From IMG/VR virus record IMGVR_UViG_3300028030_000040, positions 1 to 32,689 of that record: 32,689 bases of DNA. The stretch is one strand, 5' to 3'. Position numbers and translations under genes: made by a program. The notes beneath the pieces are model-generated. The model made no database searches and had not been told where the DNA came from. It saw only the letters and a list, made by a program, of their open reading frames with translations. Numbering within the stretch: the stretch's first letter is position 1; each line of letters begins with the position of its first letter. Source of the stretch: a virus. Below are positions 1 through 32,689 of the stretch, piece after piece.

Positions 1-20
1 CCTTTTTAAGTTGTAGAGAT

Positions 21-383
21 TCAACCCGCCCTCCCCCTTTTTGTTTTTTCTTTTGCTGTTTTTTTGCTGTGGCAGCTACGACACAGCGACATGGCATTAT
101 CGTCTGTGGTAAGATCTCCGCCGTCTTTTATCTCAATGATATGGTCAACGCAGTATGTTGTTGTTGTCTTTCCAATTTGCAAACATTTTTCGCATAGAGG
201 ATTCAACTGCTTATAATTTTTCGCAAACAATCTCCATTTTGCAGAGTTGTAAAAACTGACAGTAGACTTTTCTTTTTGCAATAACTCCCGGCTTTTTCCA
301 TGCCTTTTGTGTTTGGCACAATACCCGTCCAATATACTAACAACGCTGCCACAGCCGTATTTTTTGCATGGTATTAGTGTCAT
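21..383 (-). CDS. HNH endonuclease, packaging-associated
   Basis: Predicted HNH nuclease of 120 residues. The C-terminal half shows the fold's pattern: a CEKC zinc knuckle, then VDHI with the catalytic His, then the N...LCRSCH segment with a second zinc pair and a Lys-rich tail. The N-terminal part (PCKKYGC...GYCAKH) is the treble-clef-like start common in phage HNH proteins next to terminase genes. I chose the ATG at 383 because the family normally begins just before the PC..YGC motif. The frame is open up to an ATG at 467, which has a better AGG-type ribosome site but would add 28 unrelated residues and overlap the DUF551 gene. In HK97-like cos phages such proteins act with terminase during DNA packaging. 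Here TerS is at the other end of the window, so the pair is adjacent only if the molecule is circular. Family call firm, start uncertain. Confidence 0.9.
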   Translation of the reverse strand: MTLIPCKKYGCGSVVSILDGYCAKHKRHGKSRELLQKEKSTVSFYNSAKWRLFAKNYKQLNPLCEKCLQIGKTTTTYCVDHIIEIKDGGDLTTDDNAMSLCRSCHSKKTAKEKTKRGRAG

Positions 384-433
384 AATATTACAGATAAGTA
401 ATCCGTAAAATGCGTAGTCGGTACAATTATGAG

Positions 434-883
434 TTATGCTTGAACAGTTGTTCCGCAAATAAAACATTTACCTGCCACATCAACGTTCAAGCGACAATCA
501 TGTTTAAGTTGATGCCCAGGCTCAGGTGGTAGTGGCATCCAATGGGTAATTTTACCATCAACAACAGGGCAAATAAAAGCACCGTCCCAATGGTTTTCGC
601 ACACTTCATACCAACCAGCAGGGAAATAATATTCGTCTTTCAGATCGCTATATTCACAACCACAATCATCATGTTCGCATCGACATTCCTCGGTAAATGC
701 CAAAATCCTTTCAGCGGTAATTGTTCTCTTGTTTCCGTGGCTGTTTTTATATATCGCAATCACCTTTTTGCTATGCGGGGGCAAAGCAGTATCAACGTCA
801 ATCCATTGCATAACAATGCGCTGCAAGGGAATTTTTGCACGCCCGGCTTCGGGCTTAATATGTGGGTTATCCTTTGGCTCCAT
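434..883 (-). CDS. DUF551 family protein
   Basis: A 149-residue protein of the phage DUF551 type, recognised by its N-terminal WIDVDTALPP signature near residue 27 and the closing ITHWMPLPPEPG near residue 115. Between them is an acidic, Cys-rich insert (CRCEHDDCGCEY), and the protein ends with a CFICG pair, so it may bind metal. The ATG at 883 is preceded by AGAGGTAA at good spacing, which supports it over the internal Met 25 that begins the conserved domain. DUF551 proteins are common accessory products of phage early operons. Their function is unknown, and I infer none beyond membership of the early leftward operon. Confidence 0.8.
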   Translation of the reverse strand: MEPKDNPHIKPEAGRAKIPLQRIVMQWIDVDTALPPHSKKVIAIYKNSHGNKRTITAERILAFTEECRCEHDDCGCEYSDLKDEYYFPAGWYEVCENHWDGAFICPVVDGKITHWMPLPPEPGHQLKHDCRLNVDVAGKCFICGTTVQA

Positions 884-934
884 TTTAAAATTACCTCTAT
901 CGGTTAAATTGCAAAAATCCCCTGAGCTTGATCG

Positions 935-1339
935 TTATCTTACCGCCAACAAATCATCCAAAACAGCATACCTGCTAACATCAGACCAACACCAAGCAGT
1001 ATAAACATCTTCATTATCATCTGCGTGGTGCAATGTTTCCCCATCATCGTCTATAAATACGATAGCAATATCAGAGTCACCATTTTTCAAATCGATCTCA
1101 ACAATCAAATTTCCATCAGGACATTCGCCTTTCGGCTTTTTCCATACATCAACCACTTTCTTTTCATATCGTTTTTCCAGAGCATCGAAAATTTCCAACT
1201 GTCCTTTTTTTGTACCAGCTGCCATCACTCTGTCTGTATGCTCAGACCTACAGCACTCCAGAGGGTCATAACCGTGATATCGCTTTCCATCTGGCGTTAC
1301 CAGTGTCCATATCCCTTCCATTTGTTTTTGTGCTTCCAT
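935..1339 (-). CDS. Hypothetical early protein
   Basis: An unrecognised acidic protein of 134 residues. The N-terminus (GIWTLVTPDGKRYHGYDPLECC) reads as a small beta-rich segment. The middle is Lys-rich, and the end contains an acidic stretch (DDDGETLHHADDNEDVYTAW). No membrane segment or known catalytic motif is visible. The ATG at 1339 has an AGAGG ribosome site about seven bases upstream. It is transcribed with the other early leftward genes, 27 bases after the zinc-ribbon gene and 51 bases before the DUF551 gene. A small regulator or host-interaction protein is possible but unsupported. Confidence 0.6.
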   Translation of the reverse strand: MEAQKQMEGIWTLVTPDGKRYHGYDPLECCRSEHTDRVMAAGTKKGQLEIFDALEKRYEKKVVDVWKKPKGECPDGNLIVEIDLKNGDSDIAIVFIDDDGETLHHADDNEDVYTAWCWSDVSRYAVLDDLLAVR

Positions 1340-1366
1340 CTTAAACCTCTATAAAATATATAGCCG

Positions 1367-1669
1367 TCAGCTGCCAGATGCCACAGCAACACCATGGACA
1401 CGCCCAAACCGCCTATAAAACTCAGCAGCCGTCAACACCCTCCGCAGCTCGTAATCATAAACCGCCACCGGCACCCCAAACACCCAGTGCTCAAACATCG
1501 CACCGCTACACGCCTCTGTCATTGGCATCGTTTCAAACGAGCAACAAGTACAAGACAACTTGAAAAGCTGCTGTCCCCCATCAGCGTCCCCATGTTCAGC
1601 CCACTCCGCACTGCCGCCGCAATGGAAACACGGCGGCACACTTCCGGTAAACATCTTCAATTTGCTCAT
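1367..1669 (-). CDS. Lar-like zinc-ribbon protein
   Basis: A 100-residue protein with two Cys knuckles, CFHCGG at about residues 14-19 and CTCC at about 40-43, followed by an AMFEHW segment. That spacing resembles Lar (restriction alleviation) and related phage zinc ribbons, which end their core with an aromatic W after the second knuckle. Lar of the Rac prophage modulates type I restriction-modification; whether this protein does so is inference by resemblance. The start codon overlaps the stop of the upstream HTH gene in an ATGA, so translation is probably coupled. The C-terminal 40 residues have no assignment. Confidence 0.55.
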   Translation of the reverse strand: MSKLKMFTGSVPPCFHCGGSAEWAEHGDADGGQQLFKLSCTCCSFETMPMTEACSGAMFEHWVFGVPVAVYDYELRRVLTAAEFYRRFGRVHGVAVASGS

Positions 1670-1854
1670 TTATAAACCCTCATGGTCTGTTCAAATTTCC
1701 GAACATTTACCGGGTCGAACATCAAACGTCCGGCAATCCGCATCGGCTGCAGTATGTCTGCATATCTTTTAGCCCAGGCATAAACAGTATCAGGCTTTTT
1801 AACAGAAAATCGTGCTTGCATATCTTTGACTGTCAGATGTGTTTTCCTTTTCAC
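1666..1854 (-). CDS. Small HTH DNA-binding protein, excisionase-like
   Basis: A 62-residue protein beginning at a GTG whose last two bases are part of the TGA of the recombinase gene upstream (GTGA overlap). The sequence (TVKDMQARFSVKKPDTVYAWAKR, then GRLMFDPVNVRKF) has the layout of winged-helix MerR/excisionase-type proteins: a helix-turn-helix, then a short beta wing ending in a 'FDP..V..F' segment. Direct coupling to a tyrosine recombinase suggests that it acts as a directionality or accessory factor for that enzyme, which is inference from position. It could also be a general early repressor. Confidence 0.65.
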   Translation of the reverse strand: MKRKTHLTVKDMQARFSVKKPDTVYAWAKRYADILQPMRIAGRLMFDPVNVRKFEQTMRVYK

Positions 1855-2468
1855 ACGCCCACCGCATCAATAGTTGAGTCAATTTCCTCAGTGCGGAACG
1901 ATAAATACTTGTCTGTTGAGTCAATACTTGCATGACCCAACGCCTTGGACGTCACCCGGAAAGCATCTATCGGCTCACCTGCCGCTGATCTGTTAAGCAG
2001 ATGGTCATACACATTATTAGCAAATGTTTTCCGCATTGCGTGAGTCCCTAGCTTGCCGGTAAGCCCAGCCAGCTTGTACGCCTTATTCAAAACCCGCCAA
2101 GCCTGAATCCGTCCTATCGCTCCGTCACCGCGAATAGACATAAAAACAGGGTCAGAAGACTGCACATGCCCCAACCTGCTCAACATCGATAACCATGGAG
2201 CAATCGCTTTTTTAGCATGAGCATTCAGACGGACACTCCGACTTGACTTGTTCCCCTTCATGTTCTTTTTCGAGACCGTCAAAACATCAACAATCGACCC
2301 ATCATCATTAAGGATATCGCAGATCCTGACCGCAAGCAGCTCCGACACCCGAAAACCGGTATTAGCTCCCAGCAGAAAAAAAGCAAGATTACGACATCCC
2401 ATGACACCAACAAACATCCCCCGCAATCCCTCAACCTCATTACGTTTCAACGGTCTCGAACCTTTCAC
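1851..2468 (-). CDS. Second tyrosine recombinase, catalytic domain only
   Basis: A 205-residue tyrosine recombinase consisting of the catalytic domain alone. The residues are in order: Arg 40 (TGFRVSE), Lys near 74, HxxR at 143-146 (HAMRKTF), His 179 (LGHASID) and Tyr 188 (DKYLS). It lacks the SAM-like core-binding domain, like FimB/FimE-sized enzymes. I chose the GTG at 2468, with a GGGTGGAAG site upstream, because the conserved domain starts there. The frame stays open to a TTG at 2540 with no visible ribosome site. It lies far from attP, in the replication operon and coupled to a small HTH protein, so dimer resolution or DNA inversion is more likely than prophage integration (inference). 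Confidence 0.85.
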   Translation of the reverse strand: MKGSRPLKRNEVEGLRGMFVGVMGCRNLAFFLLGANTGFRVSELLAVRICDILNDDGSIVDVLTVSKKNMKGNKSSRSVRLNAHAKKAIAPWLSMLSRLGHVQSSDPVFMSIRGDGAIGRIQAWRVLNKAYKLAGLTGKLGTHAMRKTFANNVYDHLLNRSAAGEPIDAFRVTSKALGHASIDSTDKYLSFRTEEIDSTIDAVGV

Positions 2469-2555
2469 GCTTCCACCCGTCCAACACCCACACAGCACCA
2501 ACAGCCCACCCCACAGCCCCGTCTGTATCCGGCAAGGCAATGTATGCTAATTCTG

Positions 2556-3035
2556 TTACCTGTTTTCAGCTTCAATTTGTGCTTGCTCCCATGTCCCCAG
2601 TTTTATCTTTGCCACGTTTTTGTTTCTCGGAGCACAGCCCAGCCCATTCCAACCAGATTCGTCCCGCTTCCGAAACCGTGTCTTGCCCACCAACCTCGCA
2701 CCGTGTCCAGATGGCAGCCGCATGTGGTTCGGCATCCTGCCCGGAAAATACGTCTTTTCGCAGTCGATCCCATGTCGTCTTATCCGCTGCGACAACGTAC
2801 CCTTTTCAATCCCGCAAATTTTAGCAACCTGGGAGAGTGTCAAGTAATCACCTTCCCACAGAATAAAATTATTTTTATTCTCGCCTTTTTCAGCAAGATA
2901 CGACTTTAAAACGCTATACTCGTTACTCTCAACAGCAGTCGCAGCATAGTACAGCTGGTTGTGAGTCCGCAGACCAAGCATTTTTACAAGCAGATCACGC
3001 TCTACAGGCTGCCCGTATTTCGTCCACTTTTTCAT
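2556..3035 (-). CDS. HTH-domain early protein
   Basis: A 159-residue protein with a central helix-turn-helix (LTLSQVAKICGIEKGTLSQRIRR, about residues 65-87) followed by the 'H..D.EK....P' tail seen in many phage helix-turn-helix modules and homing-endonuclease DNA-binding repeats. The C-terminus (GTWEQAQIEAEN) is helical and unassigned. No nuclease motif is visible, so it may be a stand-alone DNA-binding protein or a remnant of a homing endonuclease. It begins in a 4-base overlap with the gene upstream. Role unknown beyond probable DNA binding. Confidence 0.6.
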   Translation of the reverse strand: MKKWTKYGQPVERDLLVKMLGLRTHNQLYYAATAVESNEYSVLKSYLAEKGENKNNFILWEGDYLTLSQVAKICGIEKGTLSQRIRRHGIDCEKTYFPGRMPNHMRLPSGHGARLVGKTRFRKRDESGWNGLGCAPRNKNVAKIKLGTWEQAQIEAENR

Positions 3036-3418
3036 AAGTTCTCCTGATACGCAATCTCACGATACCCACCCCTGGCAAGCCGCTTTTCCTCTTCCATGTC
3101 GGTTATAGGGTTTTCTCGCAAGTTATCAAACAGCAGCGTGGTCACTACAGGCTGCAGCGAGGTAAACCACCTGATCTGCCCATGCTCAGTGAGTCCAACA
3201 GGATAAAAACCATTATCCCGCAAATCTGCCAATATCTCGCCAACCCGGTGCCGCTCCTCTGCCGTAAATTCTTTTTTTAGCCATGAGTGCGGGAACTCGC
3301 CAGAATTGCTCTCAGCACAACAGATCCGGTAATGAGCCAAAAACTTATGCCGGAACTCAACGCCGATAATCTCTGCAGGGGTAAGCGTAGTCTGCACACT
3401 TGGCATAGCTCTCAACAT
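3032..3418 (-). CDS. Hypothetical early protein
   Basis: A 128-residue protein with no family I recognise. It is mostly helical (AEIIGVEFRHKFLAHYRICCAE, then AEERHRVGEILADLRDNGFYPVG) and has no membrane segment. Its start lies inside the last codons of the replication initiator gene (7-base overlap), so it is very probably translated by coupling to it. In lambdoid phages the gene after the O-type initiator often encodes a helicase loader or helicase. The length and the lack of a Walker motif argue against a helicase, so a loader or accessory role is only a positional guess. Confidence 0.6.
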   Translation of the reverse strand: MLRAMPSVQTTLTPAEIIGVEFRHKFLAHYRICCAESNSGEFPHSWLKKEFTAEERHRVGEILADLRDNGFYPVGLTEHGQIRWFTSLQPVVTTLLFDNLRENPITDMEEEKRLARGGYREIAYQENL

Positions 3419-4233
3419 GACCGATTTGCCTCAAGCCGTGCCTTGTTTTTCTCTTTGAGCAACCGCCGACGTTCCCGGTCTGCAGCCCTCAACTTTGCCC
3501 TGCGTTTGTAATCAATCACTTCCGGTGGGGTGTCGTCGTGTTCGTCCTCCCACCCTTCGGCATTGAGCCAGGTGGCAGGATACGGAATCCACTTGCCGCC
3601 ATCCTGTTCCCAATCTTTCGATTTTACAGCAGCATTAAGCCCATCCATTATTTTTTCAAAGAGGTGTTGACTTGGACCGAGTTTTTCAAATGCTTTTCTG
3701 GCGTTTCCCTTTGACTTTTTCTTTGGATACAACTGCCAAAAAAGTGCAAAGTTTGTCCCCTCCTTTTTTCTTTCTCTCTTTATATGATTCTCTTTTATGA
3801 TTCTCTTTCTAGGAGGGGACACTGGTGTCACCTCCTTAGAGGGGACACTGACGACACCATCGGAGGGGACACTGGTGTCACCTCCGGAGGGTGCGTTTTG
3901 GTCAACACTTCCAGAGCCAGAAAAACAAGGATGATCGAGAAAAAGATACCGGTTTCGCCAGTGCATCAGCCGTTCTTTTCCAGACGGCTTTACGATCATT
4001 ATAAAGCCGTTTTCAGCTAGTGCTTTTATTGCTCGTTTTGCTTGCCGCTCAGATATCCCAACACCATCAGCAATCTGCTCCATAGACGGATGGCACTCAC
4101 CATCTTTTCCAGAAAACTGAGCCAGCCGCCCCCACACAAGTTTCTCAGACTGGGTAATCTCCCGACACTCCATGATAGCATTGGGGATAAAAACCCCCTG
4201 AAATCGTTTATACGGGTTGATAACTTCGTTCAC
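3412..4233 (-). CDS. Replication initiator, lambda O-like
   Basis: A 273-residue replication protein. An N-terminal winged helix (WGRLAQFSGKDGECHPS, QIADGVGISERQAKRAI) occupies about residues 34-75, as in phage initiators of the lambda O / HTH_36 type. The C-terminal domain has the FWQLYPKKKSKGNARKAFEKL and KWIPYPATWLN..GWEDE signatures common to phage replication proteins. The linker between them is repetitive (three VPS units at about residues 117-135) because the DNA there carries origin iterons. The GTG start at 4233 has a GGAGG ribosome site seven bases upstream and overlaps the stop of a small gene. It probably opens the origin inside its own gene and recruits host helicase; no phage helicase is visible. 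Confidence 0.85.
   Translation of the reverse strand: MNEVINPYKRFQGVFIPNAIMECREITQSEKLVWGRLAQFSGKDGECHPSMEQIADGVGISERQAKRAIKALAENGFIMIVKPSGKERLMHWRNRYLFLDHPCFSGSGSVDQNAPSGGDTSVPSDGVVSVPSKEVTPVSPPRKRIIKENHIKRERKKEGTNFALFWQLYPKKKSKGNARKAFEKLGPSQHLFEKIMDGLNAAVKSKDWEQDGGKWIPYPATWLNAEGWEDEHDDTPPEVIDYKRRAKLRAADRERRRLLKEKNKARLEANRSC
3757..3885. other. Putative replication origin: iterons plus AT-rich tract
   Basis: Inside the initiator gene are three copies of the core AGGGGACACTG at 3814-3824, 3840-3850 and 3864-3874 (spacing 26 and 24). Copies one and three extend into near-perfect 24-base dyads (3812-3835 and 3862-3885, arms GGAGGGGACAC and GTGTCACCTCC); copy two has lost its right arm. Next to them, at about 3757-3810, is an AT-rich, one-sided pyrimidine tract. 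Iterons plus an adjacent AT-rich segment inside the O gene is the layout of lambda ori. Assignment as origin is inference from this layout. Confidence 0.75.
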
Positions 4234-4391
4234 TTCTTAGCCTCCGCCTTTTCTGTATATCTCGCTGTTTCCCTGCCTGTATAGTGCTCACAGGCATACC
4301 GACGGCAATGGTCAGACATGGCTGCAAGACACCATTTTTTGCTTACAAAATTCCCCCGCTGCATCTGGCATTTTATCCTGTCGTCACTCAT
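4230..4391 (-). CDS. Small Cys-rich early protein
   Basis: A 53-residue reading frame with a start and stop that mesh with both neighbours: ATGA overlap with the gene upstream and GTGA overlap with the initiator gene downstream. The protein starts MSDDRIKCQMQRG and contains four Cys (residues 8, 21, 29, 34) and two His near them, ending in a Lys/Glu-rich helix. The Cys pattern suggests a small zinc-binding fold. The perfect coupling on both sides is the main evidence that it is real. Function unknown; its position just before the initiator suggests a replication or regulatory accessory. Confidence 0.7.
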   Translation of the reverse strand: MSDDRIKCQMQRGNFVSKKWCLAAMSDHCRRYACEHYTGRETARYTEKAEAKK

Positions 4392-4615
4392 GTCAAAGAC
4401 TCCTGGACAGACATCAAAGCGGTACGCAGCCCCTCAAGATTTTCCGCAGGAATCACAAACTCGCAAATCTCCGCACCATGACAAGTGTCGTAAACCGGCT
4501 CCGCAGAATCAATCAGGATTCCGGCAGCACTGGCGATCTGCTGCTTGATTTTCAAATCACTATGCCTGGCGTGTATGTTACGCCTATTTGCTTGTAAAAC
4601 GTCATTTACTGTCAT
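4388..4615 (-). CDS. Hypothetical early protein
   Basis: A 75-residue unrecognised protein. The first half is basic and helical (VNDVLQANRRNIHARHSDLKIKQQI), the second acidic. It starts in an ATGA overlap with the gene upstream and ends in an ATGA overlap with the small Cys-rich gene, so it belongs to a continuous coupled chain from the Cro-like gene to the initiator. No catalytic motif or membrane segment is seen. Confidence 0.6.
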   Translation of the reverse strand: MTVNDVLQANRRNIHARHSDLKIKQQIASAAGILIDSAEPVYDTCHGAEICEFVIPAENLEGLRTALMSVQESLT

Positions 4616-4941
4616 TTCCTGCCCCTGATCTGTGTAAGTTGTTCGGCATCCAGCAACAATCCGGCAATGGCAGCACGGTCAAGAAAAGTATATTTCCTCT
4701 CGCCGTACCACCTGCCATCAAGCCGCAGCCGGAACATTGTTTGATACCACTGCCGCCGCTCTTCTGTCCTGCTTGGCGGTCTCGGGTAAAAGTTGCGTTT
4801 AAGCCGGTTGTGATTTGTCCGGAACTGATAAGCCCCAAACAATTCCACCCTTATTTTAGGTATAAAACTGTGTTGAATTTTGCCCTGTTTCCGTGGCAAT
4901 CTGACGGAAATAGTCTGATCCGGAATCCGTGACTCGCTCAT
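4612..4941 (-). CDS. Hypothetical basic early protein
   Basis: A 109-residue, strongly basic protein (many Arg, e.g. RTNHNRLKRNFYPRPPSRTEERRQWYQ), probably nucleic-acid binding on charge alone. I chose the ATG at 4941 because it forms an ATGA overlap with the stop of the upstream membrane-protein gene; an in-frame TTG lies three codons earlier. The segment RLDGRWYGERKYTFLDRAAIAGLL recurs in my memory of small phage proteins of unknown function, but I cannot name a family. Confidence 0.55.
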   Translation of the reverse strand: MSESRIPDQTISVRLPRKQGKIQHSFIPKIRVELFGAYQFRTNHNRLKRNFYPRPPSRTEERRQWYQTMFRLRLDGRWYGERKYTFLDRAAIAGLLLDAEQLTQIRGRK

Positions 4942-5072
4942 GGATGCCAACCAAACTGTGCACTCATAGAGTCAACCACAGCCACAATCGCCATGGCAGA
5001 CATAACAAAGACGACAACCGATGGGAGTATCCACTCCCTAAGCATTGATTTCAGCCGTTGCTTTTCGAACAT
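4938..5072 (-). CDS. Small single-pass membrane protein
   Basis: A 44-residue protein: a short basic N-terminus (MFEKQRLKSMLREW) followed by one membrane helix (ILPSVVVFVMSAMAIVAVV, about residues 16-34) and a short tail ending GWHP. The ATG at 5072 has GGAG elements upstream. The frame is open to 5135 but the earlier Met has no ribosome site. It overlaps the end of the upstream gene by 35 bases. An early phage membrane peptide of this size could act in host takeover or superinfection exclusion; nothing in the sequence decides this. Confidence 0.55.
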   Translation of the reverse strand: MFEKQRLKSMLREWILPSVVVFVMSAMAIVAVVDSMSAQFGWHP

Positions 5073-5232
5073 AGCTCCTGTCTCCTGTTTGCTCCGATTT
5101 TTTAATAGCCTCCGCCATGATCTGTGCCTTTTCATTTGCCGAAAGAGAAAACGGGGCAGACTGGCGGAGAAGCTGGGAAAGCATGTACTTTATTTCGCAC
5201 AGCTCTTTTTTTAATTCAGTAAGTTCACTCAT
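5038..5232 (-). CDS. Small helical early protein
   Basis: A 64-residue, Glu/Lys-rich helical protein (MSELTELKKELCEIKYMLSQLL looks like a short coiled coil), followed by SANEKAQIMAEAIKKSEQTGDRSYVRKA, which resembles a second helical pair. The start ATG overlaps the TGA of the Cro-like regulator gene (ATGA), fixing the start at 5232. It is the second gene of the leftward early operon. No known family. Confidence 0.6.
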   Translation of the reverse strand: MSELTELKKELCEIKYMLSQLLRQSAPFSLSANEKAQIMAEAIKKSEQTGDRSYVRKATAEINA

Positions 5233-5792
5233 GCCGCAGCAGCACCAGGGCATACATGATGCCCGTGAGCCTCGCACTTAATTTGCTGCCGATCATAAAT
5301 CCGCTTTAATTCCTGGCATGAATGCACACTTGCCATGACAAGCTCAAATTCCAGAATCTCAATACCCCGCTTGACATCAATTACCTGTTCCATCTCTCTT
5401 TCAAAAACTTCCAGATAATCATGCCGTTGCTGGAAATCCTTGTCAGAAAAACGCTCGGTAAGAACGTCAAGAGCGGCAGCCCCTTCCACCATTTCCTTTC
5501 GCAATCTGGAAGCAATGACAGCAGGATCTGTCTTGATATTGTTAAGTTCAGGAAATTGCCGCAGGATGATCTGAGCCCGCACGGGGCAAGCTCCACAAAA
5601 CTCTGTAAGAATGCTCACGTCATGGCAAGCCTTGGCGATCCTGATAAGGACATCAGGAGTAGGACCGTTTTTTAACTCGTTGTTTTCTATCTTGGAAACA
5701 GCAGCCTTACAGATTCCGATACGTTTTCCAAGTGTAGAGCCGGTGTATCCTGCTCTCTTCCGTGATTCTTTTATTTTTTTTCCTAAATCCAT
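5229..5792 (-). CDS. XRE-family HTH regulator, Cro/CII position
   Basis: A 187-residue regulator with an N-terminal XRE helix-turn-helix (LGKKIKESRKRAGYTGSTLGKRIG, AVSKIENNE, about residues 3-45) and a long helical C-terminal region without an S24 protease fold. The ATG at 5792 is preceded by AAGGAG at eight bases, which decides the start against the longer open frame. It is the first gene of the leftward early operon and is transcribed divergently from the repressor gene, the position of Cro or an early activator. Four Cys in the C-terminal part (two in the FCGACP segment, residues around 65-70) are noticeable. Exact role inferred from position. Confidence 0.75.
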   Translation of the reverse strand: MDLGKKIKESRKRAGYTGSTLGKRIGICKAAVSKIENNELKNGPTPDVLIRIAKACHDVSILTEFCGACPVRAQIILRQFPELNNIKTDPAVIASRLRKEMVEGAAALDVLTERFSDKDFQQRHDYLEVFEREMEQVIDVKRGIEILEFELVMASVHSCQELKRIYDRQQIKCEAHGHHVCPGAAAA

Positions 5793-5826
5793 TGTGTGTG
5801 CTCCTTTTGTTTCTATGTTACGGAGA

Positions 5827-5856
5827 AGCCTACACCATGCCACATAGAGTTGTCAA
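5827..5856 (-). promoter_or_regulatory. Candidate leftward early promoter
   Basis: On the minus strand a consensus -35 TTGACA (5856-5851) is followed after 18 bases by TAGGCT (5832-5827), a weak -10. Transcription would start about 35 bases upstream of the Cro-like gene. The -35 shares its bases with the candidate rightward promoter, so the two directions would compete. Confidence 0.4.
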
Positions 5857-5879
5857 TGTTTAATTCCACATTTTATATA
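5850..5879 (+). promoter_or_regulatory. Candidate rightward promoter
   Basis: TTGTCA (5850-5855), an 18-base spacer and TATATA (5874-5879) form a good sigma-70-type promoter facing the repressor gene, giving a leader of about 100 bases. It could act as a repressor-establishment promoter, since a second, leaderless promoter lies closer to the gene (inference). The direct repeat ACATTTTATA (5868-5877) falls on its -10. Confidence 0.4.
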
Positions 5880-5967
5880 GTTTCTGTGTTGCATTGGCTG
5901 TATGGGCTGATATCCATAAACAATCACGTTTTTGCTCTCTGCTTTGTGGAATAGGTTACATTTTATA
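5863..5967. promoter_or_regulatory. Operator-like repeats in the lysogeny switch
   Basis: Two exact repeat pairs lie in the divergent region: the inverted pair ATTCCACA (5863-5870) and TGTGGAAT (5945-5952), and the direct pair ACATTTTATA (5868-5877 and 5958-5967). One copy of the direct repeat overlaps the -10 of the distal rightward promoter. The other overlaps the -35/spacer of the proximal promoter. They are the best candidates for repressor or Cro binding sites. Confidence 0.45.
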
Positions 5968-5984
5968 GATTAATGCTTTATCAT
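5956..5984 (+). promoter_or_regulatory. Candidate promoter for leaderless repressor mRNA
   Basis: TTACAT (5956-5961), a 17-base spacer and TATCAT (5979-5984) place the transcription start about seven bases downstream, which is the A of the ATG at 5991. There is no Shine-Dalgarno before that ATG. This matches the leaderless cI message made from PRM in lambda. Confidence 0.45.
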
Positions 5985-5990
5985 ATTGGT

Positions 5991-6491
5991 ATGACACAAT
6001 TAAGAGTTGAAATAGGACAGCGGATAGTGTCTGTGAGAAAACGCATTAAAATGACACAGACTGAGCTTGGCGACATTGTGGGGCTGAAAGGAAACGTCTT
6101 GAGCAAATACGAACTCGGAGATGTCCACCAAAAAGCAGAAGCCCTTGTAAAAATAGCAGAGGTGGGGAAGGTCTCCCTGGACTGGCTGCTGACCGGGAAA
6201 GAATTTATAAAAGAAAAGCCGGACAATATCGCAGCAACAATCCATCCGGGGACAAAAGAGGCGGCAGAAAGAATCACCGCTAACAGCACACGGGCAACCG
6301 TATCAATCCCCCACCTGAAATGGGTAGTGGAATGGATGGATAACTATTTTACAAACGACAGTGAGCAAGCCTTGCTGTTTTACGAGCAGCTACGAGACGA
6401 CATGCCAAGCTTTAAAGAGTACATTGCAAGAGTTAAAAAAAAGAGCAGTGGTGTTGATAATGCAGAGGATAGCAAGATAGTATCGGCATAA
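5991..6491 (+). CDS. XRE-family phage repressor (CI position)
   Basis: A 166-residue repressor. The N-terminal XRE helix-turn-helix (IGQRIVSVRKRIKMTQTELGDIVG, VLSKYELG, residues about 8-45) is followed by the VSLDWLLTG segment typical of phage repressors, then a linker and a short helical C-terminal domain. No S24/LexA peptidase domain is present, so RecA-stimulated self-cleavage is not expected. Induction would need an antirepressor, which the phage does encode at 29298-30014. I prefer the ATG at 5991 over that at 5973 because the helix-turn-helix begins there and a promoter is positioned for a leaderless transcript. It heads the rightward lysogeny operon. Confidence 0.8.
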   Translation: MTQLRVEIGQRIVSVRKRIKMTQTELGDIVGLKGNVLSKYELGDVHQKAEALVKIAEVGKVSLDWLLTGKEFIKEKPDNIAATIHPGTKEAAERITANSTRATVSIPHLKWVVEWMDNYFTNDSEQALLFYEQLRDDMPSFKEYIARVKKKSSGVDNAEDSKIVSA

Positions 6492-6523
6492 ACAGAAAAA
6501 CTATTTAACAATCCGGGGACAAA

Positions 6524-7039
6524 ATGGGATATGTAGAAAACAATTTAATGAGCGGCGAGAAAGTCTTATACCGGGGAAAGGTCCACTGGTTTGTTTATGT
6601 CCCTGCTGCCATATTCTGGTTTTTATCTATTTCTATAATGTTTGATTCGGAAGCTGCCCCGGTAGTTGTAATCATTGCCCCGATTGCTATTTTTTTTACG
6701 GTAAGGGCTCTCATAGTCTCAAAATCAACAGAGGTAGCAGTAACAACACGCAGAATCATTGCCAAGACCGGATTTTTAAGAACATCAACAATCGAGCTAA
6801 ACCATCAAAAAGTTGAAAGCTTTGCAGTAAATCAAGGTCTCGCTGGTAACGTGTTCGGATTTGGCACAATCACAATAAACGGAACAGGCGGCATCCATAC
6901 GCCCATAAAAAACATCGCAGACCCGCTACAATTCAGGCGGAAAGCAATGGAGGCAATAGACGGAAAACAAAACCCGGTAAAAAGGAACCCGGCAGCAAAA
7001 CAAGAGGACGATCAGCCAATAAGATACGTCATAAAATGA
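6524..7039 (+). CDS. Bacterial PH-domain membrane protein
   Basis: A 171-residue protein of the bPH (YdbS/YdbT-like) type. The N-terminus (NNLMSGEKVLYRGKVHW) leads into two membrane helices (about residues 22-40 and 44-62), and then the PH domain with TEVAVTTRRIIAKTGFL, IELNHQKVESFAVNQGL and FGFGTITINGTGG. It lies in the lysogeny operon between repressor and integrase; its stop overlaps the integrase start (ATGA), so it is expressed in the lysogen. A membrane protein made from a prophage's repressor operon could alter the host envelope or block superinfection, which is inference from position. The family assignment is firm. Confidence 0.85.
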   Translation: MGYVENNLMSGEKVLYRGKVHWFVYVPAAIFWFLSISIMFDSEAAPVVVIIAPIAIFFTVRALIVSKSTEVAVTTRRIIAKTGFLRTSTIELNHQKVESFAVNQGLAGNVFGFGTITINGTGGIHTPIKNIADPLQFRRKAMEAIDGKQNPVKRNPAAKQEDDQPIRYVIK

Positions 7040-8055
7040 GCGTGAGACCCCATCCAACAAAAGGGAAAGGATGGTGGCAAATAGATATAGGACACGGAAA
7101 AAACCGCCAGCGTCCGGCGTTCCGTGGCAGTTTTGAGGATGCGGCAGCATTCGAGGCAGCCATCAGGCAAAAACGCCCGGAAGAGGTCAGGAGTTCAGCC
7201 CCGAAAATAAAAGAATTGTTTGTCCCGTTCCTGCACTGGTACACGTCGGAAGCCGCAGAAAGAACGATAAAAGATATCCGGTTTTCAATAGACCTCTATT
7301 TCGCCCCCTGGTTTGGCAATCTGCAACCATCAAGCCTTAACCTGTCACTCCTCAACAACTTTCGAGATACACTGTCAAAAGACGGTCTCAGTCCGGCAAC
7401 AATCAACAAACACCTGAACTATTTTTCCACCCTGCTAAAATGGGCAGCAGAAAACGGACACTGCCAACCACTCCCATTCCGCCTGCCAAGATACCCAAAA
7501 AAAAAGACCACAGCAAAACCAAAAAGACCGCTCACAACAAGACAAATAGACGCAATCTACAAACAGATTCCAGAAGAGTACCGGCTGATATTTTTACTCA
7601 TGGCAGATCACGGGCTACGGATCGCCGAGGCGACAAGCCTAAAAGCAGAGGACATAAACGAGCACAACGAGACTTTTACTTTTTTGGGAAAAGGAGGGAA
7701 ATATAGGACTGTCCCGTATATGTCCAACAGGTTTGCAAAAGTGCTATCAAAAGCCATGGACAGCCACCCGGACGGATACTTGACGATAAACAAAAAAACA
7801 GGAGGAAAATACACAACCATGTGGAAGCCGTTAAAAAGAGCGGCAAAAGAGGCAGGAATAAAAAGAGAGGTTAACCATCACTTGTTACGCCACAGCTTTG
7901 CGACAATCGCAGCCCAAAGCGGAATGAATCCCCATGCCCTGCAGCGGATACTGGGTCACGCAAGCATAGAGACAACAAATAAGATATACACCAACGTGAG
8001 CCTTGATTTTGTGGGAAATGAGGGCAGAAAACTCAGGGACAAAAAAGGTAATTGA
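7036..8055 (+). CDS. int: Phage integrase, tyrosine recombinase
   Basis: A 339-residue integrase of the XerC/D-like family. An N-terminal region is followed by a SAM-like core-binding domain (about residues 57-140) and the catalytic domain with all active residues: Arg 195 (HGLRIAE), Lys 222 (GKGGKYR), His 282-x-x-Arg 285 (HHLLRHSF), His 308 (LGHASIE) and nucleophile Tyr 318 (NKIYTN). Its start overlaps the PH-domain gene. Within 65 bases after its stop lies a tRNA-Gln 3' half that should be attP. The first candidate arm-type repeat overlaps its last codons. This is the enzyme expected to integrate the phage into host tRNA-Gln. Confidence 0.95.
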   Translation: MSVRPHPTKGKGWWQIDIGHGKNRQRPAFRGSFEDAAAFEAAIRQKRPEEVRSSAPKIKELFVPFLHWYTSEAAERTIKDIRFSIDLYFAPWFGNLQPSSLNLSLLNNFRDTLSKDGLSPATINKHLNYFSTLLKWAAENGHCQPLPFRLPRYPKKKTTAKPKRPLTTRQIDAIYKQIPEEYRLIFLLMADHGLRIAEATSLKAEDINEHNETFTFLGKGGKYRTVPYMSNRFAKVLSKAMDSHPDGYLTINKKTGGKYTTMWKPLKRAAKEAGIKREVNHHLLRHSFATIAAQSGMNPHALQRILGHASIETTNKIYTNVSLDFVGNEGRKLRDKKGN

Positions 8056-8057
8056 CA
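8047..8057 (+). repeat. Candidate integrase arm site, left
   Basis: GGTAATTGACA at 8047-8057, overlapping the integrase stop. The identical 11-mer recurs at 8199-8209 on the other side of the tRNA core, in the same orientation. Position and identity suggest arm-type binding sites of the integrase. Confidence 0.5.
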
Positions 8058-8119
8058 GTATGCCACAAGACCACCCAGTAACATACTGGAATAAAGGCAG
8101 ATAAAAAACGTCAAACTAG

Positions 8120-8164
<45 letters not shown>

Positions 8165-8167
8165 TAA

Positions 8168-8238
8168 AAACGGGTGTTTAGCTATTTGTTGGCGTATTGG
8201 TAATTGACATACGTTGACATATCGCTAGATACCCGTTT
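8168..8238. repeat. Inverted repeat around right attP arm
   Basis: AAACGGGT (8168-8175) and ACCCGTTT (8231-8238) are exact inverted copies flanking the right-arm region, with an inner TAGC/GCTA pair. On the minus strand the second arm is followed by a short T run, so the element could also act as a weak terminator for the leftward lysis operon. It may instead be an accessory-protein site in attP. Confidence 0.35.
8199..8221 (+). repeat. Candidate integrase arm sites, right
   Basis: GGTAATTGACA at 8199-8209 repeats the left-arm 11-mer exactly. A second, partial copy (CGTTGACATA, 8212-8221) follows at once, giving two TTGACATA elements in tandem. One site on the left and two on the right of the core is a usual attP arrangement. 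Confidence 0.5.
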
Positions 8239-8251
8239 ATTTTTTATTTGT

Positions 8252-8455
8252 TCATGGGGCTGTTGATAGCTGCAAGGCAGACTGTGGGCAGTCTTTTATT
8301 GCTGTCTCGATGTTTTCAATATTATCCTGCAGGTGTTTTTCTGATATCAATATTTCCCCGGCGTGTTCAGTCATAAATCCAGGCAGGGTGTCATTACACA
8401 TGCCGCACGATACATACCCGGCACAGATATAAGGCATTGCTTTTAAAATATACAT
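8252..8455 (-). CDS. Ferredoxin-like small protein
   Basis: A 67-residue protein that aligns in length and layout with monocluster [4Fe-4S] ferredoxins: ICAGYVSCGMCNDTLPGF near the start, an acidic middle, and AIKDCPQSALQL at the end, matching the closing CP..A motif. The cluster motif is irregular: two Cys are in register (SCGMC) and the CP Cys is present, but the Cys that should precede the first P is Leu and the first Cys is displaced. Cluster binding is therefore uncertain. The ATG at 8455 has a GAGGG ribosome site and overlaps the lysozyme gene. It is the last gene before attP, the usual place for a moron or for host DNA picked up by imprecise excision. Confidence 0.5.
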   Translation of the reverse strand: MYILKAMPYICAGYVSCGMCNDTLPGFMTEHAGEILISEKHLQDNIENIETAIKDCPQSALQLSTAP

Positions 8456-8901
8456 TTGCCAGCCCTCATTTGCTCCGACAGCTCCATTGCCCGGTTCCCT
8501 ACCTGCACAGACCATAATGAGTTTAGCATTTCATCAGCAGCCCCTGCGTAGTCTTCTGCTTCCATCTTTTTTAGCATCTTTTCAAACTTTAACAGTCCGG
8601 AAATGCCGAGATTGTAAGCCATGTTGGTAAGCACACTTTGTCTTGTCGGGGTGAGACTTGACCAGCATTTTATTACATGCTGCAAGGTGTTCTTTATTTT
8701 CAGGACCGACTCTTCCAGCAACATGGATGCCTGTCGCTCTGTGATTCCTGCGGACAGGTTAAGCCCGTATCCTATGGTAAGATGACCTGTTGTGTCTGTA
8801 TAAGGTCGTGAGCGGAATCCTTCGTGCTTTTTTAGCTGGTTGATTACGTTTTGCACTCCTGTCATGCTCCCGGCATGATCGATCATACTATCAACAGTCA
8901 T
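8443..8901 (-). CDS. T4-type lysozyme (GH24 endolysin)
   Basis: A 152-residue muramidase that hydrolyses the MurNAc-GlcNAc bond of peptidoglycan. The T4 lysozyme catalytic triad is present with exact family spacing: Glu 27 (KKHEGFR), Asp 36 (PYTD) and Thr 42 (LTIGYG). The downstream N-M-A-Y-N-L-G segment and W (SLWS) also fit GH24. There is no N-terminal signal or SAR helix, so release needs a holin; a candidate lies two genes upstream. The ATG at 8901 follows GGGAG at short spacing. It is the endolysin of the lysis cassette. Confidence 0.95.
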   Translation of the reverse strand: MTVDSMIDHAGSMTGVQNVINQLKKHEGFRSRPYTDTTGHLTIGYGLNLSAGITERQASMLLEESVLKIKNTLQHVIKCWSSLTPTRQSVLTNMAYNLGISGLLKFEKMLKKMEAEDYAGAADEMLNSLWSVQVGNRAMELSEQMRAGKCIF

Positions 8902-8960
8902 CTGGCTCCCATCCGCAAAAGATGCACATTTTTTGCCCTGATGGAATACTGCACCCGCAT

Positions 8961-9413
8961 TCAGGACACACCATTTATTTCGTTTTCCTTTTCTTTTTTA
9001 AAAATCTTATAGCCAATCGTGCTTACTGCCAGAAAATAGGCGAAGCCCTTTATCGTCCTCCAAATCCTTTGCATCCAGTTTCCATCACGGAAGAGGTACA
9101 CAGAGAAATTAAAAAGGAACATGGCATTGCTAATCATAAAATCCGTCAAGGTATCTGAAGCCGTTGACCACGACTCGTCATGGATATGTCAGATGTGGGA
9201 AACTTTTTTACCGCCGATTGTTTCCGGTATTATTTTGTCACCGATTCCTGATCCTGCACCGCAGAATGTGGGGTACTCGTCAACTGACAATGGCAGAAAA
9301 GAAAACGATTTTGGGGCGAGGTATGATACCCCTTCCAGACTTACAGTTTTAAACTGCAGGCGTTTTTTGTTCTTCGCTGCCGTTCTTTTCTGTCGTGTAT
9401 TTGCTGATTGCAT
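8961..9413 (-). CDS. Phospholipase A2-like phage protein, candidate selenoprotein (in-frame TGA)
   Basis: One reading frame from ATG 9413 (AGGGGG site six bases upstream) to the stop at 8961, interrupted once by TGA at 9191-9189 (codon 75). Read through it, the 150-residue product resembles a phage family I know with a CGAGSGIGDK..PETI motif, then Cys-x-x-His-Asp, and an aromatic 'R..A..Y..AV...G' tail. Here the motif reads TGA-His-Ile-His-Asp (His 78, Asp 79), so the TGA stands exactly at the conserved Cys. The His-Asp pair matches the catalytic motif of phospholipase A2-type enzymes. A selenocysteine at a Cys site is the classical mark of a selenoprotein. A nonsense mutation is the alternative. 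The downstream half has no good independent start. It sits in the lysis cassette before the lysozyme gene. Confidence 0.6.
9145..9188 (-). promoter_or_regulatory. Candidate bacterial SECIS hairpins after the TGA
   Basis: Two alternative hairpins follow the TGA on the transcript. A: CCAUGA/UCGUGG (9183-9168) with loop CGAG, 11 bases after the TGA, closer than usual. B: GUCAA/UUGAC (9168-9145), loop beginning 25 bases after the TGA with G as second base, optionally with an inner GG/CC pair. B meets the usual distance and loop-G rules of bacterial SECIS elements, but the stem is short. Function unproved. Confidence 0.3.
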
Positions 9414-9591
9414 CGACTGCCCCCTGGATAGCAATATAAATTCCGCTGAGATAATAGATCAGATCGCTGTTGCTGTTTTTTATTGTCCCCATTGTCTCGG
9501 CAAGCACTGCGGAAGTATCAACACCATGCGACTGGGACACGGCAAGCACTGCAGCGGCTGCCAGCACACTTAATTTTTTTGATATTTTCAT
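9349..9591 (-). CDS. Small membrane protein, holin candidate
   Basis: An 80-residue protein with a signal-like N-terminal hydrophobic segment (KKLSVLAAAAVLAVSQSHG, about residues 5-22) and a second moderately hydrophobic segment (DLIYYLSGIYIAIQGAVDAI, about 43-62), then a charged tail. The ATG at 9591 follows AAGGGG at six bases; the open frame continues upstream but lacks a start signal. Size, topology and place just upstream of the lysozyme fit a class II holin. If the first segment is cleaved it would instead be a small periplasmic or membrane protein. The next gene begins inside its 3' end. Confidence 0.5.
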   Translation of the reverse strand: MKISKKLSVLAAAAVLAVSQSHGVDTSAVLAETMGTIKNSNSDLIYYLSGIYIAIQGAVDAISKYTTEKNGSEEQKTPAV

Positions 9592-9601
9592 TTTTTGCCC
9601 C

Positions 9602-10276
9602 TTACTGATAATCGATAGTAACCTTTGTGGCTTTACATCCGACAGGTCCAAACACAGACGCCCTGGTGCCGTTTGCCTCTTCCGGTTTGTTTTTGGTGCC
9701 ACAGAAATAGATTGCCCCCTGGCTGCCCTTGCCGAAATCATCGGCAGCATCCGGCACGTTTAAGCCGCTGCACCCACCATCAAAACTTATTTTGATCGGT
9801 CCGCCGTAAGCTGTACCTGTTTTTGGCAACCAGGTAAAAACTCTGTTGTGGGCAGGCTGATAGCTCATGCTGTGTGTTTCTGTCTTTGCTGAGCCTGCAG
9901 GTGGCTTTATCAATCCTTCCGGGATCGTCACGCCTGGCAGTATTTCTGTGGGTTTCTGTGCTGCGGTGTCACCGGATAACGCCTCAACAACTCCGCCCAG
10001 GCTTTTTGCTCCGGACAATGCGATACTGTCCGGAATAGACATCTCTGTTTTTGGTGATATCGTGTTTGCCGGGTCGTTGTCTGTCGTTTGATTTGTTTTC
10101 TGGTCTGTCTGTGCATCTACTGATAGCGGCGTGTATAACACGATGTTCCCGCTGCCATTATTGCGGATTGTTATATCGTATTCCCGTTTTGTGATGTCTC
10201 CGGTGGTGTCCGCAGTTGAGCAAGCAGCCAGCAAAAACATAATTATTATTCCGCAGCCAATATTAATTTTTCTCAC
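9602..10276 (-). CDS. Phage lipoprotein
   Basis: A 224-residue predicted lipoprotein: basic start (MRKINIG), hydrophobic segment and lipobox LAAC with the acylated Cys near residue 19, then a Thr/Asn/Asp-rich linker and a folded C-terminal domain with several Cys (GGCSGL, YFCGTK, GPVGCK). It overlaps the upstream coiled-coil gene by 14 bases. Lipoproteins in lysis cassettes can be outer spanins, but those are usually much shorter. Superinfection exclusion or envelope modification is equally possible. Localisation is well supported; function is unknown. Confidence 0.7.
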   Translation of the reverse strand: MRKINIGCGIIIMFLLAACSTADTTGDITKREYDITIRNNGSGNIVLYTPLSVDAQTDQKTNQTTDNDPANTISPKTEMSIPDSIALSGAKSLGGVVEALSGDTAAQKPTEILPGVTIPEGLIKPPAGSAKTETHSMSYQPAHNRVFTWLPKTGTAYGGPIKISFDGGCSGLNVPDAADDFGKGSQGAIYFCGTKNKPEEANGTRASVFGPVGCKATKVTIDYQ

Positions 10277-10706
10277 GCAATACCCCCATTCCTTTTAATT
10301 CTCCCCGGAGGGATTGTATAAATCCAACGATTTCACCAAGCTTTTCCCCGTGGGTGTCTTGCTTTGAGCTGTGCCGCTCAATATCTTTTTTGATATCATC
10401 AATCGCCCGGAATATGTCCCGCTGGCATTTACTCTGCAATATGTCGTGCTGCGGTTCCGTGATGCACTTTCCAATGTGTGCATTCATCTTATCGTGTTTT
10501 GATTTAATAACAGCCATACAGTCGCTGTGTTTTTTTATTTCGTCTTTCAGATAATTTATTTCTTTGTCGCTTGTCTCTTTATGGTGGGAAATATCTGCCG
10601 TCTGCTTTGCCTGTTGCCTGACAAACACCCCATAGTACATAACGGCGGTAAAGATGATCGGGATAAACAGTAAAACAATTTCAAACCATGTTGCGATTTC
10701 ACTCAC
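10263..10706 (-). CDS. Membrane-anchored coiled-coil protein, lysis region
   Basis: A 147-residue protein with one N-terminal membrane helix (WFEIVLLFIPIIFTAVMYYGVFV, about residues 7-29) and a long charged helical region (about 35-135) with coiled-coil-like heptads, containing three Cys. The GTG at 10706 has a GGGAG site five bases upstream. The topology fits XhlA-like holin partners or inner-membrane spanins, and the overlapping downstream lipoprotein would make an inner/outer pair. Both are inference. It is the first gene of the lysis module. Confidence 0.6.
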   Translation of the reverse strand: MSEIATWFEIVLLFIPIIFTAVMYYGVFVRQQAKQTADISHHKETSDKEINYLKDEIKKHSDCMAVIKSKHDKMNAHIGKCITEPQHDILQSKCQRDIFRAIDDIKKDIERHSSKQDTHGEKLGEIVGFIQSLRGELKGMGVLREKN

Positions 10707-10753
10707 CTTTTCTCCCTTTTATTGTGCTGTTTGTCTTAGTTGTTGCTTTGACG

Positions 10754-11818
10754 TTAGTTGAGTAATGGCATTGAGCCATTTGTGTGGTATGTTTTTCCAC
10801 CAAAGCATCCAGCAAGATCCGCCTCAGTAGTAGCCACACAGATGTCATCAAAAGCGTAATACTGTTCTGAGTAATTAGTAAAAACAGGATCAAACTCATT
10901 GAATGAGTTACCACCGAACATAACCATATTCCAATTCTTTCTTGGGCTTGCTACAGAGCCAGAATCACTCCATGCAAGCGTACTGTCAGAAAAGAGGAGT
11001 CTCCCGTCTACCCACGTTTCAGACACCCCATCAGCTACGCCCACAGCACTATTCATTTTTACATGATAGACGTATTTATGCCATGAGCCATCACCAGGTT
11101 CTCCAGGATCATTAAAGGCTGGACCAGTTCCGTCATATTGCCCTCCATCCGAATAGTAGTCTGAACGGTTGCGTACATGGGGCGGTGTTGCGTTATCTGG
11201 GTAATATGTGTTCTCATACCGGAACGCTGTGAAATGACTATAATTAGCATTCCCACCGTTCCAAGCAGCTATTTGAGCGTTATTAATTGGACGTTGAGCA
11301 CCAGCGTCAAAGAATGTAAATGGACTTATACCTGCTGATTCGTCCCAGTGGGTTATCCTAAACGTCTTTACTTGGGGATCAACACTATTTGTAAGTGCCA
11401 TACTGTAACTTGTGTCCCACTTCATGTAGAACTGGACCCACATTTCAGAGTACCCTGACGGGAGATAAAGGCTCAAAATTCCATCGGAACAGTAATGAGC
11501 ACCCCCGCCACAGCTTGTTTCTCCGGATTCGTGCCACACAGTTAGCCCTTTTCCCGATGTGCCACGATAGTTTTCGTTGCTTATGTTCAGCGTTTGGTGT
11601 GAATTATTTGCTCCGTAAACAGTATTGTCTACTCGGTAGTTGTGAAAATTGTCGGGGATACTTGCCTCGCCATTGTAGTACGCCAATGCTGTGTTTGCAG
11701 ACGTTGGCTGTATAGGCTCCCAATCTGCCTGAGCGTCAAAGCTTTCCTCATACAGAATTGCTGAGCTTGCTTGTTGGCAATAAAGTAAAACCAGTGTTAA
11801 TACAAAAATCAATCGCAT
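10754..11818 (-). CDS. Secreted lectin- or lyase-like protein in fibre region
   Basis: A 354-residue protein with a clear Sec signal peptide (MRLIFVLTLVLLYCQQASSA). The mature part looks like a concanavalin-A-like beta sandwich: YEESFDAQADW at the start, GLTVWHESGETSCGGGAHYC, MWVQFYMKWD in the middle, WHKYVYHVKMNS..GVADG, WVDGRLLF and YAFDDICVATTE near the end, the layout of jelly-roll carbohydrate-binding or polysaccharide-lyase-type domains. The ATG at 11818 follows GAGGT; the open frame extends upstream inside the previous gene. In the fibre region this could bind or cut a surface polysaccharide. A signal peptide is unusual for a virion protein. Confidence 0.65.
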   Translation of the reverse strand: MRLIFVLTLVLLYCQQASSAILYEESFDAQADWEPIQPTSANTALAYYNGEASIPDNFHNYRVDNTVYGANNSHQTLNISNENYRGTSGKGLTVWHESGETSCGGGAHYCSDGILSLYLPSGYSEMWVQFYMKWDTSYSMALTNSVDPQVKTFRITHWDESAGISPFTFFDAGAQRPINNAQIAAWNGGNANYSHFTAFRYENTYYPDNATPPHVRNRSDYYSDGGQYDGTGPAFNDPGEPGDGSWHKYVYHVKMNSAVGVADGVSETWVDGRLLFSDSTLAWSDSGSVASPRKNWNMVMFGGNSFNEFDPVFTNYSEQYYAFDDICVATTEADLAGCFGGKTYHTNGSMPLLN

Positions 11819-12393
11819 AAGCTTACCTCGAATACCAAATCCCTGGTTGTGTACTGAGCCATACTCCACCCAGAAGACCCATAGTAATAATCGCCATCTG
11901 CATATTGATTTCCATCAGCTGCATACCTCATGAAAGAGTGTCCTGAATCAGAGACAACACATCCCATATAATATGTAGTCCCTGCTGTAAGACTTGGGTG
12001 ATTTGAGAATACTGCTTCATGCTTGACATTTGCCGTGCTAGTCCAAGTGATACTTGCTGAGTCAGTATCAAGGTAGGTAGTAAGGTCTGCAGATGTTCCT
12101 ATCCTGCACTCTATCGTAGAAGAGTTATTATCTCCACTTATCGTGGCAGATACTGAGTACACAGAGCCAGTTGAACTGACAATAAAACTTTGCCCAAACG
12201 CCAAGCCTGCCCCACTAAAACTACTATCTGTCACTTGTTGTGATTGGTCAACAGTCCCAGTATCGCAAGTTGGAGGAGTTACGCCAGTGGATACACTATC
12301 CATCTGCCCAGGAAAAGTACCCCAGCCAAAGCAAACACCAGGTAGCATCAACAGGACAAAAAGTACCCCAAGCATTTTACTTATTCTGACCAT
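11809..12393 (-). CDS. Secreted beta-rich protein in fibre region
   Basis: A 194-residue protein with a Sec signal peptide (VRISKMLGVLFVLLMLPGVCFG) and a Ser/Thr-rich beta domain (QQVTDSSFSGAGLAFGQSFIV, VYSVSATISGDNNSSTIECRIGT, LTAGTTYYMGCVVSDSGHSFMRY). This pattern resembles small beta-sandwich carbohydrate- or receptor-binding modules often attached to fibres. The ATG at 12393 has GAGGT upstream and lies 13 bases inside the fibre gene before it. Second of three signal-peptide genes in a row. Exact ligand unknown. Confidence 0.6.
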   Translation of the reverse strand: MVRISKMLGVLFVLLMLPGVCFGWGTFPGQMDSVSTGVTPPTCDTGTVDQSQQVTDSSFSGAGLAFGQSFIVSSTGSVYSVSATISGDNNSSTIECRIGTSADLTTYLDTDSASITWTSTANVKHEAVFSNHPSLTAGTTYYMGCVVSDSGHSFMRYAADGNQYADGDYYYGSSGWSMAQYTTRDLVFEVSLCD

Positions 12394-14063
12394 GTGCCGA
12401 CCTCGCTTGTAATGTACCAATCATCGGCATTGGCAGCTATAAAACAAATCTTATCCCCTGCAGCACCACCTGATGCCCTTGCCGTTGCTGCCGTTCCACG
12501 CACACCATCAATCACAAGGTAATCACCAGTAGCCGGAGCGAGTTGAATAATTGCAGCCACTCCTTGCCCTGCAGTAAAGCAGCCAGAATATCCTGCTACT
12601 GCATCCGGCAAAGTCAATGTCATTGCAGCCGTTGCCAAGATAAAAGAACCCCTTGCATTTGTCGCAGTAAGGGTAGTATCCGTGGCGTAGGACAACGTAT
12701 TAGTCGTTGCTGTTAATACTCCTGTGTGGTCTGTCGCCGTATCAGCTTTAACCGTATCTGCATCATAAGCCTGGACATTTACCCCAATATCAGCATCTTT
12801 CAGAATTGTAGAATCAGCAGGCTCATAAACCCCTGTATGCGTATGGTTCCCTATCGCAAGCTGCCCAGCTCCGGTCCCCACATCTCCGGCAGTATCAAGA
12901 GTGCCGTAAGTAATATCACTCGTAACAGCGATACTCCCAACTAAACTTCCACCCTCTGCCATCCGCAAATCACCACCAACATTATAAATTGATTCCTCCC
13001 CTGCTGCCGGAGTGTATGCGGTATTTTCTCCGAATACTTGTGCTCTGTCTCCATCTGCTGCAGAAGACAAAAACTCATCTGCAGAAACTGTGGTAAACGC
13101 CCCGGCAGCCGGAGTACCACTCCCGATAGCCGGAGGGCTCGCAAAAGTAGCAGCATTGGCGTTGGTAGCATCATAAGCCTGCACATCAACCCCAATCTCA
13201 ACCCCAAGATTTGCCCGACTCGTAACAGCACTTGCAACATCAGACAGATTATTTGTGCTCAACATATCACCAGTCCCGCCAGCCGAACCGCTACTGGCAG
13301 CAGTCACCCGCCCATCCTCATCAACAGTGATGCTCGACAAAGTATAACTCCCGGCAACAACACCGGTGCTTGCAATCTCATCACTGCCCACCGCTCCGGT
13401 GGCAATGGTCAAAGCCGTCGATCCTGTAACGTCGCCTGTATGTGTGGCATTGCTGATTTTTGCACTATTGGCAGCAACAGCACTATCAACAGCAATATCA
13501 GCCTTTAACGCATTATTTATATTGTACGCCTGGACAGTCGTGCCAATATCTGCAGAGTTTAAAAGGGTAGCGTCGTATCCCTGGACAGTTACCCCAATAT
13601 CAGCAGCCTTTAGCGTAGTGGCATCATATCCCTGCACCGTCGCCCCAATATCCGCAGATTTTAGCAACGTCGCATCATAAGCCTGAACATCAACCCCAAT
13701 CTCAACCCCAAGATTTGCACGGCTCGTAACAGCACTGGCAACATCAGACAGATTATTTGTACTCAGCATATCACCACCCCCACCACTGGCAGGAGAGATC
13801 CACGACCTTACGCCAGCAGTAGTTGACGATAATATGTATCCAGTCGCTGCAGGATTACCAAGCCCCGGTTCCTTACTGTCCCAGTTCAAAATATCAGATG
13901 CAGTAATCCCAAAAGAGTCAAGCCCATACAACTCCGTAAAATTTGCATTTATTTTTACCGATTCAACCCGGAAAGGGTCTGTGGTGCCGTCGCCTATGGT
14001 CTGCTGTGCCGCCTGTGCCGACACACTGAGCAGCATAATCATAATCAAAATTACAAATCTCAT
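12381..14063 (-). CDS. Tail fibre-like protein with signal peptide and repeats
   Basis: A 560-residue fibre-type protein. After a Sec signal peptide (MRFVILIMIMLLSVSAQA) comes the SVKINANFTELY segment, a common N-terminal motif of phage fibres, then low-complexity repeats: 'ADIG.TVQ.YDAT.L' units in tandem (about residues 130-180) and a block starting DMLSTNNLSDVASAV that occurs twice, about 165 residues apart. The C-terminal part (NHTHTGVYEP, SFILATAAMTLTLPDAV) resembles fibre tip and intramolecular beta domains. The ATG at 14063 follows CAGGGG. It is the likely main host-contact fibre. The signal peptide is odd for a virion protein, which normally assembles in the cytoplasm. Confidence 0.8.
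   Translation of the reverse strand: MRFVILIMIMLLSVSAQAAQQTIGDGTTDPFRVESVKINANFTELYGLDSFGITASDILNWDSKEPGLGNPAATGYILSSTTAGVRSWISPASGGGGDMLSTNNLSDVASAVTSRANLGVEIGVDVQAYDATLLKSADIGATVQGYDATTLKAADIGVTVQGYDATLLNSADIGTTVQAYNINNALKADIAVDSAVAANSAKISNATHTGDVTGSTALTIATGAVGSDEIASTGVVAGSYTLSSITVDEDGRVTAASSGSAGGTGDMLSTNNLSDVASAVTSRANLGVEIGVDVQAYDATNANAATFASPPAIGSGTPAAGAFTTVSADEFLSSAADGDRAQVFGENTAYTPAAGEESIYNVGGDLRMAEGGSLVGSIAVTSDITYGTLDTAGDVGTGAGQLAIGNHTHTGVYEPADSTILKDADIGVNVQAYDADTVKADTATDHTGVLTATTNTLSYATDTTLTATNARGSFILATAAMTLTLPDAVAGYSGCFTAGQGVAAIIQLAPATGDYLVIDGVRGTAATARASGGAAGDKICFIAANADDWYITSEVGTWSE
13168..13272. repeat. About 105-base direct repeat, copy 1, in fibre gene
   Basis: A stretch of about 105 bases that recurs at about 13671-13776 with only a few substitutions. 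It encodes the DMLSTNNLSDVASAV...VQAYDAT block of the fibre protein. Such near-identical blocks allow domain loss or gain by recombination and are frequent in fibres. Confidence 0.7.
13671..13776. repeat. About 105-base direct repeat, copy 2, in fibre gene
   Basis: Second copy of the block at 13168-13272. Shorter 'YDAT' repeats of about 51 bases (roughly 13530-13690) adjoin it, so this half of the gene is repeat-built. Confidence 0.7.
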
Positions 14064-14065
14064 AC

Positions 14066-14431
14066 CTATACCCCTGTAATTGCTGTTATCAAACCATCGA
14101 CCACAGTTATCTGCTTATTATCAAATGTCATAAACGACCCACTCGCACCACTTGTCCCGCTGCCACTGGCTGCTATTGTCACTTCGTCGGCTCCGTTTGT
14201 GATTGTCACATTTGCTCCTGCTGCCAGTGTCTTCAACCCCAAAACAACCCCGGCTTTTGTCCCGGCAAGTGTGCCGGTACCGGTCCCCTGATCTGTCAGC
14301 GTATTCGCTTCGCCACCAGAGGCCCCAGGTGATGCAATCCAATTCCCATCCTGCCTGGAATAAGGTGTCCCATCCGCCGGTGGTTCGCCAATCCCTGCGT
14401 ACCTGATAGCCTTAATCGTAAACTCTGCCAT
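14066..14431 (-). CDS. Small fibre or appendage protein
   Basis: A 121-residue protein, Gly/Ala/Thr-rich (EANTLTDQGTGTGTLAGTKAG), with a beginning EFTIKAIRYAGIGEPP and an end FMTFDNKQITVVDGLITAITGV. The pattern resembles short phage appendage proteins that carry a beta-helical or trimeric segment. I chose the ATG at 14431, which overlaps the upstream stop as TAATG and has GGAGG upstream, over the earlier in-frame Met. Two bases separate it from the large fibre gene, so the two are probably coupled. Confidence 0.6.
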   Translation of the reverse strand: MAEFTIKAIRYAGIGEPPADGTPYSRQDGNWIASPGASGGEANTLTDQGTGTGTLAGTKAGVVLGLKTLAAGANVTITNGADEVTIAASGSGTSGASGSFMTFDNKQITVVDGLITAITGV

Positions 14432-14811
14432 TATTGCACCCTCCGAGGGCTTACACATTCGCCCACTGTGAGCCGTGCCTTGTCTACTACAAAGGCCCGT
14501 CCGTTATTATCAATCACCCGGATAGAGCCGTAAACAGTCCCGGCAGCAAGTCCAAAGGTTTCGTCGTCTGTTATTTCCCCGGAAAAGATCCCGTTTGGGG
14601 CATCCTGTGGGGCTATCGCCTTGTCTATCTCCGGCGTGTTGGCATCGTAGCAGCTGCGGCTGGTGGTCATTGCAACATAGAGCATCCACCCGGTGATGTC
14701 TTTGGGCTGATCGTCGTCGTCCGTGATCTGGAAAGAAAAGGGTACGGTCTCGCCCCTGGTAAACTCCGGAAAAAAAGCCCCGTTATGTCCGTCAAGCCCC
14801 ACTGCTTTCAT
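14431..14811 (-). CDS. BppU-like tail appendage protein
   Basis: A 126-residue protein with the pattern 'F.RGETVPFSFQITDDDDQPKDITGWMLYVAM' in its first half, similar to the N-terminal domain of phage upper baseplate proteins (BppU/DUF2479 type), which attach fibres to the tail tip. The second half (GIFSGEITDDETFGLAAGTVYGSIRVID) completes the beta sandwich. The ATG at 14811 has GAGG at eight bases. Attachment role is by resemblance. Confidence 0.6.
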   Translation of the reverse strand: MKAVGLDGHNGAFFPEFTRGETVPFSFQITDDDDQPKDITGWMLYVAMTTSRSCYDANTPEIDKAIAPQDAPNGIFSGEITDDETFGLAAGTVYGSIRVIDNNGRAFVVDKARLTVGECVSPRRVQ

Positions 14812-14815
14812 GTTT

Positions 14816-15460
14816 TTATCCTCGTATTGCGAGTGTCCACGTCCCACTGAGCGGGGTAAACCCTGTCAGATCAACGGTCAGCGAGTTGACACCTGTGCTT
14901 GTGATTGTTGTTTGCTGTGTGACTTCCACGCCAGACCCGTTCCAGACTGTCACGGCTGCCGGATACTCAATATTCATGTTGTGAGTGACTGTGAGTGTTG
15001 TTCCTGTCAGGTCGCCATTTAAAAAAGACAGATCATACGTTTTGCTCCCATACCCATACTGACGCAGGTCTGCTGCCGTGTTGGCTGTGTATGTTATATC
15101 GAGCAAACCAAGCAACACATAATCACCGGTTGGCGGAGAAGCAGACAACGCAACCGCCCCACTGCTGTTTACATACACCCAGTATTTATATGGTGTGTCT
15201 GCGTCCGGTGCAGGGGTAAAAATAAGATATGTACTGGTAGTCGAGCCATAAGCCCCTGCCCGGAAAAAAGTACAGCCGTCTATGTCTATTCTGTCAGAGG
15301 CGGTAAAGGTTATGTCGCCACCGGTCAAAACCTTATTTGCACCAAGTACAGAACCGATAATGGTATCCACAATTTCGGCATTATCCGCCCACTCCTCGTC
15401 CCAATTAAACTTATTTGATTCCGGTGTCCGAAGCCGGGCGATTGCAGAGTAAGTCGTCAA
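14816..15460 (-). CDS. Tail appendage protein, paralogue A
   Basis: A 214-residue structural protein starting at TTG 15460 with GAGGTG six bases before it. It shares its plan with the next gene upstream: a start with W...DNAEIVDTIIGSVL, a central beta region with a 'GDYVLLGLLDI' strand, and a C-terminal domain with 'THNMNIEYPAAVTVWNGSG' and a closing 'GTWTLAIRG'. The C-terminal domain type is widespread in phage fibre and baseplate proteins. The neighbouring paralogue suggests tandem duplication followed by divergence. Probable fibre base or baseplate-edge component. Confidence 0.65.
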   Translation of the reverse strand: MTTYSAIARLRTPESNKFNWDEEWADNAEIVDTIIGSVLGANKVLTGGDITFTASDRIDIDGCTFFRAGAYGSTTSTYLIFTPAPDADTPYKYWVYVNSSGAVALSASPPTGDYVLLGLLDITYTANTAADLRQYGYGSKTYDLSFLNGDLTGTTLTVTHNMNIEYPAAVTVWNGSGVEVTQQTTITSTGVNSLTVDLTGFTPLSGTWTLAIRG

Positions 15461-15464
15461 GCTG

Positions 15465-16136
15465 TCACCTCGTTAATGATATATGCCAGGTGTTGTACGC
15501 TGGCATGTGTGATGTGATATCAACTGATATGGTATTACTGTCCACTTCCGTCACGCTGTCCGGTATCCGCATAACTCCGCTATCGTCCCACACCGTTACC
15601 ACAGGCTTTTCAGTGAGCCCCAGGTTGTGCGTATAGGTAACAGTCCCACTGCCGTAAATGTCGGTGTAATCAAAGTCCATACCCTCTGTGCGTGCCACGT
15701 TTGTAATCTCAACCATAATCCGGCTGATATCGCAAAAATTAACAATGCCCAAATCAGGATCACCAATGGAGATAGCAAGCAAAACAAACTCGCCGCTCGG
15801 CAAAACGTCGGAATGGGACCGTACCCCGGCATCATCCAGCCATAACCAGTTAAGCTTTAATGGGTTATGATCTGTTGCAGAAGGCACCCCGGCAATAGTC
15901 CCGCCAATGGTCAACGGAATCGTTACCAACTCCCCGCCGATAAAGATCACACCCGGAGCAGTATTGCCGCCCAATCCACCCGACAGTGTAGTGGCACACC
16001 CGGACACCACCCGATTCCTGGACGACAGAGCAAAGGCAATCTTTTCAAAGATCGCAACGTTATCACTCCACGGATATATTCCAGGAGGGTCGCCAACCGG
16101 TGGAGTCATAAGCCCTATATTTGTGCTGTAGTCCAT
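15465..16136 (-). CDS. Tail appendage protein, paralogue B
   Basis: A 223-residue protein with the same plan as the downstream gene: PWSDNVAIFEKIAFAL near the start, 'GEFVLLAISIGD' in the middle and 'THNLGLTEKPVVTVWDDSG' then 'NTWHISLTR' at the end. Its N-terminus (STNIGLMTPPVGDPPGIYPW) resembles those of phage baseplate-edge proteins. It is four bases from the start region of its paralogue and four bases from the upstream gene, so all are co-translated. Specific role unknown. Confidence 0.65.
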   Translation of the reverse strand: MDYSTNIGLMTPPVGDPPGIYPWSDNVAIFEKIAFALSSRNRVVSGCATTLSGGLGGNTAPGVIFIGGELVTIPLTIGGTIAGVPSATDHNPLKLNWLWLDDAGVRSHSDVLPSGEFVLLAISIGDPDLGIVNFCDISRIMVEITNVARTEGMDFDYTDIYGSGTVTYTHNLGLTEKPVVTVWDDSGVMRIPDSVTEVDSNTISVDITSHMPAYNTWHISLTR

Positions 16137-16139
16137 AAA

Positions 16140-16592
16140 TCAGCTTGATATGGTAATAGTCCAAACCTGTCGCAGCGTATCTCCTGCCGCCTTTTCCTTT
16201 GCCGCAAATACTGTCCGGCAAAGCATGGTCCCAGCAGAACTGGAGTTAAAAATACCAGCTTCGGTAATGGTGCCGGTGCCTTCACCTGCTGCAAAATCTG
16301 CCGTATAGGTAACTTTGTTATTTTCTGTCCCGGTACCGGCAACGGTGGACGTAAGAGCGTTCCGGTGTGCCTCGGTGCCAAGTGCTGTATCGGTGAGGGC
16401 TGCGGTGGTTGTCCCGGTGCCGATAGCCATGTGCGACATTGCCGCCTGTGCCTGGTCGGAGAGTTGATCCACAACGTGATTCCGCCCGGCAGAAACAATA
16501 AGGTTTGTAACCACATCATGTGCCTTTACCTTTCCGTCCGGACCTGTCAAAGTCTGCTCCAGAACACCGCTCATCACAATATTTCTATTCAT
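16140..16592 (-). CDS. Phage tail structural protein, conserved
   Basis: A 150-residue protein of a widespread phage type: 'N.IVSAGRNHVVDQL' near residue 30, 'AIGTGTTTAALTDTALGTEAHRNAL' in the middle and 'TEAGIFN...GTMLCRTVFA' toward the end. I know this pattern from tail or fibre-associated proteins but cannot name a characterised function. The ATG at 16592 has GGAG at eight bases; a longer open frame upstream overlaps the tail-tip gene and is ignored. Confidence 0.65.
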   Translation of the reverse strand: MNRNIVMSGVLEQTLTGPDGKVKAHDVVTNLIVSAGRNHVVDQLSDQAQAAMSHMAIGTGTTTAALTDTALGTEAHRNALTSTVAGTGTENNKVTYTADFAAGEGTGTITEAGIFNSSSAGTMLCRTVFAAKEKAAGDTLRQVWTITISS

Positions 16593-16605
16593 TTTTTTTA
16601 CTCCA

Positions 16606-19600
16606 TTATTTAGGGCTGCCAAAAGGCACAAGCCCGAAGCCGTCGCCAAGGGGCGAACCAAAACCGCTATCAGTAAGTAACTCATCCGCAAAGGCAGACA
16701 CATCGTAAGTATCAAGCACCTCGTCAGACATGGAAAAGCTATCGTCAAGCACCACAACCATTTCCGCCACAAGACTATCGCCAAGGGTGGCAGTCTCTGC
16801 CGTTTCCAAAACCATAACGATTGTATTTACCAACACGTCAGCAAGGGTAGCTGTGTCGGCATCAACAGCCACAACCTGAGATACCAGCACATCAGCAAAA
16901 GCTGTCTGATCCTCAGATATCACCCCATCATGCTCCTCTATACTGAGAGCGTCCAGAATGGTCATGGTGTCCTCGGCACTGACAAGAATAGTCCGCTGCC
17001 GGATAGACTCCGCCAAAATCTTATACAGATTAATAACCGAGTTTTTAGCAGACCCAAAAATCCTGTCAGCAGACCGAATCACAAGCCGCCGTCTGATAAG
17101 ATCGGTAAAGTTCCGGCTCGTCACCGTAACCACATCCTCTTTTTCCAGATCAAACTGAGACAGATAACAGGCAAACTCGTAAAATGTAGACGGGCTGCCC
17201 TTGAGCCACATATAAAAATCAGCCAACGATTCCGCCATTGCCTGATCCGTAACCAGATCAAACAGAAACCCGGCATCATTCCGCCGCAATCCGTTTTTGC
17301 TGATGGAATCCGTATCGGCAGCATTGGCGGACATGGCATACAGGTTTTTATCATCCCCGGTCTGTGTATGATCTTTCTTAAAAAATACGTTCACATCGTT
17401 GACGATCTCCGCCACCGGCTGCCGCCTGACTTTAACGGACTTAATCTGCAGATCCTGCGGTAAAATACTTTTAACGCTTCCCCAGGAGTCCGACTTTTCC
17501 CGGACAATCAGTTTTGCATTTCCGCCGGACCAGATAAGGCGGCACCGTGATTGATAACAGATATTTTTTATGGCAGTCCTGACAGATATCTCAGCAGGTA
17601 TCACCCCGTTCAGTGAGTAACCAAGGGCGGTAAGCCGTACCGCTGCCGCTGCTGTGTCAAGACGTGAGGCATCAAGCCCGGCAGTGGTGGTGAGCAGATG
17701 GGTAATCACTTCGTCCGGGCGGTTTCCAATAGCCCCGGTGGGTGAGCAGGTAACATCGTCGGAAAAGTTTATTTCCCGCTGCCGGTACTCCACCAGAAAA
17801 TTTATATAGGTGACAATTATCTTGGCACTGTCAGCCGTGCCGGTGTATCTGAGCTGTACTTCACGGTTTTGGAAAAACGCCCAGTCAATGGTTTCCAGAT
17901 ATTTAGTCAGGTCAAACCGCTGCACAACAGAGCGGGAGGAACTTGCGGTAACAATATTTTCCAGCTGCCGGTTGGTGGTGGAAAGGTCGTCAACATCGGT
18001 TGCTGCTTTGATCGTGTTGGTTGTTTGCTGCAGCCCGTCAACAGAACCTGACGCAGTTTTTTGGGTGGTGATAGGGATGGGCGTTTCAGATGTGACAGAG
18101 GCAGAAACGTAAATAGTAATGTCAACAATCTGCACCCGTATAAGCGGTGTCACAGAGGTACAATATCCACCCCCGGCATCGAGCCGCACACTTGTCTTGC
18201 TCGTAATCCATGCCCCGTGAGTGCTGGTATCTCCTGCTACTATCCGCTCGCCGCCAATCTCAACCCACGGACCATCAGACTGATAACAGGTGTAACTGAC
18301 AACTTTAAACTGGACAAAAGCCCGTGTGGTGTTGGCGTTGTACGGACCATAAGGGAGATACAGAGTATCACCCCACGACCCGGCATCCATTTCCTGAGTG
18401 GAGGTGTCTATGGTACCAACTACGGCAGACTCCGACCCATTAAGATCATGCAGATGATCGTCGGTGTTGGACAAAAACGAAGGATCAACACTATCATGCG
18501 TATGATCGCCACCAGTCTGATGCGTATGCCCATGGTCAATATCAACCTCAGCCGAAAAATCAACGGTATCCGCCTCATTTGGCTTAACCAGAGTCCCCAC
18601 CACCCCGATACCATCAACCCACACCTCAACAGAATCATGCAAATACTGAGCAGTAGCCCAGTGCTCCACCTGCAAAAACGCCCGGACAACCTCCCCGTCA
18701 TCAACAGCAGCATCTGTCTGTATCACAGCCAAAGGCGTATAATTTACCGACAGCAAAGCCCCACTGCTTTTTTTGTCCTCAAGATAGGCATAATGCGGCT
18801 GGAATGCCCCGTTTGCAGCGGTGGCAGCATCAAAGTCCAGTGATGTTTCCCTGGCTCCCCGTGAGTAACCCGTATATGTCGGTTTTTCGGAAAAGGTAAT
18901 AGTTGCCGGGTTAGCCGTCGGCTGGACACTATATGTCCCACTAACAGCAGGGACACCACCAACCCGCACATCATCAATGGCAGAGCACTCCTGCCCCACA
19001 ATATAAGTATGGTCGGTGATATGCTGCACCACGGCAGCACCGTCGGAATGTTCGGCAGCTGTGGTGCCATCTGTCCCCCGGACAGATACGGTAAAGGTAT
19101 CGGCATCCCGTCCGCTGTACTCCATTATCTCTGTGTCAATCTGGATCTTGCCCGATGCCGGAAAACCAAGGTCATCAAGATCACCCTGCACATTGACGAT
19201 GGTAGGCAGCAACAAAATAGAGCCGGACATAACAGCTTCCGGGGCAGTTTTGCCCACAAGGGTAGCCACCTGACCAGGCGAACCAACAATAAGAGGGATA
19301 CCCCGGTTAATGTCAGACTCCGCAGCATACGGGTAATCGTCAGCACTGAGTAAATCGCCAACCGGTCCATCATATCGCATGGAGATGGAAACAAGGTCAA
19401 GGGTGAGCAGGGCGGATGCCTCGCCGTAGTGGATCGGGTCACGGATCACAAAACGGTCTATCAATGCCTTGTCGCTGTCCGCCGTCCCCACAAACCACTG
19501 ATACAAGTCCACCTCAACATTTTCAGGCGACTCATATAAAAACCTGTCGGAAAAACGGCTGTCCCCACCATTCCAGAGGGTAACAGACATCTGCCGGATC

Positions 19601-19806
19601 TCGCCCGTGTCCTGCTCCGAGTCTCCGGCAGTGTCGAGCATCCCCCATGATTCAACAAGCCGCTGGTACGTCACCCCGCCCAGGTCAATTTCCTGATCGC
19701 TGATATAAACAGTCTCTTCGGCAAAGTAAAAAACAAGCAGTTGCCGGGGTCGGCGTGCAGTCTTGTCTTTTGCTGCAATAAATGCTGTGGTCAGGTCGCT
19801 TCTCAC
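16606..19806 (-). CDS. Large tail tip / baseplate hub protein
   Basis: A 1066-residue protein, the largest in the phage, in the place of the tail-tip or central hub protein after the tape measure and distal tail genes. The N-terminal half carries beta domains like those of tail hub proteins (YISDQEIDLGGVTYQRLVES; VSVRGTDGTTAAEHSDGAAV). Around residues 420-460 is a His-rich segment with several HxH pairs (HGHTHQ, DHTHD, DHLHD). The C-terminal third (RLIWSGGNAKLIVREK; EIVNDVNVFFKKD; FYEFACYLSQFDLEKEDVVTV) resembles the hub domain of siphophage tips. The last 130 residues hold degenerate repeats around 'LADVLV' and 'LGDSLV'. The GTG start overlaps the stop of the distal tail gene (GTGA). Confidence 0.8.
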   Translation of the reverse strand: MRSDLTTAFIAAKDKTARRPRQLLVFYFAEETVYISDQEIDLGGVTYQRLVESWGMLDTAGDSEQDTGEIRQMSVTLWNGGDSRFSDRFLYESPENVEVDLYQWFVGTADSDKALIDRFVIRDPIHYGEASALLTLDLVSISMRYDGPVGDLLSADDYPYAAESDINRGIPLIVGSPGQVATLVGKTAPEAVMSGSILLLPTIVNVQGDLDDLGFPASGKIQIDTEIMEYSGRDADTFTVSVRGTDGTTAAEHSDGAAVVQHITDHTYIVGQECSAIDDVRVGGVPAVSGTYSVQPTANPATITFSEKPTYTGYSRGARETSLDFDAATAANGAFQPHYAYLEDKKSSGALLSVNYTPLAVIQTDAAVDDGEVVRAFLQVEHWATAQYLHDSVEVWVDGIGVVGTLVKPNEADTVDFSAEVDIDHGHTHQTGGDHTHDSVDPSFLSNTDDHLHDLNGSESAVVGTIDTSTQEMDAGSWGDTLYLPYGPYNANTTRAFVQFKVVSYTCYQSDGPWVEIGGERIVAGDTSTHGAWITSKTSVRLDAGGGYCTSVTPLIRVQIVDITIYVSASVTSETPIPITTQKTASGSVDGLQQTTNTIKAATDVDDLSTTNRQLENIVTASSSRSVVQRFDLTKYLETIDWAFFQNREVQLRYTGTADSAKIIVTYINFLVEYRQREINFSDDVTCSPTGAIGNRPDEVITHLLTTTAGLDASRLDTAAAAVRLTALGYSLNGVIPAEISVRTAIKNICYQSRCRLIWSGGNAKLIVREKSDSWGSVKSILPQDLQIKSVKVRRQPVAEIVNDVNVFFKKDHTQTGDDKNLYAMSANAADTDSISKNGLRRNDAGFLFDLVTDQAMAESLADFYMWLKGSPSTFYEFACYLSQFDLEKEDVVTVTSRNFTDLIRRRLVIRSADRIFGSAKNSVINLYKILAESIRQRTILVSAEDTMTILDALSIEEHDGVISEDQTAFADVLVSQVVAVDADTATLADVLVNTIVMVLETAETATLGDSLVAEMVVVLDDSFSMSDEVLDTYDVSAFADELLTDSGFGSPLGDGFGLVPFGSPK

Positions 19807-20171
19807 GCCACGACCTCCAGAACCAACGTGCCGGAAAACCAGTCTTCCGGATTTTCCTTGAAATCAAGTTTCGGTGAACGGATAATAACGGTCATACTCT
19901 CGCCGGATTCATCAACAAAAGTAAACTCGTTCATGGTCCCCTCTGCAATATCGTCAAACCATGTCTGCAGCAGCAGATAATCAGCCTTCGGCATCGTCTT
20001 AAAAAAGAGGATGCGGGTATAAATATCCGGGGCAAGTTCTTCACGCTGCGTTGTACTGTCTGCGGTACGGTCCACAACCTGCATCTTTTCTTGAGGGCGA
20101 GAGACTGGCAGGGAAATATTCTGCGAAAACTGGAGCACATTGGCTCCGGATTCAAAACGGATAACCGGCAT
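19803..20171 (-). CDS. Distal tail-type protein
   Basis: A 122-residue beta-rich protein (VIRFESGANVLQFSQNISLPVSRP; ILFFKTMPKADYLLLQTWFDD; FTFVDESGESMTVIIRSPKLDF) lying between the tape measure and the tail-tip hub. In siphophages this position is held by the distal tail or minor tail protein that joins tube and tip, and the fold pattern fits. It overlaps both neighbours by one and four bases. The family is not certain, and it may be a minor tail adaptor. Confidence 0.6.
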   Translation of the reverse strand: MPVIRFESGANVLQFSQNISLPVSRPQEKMQVVDRTADSTTQREELAPDIYTRILFFKTMPKADYLLLQTWFDDIAEGTMNEFTFVDESGESMTVIIRSPKLDFKENPEDWFSGTLVLEVVA

Positions 20172-21943
20172 TATATTCTGTCCTCCTGCCGGTTCTGCTC
20201 ACTGATTATCGCAGTCACATCGGATCGTGACACCTGCTGATTTATATTGATAGTCGTGCCTCCAGACCCACCCTGCAAAGCGGCAACCTGGGCAGCAGAT
20301 AATGATGGATCGGTATTCTCAAACTGTTTTTGAGCAGGAGCAGGAGGGGCAGAAGTGTTTATACTGGCAGCAACTCGCAGCTGGTCAAACTTTGCAATAA
20401 GGCTGTCAATCTCGGTAACAATCCCGGACCCGTCCATGGCAGCGGTAATGCCGATATATGAGCCATCAAGGTTTTTTATCTCAACGCCCAGGGCATTAAG
20501 CTGTTCCATGCCGGAAGCTGTGGCGGCTGTCATTTCGTCAACCAGAGTTGAGGATTGTGCCATCATAGAATCCATGGCAAGCCCTGCCTCAGTTTCGCCT
20601 TTTTCCCATGCGGCAGCAGAGAGAACGCCTATCTGCTCATACAACCACTGTTCAGTGTCGTAAATATCCGCCCCGGCATCCTGCCACCGCTTTGCCTTTT
20701 TGACCAGCTCGTTTGCTTCATTGGCGTAGTAGCTTTCTGCACCGAGCCCAGCTTCTTCATACATCTGTTTTTCTGCCGCTTTCTTTTCGTCGTAGGCTTT
20801 CTTTTGTTCGTCGAGCAGATTCTTTTGAGAAGTTGCCAGGTCTTCGGCTGTCTGCTTTTGGTCCTGCAGGTTTTGTAATACTCTCCCCGCTATTGGTTCA
20901 CCTTCCTGCCATACAGCAAGCATGGTCTCCCATGTTTCTTTCATGTGGTTCAGTCCGACATCGGCGGCACCTTTGCTGTTTTCTTCTATAAATTTCAGAC
21001 CGTCAGCCCATGGCTGCAGAAGTTTTCCAGCGACTGGAATTTTAGAAAAAGCCGCTGATATTGTTGCCGGTATAGATGTAAACTGCCCCACCACTTCGTT
21101 TATAGAAAGACCGATACCGGTAAAAAGAGCCTCTATGCCCATGGCAAGTGTCTGTAAGCTTTTCCCTATGATTACCTGGGCGTTTTTCCATCCTGCAGCC
21201 CACCGTTGCAGTTTGTCTGCAGCAGTATCCGTCTGACCACCAAGCCGCTCGGTAAGTTCAGCCCCGGCTTTCAAGGTGGCATTCATAAACGCCTGTTTTT
21301 TCTCGGTGTCGGTAAGGGCTGTGGATGCTTTGCCAAGGGCTGTTGCGTATTCCTCATTCGCCTTGCCCACATCAACAATAATGCCAAGGTTATCCAGAAT
21401 CATCCGGGACTGCCTGCCAACAGCAAGCGAAATATCAGAAAAAGCTGTGGTCACGTCCTGCCCGGTCATTTTGGCAGTAGCTGCAGCAACTTCCATCAGC
21501 TTGACGGTATCTTCCGGATTAATGCCCATCATCATCGCAGTACCTGCCGACTTAATCAGATCCATGGTGGATACTGTCTGCTGCGATGCTGCCTTTAATC
21601 CTTCAATAATTTGTTTAGATCCCTTTCCGTATGATGCGGTAAGGGCGGCAAAGGCTCGTTCTTCCTGCTGTGCCTTTGCAGCGGTATTCATTGTGTTCCA
21701 TGCTCCAGCCAATGCCCCAACTGCGGCAACTCCCTCAACCCATGCACCTTTAAGCGATGTCCACCCTTTTTTCATGGCGGTTGTGGCATTGACAGACGCA
21801 TTCTTTACGCCTGTCATCGCCTTATCATAGGCAGACTGCACTTTATCAGCCCCGGCGGTAGCCATTGCCCGTGCTTTGCCCAGAGACTTGTCAAGAGGGC
21901 TGGTATCCCCCTTTATGCCGACATATATTGAGCCTACTTTCAT
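20171..21943 (-). CDS. Tail tape measure protein
   Basis: A 590-residue tape measure protein. It is almost wholly helical, with an N-terminal region of Ala-rich helices (KARAMATAGADKVQSAYDKA), the 'SAGTAMMMGINPEDTVKLMEV' segment typical of phage tail tape measures, hydrophobic stretches near residues 260-310, and a coiled coil (DLATSQKNLLDEQKKAYDEKK, about 370-395). Tape measures set tail length at roughly 0.15 nm per residue, so a tail of about 85-90 nm is expected (inference). The C-terminal GGTTININQQVS motif is a common tape-measure ending. No lytic transglycosylase domain is seen. Confidence 0.9.
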   Translation of the reverse strand: MKVGSIYVGIKGDTSPLDKSLGKARAMATAGADKVQSAYDKAMTGVKNASVNATTAMKKGWTSLKGAWVEGVAAVGALAGAWNTMNTAAKAQQEERAFAALTASYGKGSKQIIEGLKAASQQTVSTMDLIKSAGTAMMMGINPEDTVKLMEVAAATAKMTGQDVTTAFSDISLAVGRQSRMILDNLGIIVDVGKANEEYATALGKASTALTDTEKKQAFMNATLKAGAELTERLGGQTDTAADKLQRWAAGWKNAQVIIGKSLQTLAMGIEALFTGIGLSINEVVGQFTSIPATISAAFSKIPVAGKLLQPWADGLKFIEENSKGAADVGLNHMKETWETMLAVWQEGEPIAGRVLQNLQDQKQTAEDLATSQKNLLDEQKKAYDEKKAAEKQMYEEAGLGAESYYANEANELVKKAKRWQDAGADIYDTEQWLYEQIGVLSAAAWEKGETEAGLAMDSMMAQSSTLVDEMTAATASGMEQLNALGVEIKNLDGSYIGITAAMDGSGIVTEIDSLIAKFDQLRVAASINTSAPPAPAQKQFENTDPSLSAAQVAALQGGSGGTTININQQVSRSDVTAIISEQNRQEDRI

Positions 21944-21947
21944 GATG

Positions 21948-22214
21948 TCACCTGTTTAAAAGATCACGTCCGGCAGCGGTTACACGCTCGTAACAGTCAG
22001 CCTGATCTGCAAGTTGATATACGCCGATAACTGATAGTAAAACCTGTTGGTCAATCTCTGTAATTCCTCCATGCTTCCGCACCTGATTCCGCACAAGCTC
22101 GTAGACCATGGCTGCGTCCCTGTTCCCTGGCATAAGCTCAGGCAAACAGGTGTCACAAGGGCAATCTCCACCGTTTATTTTTTCGCATACCCGGCAGGGT
22201 GGTTTTTCTGCCAT
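21948..22214 (-). CDS. Tail assembly chaperone, T part (frameshifted product)
   Basis: An 88-residue frame following the G-type chaperone gene in the -1 frame. It carries a compact Cys cluster (CRVCEKINGGDCPCDTC, residues 7-23), probably a zinc knuckle, then a helical domain (AAMVYELVRNQVRKHGGI). The frame is open upstream of its ATG to the slippery site in the G gene, so it is best read as the T portion of a G-T fusion of about 225 residues. In lambda the T domain of gpGT recruits tail tube protein while G coats the tape measure. Independent starting at the ATG at 22214 cannot be excluded. Confidence 0.75.
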   Translation of the reverse strand: MAEKPPCRVCEKINGGDCPCDTCLPELMPGNRDAAMVYELVRNQVRKHGGITEIDQQVLLSVIGVYQLADQADCYERVTAAGRDLLNR

Positions 22215-22228
22215 TCGCTCCAGGTATG

Positions 22229-22624
22229 CTATGAGTTTTTTGCTTCCTTTTCCTTCCGGTTAGTGTCCAGCCCGTCCAGCTGCTCCAGGCAATCGGTAAC
22301 AAATGCGGCAAAGTCCGGAGATTCAGACATCAGCATTCTCTTGTTTTCTGCTGTTGGCTCGATAACATCGTCAAACTCATCTTCCAGCCCCTGCCAGTCG
22401 GCAATGCAATAATCCCAAAGCAGCAGATCCTCTTTATCCTCGTCGATCTGCACAGACTCATAGCGACGACCACGGCGAAACTCCACCTTTGTCTTTCGGG
22501 TCTGCTTGTGGATCTCGCTCATCTTGGCAGCAGAGACCCGACGCAAACAGATTCCGCCGTTTACAGGCTCGTCTTTAAAGTAAAACCATACGCCGGGGTT
22601 GAGGTCTGTTCTGTCAAATCGCAT
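22229..22624 (-). CDS. Tail assembly chaperone, G part
   Basis: A 131-residue acidic protein between the major tail protein and the tape measure, the invariant site of the G-type tail chaperone. It has no recognised fold signature, but the position, the length and the A AAAAAC slippery heptamer in its last codons identify it. The start overlaps the stop of the tail tube gene (TAATG). It is expected to bind the tape measure together with the minor -1 product. The C-terminus (NRKEKEAKNS) is Lys-rich because of the slippery sequence. Confidence 0.75.
   Translation of the reverse strand: MRFDRTDLNPGVWFYFKDEPVNGGICLRRVSAAKMSEIHKQTRKTKVEFRRGRRYESVQIDEDKEDLLLWDYCIADWQGLEDEFDDVIEPTAENKRMLMSESPDFAAFVTDCLEQLDGLDTNRKEKEAKNS
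22235..22241 (-). other. -1 ribosomal frameshift slippery site
   Basis: On the transcript the G gene ends GC A AAA AAC TCA TAG, with the heptamer A AAA AAC in the X XXY YYZ register. A -1 slip then reads CTC ATA GCA and continues with no stop into the T frame. This is the canonical heptamer type and the conserved arrangement of tail chaperone genes in tailed phages. Confidence 0.85.
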
Positions 22625-23082
22625 TAAGCCACCGTTGAGGTCGTAACTTTCACGGGTCCAGAGCCGGAAAAGGTAACGCTCAGTGTTCCGACCCCTGCTT
22701 TATCCTGGGAATACTTGTAAGCGGTTACACGCAAGCCGGCGTTTGAGTCGGCTACGGTATCCGGAGCAAGGTAAATAAGATCCTCGCCGCTGGTGGTGCT
22801 GTATGCCAGATAAAAACGGATATCCTGCAGCAAAGCCCCGGACTGAAAAGCCGCTTCCACAACAGCCTGCCCGGTAGTGTCTTTCGGATCAACAAACCCG
22901 GTAAGGCTGCCGGACCATTTTTTCATGCCGACATCAGACTTTCCCCAGCCGTCGCCAAAGGCAGAGGTGTCAATTTCATCCGTCCCCATATCCACAGTCC
23001 AATTCCCGATCTCTGTTACGATTGCTTCCGTGGCTGATGCGTTCACAGTTACACGGGCATCCCGTCCGTTGTACGTTGCCAT
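22624..23082 (-). CDS. Major tail protein (tail tube)
   Basis: A 152-residue beta-rich protein of the siphophage tail tube type: 'DMGTDEIDTSAFGDGWGKSDVGMKKWSGSLTGFVD' in the middle and 'VGTLSVTFSGSGPV' near the end are hallmark patterns. The gene lies directly upstream of the tail chaperones and downstream of the tail terminator, as in most siphophages. It should form the hexameric tube around the tape measure. Confidence 0.9.
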   Translation of the reverse strand: MATYNGRDARVTVNASATEAIVTEIGNWTVDMGTDEIDTSAFGDGWGKSDVGMKKWSGSLTGFVDPKDTTGQAVVEAAFQSGALLQDIRFYLAYSTTSGEDLIYLAPDTVADSNAGLRVTAYKYSQDKAGVGTLSVTFSGSGPVKVTTSTVA

Positions 23083-23085
23083 CTT

Positions 23086-23475
23086 TTATTCCTCTTCTAA
23101 GAGTATTCTGTAGCGTGCCATATACTGCCAGTTCTCACCGGGTTCATGCACCAGTTGCACATCCTTTCTTTCCATGCGTAAAAATCTATATCCCGACACT
23201 GCAAGCTTGCAGTCGTCAAAAAGTGCTTCCAAAAGTTCCAGATTGTCGCAGACCTCAACGGCATTCCCTTCTGATGATTCAACAAAAAACACCAGGCTTA
23301 TTTCATGAGATTTTGAATCAAACGTGTAATCAGAGTTGTCGGACTCCATCATATAAACAGCAAAAGGCACGTCGATATCCTGCGGAGCCTCATACAAAAA
23401 CAGCTTCCCGTCCAGAGCGGTATCCAGTGCCGAACCTGTAAACAGCGTTTCAATGGCTGCAAATAATGCTTTCAT
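23086..23475 (-). CDS. Tail terminator / completion protein
   Basis: A 129-residue protein of the gpU/DUF3168-like size and place, between the HK97 gp10-like protein and the tail tube. Patterns such as 'FLYEAPQDIDVPFAVYMMESD', 'FFVESSEGNAVEVCDNLELL' and 'ARYRILLEEE' fit the alternating beta-alpha fold of tail terminators that cap the tube at the head-proximal end. It starts in an ATGA overlap with the gene before. Confidence 0.75.
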   Translation of the reverse strand: MKALFAAIETLFTGSALDTALDGKLFLYEAPQDIDVPFAVYMMESDNSDYTFDSKSHEISLVFFVESSEGNAVEVCDNLELLEALFDDCKLAVSGYRFLRMERKDVQLVHEPGENWQYMARYRILLEEE

Positions 23476-23933
23476 TGTGCCAGCACTTTGTCGAGTTCAT
23501 CTTTTACCACTTCCCGTATCCTCCCCGCCGATGCTTTCAGGGCTTTGCCCATAAACGGGTTCGCCTGTATCGGGGTTCTTGTTGCGTTTCTGTCTCTTTT
23601 GCCACTCACTTTCTGCACCCGCCGTTTTGTGCCAGGTGTTCCAAGTTCCACAAATCTCGCATAAAAAGAAACCTGCCCCCCGGCAACCACCACAGCCCCG
23701 CCGTTTGGATACTTCGAGCGGTAAGCGTGTATAGATCTCCGCAGCCGTCCTGGTCTCCTGCTCTGCCATTCCTTACCGCCCCGCCGTGCCACATACTGCC
23801 GATTACCCACCGGGGCAAACATACGGGCAAGCACTGCCACCCCTTCCGCAGCGGTAAAGCTTGCCGCCTGGGTAGCTGCCCGGAGTTCTTTTTTTACGCT
23901 GACATCATCCCACTCAATTCGGTGATCGTTCAT
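23472..23933 (-). CDS. HK97 gp10-like neck protein
   Basis: A 153-residue basic protein of the HK97 gp10 type: 'RRPGRLRRSIHAYR' in the middle, 'YARFVELGTPGTKRR' (the family's FVE.GT core) and 'ANPFMGKAL' toward the end. These proteins join head and tail in siphophages. I chose the ATG at 23933, which overlaps the stop of the head-closure gene by four bases; an in-frame Met five codons earlier lies deeper in that gene. Confidence 0.85.
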   Translation of the reverse strand: MNDHRIEWDDVSVKKELRAATQAASFTAAEGVAVLARMFAPVGNRQYVARRGGKEWQSRRPGRLRRSIHAYRSKYPNGGAVVVAGGQVSFYARFVELGTPGTKRRVQKVSGKRDRNATRTPIQANPFMGKALKASAGRIREVVKDELDKVLAQ

Positions 23934-24247
23934 ACAGTTTCCCGGCAAATCAGATCAATCAACCTGCCACCCTCATTAATATTGATAATCGAAGCAATCT
24001 CAAAAACACGTCGCCCGAAAACCACCCGCATGTCCGGGGTAAGGGAAGGCAAGTACCGTATCCGTATTTTATGGGTCGTGGTGTAGTCCAGCCGGTTACT
24101 CGCAGCCGATTCGCTGGCAGAAATAGACCAGATAGCAGCCCGACAACTCACAACCTCAGACCACGATTCCTGCCACGCCCCTATCTCGTCCCTGATCCGT
24201 GTCTTTTGCTGTATCGATATGGGGTGACGCATATTCCCTATCCGCAT
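23930..24247 (-). CDS. Head-tail closure protein
   Basis: A 105-residue protein of the SPP1 gp16 / HK97 head-tail adaptor type: 'RHPISIQQKTRIRDEIGAWQESWSEV' opens it, followed by 'CRAAIWSISASES' and 'VFGRRVFEIASIININE'. It forms the ring that closes the head after packaging. The ATG at 24247 lies one base after the stop of the preceding connector gene, which decides it against the longer open frame. Confidence 0.85.
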   Translation of the reverse strand: MRIGNMRHPISIQQKTRIRDEIGAWQESWSEVVSCRAAIWSISASESAASNRLDYTTTHKIRIRYLPSLTPDMRVVFGRRVFEIASIININEGGRLIDLICRETV

Positions 24248-24248
24248 A

Positions 24249-24833
24249 TCAAAACCCGAAAAGTCTATGGGGCCAGAGCAGAGCGTCAACGGTTTTCGGC
24301 ACGTTGGTCACGGTCTGCCCCACGTTTACGATCTCTCTGTTTTCGTACCAGTGAGCCACCAAAAGCTTTACTGCGTGCAACATGGCATCAGGGATATCCG
24401 CCGGTGCAGCCCCATATCCGGTGACAAAAGTAACAGAAACTGGATTAACATTATAAAGCGACGCATCAGGCCACGACTGCCCATAAGCAATAACCACCCG
24501 CCCAGGGACTGCCGCAGTATCAACAATGTAATTTGCAGGGTCCCATGTATTTTCCGCCCCGGTGATACTGTCCTTGTAAACAATGCTTGTCACAGACTGA
24601 CAATTCCCAAATGGCAGGATGATTTCTGCGTCCTGGGGCCAGTCATCAAAGTACACCCGCCACGTCTGATTAATCAGCTTGCGGGAAAGTACAGACTCGA
24701 TATGACTGACCGCAGCAAGCGACAGCGAGGCAAGATACTCGTCGTCCTCACTGTGCGGAATAACACAGTGGAATCTGAGGGCGTCAACGCTGACAGGAGC
24801 TACTGCCGGTTCTGTGATAAGGACTGTTTTCAC
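24249..24833 (-). CDS. Head-tail connector, HK97 gp6-like
   Basis: A 194-residue connector protein. 'SLAAVSHIESVLSRKLINQTWRVYFDDWP' and 'IPDAMLHAVKLLVAHWYENREIV' are the signature helices of the gp6-like adaptor family that docks under the portal. The start is GTG at 24833, only six bases after the stop of the small Lys-rich gene, with no clear ribosome site, so coupling to that gene is likely. Order capsid - small protein - connector - closure - gp10 is the standard HK97-like module. Confidence 0.85.
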   Translation of the reverse strand: MKTVLITEPAVAPVSVDALRFHCVIPHSEDDEYLASLSLAAVSHIESVLSRKLINQTWRVYFDDWPQDAEIILPFGNCQSVTSIVYKDSITGAENTWDPANYIVDTAAVPGRVVIAYGQSWPDASLYNVNPVSVTFVTGYGAAPADIPDAMLHAVKLLVAHWYENREIVNVGQTVTNVPKTVDALLWPHRLFGF

Positions 24834-24839
24834 GGTTTT

Positions 24840-25016
24840 TTATTTGTTTTTTGGTGCTGCTTTTTTGTTTTTGTTCTTTGGTGCTGCCTTCTTTTTTGCA
24901 ATCAGCTCATGTTCCACGGCGATGTCGTACACATCGTCCGGCAACTCTATTTCTTTTCCTGCCGGGTATGTCGTGCCGCCTGATCGCATGGCAAACTCAA
25001 GGGTGACTTTTTTCAT
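24840..25016 (-). CDS. Small Lys-rich head-module protein
   Basis: A 58-residue protein with an N-terminal mini-domain (VTLEFAMRSGGTTYPAGKEIELPDDVYDIAVEHEL, split here as VTLEFAMRSGG and onward) and a basic tail with two AAPKNK units. The plan 'beta strand, YPAG, L.DD.A' recurs in small proteins after phage capsid genes. The ATG at 25016 has AGAGGAAGG just upstream. Function unknown; the basic tail suggests contact with DNA or with acidic head surfaces. Confidence 0.75.
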   Translation of the reverse strand: MKKVTLEFAMRSGGTTYPAGKEIELPDDVYDIAVEHELIAKKKAAPKNKNKKAAPKNK

Positions 25017-25034
25017 TTTCCTTCCTCTTTAAAG

Positions 25035-25064
25035 AATCCCGGCACCGGTGATGATGCCGGGATT
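25035..25064 (-). terminator. Hairpin after the capsid gene
   Basis: A perfect 10-base inverted repeat (AATCCCGGCA at 25035-25044 and TGCCGGGATT at 25055-25064, 10-base loop) about 30 bases downstream of the capsid stop. On the transcript it is followed by CTTT only, so it may be a weak terminator or an mRNA 3'-stabilising structure that raises capsid expression over the downstream genes. Confidence 0.55.
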
Positions 25065-25094
25065 GTTTATTGCTACACTGCTACGACTATCAGC

Positions 25095-26288
25095 CTACGC
25101 CTGGAGCAAGAGCTTGACGGCGTTTGAGTCCTGGAGCATTCCACCTACTCGCTTAGTAGAGTAGAAATGCACATAAGGTTTGTTGGTGTAAGGATCACGC
25201 AGAGTGCGAATTCCCATACGATCAACAATCAGATAGGCACGTTTGAGATTACCAAACATGATGGCAGTGTTACCGGTAGTTGCGTCCGGCATATCCTCGT
25301 TTTCCGCAATGGCATAACCAAGCAGAGTAGAGGGCTGATCGCCAGCAAGACCAGGCTGCCACAGATACTGCCCGGTGCTATCCTTAAGCTTACGGGCAGC
25401 GGCTGTGGTAAGACTGTTCATCATCCACTTGGAGCCGGTACGCAGACTTTTTTTAAGGGTGTAAACCATGGTGATAAGCTCATCGCCGGTAAATACTGCA
25501 GCGGCAGCGGCTGCGATATGCTGCAGAGTCCCAAAGGCACGGGTATCGTCAGCAGTTGTCACAGAGGTATAATCAAGGATTCCCTTGGGCTGCAAAACGC
25601 CAGTCCCGGAAAGGAAAGCTGCCGCTTCGTATTCTGCAAAGTTAAACGCAACAGACTGGGCAAGCCAGCCCTCGGCATCAAAAAACGAGTCGTCCAGCAT
25701 CTGCTGAGTAGCTGCAGGGTTTGCGTAAACCTCACCCATATAAGGGGTGATCTGTGCAAGCTGCGGGGTATTTGTCTCAGGACGGGCAGTTGTCTCACCG
25801 ACCCAGCCGGACGCAGTACCTCCAACATCAACAAGCTTTTTATAATCAGCCGCCCCGATCTGAACCACCTGGCATTCCTGCCGCATTGGTGATTCATTTT
25901 TCATCAGGGTAAGAATATTCCGGTCAAGTTCTTCCGGAACAGCGTAACCACCATCAGCATCTGTGCCGACGTTAAGTGCTTTTGCTTCCAGACCTTCCAG
26001 CCCATCTTCAATACCTTTCCGCACAAATCCTGAAAAGGCTTTCTCATGGGCAAGCACATCATCAGATTTTTCAGAGCCACCGGCACCAGGACGATTCATT
26101 TTCGCTTGCATCTCATCAAGCTGTTTCTGGATGGCACCGATATCGGTATTCGCTTTTTCCACACTGTCAGCAAGTACAGGATCAACGCTGCCGTTTTTTT
26201 CCAGCTGTTCCAACCGTTCATCGTTGGTCTTTTTAAACTCGGCAAAAGCTTTCTTCTGCTTTGCGAGTAATTCTTTTAAAGCATCCAT
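25095..26288 (-). CDS. Major capsid protein, HK97 fold
   Basis: A 397-residue HK97-family capsid protein. The first about 100 residues form the delta domain used as internal scaffold: a coiled coil (ELLAKQKKAFAEFKKTNDERL) and a Pro/Gly/Ser-rich joint. From about residue 110 the shell domain follows with 'DADGGYAVPEELDRNIL', 'GWVGETTARPETNTPQL' and 'LSGTGVLQPKGIL', all family hallmarks. The prohead protease encoded just upstream should remove the delta domain. The ATG has GGAGG formed by the last codons of the protease gene. Confidence 0.95.
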   Translation of the reverse strand: MDALKELLAKQKKAFAEFKKTNDERLEQLEKNGSVDPVLADSVEKANTDIGAIQKQLDEMQAKMNRPGAGGSEKSDDVLAHEKAFSGFVRKGIEDGLEGLEAKALNVGTDADGGYAVPEELDRNILTLMKNESPMRQECQVVQIGAADYKKLVDVGGTASGWVGETTARPETNTPQLAQITPYMGEVYANPAATQQMLDDSFFDAEGWLAQSVAFNFAEYEAAAFLSGTGVLQPKGILDYTSVTTADDTRAFGTLQHIAAAAAAVFTGDELITMVYTLKKSLRTGSKWMMNSLTTAAARKLKDSTGQYLWQPGLAGDQPSTLLGYAIAENEDMPDATTGNTAIMFGNLKRAYLIVDRMGIRTLRDPYTNKPYVHFYSTKRVGGMLQDSNAVKLLLQA

Positions 26289-26292
26289 AATT

Positions 26293-26928
26293 TTATCCCT
26301 CCAGGATAGAAATGGTTTCTTTCATAAGTTTTTCAATCTCTTCCGTATCGGGACCGGAGTCGCTCCGGGGAAATCCCTTCGAGGCAATACGGCAAGCCTC
26401 CGATTTCGAGTATCCTGATTCCCTCAAGAATTTTTCAAAATCACGAATGGTCTTCACGCCCGTTACCCTGGCAGCATCGTTCGCCGGAAAGGTGACAAGG
26501 GACGTTTCCCATAGTTCAAGTTCTTTAAGTGTTGAAATGCCTGATTCCCGGTCATACTCATCAACAATGGTGCGATATCCGATGGACAGCCCTGAGATTG
26601 CCCCGGCTTTCAAAAGGGCATGGGCTTCTTTCGCCTGCTGCACATCGTCTATCAACAGCCGACCCCGGCACAAAAGCCCATGATCGTCCTCTATCATTTC
26701 TTCCCACACACCTATTGGCTGGCTGCTGTTATGCTGCCAGAGCAGAGCTGGCATTCTACCAAGCGTCTTGTGCTCAGACAGAGATTTTACAAAGGCACCA
26801 GGTACGACCACATCTTTGTAGTCGTCCTCAACATGGAACACAGAGCCGTAGCCGACAAAGGTTCCGTCGTCGTTCACTTCTTTTAGTTGTAATGGTCGGG
26901 CAAGATATTTCTTTGTTTTGTTTTTCAT
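26293..26928 (-). CDS. HK97-type prohead protease (S78)
   Basis: A 211-residue head maturation protease. His 66 (LLWQHNS) and Ser 115 (SGLSIGYR) are the catalytic pair of peptidase family S78/U35; the 'ELWETSLVTFPAN' strand that carries the third acid follows. The C-terminal tail (about 150-211) is helical and is normally removed by self-cleavage. I chose the ATG at 26928 with AGAGG six bases upstream; the frame is open 15 codons further into the portal gene end. It cleaves the capsid delta domain during head maturation. Confidence 0.95.
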   Translation of the reverse strand: MKNKTKKYLARPLQLKEVNDDGTFVGYGSVFHVEDDYKDVVVPGAFVKSLSEHKTLGRMPALLWQHNSSQPIGVWEEMIEDDHGLLCRGRLLIDDVQQAKEAHALLKAGAISGLSIGYRTIVDEYDRESGISTLKELELWETSLVTFPANDAARVTGVKTIRDFEKFLRESGYSKSEACRIASKGFPRSDSGPDTEEIEKLMKETISILEG

Positions 26929-26938
26929 CTGCTGCCTC

Positions 26939-28930
26939 TCAAAATCCGGGGACTGTGGTACAAACACAGCCACGATGGATTGGTGCGTGGAGTTTTTTAC
27001 CGTTAATTTTCATACCGGATCCGTTGCTTGCCGTGATGGAATCGCCAGAAGCAAGGAAAGGCGAATAAATACCAACCTTCTTTCCCGCAAGCTGATGGCA
27101 AAACGGGCAGGTCTTAGACCCCTGAGTAACCCAAATAAGCGAAACAGCCCCGGCAGCTGCCCAGGTAAACCGGGAGACAGACTCCCCACCCTGCACAACT
27201 TCCTGGGATGCTATCTTGCCAGCCCTGGTGTCGTCCCACTCTGCGAGTCTGGTGTCCAGATCGTCGGCAAGGGCATCCGGTTCGCTGTCGTTAATGATAG
27301 CGGTAAGCTGTCCAACACTGGACCCGCCATGGCGATTACTCAAACCATCGGTGTAATCATCAATAAAGGTCTGCAAATCCTTCACGCTTTCCTCGTCTGT
27401 CTCGGCAAGGGCAGCGGCAGAAACCTTTTCCATATATTCAGCAATCAATGTTTTCATCCGGGGCGACACAGCAAAACGGCTGTAATATTCATCCAGCCAC
27501 TCTTTCAAGGTCTCCGCAGACTTTGTATCAAGATGTTCGGCAACAGCCTTTCTCACGTCCGCCACTTCCCCGGCAACCATGGCACCGGCAGCAAGCAAAA
27601 ATCGTTTTTTATAGCTGTCCCGCAATTTATTTCGTTCTTTTATGGAAGATCCGGACTTTGTATCAGGGGCAGCACTGTTTTTCCCGGCTGCCGGTGGTGG
27701 ATCAGGAGTAAAAACAGGCTGATCGTGCGGCACCATATTCAAGGGACGCAGATAAGTATCGCCACCCTCATAGGGATTCATGTTTTCTTTTGCCCGGCAC
27801 TCGTTGGGGCTGTAGATCCCGGCATTTATCCCGGACCGATACACAACATGCCTGGTCTGGATGTCCGCCCGTTCCAAGCCATCAAGCAAAAATTCAACGT
27901 AATACCCGGCTTTCTGGTCAGCTTCGGACAGCAGATCACGGGTAATGCACTGCTCCCAGCGTCGAGCCCAGGGCAGTACAGTATATTTTGCAAATTCAAG
28001 GGACTGCTGAGTGATGTTGGAAAAAGAAGACTTTTCAAGATCGCCGATCATGTGAGGCGGTACCCGAAAAATAGAGGCAATCTCCGGTTTCTGAAACTTC
28101 CTGGTCTCAAGAAACTGGGCATCCTCATTGCTCATGGAAATAGCTTTGTACTCCATGCCCTCTTCCAAAACAGCGGTGCCACCCTGCTTATCTCCACCAT
28201 GGGCAGCCTCCCACCGTTCCTTTATCCCGGCAGCAGCCTCCTTGGAAAGAGTCTGTGGATGAACAAGCACCCCGCCCGGACGTGCCCCGGTACGAAATAC
28301 ATTTCCACCATGCCGTTCCGTGGCAAGGGAAAGCCCGATGGACTCCCGAGCATACGAGATTGGAGAAATCCCGGTAAACCCGTCAAGAGAAAGCCCGATA
28401 ACCTTAAAAATATTACCAGGCGGAATAACCTCAGTCTTGTTCCCGATCCGGGCAGTATATTCAATGCCCCAATCATCATGCTGCTTAACAACAACATTTT
28501 CCAGCGGCAGCAATTCATGTACCCGCCGATTCTTCCCGCTGCCCACCCAGTTAATAAAACAATGATAATTCCCCCGCAGATTCAACCGAGCCATGCCCAG
28601 TTCCCGAAACTCAAAAGAGGTCTGGTAGCCGTTGGGCTTATCGTGCAAGATGGAATAAAGCGGATGATCCACAGCCCGTTCCTTACCATCAGCAGTTTTC
28701 CGATAAAGAATCAAAGGCAGCTGTCCAATCGATTCGCCCAAAATCCGCACACAGGCAAAAACAGCAACGCACCGCATGGCAGACGCAGGGCTGACACTGA
28801 CACCGGAGGAAGTCCCAGAGCCAGCCCCCAGGAGGTCGGCAAGATCGGCAGAACTAAGAATTTTCTGTCCGCCGGACTTAGTAAAAAATGTTTTTATTCT
28901 CTGCAGCATGCCCAAAACACTGACATACAT
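26939..28930 (-). CDS. Portal protein fused to MuF-like minor head domain
   Basis: A 663-residue fusion. The first about 400 residues are an HK97-type portal (SAMRCVAVFACVRILGESIGQLPL; NLRGNYHCFINW; PPHMIGDLEKSSFSNITQQSLEF). After a linker comes a helical part and then a C-terminal MuF/gp7-like domain with 'TWVTQGSKTCPFC'-type features: CPFCHQLAG near residue 600 and HAPIHRGCVCTTVPG at the end (the Cys/His set typical of SPP1 gp7/Mu gpF domains). Portal and minor head protein are usually separate genes. Two starts are possible: ATG 28930, directly after an in-frame stop, and ATG 28909; neither has a clear ribosome site. The gene is separated from the cassette upstream by a tandem repeat. Confidence 0.85.
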   Translation of the reverse strand: MYVSVLGMLQRIKTFFTKSGGQKILSSADLADLLGAGSGTSSGVSVSPASAMRCVAVFACVRILGESIGQLPLILYRKTADGKERAVDHPLYSILHDKPNGYQTSFEFRELGMARLNLRGNYHCFINWVGSGKNRRVHELLPLENVVVKQHDDWGIEYTARIGNKTEVIPPGNIFKVIGLSLDGFTGISPISYARESIGLSLATERHGGNVFRTGARPGGVLVHPQTLSKEAAAGIKERWEAAHGGDKQGGTAVLEEGMEYKAISMSNEDAQFLETRKFQKPEIASIFRVPPHMIGDLEKSSFSNITQQSLEFAKYTVLPWARRWEQCITRDLLSEADQKAGYYVEFLLDGLERADIQTRHVVYRSGINAGIYSPNECRAKENMNPYEGGDTYLRPLNMVPHDQPVFTPDPPPAAGKNSAAPDTKSGSSIKERNKLRDSYKKRFLLAAGAMVAGEVADVRKAVAEHLDTKSAETLKEWLDEYYSRFAVSPRMKTLIAEYMEKVSAAALAETDEESVKDLQTFIDDYTDGLSNRHGGSSVGQLTAIINDSEPDALADDLDTRLAEWDDTRAGKIASQEVVQGGESVSRFTWAAAGAVSLIWVTQGSKTCPFCHQLAGKKVGIYSPFLASGDSITASNGSGMKINGKKLHAPIHRGCVCTTVPGF

Positions 28931-28943
28931 TTAAAATGTTTGT

Positions 28944-28988
28944 GGGAAAATTGAGAAAATTGAGAAAATTGAGAAAATTGAGAAAATT
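28944..28988. repeat. Five tandem 9-base repeats
   Basis: GAGAAAATT in four exact tandem copies (28953-28988), preceded by one with a single change (GGGAAAATT, 28944-28952), just upstream of the portal gene. On the transcript the units read AATTTTCTC. They lie in the 160-base gap between the portal gene and the gene before it. They may be slippage-prone or a binding array, and no protein-coding role is convincing. Confidence 0.85.
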
Positions 28989-29051
28989 TTTTAAGCGGGA
29001 GGGAAGAAAAACAGGGAAATACTCTTTTTTAGAATTTAAAAGAGTGGTTGT

Positions 29052-29080
29052 GTGCCTCGGCAGAACGCCAACCAAGGCAC
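29052..29080 (-). terminator. Weak hairpin at the end of the antirepressor cassette
   Basis: A 9-base stem with one U.G pair (arms 29052-29060 and 29072-29080, 11-base loop), just after the small gene downstream of the antirepressor. No T run follows directly, so termination would be inefficient. Confidence 0.3.
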
Positions 29081-29089
29081 AAAAGAAAA

Positions 29090-29308
29090 TCAATCATATT
29101 CAGGCACGCCTGCCAGTTCCTCCAATTCGATTATCAGCAAGGTTATATGTTTTGCAAGCAAGCCCACAGCGTCAACAAGAGTACCAAGTGTGTATCCATT
29201 GGGATCTTCAGCCACATGCTCAGTATCTATCGCTCTCTTCACACCTTCCAGTGCACCTGTAGCCTCCTTTATTTCTTTTGTTTTTTGTTTTAGTTCTTCA
29301 TGCGTCAT
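29090..29308 (-). CDS. Small helical protein of the antirepressor cassette
   Basis: A 72-residue protein, helical throughout: an N-terminal Lys/Glu-rich helix (THEELKQKTKEIKEATGALEGVKRAI) and a hydrophobic second half (LGTLVDAVGLLAKHITLLIIELEEL). The ATG at 29308 has GGAGG nine bases upstream and overlaps the end of the antirepressor gene. No known family. Its position makes it part of the c4/antirepressor cassette, perhaps an auxiliary of the antirepressor. Confidence 0.6.
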   Translation of the reverse strand: MTHEELKQKTKEIKEATGALEGVKRAIDTEHVAEDPNGYTLGTLVDAVGLLAKHITLLIIELEELAGVPEYD

Positions 29309-30014
29309 CGTGAGCAACCTCCACAGCCAGATACCCTGCCAGACGTGTCAGCCCCTTGGGAGTGATTAAAACTTGCTCGGTAACTTTTTCCCGACCGTCA
29401 GAAGTAGAAACCATTGTAACTTTATGGTGCAAAACTCCCTGCTGTATTCTGTTCTGGTAGCCAATCCAGCCTTTTCCCCCTTGTCTCCTGTATATCCATT
29501 TGTTTTCAGATAACCAGAGGAACAGGTCTTTCGGGCGAATCTGCAAGGTTTTGGCTGTGTCAGTGATACAGGTCAGCCCGTCAGCCGTGGCAATCCGGTC
29601 AAATCCAGCCACTTTCGGGGCTGCTTCTTTTACTTCTTCCTCAAGGGCAAGGACTTTTTCTGTATAGGTAAGCAATATTCCCCGCATGGCTGCCGGGTCA
29701 TTAAGGGCTTTCATGGGGTCTTGCTCTTTTTTCTCCAACTCCACCCATCTTGAAATAACCTGACTTCTCCTTTTGGCGTCATAACCAGTGACCAGAGTCA
29801 TGGTCGCCTCGAAGTCGAGTAGGTACATTGACTGTTTTCTGTTTGACTTGTCGGTGTAGGAGGTGAGTCCAAAACTGGACTCACCTATTGCTGACTGGTC
29901 AACAAGTGATTTTATATCCCTCATCACTTTATTATGTTTTTTCTTGGTAAGTTCTGCAATGTCCAGACTGGACATCTTTTCTGTGGCGGACCTGGTGGTA
30001 ATCAGACTGCTCAT
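29298..30014 (-). CDS. ant: Antirepressor, Rha N-terminal plus KilAC/ANT C-terminal domain
   Basis: A 238-residue antirepressor. The N-terminal domain (ITTRSATEKMSSLDIAELTKKKHNKVMRDI; LLDFEATMTLVTGYDAKRRSQVISRWVELE) is the phage Rha domain. The C-terminal half (EEEVKEAAPKVAGFDRIA; AKTLQIRPKDLFLWLSENKWIYR; ITPKGLTRLA) is the ANT/KilAC domain of P1 Ant and relatives. It should inactivate a phage repressor, here probably the peptidase-free repressor at 5991. The AGGAG site seven bases before the ATG lies inside the 10-base target of the c4-like RNA upstream. The start overlaps a short ORF by ATGA, so both antisense control and translational coupling are predicted. It is placed, unusually, inside the head gene cluster. 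Confidence 0.85.
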   Translation of the reverse strand: MSSLITTRSATEKMSSLDIAELTKKKHNKVMRDIKSLVDQSAIGESSFGLTSYTDKSNRKQSMYLLDFEATMTLVTGYDAKRRSQVISRWVELEKKEQDPMKALNDPAAMRGILLTYTEKVLALEEEVKEAAPKVAGFDRIATADGLTCITDTAKTLQIRPKDLFLWLSENKWIYRRQGGKGWIGYQNRIQQGVLHHKVTMVSTSDGREKVTEQVLITPKGLTRLAGYLAVEVAHDDA

Positions 30015-30163
30015 AACAATGCTCCTTTGTGAAATAAATTTTCACCATTTCTCGACTCCAAACGAAAAATGGCTGTTAAGCAGGTTGGAATACCGCACAA
30101 AGGAACGGTGAACCCGAAGGCTCCCTGCTCAACAGCCAAAGAGACTTGTTGAGGCGTGGACAT
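30011..30163 (-). CDS. Short Icd/Ash-position ORF overlapping ant
   Basis: A 50-residue open frame (start MSTPQQVSLAVEQGAFGFTV) whose stop overlaps the antirepressor start as ATGA. In phages P1 and P7 the icd frame occupies this place and its translation is coupled to ant. It runs through the whole c4-like RNA, so part of its sequence is dictated by RNA structure and it may be little more than a coupling leader. A GGCGG seven bases before the ATG could serve as ribosome site and is itself the 3' arm of a terminator-like hairpin. Coding status moderate. Confidence 0.5.
   Translation of the reverse strand: MSTPQQVSLAVEQGAFGFTVPLCGIPTCLTAIFRLESRNGENLFHKGALL
30071..30137 (-). ncRNA. c4: C4-type antisense RNA controlling ant
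   Basis: The transcript folds by inspection into a three-way junction. A 14-bp closing stem (30137-30124 with 30084-30071, one G.U) encloses hairpin one, GAGCC-UUCG-GGUUC (30123-30110), and hairpin two, ACCG/CGGU (30109-30092), whose 10-base loop UUCCUUUGUG is complementary to CACAAAGGAG at 30031-30022. That target contains the antirepressor Shine-Dalgarno (one G.U pair). The closing stem is followed by AUUUUU, so it could also end transcription. Antisense control from the same strand and upstream of ant is exactly the mechanism of c4 RNA in P1/P7. Confidence 0.8.
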
Positions 30164-30200
30164 AAAAAAACCGCCAATCAAAAAATAGGCGGTGTCCGCC
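30164..30200 (-). terminator. Mutually exclusive hairpins before the c4 RNA
   Basis: GGCGG (30200-30196), CCGCC (30192-30188) and GGCGG (30175-30171) lie in a row. Pairing 1:2 gives a hairpin followed by UAUUUUUU; pairing 2:3 gives one followed by U7. Only one can form at a time, which is attenuator-like. The third arm is also the possible ribosome site of the short ORF. Confidence 0.5.
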
Positions 30201-30249
30201 TTTGTGTCGGGATTCCAAACCCGGTCACCGGTATTCCGGCAACACAAGA

Positions 30250-30278
30250 ATCGTACCCAACCTTTTCGGCAAAGTCAA
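30250..30278 (-). promoter_or_regulatory. Promoter of the c4/antirepressor cassette
   Basis: On the minus strand TTGACT (30278-30273), a 17-base spacer and TACGAT (30255-30250) form a near-consensus sigma-70 promoter with the predicted start near 30243. It reads into the hairpin leader, c4-like RNA and ant, so the cassette can be expressed in a lysogen without the late operon. Confidence 0.65.
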
Positions 30279-30309
30279 ACATTTTTATTTTTCGCTTGTT
30301 TTCAATAAG

Positions 30310-30492
30310 TTAAATCGTTCTGTTTCTGGTCAAATAATCATCAAGCTTTTTTTCAGGGACACGCAGCCCCTTTTTCGGTCCAGTGCGGACAGCCGACAGA
30401 TCGCCATATTCAATAAGACGGTAAACGCTGGAAATGGAGCAGGACAGCCGTTTGCTTACGATGCCAACGGTTAAGAGTTTCCCTTTTTTCAT
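30310..30492 (-). CDS. Small HTH protein, excisionase-like
   Basis: A 60-residue MerR/excisionase-type DNA-binding protein: helix-turn-helix (LLTVGIVSKRLSCSISSVYRLIEYGDL) and wing (SAVRTGPKKGLRVPEKKLDDYL). It starts in an ATGA overlap with the TerL stop, so it is translated with late genes although it looks regulatory. It ends about 30 bases upstream of the promoter of the antirepressor cassette, which it may regulate, or it may be the excisionase for the integrase. Position only; partner unknown. Confidence 0.7.
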   Translation of the reverse strand: MKKGKLLTVGIVSKRLSCSISSVYRLIEYGDLSAVRTGPKKGLRVPEKKLDDYLTRNRTI

Positions 30493-32201
30493 AGAATCAG
30501 CATTTCCTCTTTTTCATACTTTGATTTTTTAGTCGCTTCCCCAAACATCGCCCGTTTTATCGCCATAATCAAAGCAATGGCACCATCAATCTTTAAATGT
30601 CGCTGATGCCGTTGCTTTTTCGGTTTTACGTTGCCGTTGGTGTCCTCTTCGCAAACAACATTAGACAAACACCATTTCAAAATCGGATTCCCGTCATAAA
30701 AGAATTTCCCGTCCCGGATAAGAGCACTCAGTTCCTTGGTTGGCTCGGACAACTCCCGCACCGTCTGGTTAATCTCAACAATGGGAATACCCTCGTCCTC
30801 CATATGTGCCGCCATCTGTGAAATATTCCAAGGATCACAGGGAACCTCCACAACCTCAAAACGCCTGGCATCATCAATTATCTGTTCCTCGATGTAATCA
30901 ACATCAAGCCGATACCCTGCAGTGACCTGCAAGTCTCCAGAGTTCGCCCAGCCAGCATAGTGTGCCTTATCAGCTCCCTTCACTGCCTCCTGCGGCAAAT
31001 AAAAATCACAAAAGGCATAATAATAATCCGCCCCGTCAATTTCCCGCTTAAACACCTTAATTTTTGCGGTAAGATCCTCTTTGGAGGCAAGGTCAAGCCC
31101 GATCCACACATTTTCCCCCTCAAACTCATCCAGGGAAAGAGATTCATCGGCACATTTACCAAGGGCAGCAATATCATAATAAGCGGTAGCAACATTCATC
31201 CACTCATTAAGGTGCTTGCACCTGATAACATTTTGCTTCTGTGGATCTTGTAAGGCTGTCAGCAGCTGCCCGTCCAGGAACTCAGCAAAGACAGAAACCC
31301 CATAGTTTGGGTTTGCCTTTTTCCAAACGCCGATATCTGTCCAATCGTCGCCATCGTCAACGGTGTAAATCAAACCAAAAAGCTGGTCGTTATCAAAAAC
31401 ACCATCCAAAACTTTTATTACCTGCTCCCGCTTGCTATGACAAGGACCGGCGATATTACTCCCTGCAGTCGTTATCACACACAGCAAAGGTTGAGCCCGA
31501 GAACCCATACCAGTTGCCATGGTGTCATACTGATCCGGCGTTTTTGCCTCATGGAACTCATCAATAATAGCAGCATGCGGGGCAGCACCGTCACCGGGAT
31601 CACCAACAAGCAACTCAAACCGGGAAAAGTCAGTAAGGGTGGTCAAATCCTTGGCATGGACATCAACAGAATAAAACTCGCAGAAATCAGGATTGTTTTT
31701 TGCCATTAACCTTGCAGGGCGGAAAACCTCCCAAGCCTGTTTCTCGGTAGTCGCCCCGGAGTAAACCTCCGCCCCACCCTCACCATCGGCACAAAACATA
31801 TACAGCCCGATAATGGCACCAAGCACAGACTTACCGTTTTTTCTTGGAATCTCCGCATAACACTCCCGAAAACGCCGCAACCCACTCTTTTTATTAACCC
31901 AGCCAAAAAGCACACTGAGAAAAAACACCTGCCACGGCTCCAGCACAATATCACGCCCAGCCCAAACCCCTTTGACATGCTGCAGGTTCTCAGCAAATCC
32001 GCAGATCCGGTCTGCCGGACGATACTCACGCCCCCGAGCATCAACCAAAACAGGATTAAAAACAAAATCAAAATCATCACCCTGCCGCTCAAGGTCGGAA
32101 AGTTGTCGTTTAGCCGACTGCCTGGTAATTTTCGCAACACAGATATCACCAGAAACAACCTGTCTGGCATACTCCGCAGAAATCCCCTCATAGTCTCTCA
32201 A
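30489..32201 (-). CDS. terL: Terminase large subunit, HK97-like
   Basis: A 570-residue packaging ATPase-nuclease of the Terminase_1 family. Walker A is PRKNGKS at residues 119-125, Walker B AAIIDEFHE with Asp 214 and Glu 215, coupling motif around 240 (CVITTAGSN). The nuclease domain starts at about 370 with GLDLASKEDLTA (first metal Asp) and ends with the KIDGAIALIMA motif (last Asp) near 545. The start is TTG at 32201, three bases after the TerS stop codon begins, with GGGAT upstream; the family's usual N-terminus (YARQVVSGDI..A) begins at once, so this start is right. It drives DNA into the prohead and cuts it. Confidence 0.95.
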   Translation of the reverse strand: MRDYEGISAEYARQVVSGDICVAKITRQSAKRQLSDLERQGDDFDFVFNPVLVDARGREYRPADRICGFAENLQHVKGVWAGRDIVLEPWQVFFLSVLFGWVNKKSGLRRFRECYAEIPRKNGKSVLGAIIGLYMFCADGEGGAEVYSGATTEKQAWEVFRPARLMAKNNPDFCEFYSVDVHAKDLTTLTDFSRFELLVGDPGDGAAPHAAIIDEFHEAKTPDQYDTMATGMGSRAQPLLCVITTAGSNIAGPCHSKREQVIKVLDGVFDNDQLFGLIYTVDDGDDWTDIGVWKKANPNYGVSVFAEFLDGQLLTALQDPQKQNVIRCKHLNEWMNVATAYYDIAALGKCADESLSLDEFEGENVWIGLDLASKEDLTAKIKVFKREIDGADYYYAFCDFYLPQEAVKGADKAHYAGWANSGDLQVTAGYRLDVDYIEEQIIDDARRFEVVEVPCDPWNISQMAAHMEDEGIPIVEINQTVRELSEPTKELSALIRDGKFFYDGNPILKWCLSNVVCEEDTNGNVKPKKQRHQRHLKIDGAIALIMAIKRAMFGEATKKSKYEKEEMLIL

Positions 32202-32654
32202 TTAGATCCCATCAAATCCGGTTTTCTTCTGCTTCGGCTTTACAACCTGGACCCGTGTACGACTGGCAGGAGTCATGCCAAACTCAGTAAGCATCTTCGT
32301 CATTCTCTCCGCTGCTTTATTGGCAATGGATAAATAAGGGCTCTGCACCGGGAACCCCTTATCAGTAAAAACAATCATCCCCTCCCGCCGAACCTCCCGC
32401 TCCGCATCCACCCACCGCTGATAAAACTGACAGTAAACAGCAAGAGCAGCCTTATCCACCTCGGTCAACAACCCCAGCCGGTGCAGTATCTTAGTAATCT
32501 TATACCATTCCCGAGCAGCCACCCCCTGCAATATCCGAGGCTTCCGAGGAATCACAACAGCAGGTTCCGGCTCATTAGGATTCAAAGGTCGTTTCCCCCT
32601 ATTACCAGTCAAAACCTTCATCCGAGTAGGCATCGGAGCCGGTCCCCTACTCAC
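32202..32654 (-). CDS. terS: Terminase small subunit, P27 family
   Basis: A 150-residue P27-type small terminase. The N-terminus MSRGPAPMPTRMKVLTGNRGKRPLN is the family signature, followed by 'PPRILQG'-like RILQGVAAREWYKI, the helical LGLLTEVDKAALAVYCQFYQRWV and the C-terminal 'SPYLSIANKAAERMTKML'. The start is GTG at 32654 with a run of six G four bases upstream. It recognises the packaging site, which in such phages lies near this gene. It is the last gene before the right window edge; the HNH gene at the left edge is its usual upstream neighbour. Confidence 0.95.
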   Translation of the reverse strand: MSRGPAPMPTRMKVLTGNRGKRPLNPNEPEPAVVIPRKPRILQGVAAREWYKITKILHRLGLLTEVDKAALAVYCQFYQRWVDAEREVRREGMIVFTDKGFPVQSPYLSIANKAAERMTKMLTEFGMTPASRTRVQVVKPKQKKTGFDGI

Positions 32655-32689
32655 AAAGCCCCCCTAACCCAAAACCTGCACCCACATTT
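32655..32689. other. Right window edge, possible cos-proximal spacer
   Basis: The 35 bases before terS hold its G-rich ribosome site. Together with bases 1-20 they would make a 55-base HNH-terS spacer if the molecule is circular. Cos sites of HNH-encoding phages lie in this interval, but no palindrome is evident to me here. Confidence 0.3.

Follow-up and report, generated by a model that had tools for sequence, protein, structure and literature searches.

A phage PLA2-like gene with an in-frame TGA at a conserved cysteine column: a probable selenoprotein of the lysis cassette

Two open half-genes lie in the same frame on the minus strand of the window (the whole stretch of 32,689 nucleotides that was analysed, an IMG/VR virus record), and they are separated by a single TGA. 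This locus raises the question of whether the TGA cuts the gene short or is read as an amino acid. The original prediction proposed one PLA2-like phage protein carrying selenocysteine (Sec) in place of a conserved Cys. We found the best explanation to be a PLA2-like lysis-cassette protein in which UGA75 is recoded by the host as Sec via SelB and SelC, and we give this reading a probability of roughly 80%. Before the wider scan of viral contigs, the evidence from the window alone was suggestive only; recoding is supported mainly because seven further TGA-bearing genes were found and their extra TGAs all fell on Cys columns.

Reading frame, stop usage and lysis-gene surroundings

The gene content of the window (TerS/TerL, portal, protease, capsid, tail, integrase and repressor genes) is that of a temperate, lambdoid-like phage. 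The features at the locus are as follows.

8961..9413, minus strand: PLA2-like phage gene, 150 aa with the internal TGA read; terminal TGA at 8963-8961
9189..9191, minus strand: internal in-frame TGA (codon 75) at the column where the homologues have an invariant Cys; proposed Sec codon
9261..9263, minus strand: codon (TGC) of the invariant Cys51, putative selenenylsulfide partner of residue 75
9159..9175, minus strand: proposed SECIS hairpin, with stem AGUCGU/ACGGCU, apical loop GGUCA and a weaker lower stem around it
9418..9424, minus strand: SD-like AGGGGG(C), 5' of the ATG at 9413, read from the sequence
9349..9592, minus strand: overlapping small membrane protein upstream, holin-like by position and hydrophobicity
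8443..8901, minus strand: endolysin (Phage_lysozyme) directly downstream; PF00959 E 3e-17, PHROG endolysin 2.5e-25
9602..10276, minus strand: lipoprotein-like gene, located upstream; L003/L110 have its syntenic counterpart upstream of their Cys homologue

The ATG at 9413-9411 opened a run of 74 codons that ended at the in-frame TGA at 9191-9189, beyond which 75 further open codons in the same frame led to the second TGA at 8963-8961. Across 9413-8961, the frame contained no frameshift and no stop besides the internal TGA. With the frame intact and both sides of the TGA conserved in homologues, the two halves form a single gene, as had been proposed. The predicted ribosome site of the upstream half was also found, in the form of the SD-like AGGGGG carried by the sequence that precedes the ATG at 9413 (...CCAGGGGGCAGTCGATG).

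UGA had been described as not generally reassigned in this phage. This was confirmed: global reassignment is excluded for the window because TGA ends 17 of its 41 called ORFs, and TGA also terminates the PLA2-like gene itself. In every TGA-bearing contig discussed below, TGA was likewise an ordinary stop, and the extensions past stops were mostly short. A global reassignment of TGA to Trp or Gly, or leaky readthrough by a near-cognate tRNA, agrees with the fact that the in-frame TGA is open under code 4, but it is very improbable given this stop usage, the use of TGG for Trp in the same genes, and the placement of the extra TGAs of related genes on Cys columns only, with none at a Trp or Gly position. 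A global code change was accordingly rejected. Inspection of the other TGA-ended window genes for extensions revealed no second selenoprotein-like case. A tRNA scan of the window found none, and tRNA-Sec was absent from the window and the related loci scanned.

The location in a lysis cassette was upheld by the overlap with the holin-like gene and by the Phage_lysozyme endolysin directly downstream. The start of the holin-like ORF was placed at about 9592 within a called ORF of 9349-9750, and its comparison with PHROG holin gave only E 0.13. The lipoprotein-like gene shared 32% identity over 216 aa with its counterpart in L003/L110. Lysis genes adjoined the PLA2-like gene in the window, L001, L015 and L121; the L001 homologue had holin-like and endolysin-like neighbours, and the L015 homologue was followed by a GH108 endolysin.

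Several other features of the window were observed. A C4 antisense RNA (30065-30143, minus strand; Rfam RF01695, 47.4 bits) sits just upstream of an antirepressor-like gene at 29298-30014; a C4 RNA beside an antirepressor gene is the arrangement of P1/P7-type immunity regions. The phage also carries two tyrosine-recombinase-like genes, at 1851-2540 (minus strand; 70% identity to a gene in G020) and at 7036-8055 (plus strand). Between the repressor and the integrase lies a gene for a PH-domain protein (6524-7039, plus strand) with 35% identity to proteins on small Enterobacteriaceae plasmids.

A PLA2-like family and the residue at the TGA column

The assignment to a PLA2-like family held. The family profile matched the PLA2 structures 4aup, 8k1w and 1faz (E 0.0003-0.003), and two TGA-bearing relatives matched Pfam PF09056 (L121, E 8e-6; L122, E 3e-5) at 24.8-26.8 bits, just below the curated cut-off of 29.4. 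Against the same profile and cut-off, the homologues scored 15.7-19.6 bits, and the window protein was below the cut-off and gave no PLA2 match. The AlphaFold model of the window protein had a pLDDT of 79, and its best PDB match in Foldseek was 4aup, with a probability of 0.92, a TM-score of 0.43-0.52 and a weak E value of 0.69. Alignment to the PLA2 structures revealed both the C-x-x-H-D active-site helix and the upstream disulfide-partner Cys.

In the Streptomyces PLA2, the Cys before x-x-H-D forms a disulfide with an upstream Cys. When the family was aligned with 1faz, the U before x-x-H-D occupied the site of this disulfide Cys, and the Cys51 column, aligned via shorter relatives, corresponded to Cys45 of the Streptomyces enzyme. 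The comparison of L122 with 1faz placed U22 at the Cys that precedes the catalytic His by three residues, and C6 at the partner Cys. In the window protein, Cys51 and U75 lie on either side of a Ca-loop-like stretch, and the motif reads U75-H-I-H78-D79. The original prediction had set Sec beside the catalytic His; the position, three residues before a catalytic-type His-Asp, stood, but the residue corresponds to a disulfide Cys and not to the catalytic nucleophile. Replacement of the PLA2 nucleophile by Sec was rejected, since the residue aligns with the disulfide Cys. Because Sec would replace a disulfide Cys, a selenenylsulfide with Cys51 would be expected in the window protein, and a diselenide would be possible in two relatives, L123 and L128.

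We found that the TGA column was TGC or TGT (Cys) in all eight homologues (L001, L002, L003, L005, L015, L018, L021 and L022), which comprise seven IMG/VR contigs and the Thiohalocapsa phage LS06-2018-MD03 (L002). Their identity to the window protein was 18-50% (L003, 50%; L015, 47%; L001, 39-41%), the Cys lay within C-x-x-H-D, and the frame was conserved on both sides of the column; the TGA thus takes the exact site of the conserved Cys, as had been noted. In the alignment of 9 sequences, C51, C/U75, H78 and D79 were invariant, and the window protein retained every invariant residue (C51, G52, P63, G68, H78, D79, N102, Y126, V130, G134 and F138). The nearest phage, G021/L110, carried TGC at the column and was syntenic with the window (TerL 73%, portal 72%, protease 79%).

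A search for near-identical DNA was empty, and phages and plasmids contained no similar DNA. The 19 other TerL-related phage records, several of which are fragments, contained no clear PLA2-like gene and gave two weak matches. The family profile had no match among GTDB genomes and therefore led to no host, and comparisons of the integrase and the PH-domain protein indicated no single host. A narrow TGA pattern (KI[IV]P...TGA..HD) had zero matches in viral and genome contigs. Small PLA2-like Cys ORFs were also observed in Pseudomonas phage Epa43 (L135) and Aeromonas phage PCAh2 (L136), where they are unannotated in the GenBank records.

TGA codons on cysteine columns and downstream hairpins

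A broader pattern (P[ED]x3Gx6-TGA-x2-HD-x2-[WY-like]) run against viral contigs returned 22 stretches, among which were seven distinct PLA2-like genes open on either side of a TGA at the Cys75 column: L134, L125, L123 (=L132), L128, L115, L121 and L122 (=L124). In related phages the column is therefore Cys in eight homologues and TGA in seven further distinct genes, although these counts give no TGA:Cys frequency, as the pattern itself required a TGA. L134 had the form of the window gene, with Cys51 retained and a single TGA. In L123 and L128, the Cys51 column was TGA as well as the Cys75 column; both disulfide Cys are thus TGA at L123 3241-3312 and L128 2459-2530 (reverse). In L115, L121 and L122, a TGA-TGA pair stood ahead of x-I/L-H-D-E, with a third TGA in LREU or FKLU; these genes are about 90 codons long (L122 5500-5577; L121 10341-10418, reverse; L115 1583-1660). 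Cys relatives of these three from isolated phages had CC and C in precisely the three corresponding columns, as in Pseudomonas phage Epa43 (CCKAHDEDY...FQC), Aeromonas phages (CCHQHDRDY...LREC) and Aurantimonas phage AmM-1 (CCKAHD...ASC).

In total, five of the seven genes contained eight extra TGAs, which lay outside what the search pattern required. All eight fell on columns that are Cys in homologues, for which the chance probability is about 1e-11, and other Cys codons of the same genes remained TGC. The TGA-bearing contigs came from several metagenomes and had a GC content of 37-57%. On the tree, five changes between the TGA and Cys labels were needed, at least two of them forced by well-supported branches, and the long branches leave the exact number unsure.

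These findings bear on the proposal that a TGC/TGT codon became the window TGA by nonsense mutation, or by a sequencing or assembly error, leaving a truncated inactive protein. The window gene is represented by a single contig with a single TGA, and L003 and L015, its nearest relatives, carry TGC, which speaks against Sec and for such a change; in addition, 2 of 64 single stop-creating changes (~3%) would strike a Cys codon, and the stability of the downstream hairpin is ordinary. However, seven other genes have TGA at the Cys75 column, several with two or three TGAs that lie only on Cys columns, and the downstream half of the window gene retains all its invariant residues. Sequencing error is further disfavoured because two of the TGA genes recur identically in separate metagenome records (the pairs L122/L124 and L123/L132; 288/288 and 351/351 bases). 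Together with the GGUC hairpin described below, which stands at a SelB-compatible spacing and arose in 3 of 4000 synonymous versions of the gene, these observations make a mutation or error quite unlikely.

The multiple TGAs are also relevant to the main rival, a hairpin-dependent recoding of UGA as Cys, in which a second SelB* delivers a selC*-type tRNACys(UCA) aminoacylated by CysRS*. Systems of this kind have been described from Desulfobacterales and related anaerobes (PMC7609411), and they would account for the exchange of TGA with TGC/TGT at several Cys per protein, the double and triple cases included. The explanation is nevertheless unlikely: it needs a narrow host group, whereas the TGA genes span several metagenomes and the wide GC range given above, and the substitution affects the residues of the PLA2 disulfide, which is what Sec would be expected to replace, with the remaining Cys codons still TGC.

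We return to the Sec reading and to the hairpin of roughly bacterial SECIS type that had been predicted after the TGA. This hairpin is real and consists of 6 bp with a GGUCA loop starting 19 nt past the UGA (-8.8 kcal/mol). The published bacterial SECIS model calls for a loop of 3-9 nt with G in its first two positions, a stem of at least 4 bp, a spacing of 16-37 nt and an MFE of -7.5 or below (PMC13188914). The window hairpin satisfies these constraints, but the model is loose, being passed by about 15% of window TGAs (160/1083) and by 7-10% of synonymous recodings of the gene, and by energy alone the hairpin is ordinary (z -0.7 to +1.5). An Rfam search with the hairpin gave no match. The rarer feature was the GGUC loop, which followed 3 of the 1083 window TGAs, the gene's own TGA included.

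GGUC is the apical loop bound by SelB in E. coli. In the E. coli fdhF SECIS, the GGUC tetraloop lies at nt 22-25 from the UGA, and SelB makes its contacts in the loop. Similarly, the window GGUC lies at nt 23-26 from the UGA with a 6-bp stem beneath; it differs in its 5-nt loop (GGUCA) and in the lack of a clear bulged U, with a U-G wobble at a similar height, and its binding by SelB is a prediction.

In the window gene and its TGA relatives together, a model hairpin followed 9 of the 16 Cys-column TGAs. The comparison sets had lower shares: 9 of 66 for ordinary TGA stops (p 0.0008), 2 of 12 for the Cys codons of homologues (p 0.04) and 0 of 4 where TGA ends one of these genes. The GGUC loop followed 4 of the 16 Cys-column TGAs versus 3 of 1083 window TGAs, and none of the Cys homologues. 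Its distance from the Cys75-column UGA was 19 nt in the window, 23 in L134, and 27 in both L123 and L128. At least three GGUC placements appear to be separate because the supplying codons differ (W-S in the window, A-V-A in L134, G-R in L123 and L128). Against the Sec reading, no model hairpin followed the lone TGA of L125 or the UGA-UGA pairs of L115, L121 and L122; in L122, the UGA pair and the third UGA are separated by a 13-bp stem. A strong bSECIS-like hairpin (10 bp, -9.8 kcal/mol) was also observed after the Cys codon of the TGC homologue L015 (6001-6432), which may be left over from an ancestral Sec state or have arisen by chance.

The nearest relatives thus have Cys without a GGUC hairpin, a pattern that the original prediction had counted against itself. 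Cys/Sec pairs among homologues are, however, usual for selenoprotein families. The claim of a likely Sec at the conserved Cys withstood checks capable of overturning it and is supported by the recurring TGAs on Cys columns and by the GGUC hairpins.

Proposed decoding and relation to known systems

According to the preferred reading, Sec-tRNA(Sec) and host SelB would be recruited by the GGUC-loop hairpin 19 nt downstream of UGA75, Sec would be inserted there, and translation would proceed to the second UGA, which has no such hairpin and would terminate it. Sec75 would stand in for the Cys located three residues ahead of the catalytic-type His-Asp, and a Sec75-Cys51 selenenylsulfide would most likely substitute for the conserved PLA2 disulfide. 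Proteins of related phages would contain two or three such Sec residues. The product may act as a phospholipase and take part in lysis, perhaps by attack on the envelope or through redox- or selenium-gated timing. As a speculation, scarce Sec would yield only the 74-aa fragment, and lysis could follow selenium status.

Like bacterial selenoproteins with a bSECIS, the window gene has a UGA at the Cys of its homologues and a hairpin immediately downstream (PMC13188914). Unlike most known selenoprotein families, which are redox enzymes with UxxC or CxxU, it shows U-x-x-H-D in a PLA2-like hydrolase. The text of a 2026 review of prokaryotic selenoproteomes covering 119 families/subfamilies had no entry for a phospholipase, PF09056, PF07087, a phage or a virus (PMC13188914). 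The PF09056 enzymes of Streptomyces violaceoruber (1faz) and Tuber borchii (4aup) share the C-x-x-H-D helix, the upstream Cys and a C-terminal Y-x-x-V-x-x-x-G helix, whereas the window protein has a longer inter-Cys loop, a hydrophobic C-terminal half and the proposed Sec for Cys. Phage homologues of the same family and motif occur in Vibrio phage 1.097.O ('phospholipase A2 domain protein'), Thiohalocapsa phage LS06-2018-MD03, Pseudomonas phage Epa43 and Aeromonas phages (PHROG 6098); unlike the TGA genes, they have TGC or TGT at every U column. The selC* tRNACys(UCA)/SelB*/CysRS* system of Desulfobacterales likewise reads UGA for Cys codons but inserts Cys (PMC7609411). We found no report of a phage-encoded selenoprotein in the open-access literature, and the novelty is provisional.

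For the family as a whole, we consider it fairly probable that phages of Sec-using, probably anaerobic, bacteria repeatedly made this lysis-cassette protein a selenoprotein, with up to three Sec per about 95 aa in place of one or both partners of its disulfides, as a selenenylsulfide or a diselenide. If true, this would be the first family of phage-encoded selenoproteins, in which phages exploit the host Sec machinery for a lysis-associated enzyme and one short gene uses UGA as both Sec codon and terminator. Standard gene callers split or drop such genes, which would then be missed in annotations and viral proteomes. The family offers short natural SECIS elements and adjacent UGA-UGA genes that are testable in E. 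coli, where the processivity of SelB and the advantage of Sec over a structural Cys could be addressed. A hydrolase fold held by a disulfide would have gained selenium at that bond several times, and lysis would be tied to the host's selenium and redox state.

Follow-up and report, generated by a model that had tools for sequence, protein, structure and literature searches.

Why would a phage place export signals on a tail-fibre-type protein and on the products of the two genes that follow it, when virion tails and fibres are normally assembled in the cytoplasm? The question is raised by the stretch of DNA analysed here (the window), which is the whole of IMG/VR record IMGVR_UViG_3300028030_000040 (32689 bases). 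The window represents a temperate siphophage, in which head genes of the HK97 type and tail genes are accompanied by an integrase, a repressor and an endolysin. Its late genes lie on the minus strand and run from the terminase (32654) through the head and tail genes to the fibres (16-12 kb) and the lysis genes (10.7-8.4 kb). An HNH nuclease (21-467) is found at one end and the small terminase (32202-32654) at the other; with these genes at opposite ends, the sequence may be a complete genome that was cut open close to the cos site. The host was not found: terminase relatives (40-47%, with one partial match at 56%) occur in gammaproteobacteria and alphaproteobacteria, and a search of 369 genomes with a tail gene of the window gave one weak match only.

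Signal peptides and genomic setting of the three genes

The relevant features of the late region are listed below.

15465-16136 and 14816-15460: two fibre-like genes that lack signals
14066..14458, minus strand: a third signal-less gene of this kind, with a tail-fibre-type product, bounding the cassette upstream
12381..14063, minus strand: tail-fibre-type protein, 560 aa, Sec signal peptide MRFVILIMIMLLSVSAQA with predicted cleavage before A
14010..14063, minus strand: signal peptide of this fibre, 18 codons
11809..12393, minus strand: small beta-rich protein, 194 aa, signal peptide MVRISKMLGVLFVLLMLPGVCFG, four cysteines after the signal
10754..11818, minus strand: lectin/lyase-like protein, 354 aa, signal peptide MRLIFVLTLVLLYCQQASSA, four cysteines, ends FDDICV...GSMPLLN
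10263..10706, minus strand: coiled-coil-like protein with an N-terminal TM segment, possible inner-membrane spanin (weak match to phrog_739, E 0.064); downstream boundary, where the lysis region begins
9602..10276, minus strand: predicted lipoprotein, lipobox LAAC, overlapping the spanin-like gene
9349-9591, minus strand: small protein, 80 aa, signal-like N-terminus and a second hydrophobic (TM) segment, weak holin and filamentous-coat-like profile matches
8443..8901, minus strand: endolysin without signal peptide (phrog_7, E 2.5e-25)

Three consecutive minus-strand genes, 14063-12381, 12393-11809 and 11818-10754, each begin with a Sec signal peptide, after which the predicted mature proteins start with AQQ, WGT and ILY, respectively. 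The lengths of the second and third products are counted from ATGs that lie inside the listed ORFs, by 9 codons for gene two and by 17 codons for gene three (ORF listed at 11869). Both ATGs have GAGG about 8 bases upstream, both genes begin about 10 bases before the preceding gene ends, and all three signal-peptide starts are preceded by a GAGG/GGGG-type ribosome site. The N-termini possess the positive n-region, the hydrophobic core and the small residues at -3 and -1 of Sec (SPase I) signals, with a weaker cleavage site (C-x-G or G-x-G) in the second protein.

Signal peptides were called with a home-made rule-based caller in place of SignalP. In a benchmark with classical sequences, the caller recovered 12 of 12 known signal peptides; its background rate is about 6% (80/1322) of the gene calls of at least 100 aa in phage-related loci, any start in the first 60 codons being allowed. 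Shuffled N-termini of the three proteins reach the observed score in 0.04-0.1% of cases, and the caller detected no signal peptide at the real starts of the structural genes of the window from 14066 to 32654. Across the window genes and their relatives, Ala occupies -1 in 21 of 23 predicted cleavage sites, a residue that the caller rewards at this position. The preliminary description had claimed three consecutive fibre-region genes with clear Sec signals, and the sequence bears this out, with ribosome sites at the exact starts.

The cassette formed by the three genes has the same boundaries as in that description (14063-10754) and sits within a run of overlapping late genes, with tail genes on one side and lysis genes on the other. 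At four-fold sites its GC content is 0.35, compared with 0.50 elsewhere (p 2e-12, sites pooled). These are the lowest values of all late genes, below both the upstream tail genes and the downstream lysis genes; some genes of the early region are as low. A composition unlike that of the neighbouring genes, as is looked for in a moron, is thereby found. Neither promoter-like sites (12 versus 14.2 expected, in a scan for sigma-70 promoters) nor terminator-like sites (6 versus 8.2 expected) are in excess around the cassette.

The lipoprotein and the small protein (9349-10276) were considered as further cassette members and rejected on composition and on their spanin-like context. We read both as lysis genes, the lipoprotein being probably lysis-related and outside the cassette. 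Its gene overlaps that of the coiled-coil protein, and the two may form an unusual spanin pair in which the outer-membrane partner is large (224 aa). Elsewhere in the window, a gene between the repressor and the integrase (6524-7039) encodes a membrane protein, PH-domain-like by eye, and is low in four-fold-site GC; it is a candidate for a lysogen-expressed moron.

The fibre and its two partner proteins

The fibre contains two NNLSD/VQAYDA repeat blocks and has a C-terminal domain at its end. Its INANFTEL motif is found at residue 38 of the precursor, i.e. residue 20 of the mature protein, and the corresponding motif of 11 signal-less fibres lies at residues 18-30 (median 23). Removal of the signal peptide would thus restore the N-terminal spacing of ordinary virion fibres. 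The protein therefore carries the repeats and the N-terminal motif of a virion fibre but not the lack of an export signal that goes with them. The virion may use a fibre other than the signal-bearing one, since three further fibre-like genes of the window lack signals.

The C-terminal region of the fibre is homologous to those of signal-peptide fibres from three other loci, L150 (blastp E 1.5e-10), L062 (1.6e-9) and L149 (3.9e-9). It contains the only two cysteines of the protein, C495 and C540, 45 residues apart, and the pair is retained 43 residues apart in the same domain of the L149 and L150 fibres. Among signal-peptide proteins having any cysteine, the cysteine count is even in 17 of 20, versus 35 of 72 controls (p 0.0045); this comparison counts homologous proteins repeatedly, and collapsing them gives 15 of 18 (p 0.009).

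The partner proteins resemble the partners in other phages only over short stretches or weakly. The mature N-terminus of the beta-rich protein, WGTFPGQMDSVS (WGTFPGQM), resembles the WMGAGQMxGSVP found at the mature N-terminus of proteins from L062, L149 and L150; being similar rather than identical to WMGAGQM, and short (GQM), this likeness is suggestive only. For the lectin-like protein, a ConA-like or PL14-like fold is a guess by eye, and no Pfam match was obtained, the cut-off of PL14 (PF21294) included. Comparison of its profile with that of a lectin shared by L149 and a further locus, L200, gave no match, so a common fold of the two is only a guess. Neither partner protein yielded a profile match to any family, and no direct homologues of either were detected in viral contigs, or in phages and plasmids where these were searched. 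AF2 models were poor (pLDDT 35 for the lectin-like protein and 48 for the beta-rich protein, the latter a low-confidence model mostly of strands) and were set aside. The C-terminal tails of the lectin-like protein (GSMPLLN, window 10754-10790), of L062:6656-8149 (RAKPLLP) and of L150:6430-8259 (GAKPGLLP) look similar, and for the last two the resemblance extends to the DNA (81% over 79 bases).

Similar runs of signal-peptide genes in other phages

The fibre repeats are widespread in viral contigs, and a signal peptide was found in just 2 of the 80 relatives fetched (L060 and L062); export of such a fibre is indeed unexpected, as the preliminary description had held. The contig L062 (IMGVR_UViG_3300025030_000581) contains nine consecutive signal-peptide genes (945-8709), immediately following the hub and wedge genes of a Mu-type baseplate and preceding predicted amidase-like and holin-like genes. 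The first gene of this run (945-1754) encodes a fibre-like N-terminus after the signal, and for this reason the region from baseplate to lysis genes holds no signal-less fibre candidate except a 115 aa protein.

L149 and L150 were reached through the small L062 protein (6100-6675), and L200/L201 in turn through a protein of L149. L149, which carries head genes, a terminase and a portal, has five to six signal-peptide genes in a run, L150 has a signal-peptide fibre and two signal-peptide genes, and L200 has a run of four after a lambda-J-like gene. In each of L062, L149, L150 and L200, several signal-peptide genes come after a fibre that has a signal peptide or is a lipoprotein, in the vicinity of tail or lysis genes, and the fibres are mosaic homologues of each other; the L200 fibre (lipobox LAAC), and perhaps the L150 fibre, look like lipoproteins. 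Judged from sequence, the same arrangement recurs in at least four other, unrelated and differently built phages. The genes after the fibres encode lectin (ConA-like), beta-helix and polysaccharide-lyase-like proteins, with Laminin_G_3, Beta_helix, PL14 and Ig domains. Among about 190 loci, runs of at least three were confined to L062, L149, their duplicate entries and one short envelope/lysis-like run in L100; the run of four in L200, which was not in this set, adds to these. The signal-peptide fibre of L150 was found in none of 398 Pseudomonadota genomes.

The partner genes of three of these phages share a presumably mobile 88-base start cassette (L149:5597, L150:5711, L062:6100) encoding the signal peptide and WMGAGQM, the common protein segment being the signal peptide plus WMGAGQMxGSVP. 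The L062 copy is 92-94% identical in DNA to those of L149 and L150, and the sequence is unrelated immediately after; L149 and L150 have a longer block in common, which takes in the fibre gene's end as well (664 bases, 80%). Downstream of the start cassette, L149 encodes a LamG domain, and L062 and L150 carry other sequences. When WMGxGQM was used as a scan pattern, no contig besides these three had a signal peptide ahead of the motif, and the other matches look like chance.

The mature proteins of L149 and L200 are 88% identical, whereas their signals differ at 9 of 19 residues and both still end in AxA. Such preservation of signal character despite divergence is as expected if export is what selection acts on. 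A chromosomal relative of the L149/L200 lectin, L209:488-1567 from a Pseudomonadota genome, also has a signal peptide and lies beside glycosyltransferase-like and acyltransferase-like genes. Since this cellular relative has a signal peptide, some of the phage signals may be inherited from host secreted proteins.

Candidate roles and comparison with known systems

We lean, by a modest measure, towards reading 14063-10754 as a horizontally moved three-gene cassette of the late operon that encodes an exported fibre-type protein and two exported, probably glycan-binding partners. The proteins would be expressed late, cross the membrane via Sec with removal of their signals, and mature in the periplasm with formation of disulphides; lysis would then free them to act extracellularly as an adhesion or depolymerase kit. 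Because the mature fibre has the N-terminal layout of a virion fibre, it may also dock onto the released particles after lysis, a step that we regard as possible but short of probable. More doubtful is the general proposal that tailed phages of several morphotypes export a receptor-binding fibre and swappable adhesins via Sec, fold them with disulphides in the periplasm and finish their particles at or after lysis.

Among the roles put forward in the preliminary description, the late-operon setting and the families of the relatives favour secreted adhesins or depolymerases and fibres matured in the periplasm over lysogen-surface proteins, which remain the chief rival. Its statement that no established phage mechanism needs such export agrees with our literature searches, in which open-access text gave no published description of fibres with signal peptides, but single exported proteins encoded among tail genes, such as lambda Lom (PMC12309495), are a precedent.

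In the lysogen-surface alternative, the cassette would be a moron, whose expression from the prophage would coat or alter the lysogen surface by means of an adhesin, lectin or lyase, with no role in the virion or in lysis. The phage is temperate, the composition of the cassette differs from that of the late operon, its placement among tail genes resembles that of lambda lom (PMC12309495), and the chromosomal relative of the L149/L200 lectin adjoins glycosyltransferase-like and acyltransferase-like genes. We nevertheless consider this alternative unlikely, given the lack of an excess of promoter-like and terminator-like sites around the cassette, the overlap of its genes with one another and their contact with a tail gene, the virion-fibre N-terminal layout and repeats kept by the fibre, and the proximity of the run to tail, baseplate or lysis genes in the relatives. 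Phages do encode receptor-blocking lipoproteins, e.g. T5 Llp, and receptor-binding proteins that are exported, or anchored by lipid, could plug the receptor from the periplasm or outer membrane late in infection, stopping superinfection or re-adsorption to debris. The lipoprotein-like fibres of L200 and perhaps L150 are consistent with such a blockade, but the window fibre has no lipobox, and a blockade would not call for as many as nine genes in a run, lyase-like domains included; we judge it improbable.

Two further alternatives dispense with export altogether. Many fibres dock through their N-terminus and one of the three proteins is a virion-type fibre, so the hydrophobic N-termini could be uncleaved helices that anchor fibres in the virion. 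This is very improbable in view of the positive n-region and the small residues (nearly always Ala) that the window genes and their relatives have at the cleavage site, the presence of such signals on lectins, beta-helices and lipoproteins as well, and the normal fibre spacing that returns once the signal is removed. Untranslated hydrophobic stretches, arising by chance or from wrong starts, would be in keeping with the background rate of the caller in phage-related loci, but the succession of three such genes, each signal-peptide start having its ribosome site, together with conservation and recurrence elsewhere, makes this scarcely credible.

Taken together, the signals of the window and those of its relatives point to production of adhesion proteins outside the cytoplasm in some phages. 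If fibre-type proteins are truly exported, there would be either an extracytoplasmic step in building or decorating tailed-phage particles or a reuse of fibre genes as secreted adhesins or lyases, and either outcome would alter the reading of "tail fibre" annotations in metagenomic phages. Completion of particles outside the cell, if true, would depart from the cytoplasmic assembly line attributed to all tailed phages. The common signal-peptide cassette with its swapped C-terminal domains also offers a means of locating host-range modules by sequence.

Among known systems, secreted PL14 and ConA-like lectins have counterparts in the relatives, where L062 2314-3231 matches PL14 (33.1 bits, cut-off 27) and L149 matches Laminin_G_3, in contrast to the lectin-like protein of the window, which has no Pfam match. 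Ordinary NNLSD/VQAYDA tail fibres, about 80 of them in viral contigs, have their repeats in common with the window fibre, and the spacing of their N-x-NF-x-x-L motif is like that of the window fibre minus its signal; they differ in lacking a signal peptide in all but 2 of about 80 cases, one of these exceptions (L062) lying within the run of nine. T-even gp37 and gp38 form a fibre-adhesin pair in which gp38 lacks a signal peptide. A fibre followed by proteins with a constant N-terminus and a swapped C-terminal domain, as in L062, L149 and L150, would work similarly, but there the constant segment opens with a signal peptide; in the window, the corresponding likeness is confined to the short motif GQM. 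Among exported morons, SodC of Gifsy-2 is encoded in a phage tail region. Lambda Lom is likewise a single exported phage protein encoded among tail genes (PMC12309495). Both are like the window cassette in signal peptide, proximity to tail genes and deviant composition, but they are single non-fibre genes, whereas in the window the fibre itself and its neighbours carry the signals in a run.

Follow-up and report, generated by a model that had tools for sequence, protein, structure and literature searches.

A C4/immI-type RNA module preceding a Rha-KilAC antirepressor gene between the packaging genes of a phage

The record of bacteriophage P1 annotates c4 together with the sites a1, b1, a2, and b2, and according to this annotation and the sequence, a' is the segment in the junction of the C4 RNA while b' is the loop segment that meets the ribosome site. 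The icd gene of P1 starts after C4 and ends in an ATGA overlap on ant1. In phage P22 the sar RNA is a separate antisense transcript rather than one processed from the leader of ant. It blocks translation of ant, the product of which is an antirepressor (PMC12197685). The CI RNA of satellite P4, with seqA and seqC, is a processed antisense RNA that has targets before and after itself in one and the same transcript, and the paper describing IsrK of Gifsy-1 likens the Gifsy-1 system to P4 CI (PMC4825925). In Gifsy-1 a highly expressed RNA of about 80 nt, STnc1160, is processed from the isrK transcript (PMC4825925). Here we analysed a viral stretch of 32,689 nucleotides (IMG/VR record IMGVR_UViG_3300028030_000040; in the following the window), in which a locus with the same layout as that of P1 is found on the minus strand.

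The C4 RNA and its targets

When the whole 32,689-base record was searched with the Rfam covariance models, the C4 antisense RNA (RF01695) was the sole match at gathering level. It is located at 30143-30065 on the minus strand, scores 47.4 bits against a gathering threshold of 45 (E 2.8e-06), covers the model over its full length (positions 1-87) and contains zero non-standard pairs in the cmscan alignment. The score is thus near the cut-off, and the closing stem is shorter. The region is predicted to fold with -40 kcal/mol (z -5.3 relative to shuffles) into a three-way junction, i.e., two hairpins within a long closing stem. A preliminary description had proposed a C4-type locus with a three-way-junction RNA and named the Infernal search as its check; both proposals are borne out by the match, the fold and a loop pairing with the Shine-Dalgarno sequence that is located as in other C4 loci. 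Judged by sequence, the mature form would extend from about 30137 to 30070, with GG at 30137 as the expected 5' end and GCCA at the 3' end. A run of five U (30069-30065) abuts the closing stem and has no counterpart in P1, Gifsy-1, or the further loci inspected; with five U right after its stem, C4 could itself terminate transcription.

The loop segment b' (UUCCUUUGUG, 30096-30105) pairs over 10 bases, nine Watson-Crick pairs and one G-U, with b2 (CACAAAGGAG, 30022-30031), which is the Shine-Dalgarno sequence of ant. C4 would thereby act directly on the ribosome site of ant, an arrangement also found in Gifsy-1 and in several other loci that directly precede antirepressor-like genes. The complementarity had been pointed out before and stands up to comparison with chance, as dinucleotide shuffles of the 50-nt ant leader paired equally well or better with b' in only 5 of 5000 cases, and shuffles of the upstream leader in 9 of 5000. 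The b2 10-mer is present as a single copy in the whole record. A second pairing, which like the leader copies a1 and b1 and the isrK-type leader itself was absent from the preliminary description, joins the junction segment a' (AUUCCAA, 30085-30091) to the upstream target a2 (UUGGAGU, 30055-30061) in the ant leader. On its own a2 is unremarkable (864 of 5000 shuffles), and the pairing contains a G-U pair.

Covariation was assessed in 35 C4 loci from P1, Gifsy-1, related phage records, and 398 Pseudomonadota species genomes. Despite loop sequences that differ between phages, in each of the 35 loci no other C4 matched the four targets, taken together, as well as the C4 of the locus itself. The strongest covarying signal was b2 (mean pairing score 22.1 against 11.8 when permuted, sd 0.5), but b1 (19.6 against 12.5), a2 (17.4 against 11.6), and a1 (17.9 against 13.4) also scored above their permuted values. 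The distances are conserved as well: in nearly all loci b2 is found 30-40 nt and a2 2-9 nt 3' of C4, with b1 typically 55-65 nt 5' of it, and the offsets in the window (+35, +5, and -63, respectively) fit the family. Because C4 scores above the cut-off, the pairings are in place, and all 35 loci fit their own four targets best, the locus is, at the level of sequence, a bona fide and complete C4/immI module in an unusual place.

The leader, the short reading frame, and the cassette

Upstream of C4 a consensus scan identified a putative promoter (30250-30278) with -35 TTGACT (30278-30273) and -10 TACGAT (30255-30250) at a spacing of 17 bases. It matches the consensus at 9 of 12 positions, a quality of match that would arise about twice by chance in the region, and the transcript start predicted from it, near 30243, agrees with the start of the isrK family; the promoter claimed earlier thus lies where the family start puts it. 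From here a leader RNA of the isrK/c4-a1b1 type (30243-30164) is predicted. At relaxed thresholds the isrK model (RF01394) matches 30243-30164 with 37.2 bits (E 1.1e-06 in 341 bases; cut-off 50) and the c4-a1b1 model (RF03163) matches 30256-30204 with 23.5 bits (E 0.00065 in 341 bases; cut-off 46.7), so that both remain below their cut-offs. By score the leader is not classed as a member of RF03163, although a1 and b1 occupy the right places. The P1 leader is likewise below the isrK cut-off, with 35.1 bits. A search for the exact leader pattern in viral contigs found none.

The leader has a first hairpin at 30242-30225 and a second at 30208-30223, the position of which follows the family geometry and which bears a1 (UUGGAAU, 30218-30212), the complement of a'. 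It is followed by b1 (CACAAAGG, 30199-30206), the complement of the loop b'. Further downstream, the hairpin AGGCGG-ACA-CCGCCT (30201-30187), which b1 abuts and which is followed by ATTTTTTG, competes for the shared CCGCC with the leader terminator CCGCC...GGCGG-U7 (30192-30164), and the terminators may therefore be regarded as mutually exclusive, as was proposed from the sequence earlier. The latter hairpin corresponds by position to the family terminator, and 26 of 36 C4 loci have a terminator here. In the window an automatic terminator finder selected the competing hairpin and not the family terminator. A clamp helix over the U/T run of the leader terminator can be formed between GGACA (30197-30193) and TGTCC (30162-30158). 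The clamp of P1 is also GGACA/TGTCC, that of other C4 loci GGCGCA/TGTGCC or GCGCAT/ATGCG, and it covaries among loci (own mean 5.06 against 4.37 +/- 0.16 when permuted).

A reading frame of 50 aa (30011-30163) starts with an ATG at 30163, runs through C4 and overlaps the start of ant with its stop (ATGA, 30014-30011). No good ribosome site precedes the ATG, and no homologue was found in Pfam, PHROGs, or the phage collection. The overlap with ant noted in the preliminary description is thus present, but the likeness to icd drawn from it does not hold and the reading frame was rejected as an icd, as icd of P1 begins after C4 while the 50-aa frame spans C4, like orf45 of Gifsy-1, and is without a Pfam, PHROG, or phage match. 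Between C4 and ant the window consequently has no icd with b2 at its ribosome site, which is the arrangement of immI in P1. Only a minority of the C4 loci carry a reading frame ending in such an ATGA overlap, and P1 has no frame of this kind through C4; because so few loci have it, it does not define them.

The ant gene (29298-30014) is found downstream of C4 in the same orientation, as in immI of P1. It encodes a putative antirepressor of 238 aa with an N-terminal Phage_pRha domain (PF09669, 4.6e-15) and a C-terminal ANT/KilAC domain (PF03374, 3.8e-31), and is 28% identical to Ant1 of P1 over 147 aa, the ANT domain being common to both. Searches of the viral and genome collections with back-translated patterns found no close relatives of ant. 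The end of ant is overlapped by a 75-aa reading frame (29090-29317, minus strand) without a convincing family match, which is likely on the same transcript and probably part of the cassette.

The cassette extends from about 30.3 to 28.95 kb and, as stated in the preliminary description, lies between TerL (30489-32201) and portal (26939-28930), with a small HTH gene separating it from TerL. The CI-like and Xre-like regulators of the phage are found at 5229-6491. In about 97 packaging clusters that were retrieved via TerL, the gap between TerL and portal was below 260 bases in nearly all cases and an ant gene was found in none. The two nearest relatives (TerL 72-73% and portal 71-72% identical) have gaps of 231-256 bases and no cassette. 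For these reasons the cassette is best read, from this comparison with the two relatives and the other clusters, as an insertion in this phage. In one of them, L003, the portal gene directly follows a homologous HTH gene. Genes for closely similar Rha-KilAC antirepressors were inspected at 12 phage loci; none had a C4 beside it, and most were located in the early operon. A repressor operator occurring both at the C4 promoter and in the immunity region was sought, but only weak matches were obtained. The 9-mer GAAAATTGA is repeated 4.8 times in tandem ahead of the portal gene (28946-28988), and by eye the two close relatives, L002 and L003, seem to carry short repeats of other sequence in the corresponding position. 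The record also carries two tyrosine-integrase genes on opposite strands (1851-2540, minus; 7036-8055, plus).

Proposed mechanism and alternatives

Very probably, a C4/immI-type RNA switch keeps the Rha-KilAC antirepressor silent, with the leader as a second partner of C4. Transcription from the promoter of the locus would in most cases stop at the leader terminator and give a leader RNA. Transcripts that read through would include C4, which would fold into its three-way junction and be excised, presumably by RNase P in analogy to P1. The loop b' would then mask the Shine-Dalgarno sequence of ant at b2 while a' anchors just upstream at a2, so that ant would remain untranslated and the lysogen quiet, and a related phage entering the cell would meet the same block. 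Ant itself putatively acts on the phage repressor, as suggested by its antirepressor domains. As the leader repeats both targets in the form of a1 and b1 it should be able to bind C4, in cis by an alternative fold and, as free leader RNA, in trans. It is therefore conceivable that an excess of leader titrates C4 and releases ant, in the way that IsrK acts on anrP in Gifsy-1. For enforced pairing between leader and C4 the predicted cost is 0.6 kcal/mol in the window; over the 35 loci its median is 1.3 kcal/mol (24 of 35 at 3 kcal/mol or less), all by folding without a matched control. Because this cost is low, the leader-C4 read-through transcript is predicted to be nearly bistable in most loci.

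An alternative fold that is within 0.6 kcal/mol of the best one is also what would be expected if the locus worked as a switch in cis only, as proposed for Gifsy-1. Here, pairing of the leader with the C4 region would inactivate the read-through RNA and free leader would open it, after which the 50-aa reading frame and then ant would be translated by way of the ATGA coupling, C4 being a mere part of the mRNA. The open reading frame across C4 and its ATGA overlap, in the window and in Gifsy-1, are consistent with this. So are the Gifsy-1 data, in which both native gels and double mutants speak for the alternative structure and start and stop mutants of orf45 have lowered anrP translation (PMC4825925). 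Moreover, the IsrK mutations G28A and G31A raise anrP when in cis, which the authors explain by a conformational switch in cis coupled to orf45 translation (PMC4825925); this effect is not predicted by a pure C4 sponge and favours a cis switch. On the other hand, such a switch has no need for the conserved pairing with a2 and b2, the latter being the strongest covarying signal, and it would depend on an ATG without a preceding ribosome site in a type of reading frame, spanning C4, that only the minority of loci have and P1 lacks. We consider it unlikely that cis switching alone accounts for the locus.

The two hairpins sharing CCGCC, the first of them abutted by b1, together with the frequent presence of a terminator at this place (26 of 36 loci), could instead point to attenuation as in P4, where C4 acting on a1 and b1 of the nascent leader would favour the terminator over the competing hairpin and leave ant untranscribed; a similar role has been suggested for STnc1160 (PMC4825925). 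In this phage the competing hairpin has a U-run of its own, however, and because of this it is not a clean antiterminator, and the presence of a2 and b2 at the ribosome site is left unexplained, making attenuation quite unlikely as the main mode of control. That C4 is a decaying or chance relic without control over ant, for which its score close to the cut-off and the lack of the cassette in the two nearest relatives might speak, is highly improbable with a specific loop sequence that finds its complement in b1 as well as in b2, each placed as in the rest of the family, and with promoter, terminator, and ant all intact.

IsrK, C4, and the relation to described systems

The locus has its counterpart in Gifsy-1. 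There isrK (79.3 bits), c4-a1b1 (48.1 bits), and C4 (69.0 bits) overlap or follow each other immediately 5' of anrP (minus strand, 34131-34316 of record L082), and in terms of sequence orf45/STnc1160 is a C4 RNA and IsrK its a1b1 leader. Among the 398 Pseudomonadota species genomes sampled, 60 have C4 above the cut-off, and at least 30 of the 35 isrK matches above cut-off precede, by 11-68 bases and in the same orientation, one of the listed C4 matches; the other five are in genomes that also carry C4. Rfam lists isrK without a C4 clan. Among the papers searched, none was found to join IsrK with C4, nor were Icd, bacteriophage P1, or 'C4 antisense' found in PMC4825925, while an annotation table for Xylella lists the two families side by side (PMC12189769). 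When positions are counted on the Gifsy-1 sequence, two of the published IsrK mutations (G28A, G31A) prove to lie in a1 and two others (C159U, C162U) in a' of C4. The a' mutants increase basal anrP about 100-fold or more, and IsrK supplied in trans activates more than 100-fold unless mutated in a1, whereas constitutive STnc1160 failed to block the growth effect of IsrK (PMC4825925).

It is tempting to speculate that C4 modules in general are three-part switches made up of a leader decoy (isrK/a1b1), C4, and a ribosome-site target, with a bistable read-through RNA and a terminated leader that triggers induction as a sponge for C4, so that IsrK and C4, so far investigated separately, would be the halves of one device. 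We hold this generalisation tentatively, as quite possible but somewhat short of probable. It would tie activation by a leader RNA in Gifsy-1 to repression by an antisense RNA in P1, and would give a1 and b1, which the P1 record labels only as putative target sites, a candidate role as sponge sites. As the published IsrK mutants fall in a1 and a', the sponge idea is testable with existing strains. The switch itself is ordinary, and the identity of IsrK/orf45 with a C4 module is the part that may be new to specialists. Several C4 of Pseudomonadota genomes precede short reading frames unlike antirepressors, and seven genomes have at least 10 C4 matches each, which suggests, from sequence context, a use of C4 beyond prophage immunity. 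What the window adds is a C4 switch that forms a self-contained cassette inside a packaging operon and would act directly on a Rha-KilAC antirepressor without icd.

The likeness to sar/ant of P22 and to the CI RNA of P4, which works by transcription termination of replication genes, is one of description and not of sequence. With isrK-orf45-anrP of Gifsy-1 (RF01394; STnc1160) the window shares the order and spacing of leader, terminator, and C4 within a short reading frame that ends in an ATGA overlap, as well as direct pairing with the ribosome site of the antirepressor gene. It differs from Gifsy-1 in the antirepressor, in the start of the reading frame, which is at the edge of C4 in Gifsy-1 but before C4 in the window, and in location, which is between Q and the lysis genes in Gifsy-1 and within the packaging genes here. 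With immI of P1 and P7 (c4-icd-ant; RF01695, RF03163) it shares the promoter, the a1/b1 leader with terminator, the C4 three-way junction, the downstream a2 and b2, and the KilAC antirepressor. In contrast to immI, the window is without icd and has b2 at the ribosome site of ant, a Rha N-terminus in Ant, a reading frame that spans C4, a U-run after the C4 stem, and a location between TerL and portal. The second, remote layer of immunity that the preliminary description proposed from this location is already what immI is in P1.
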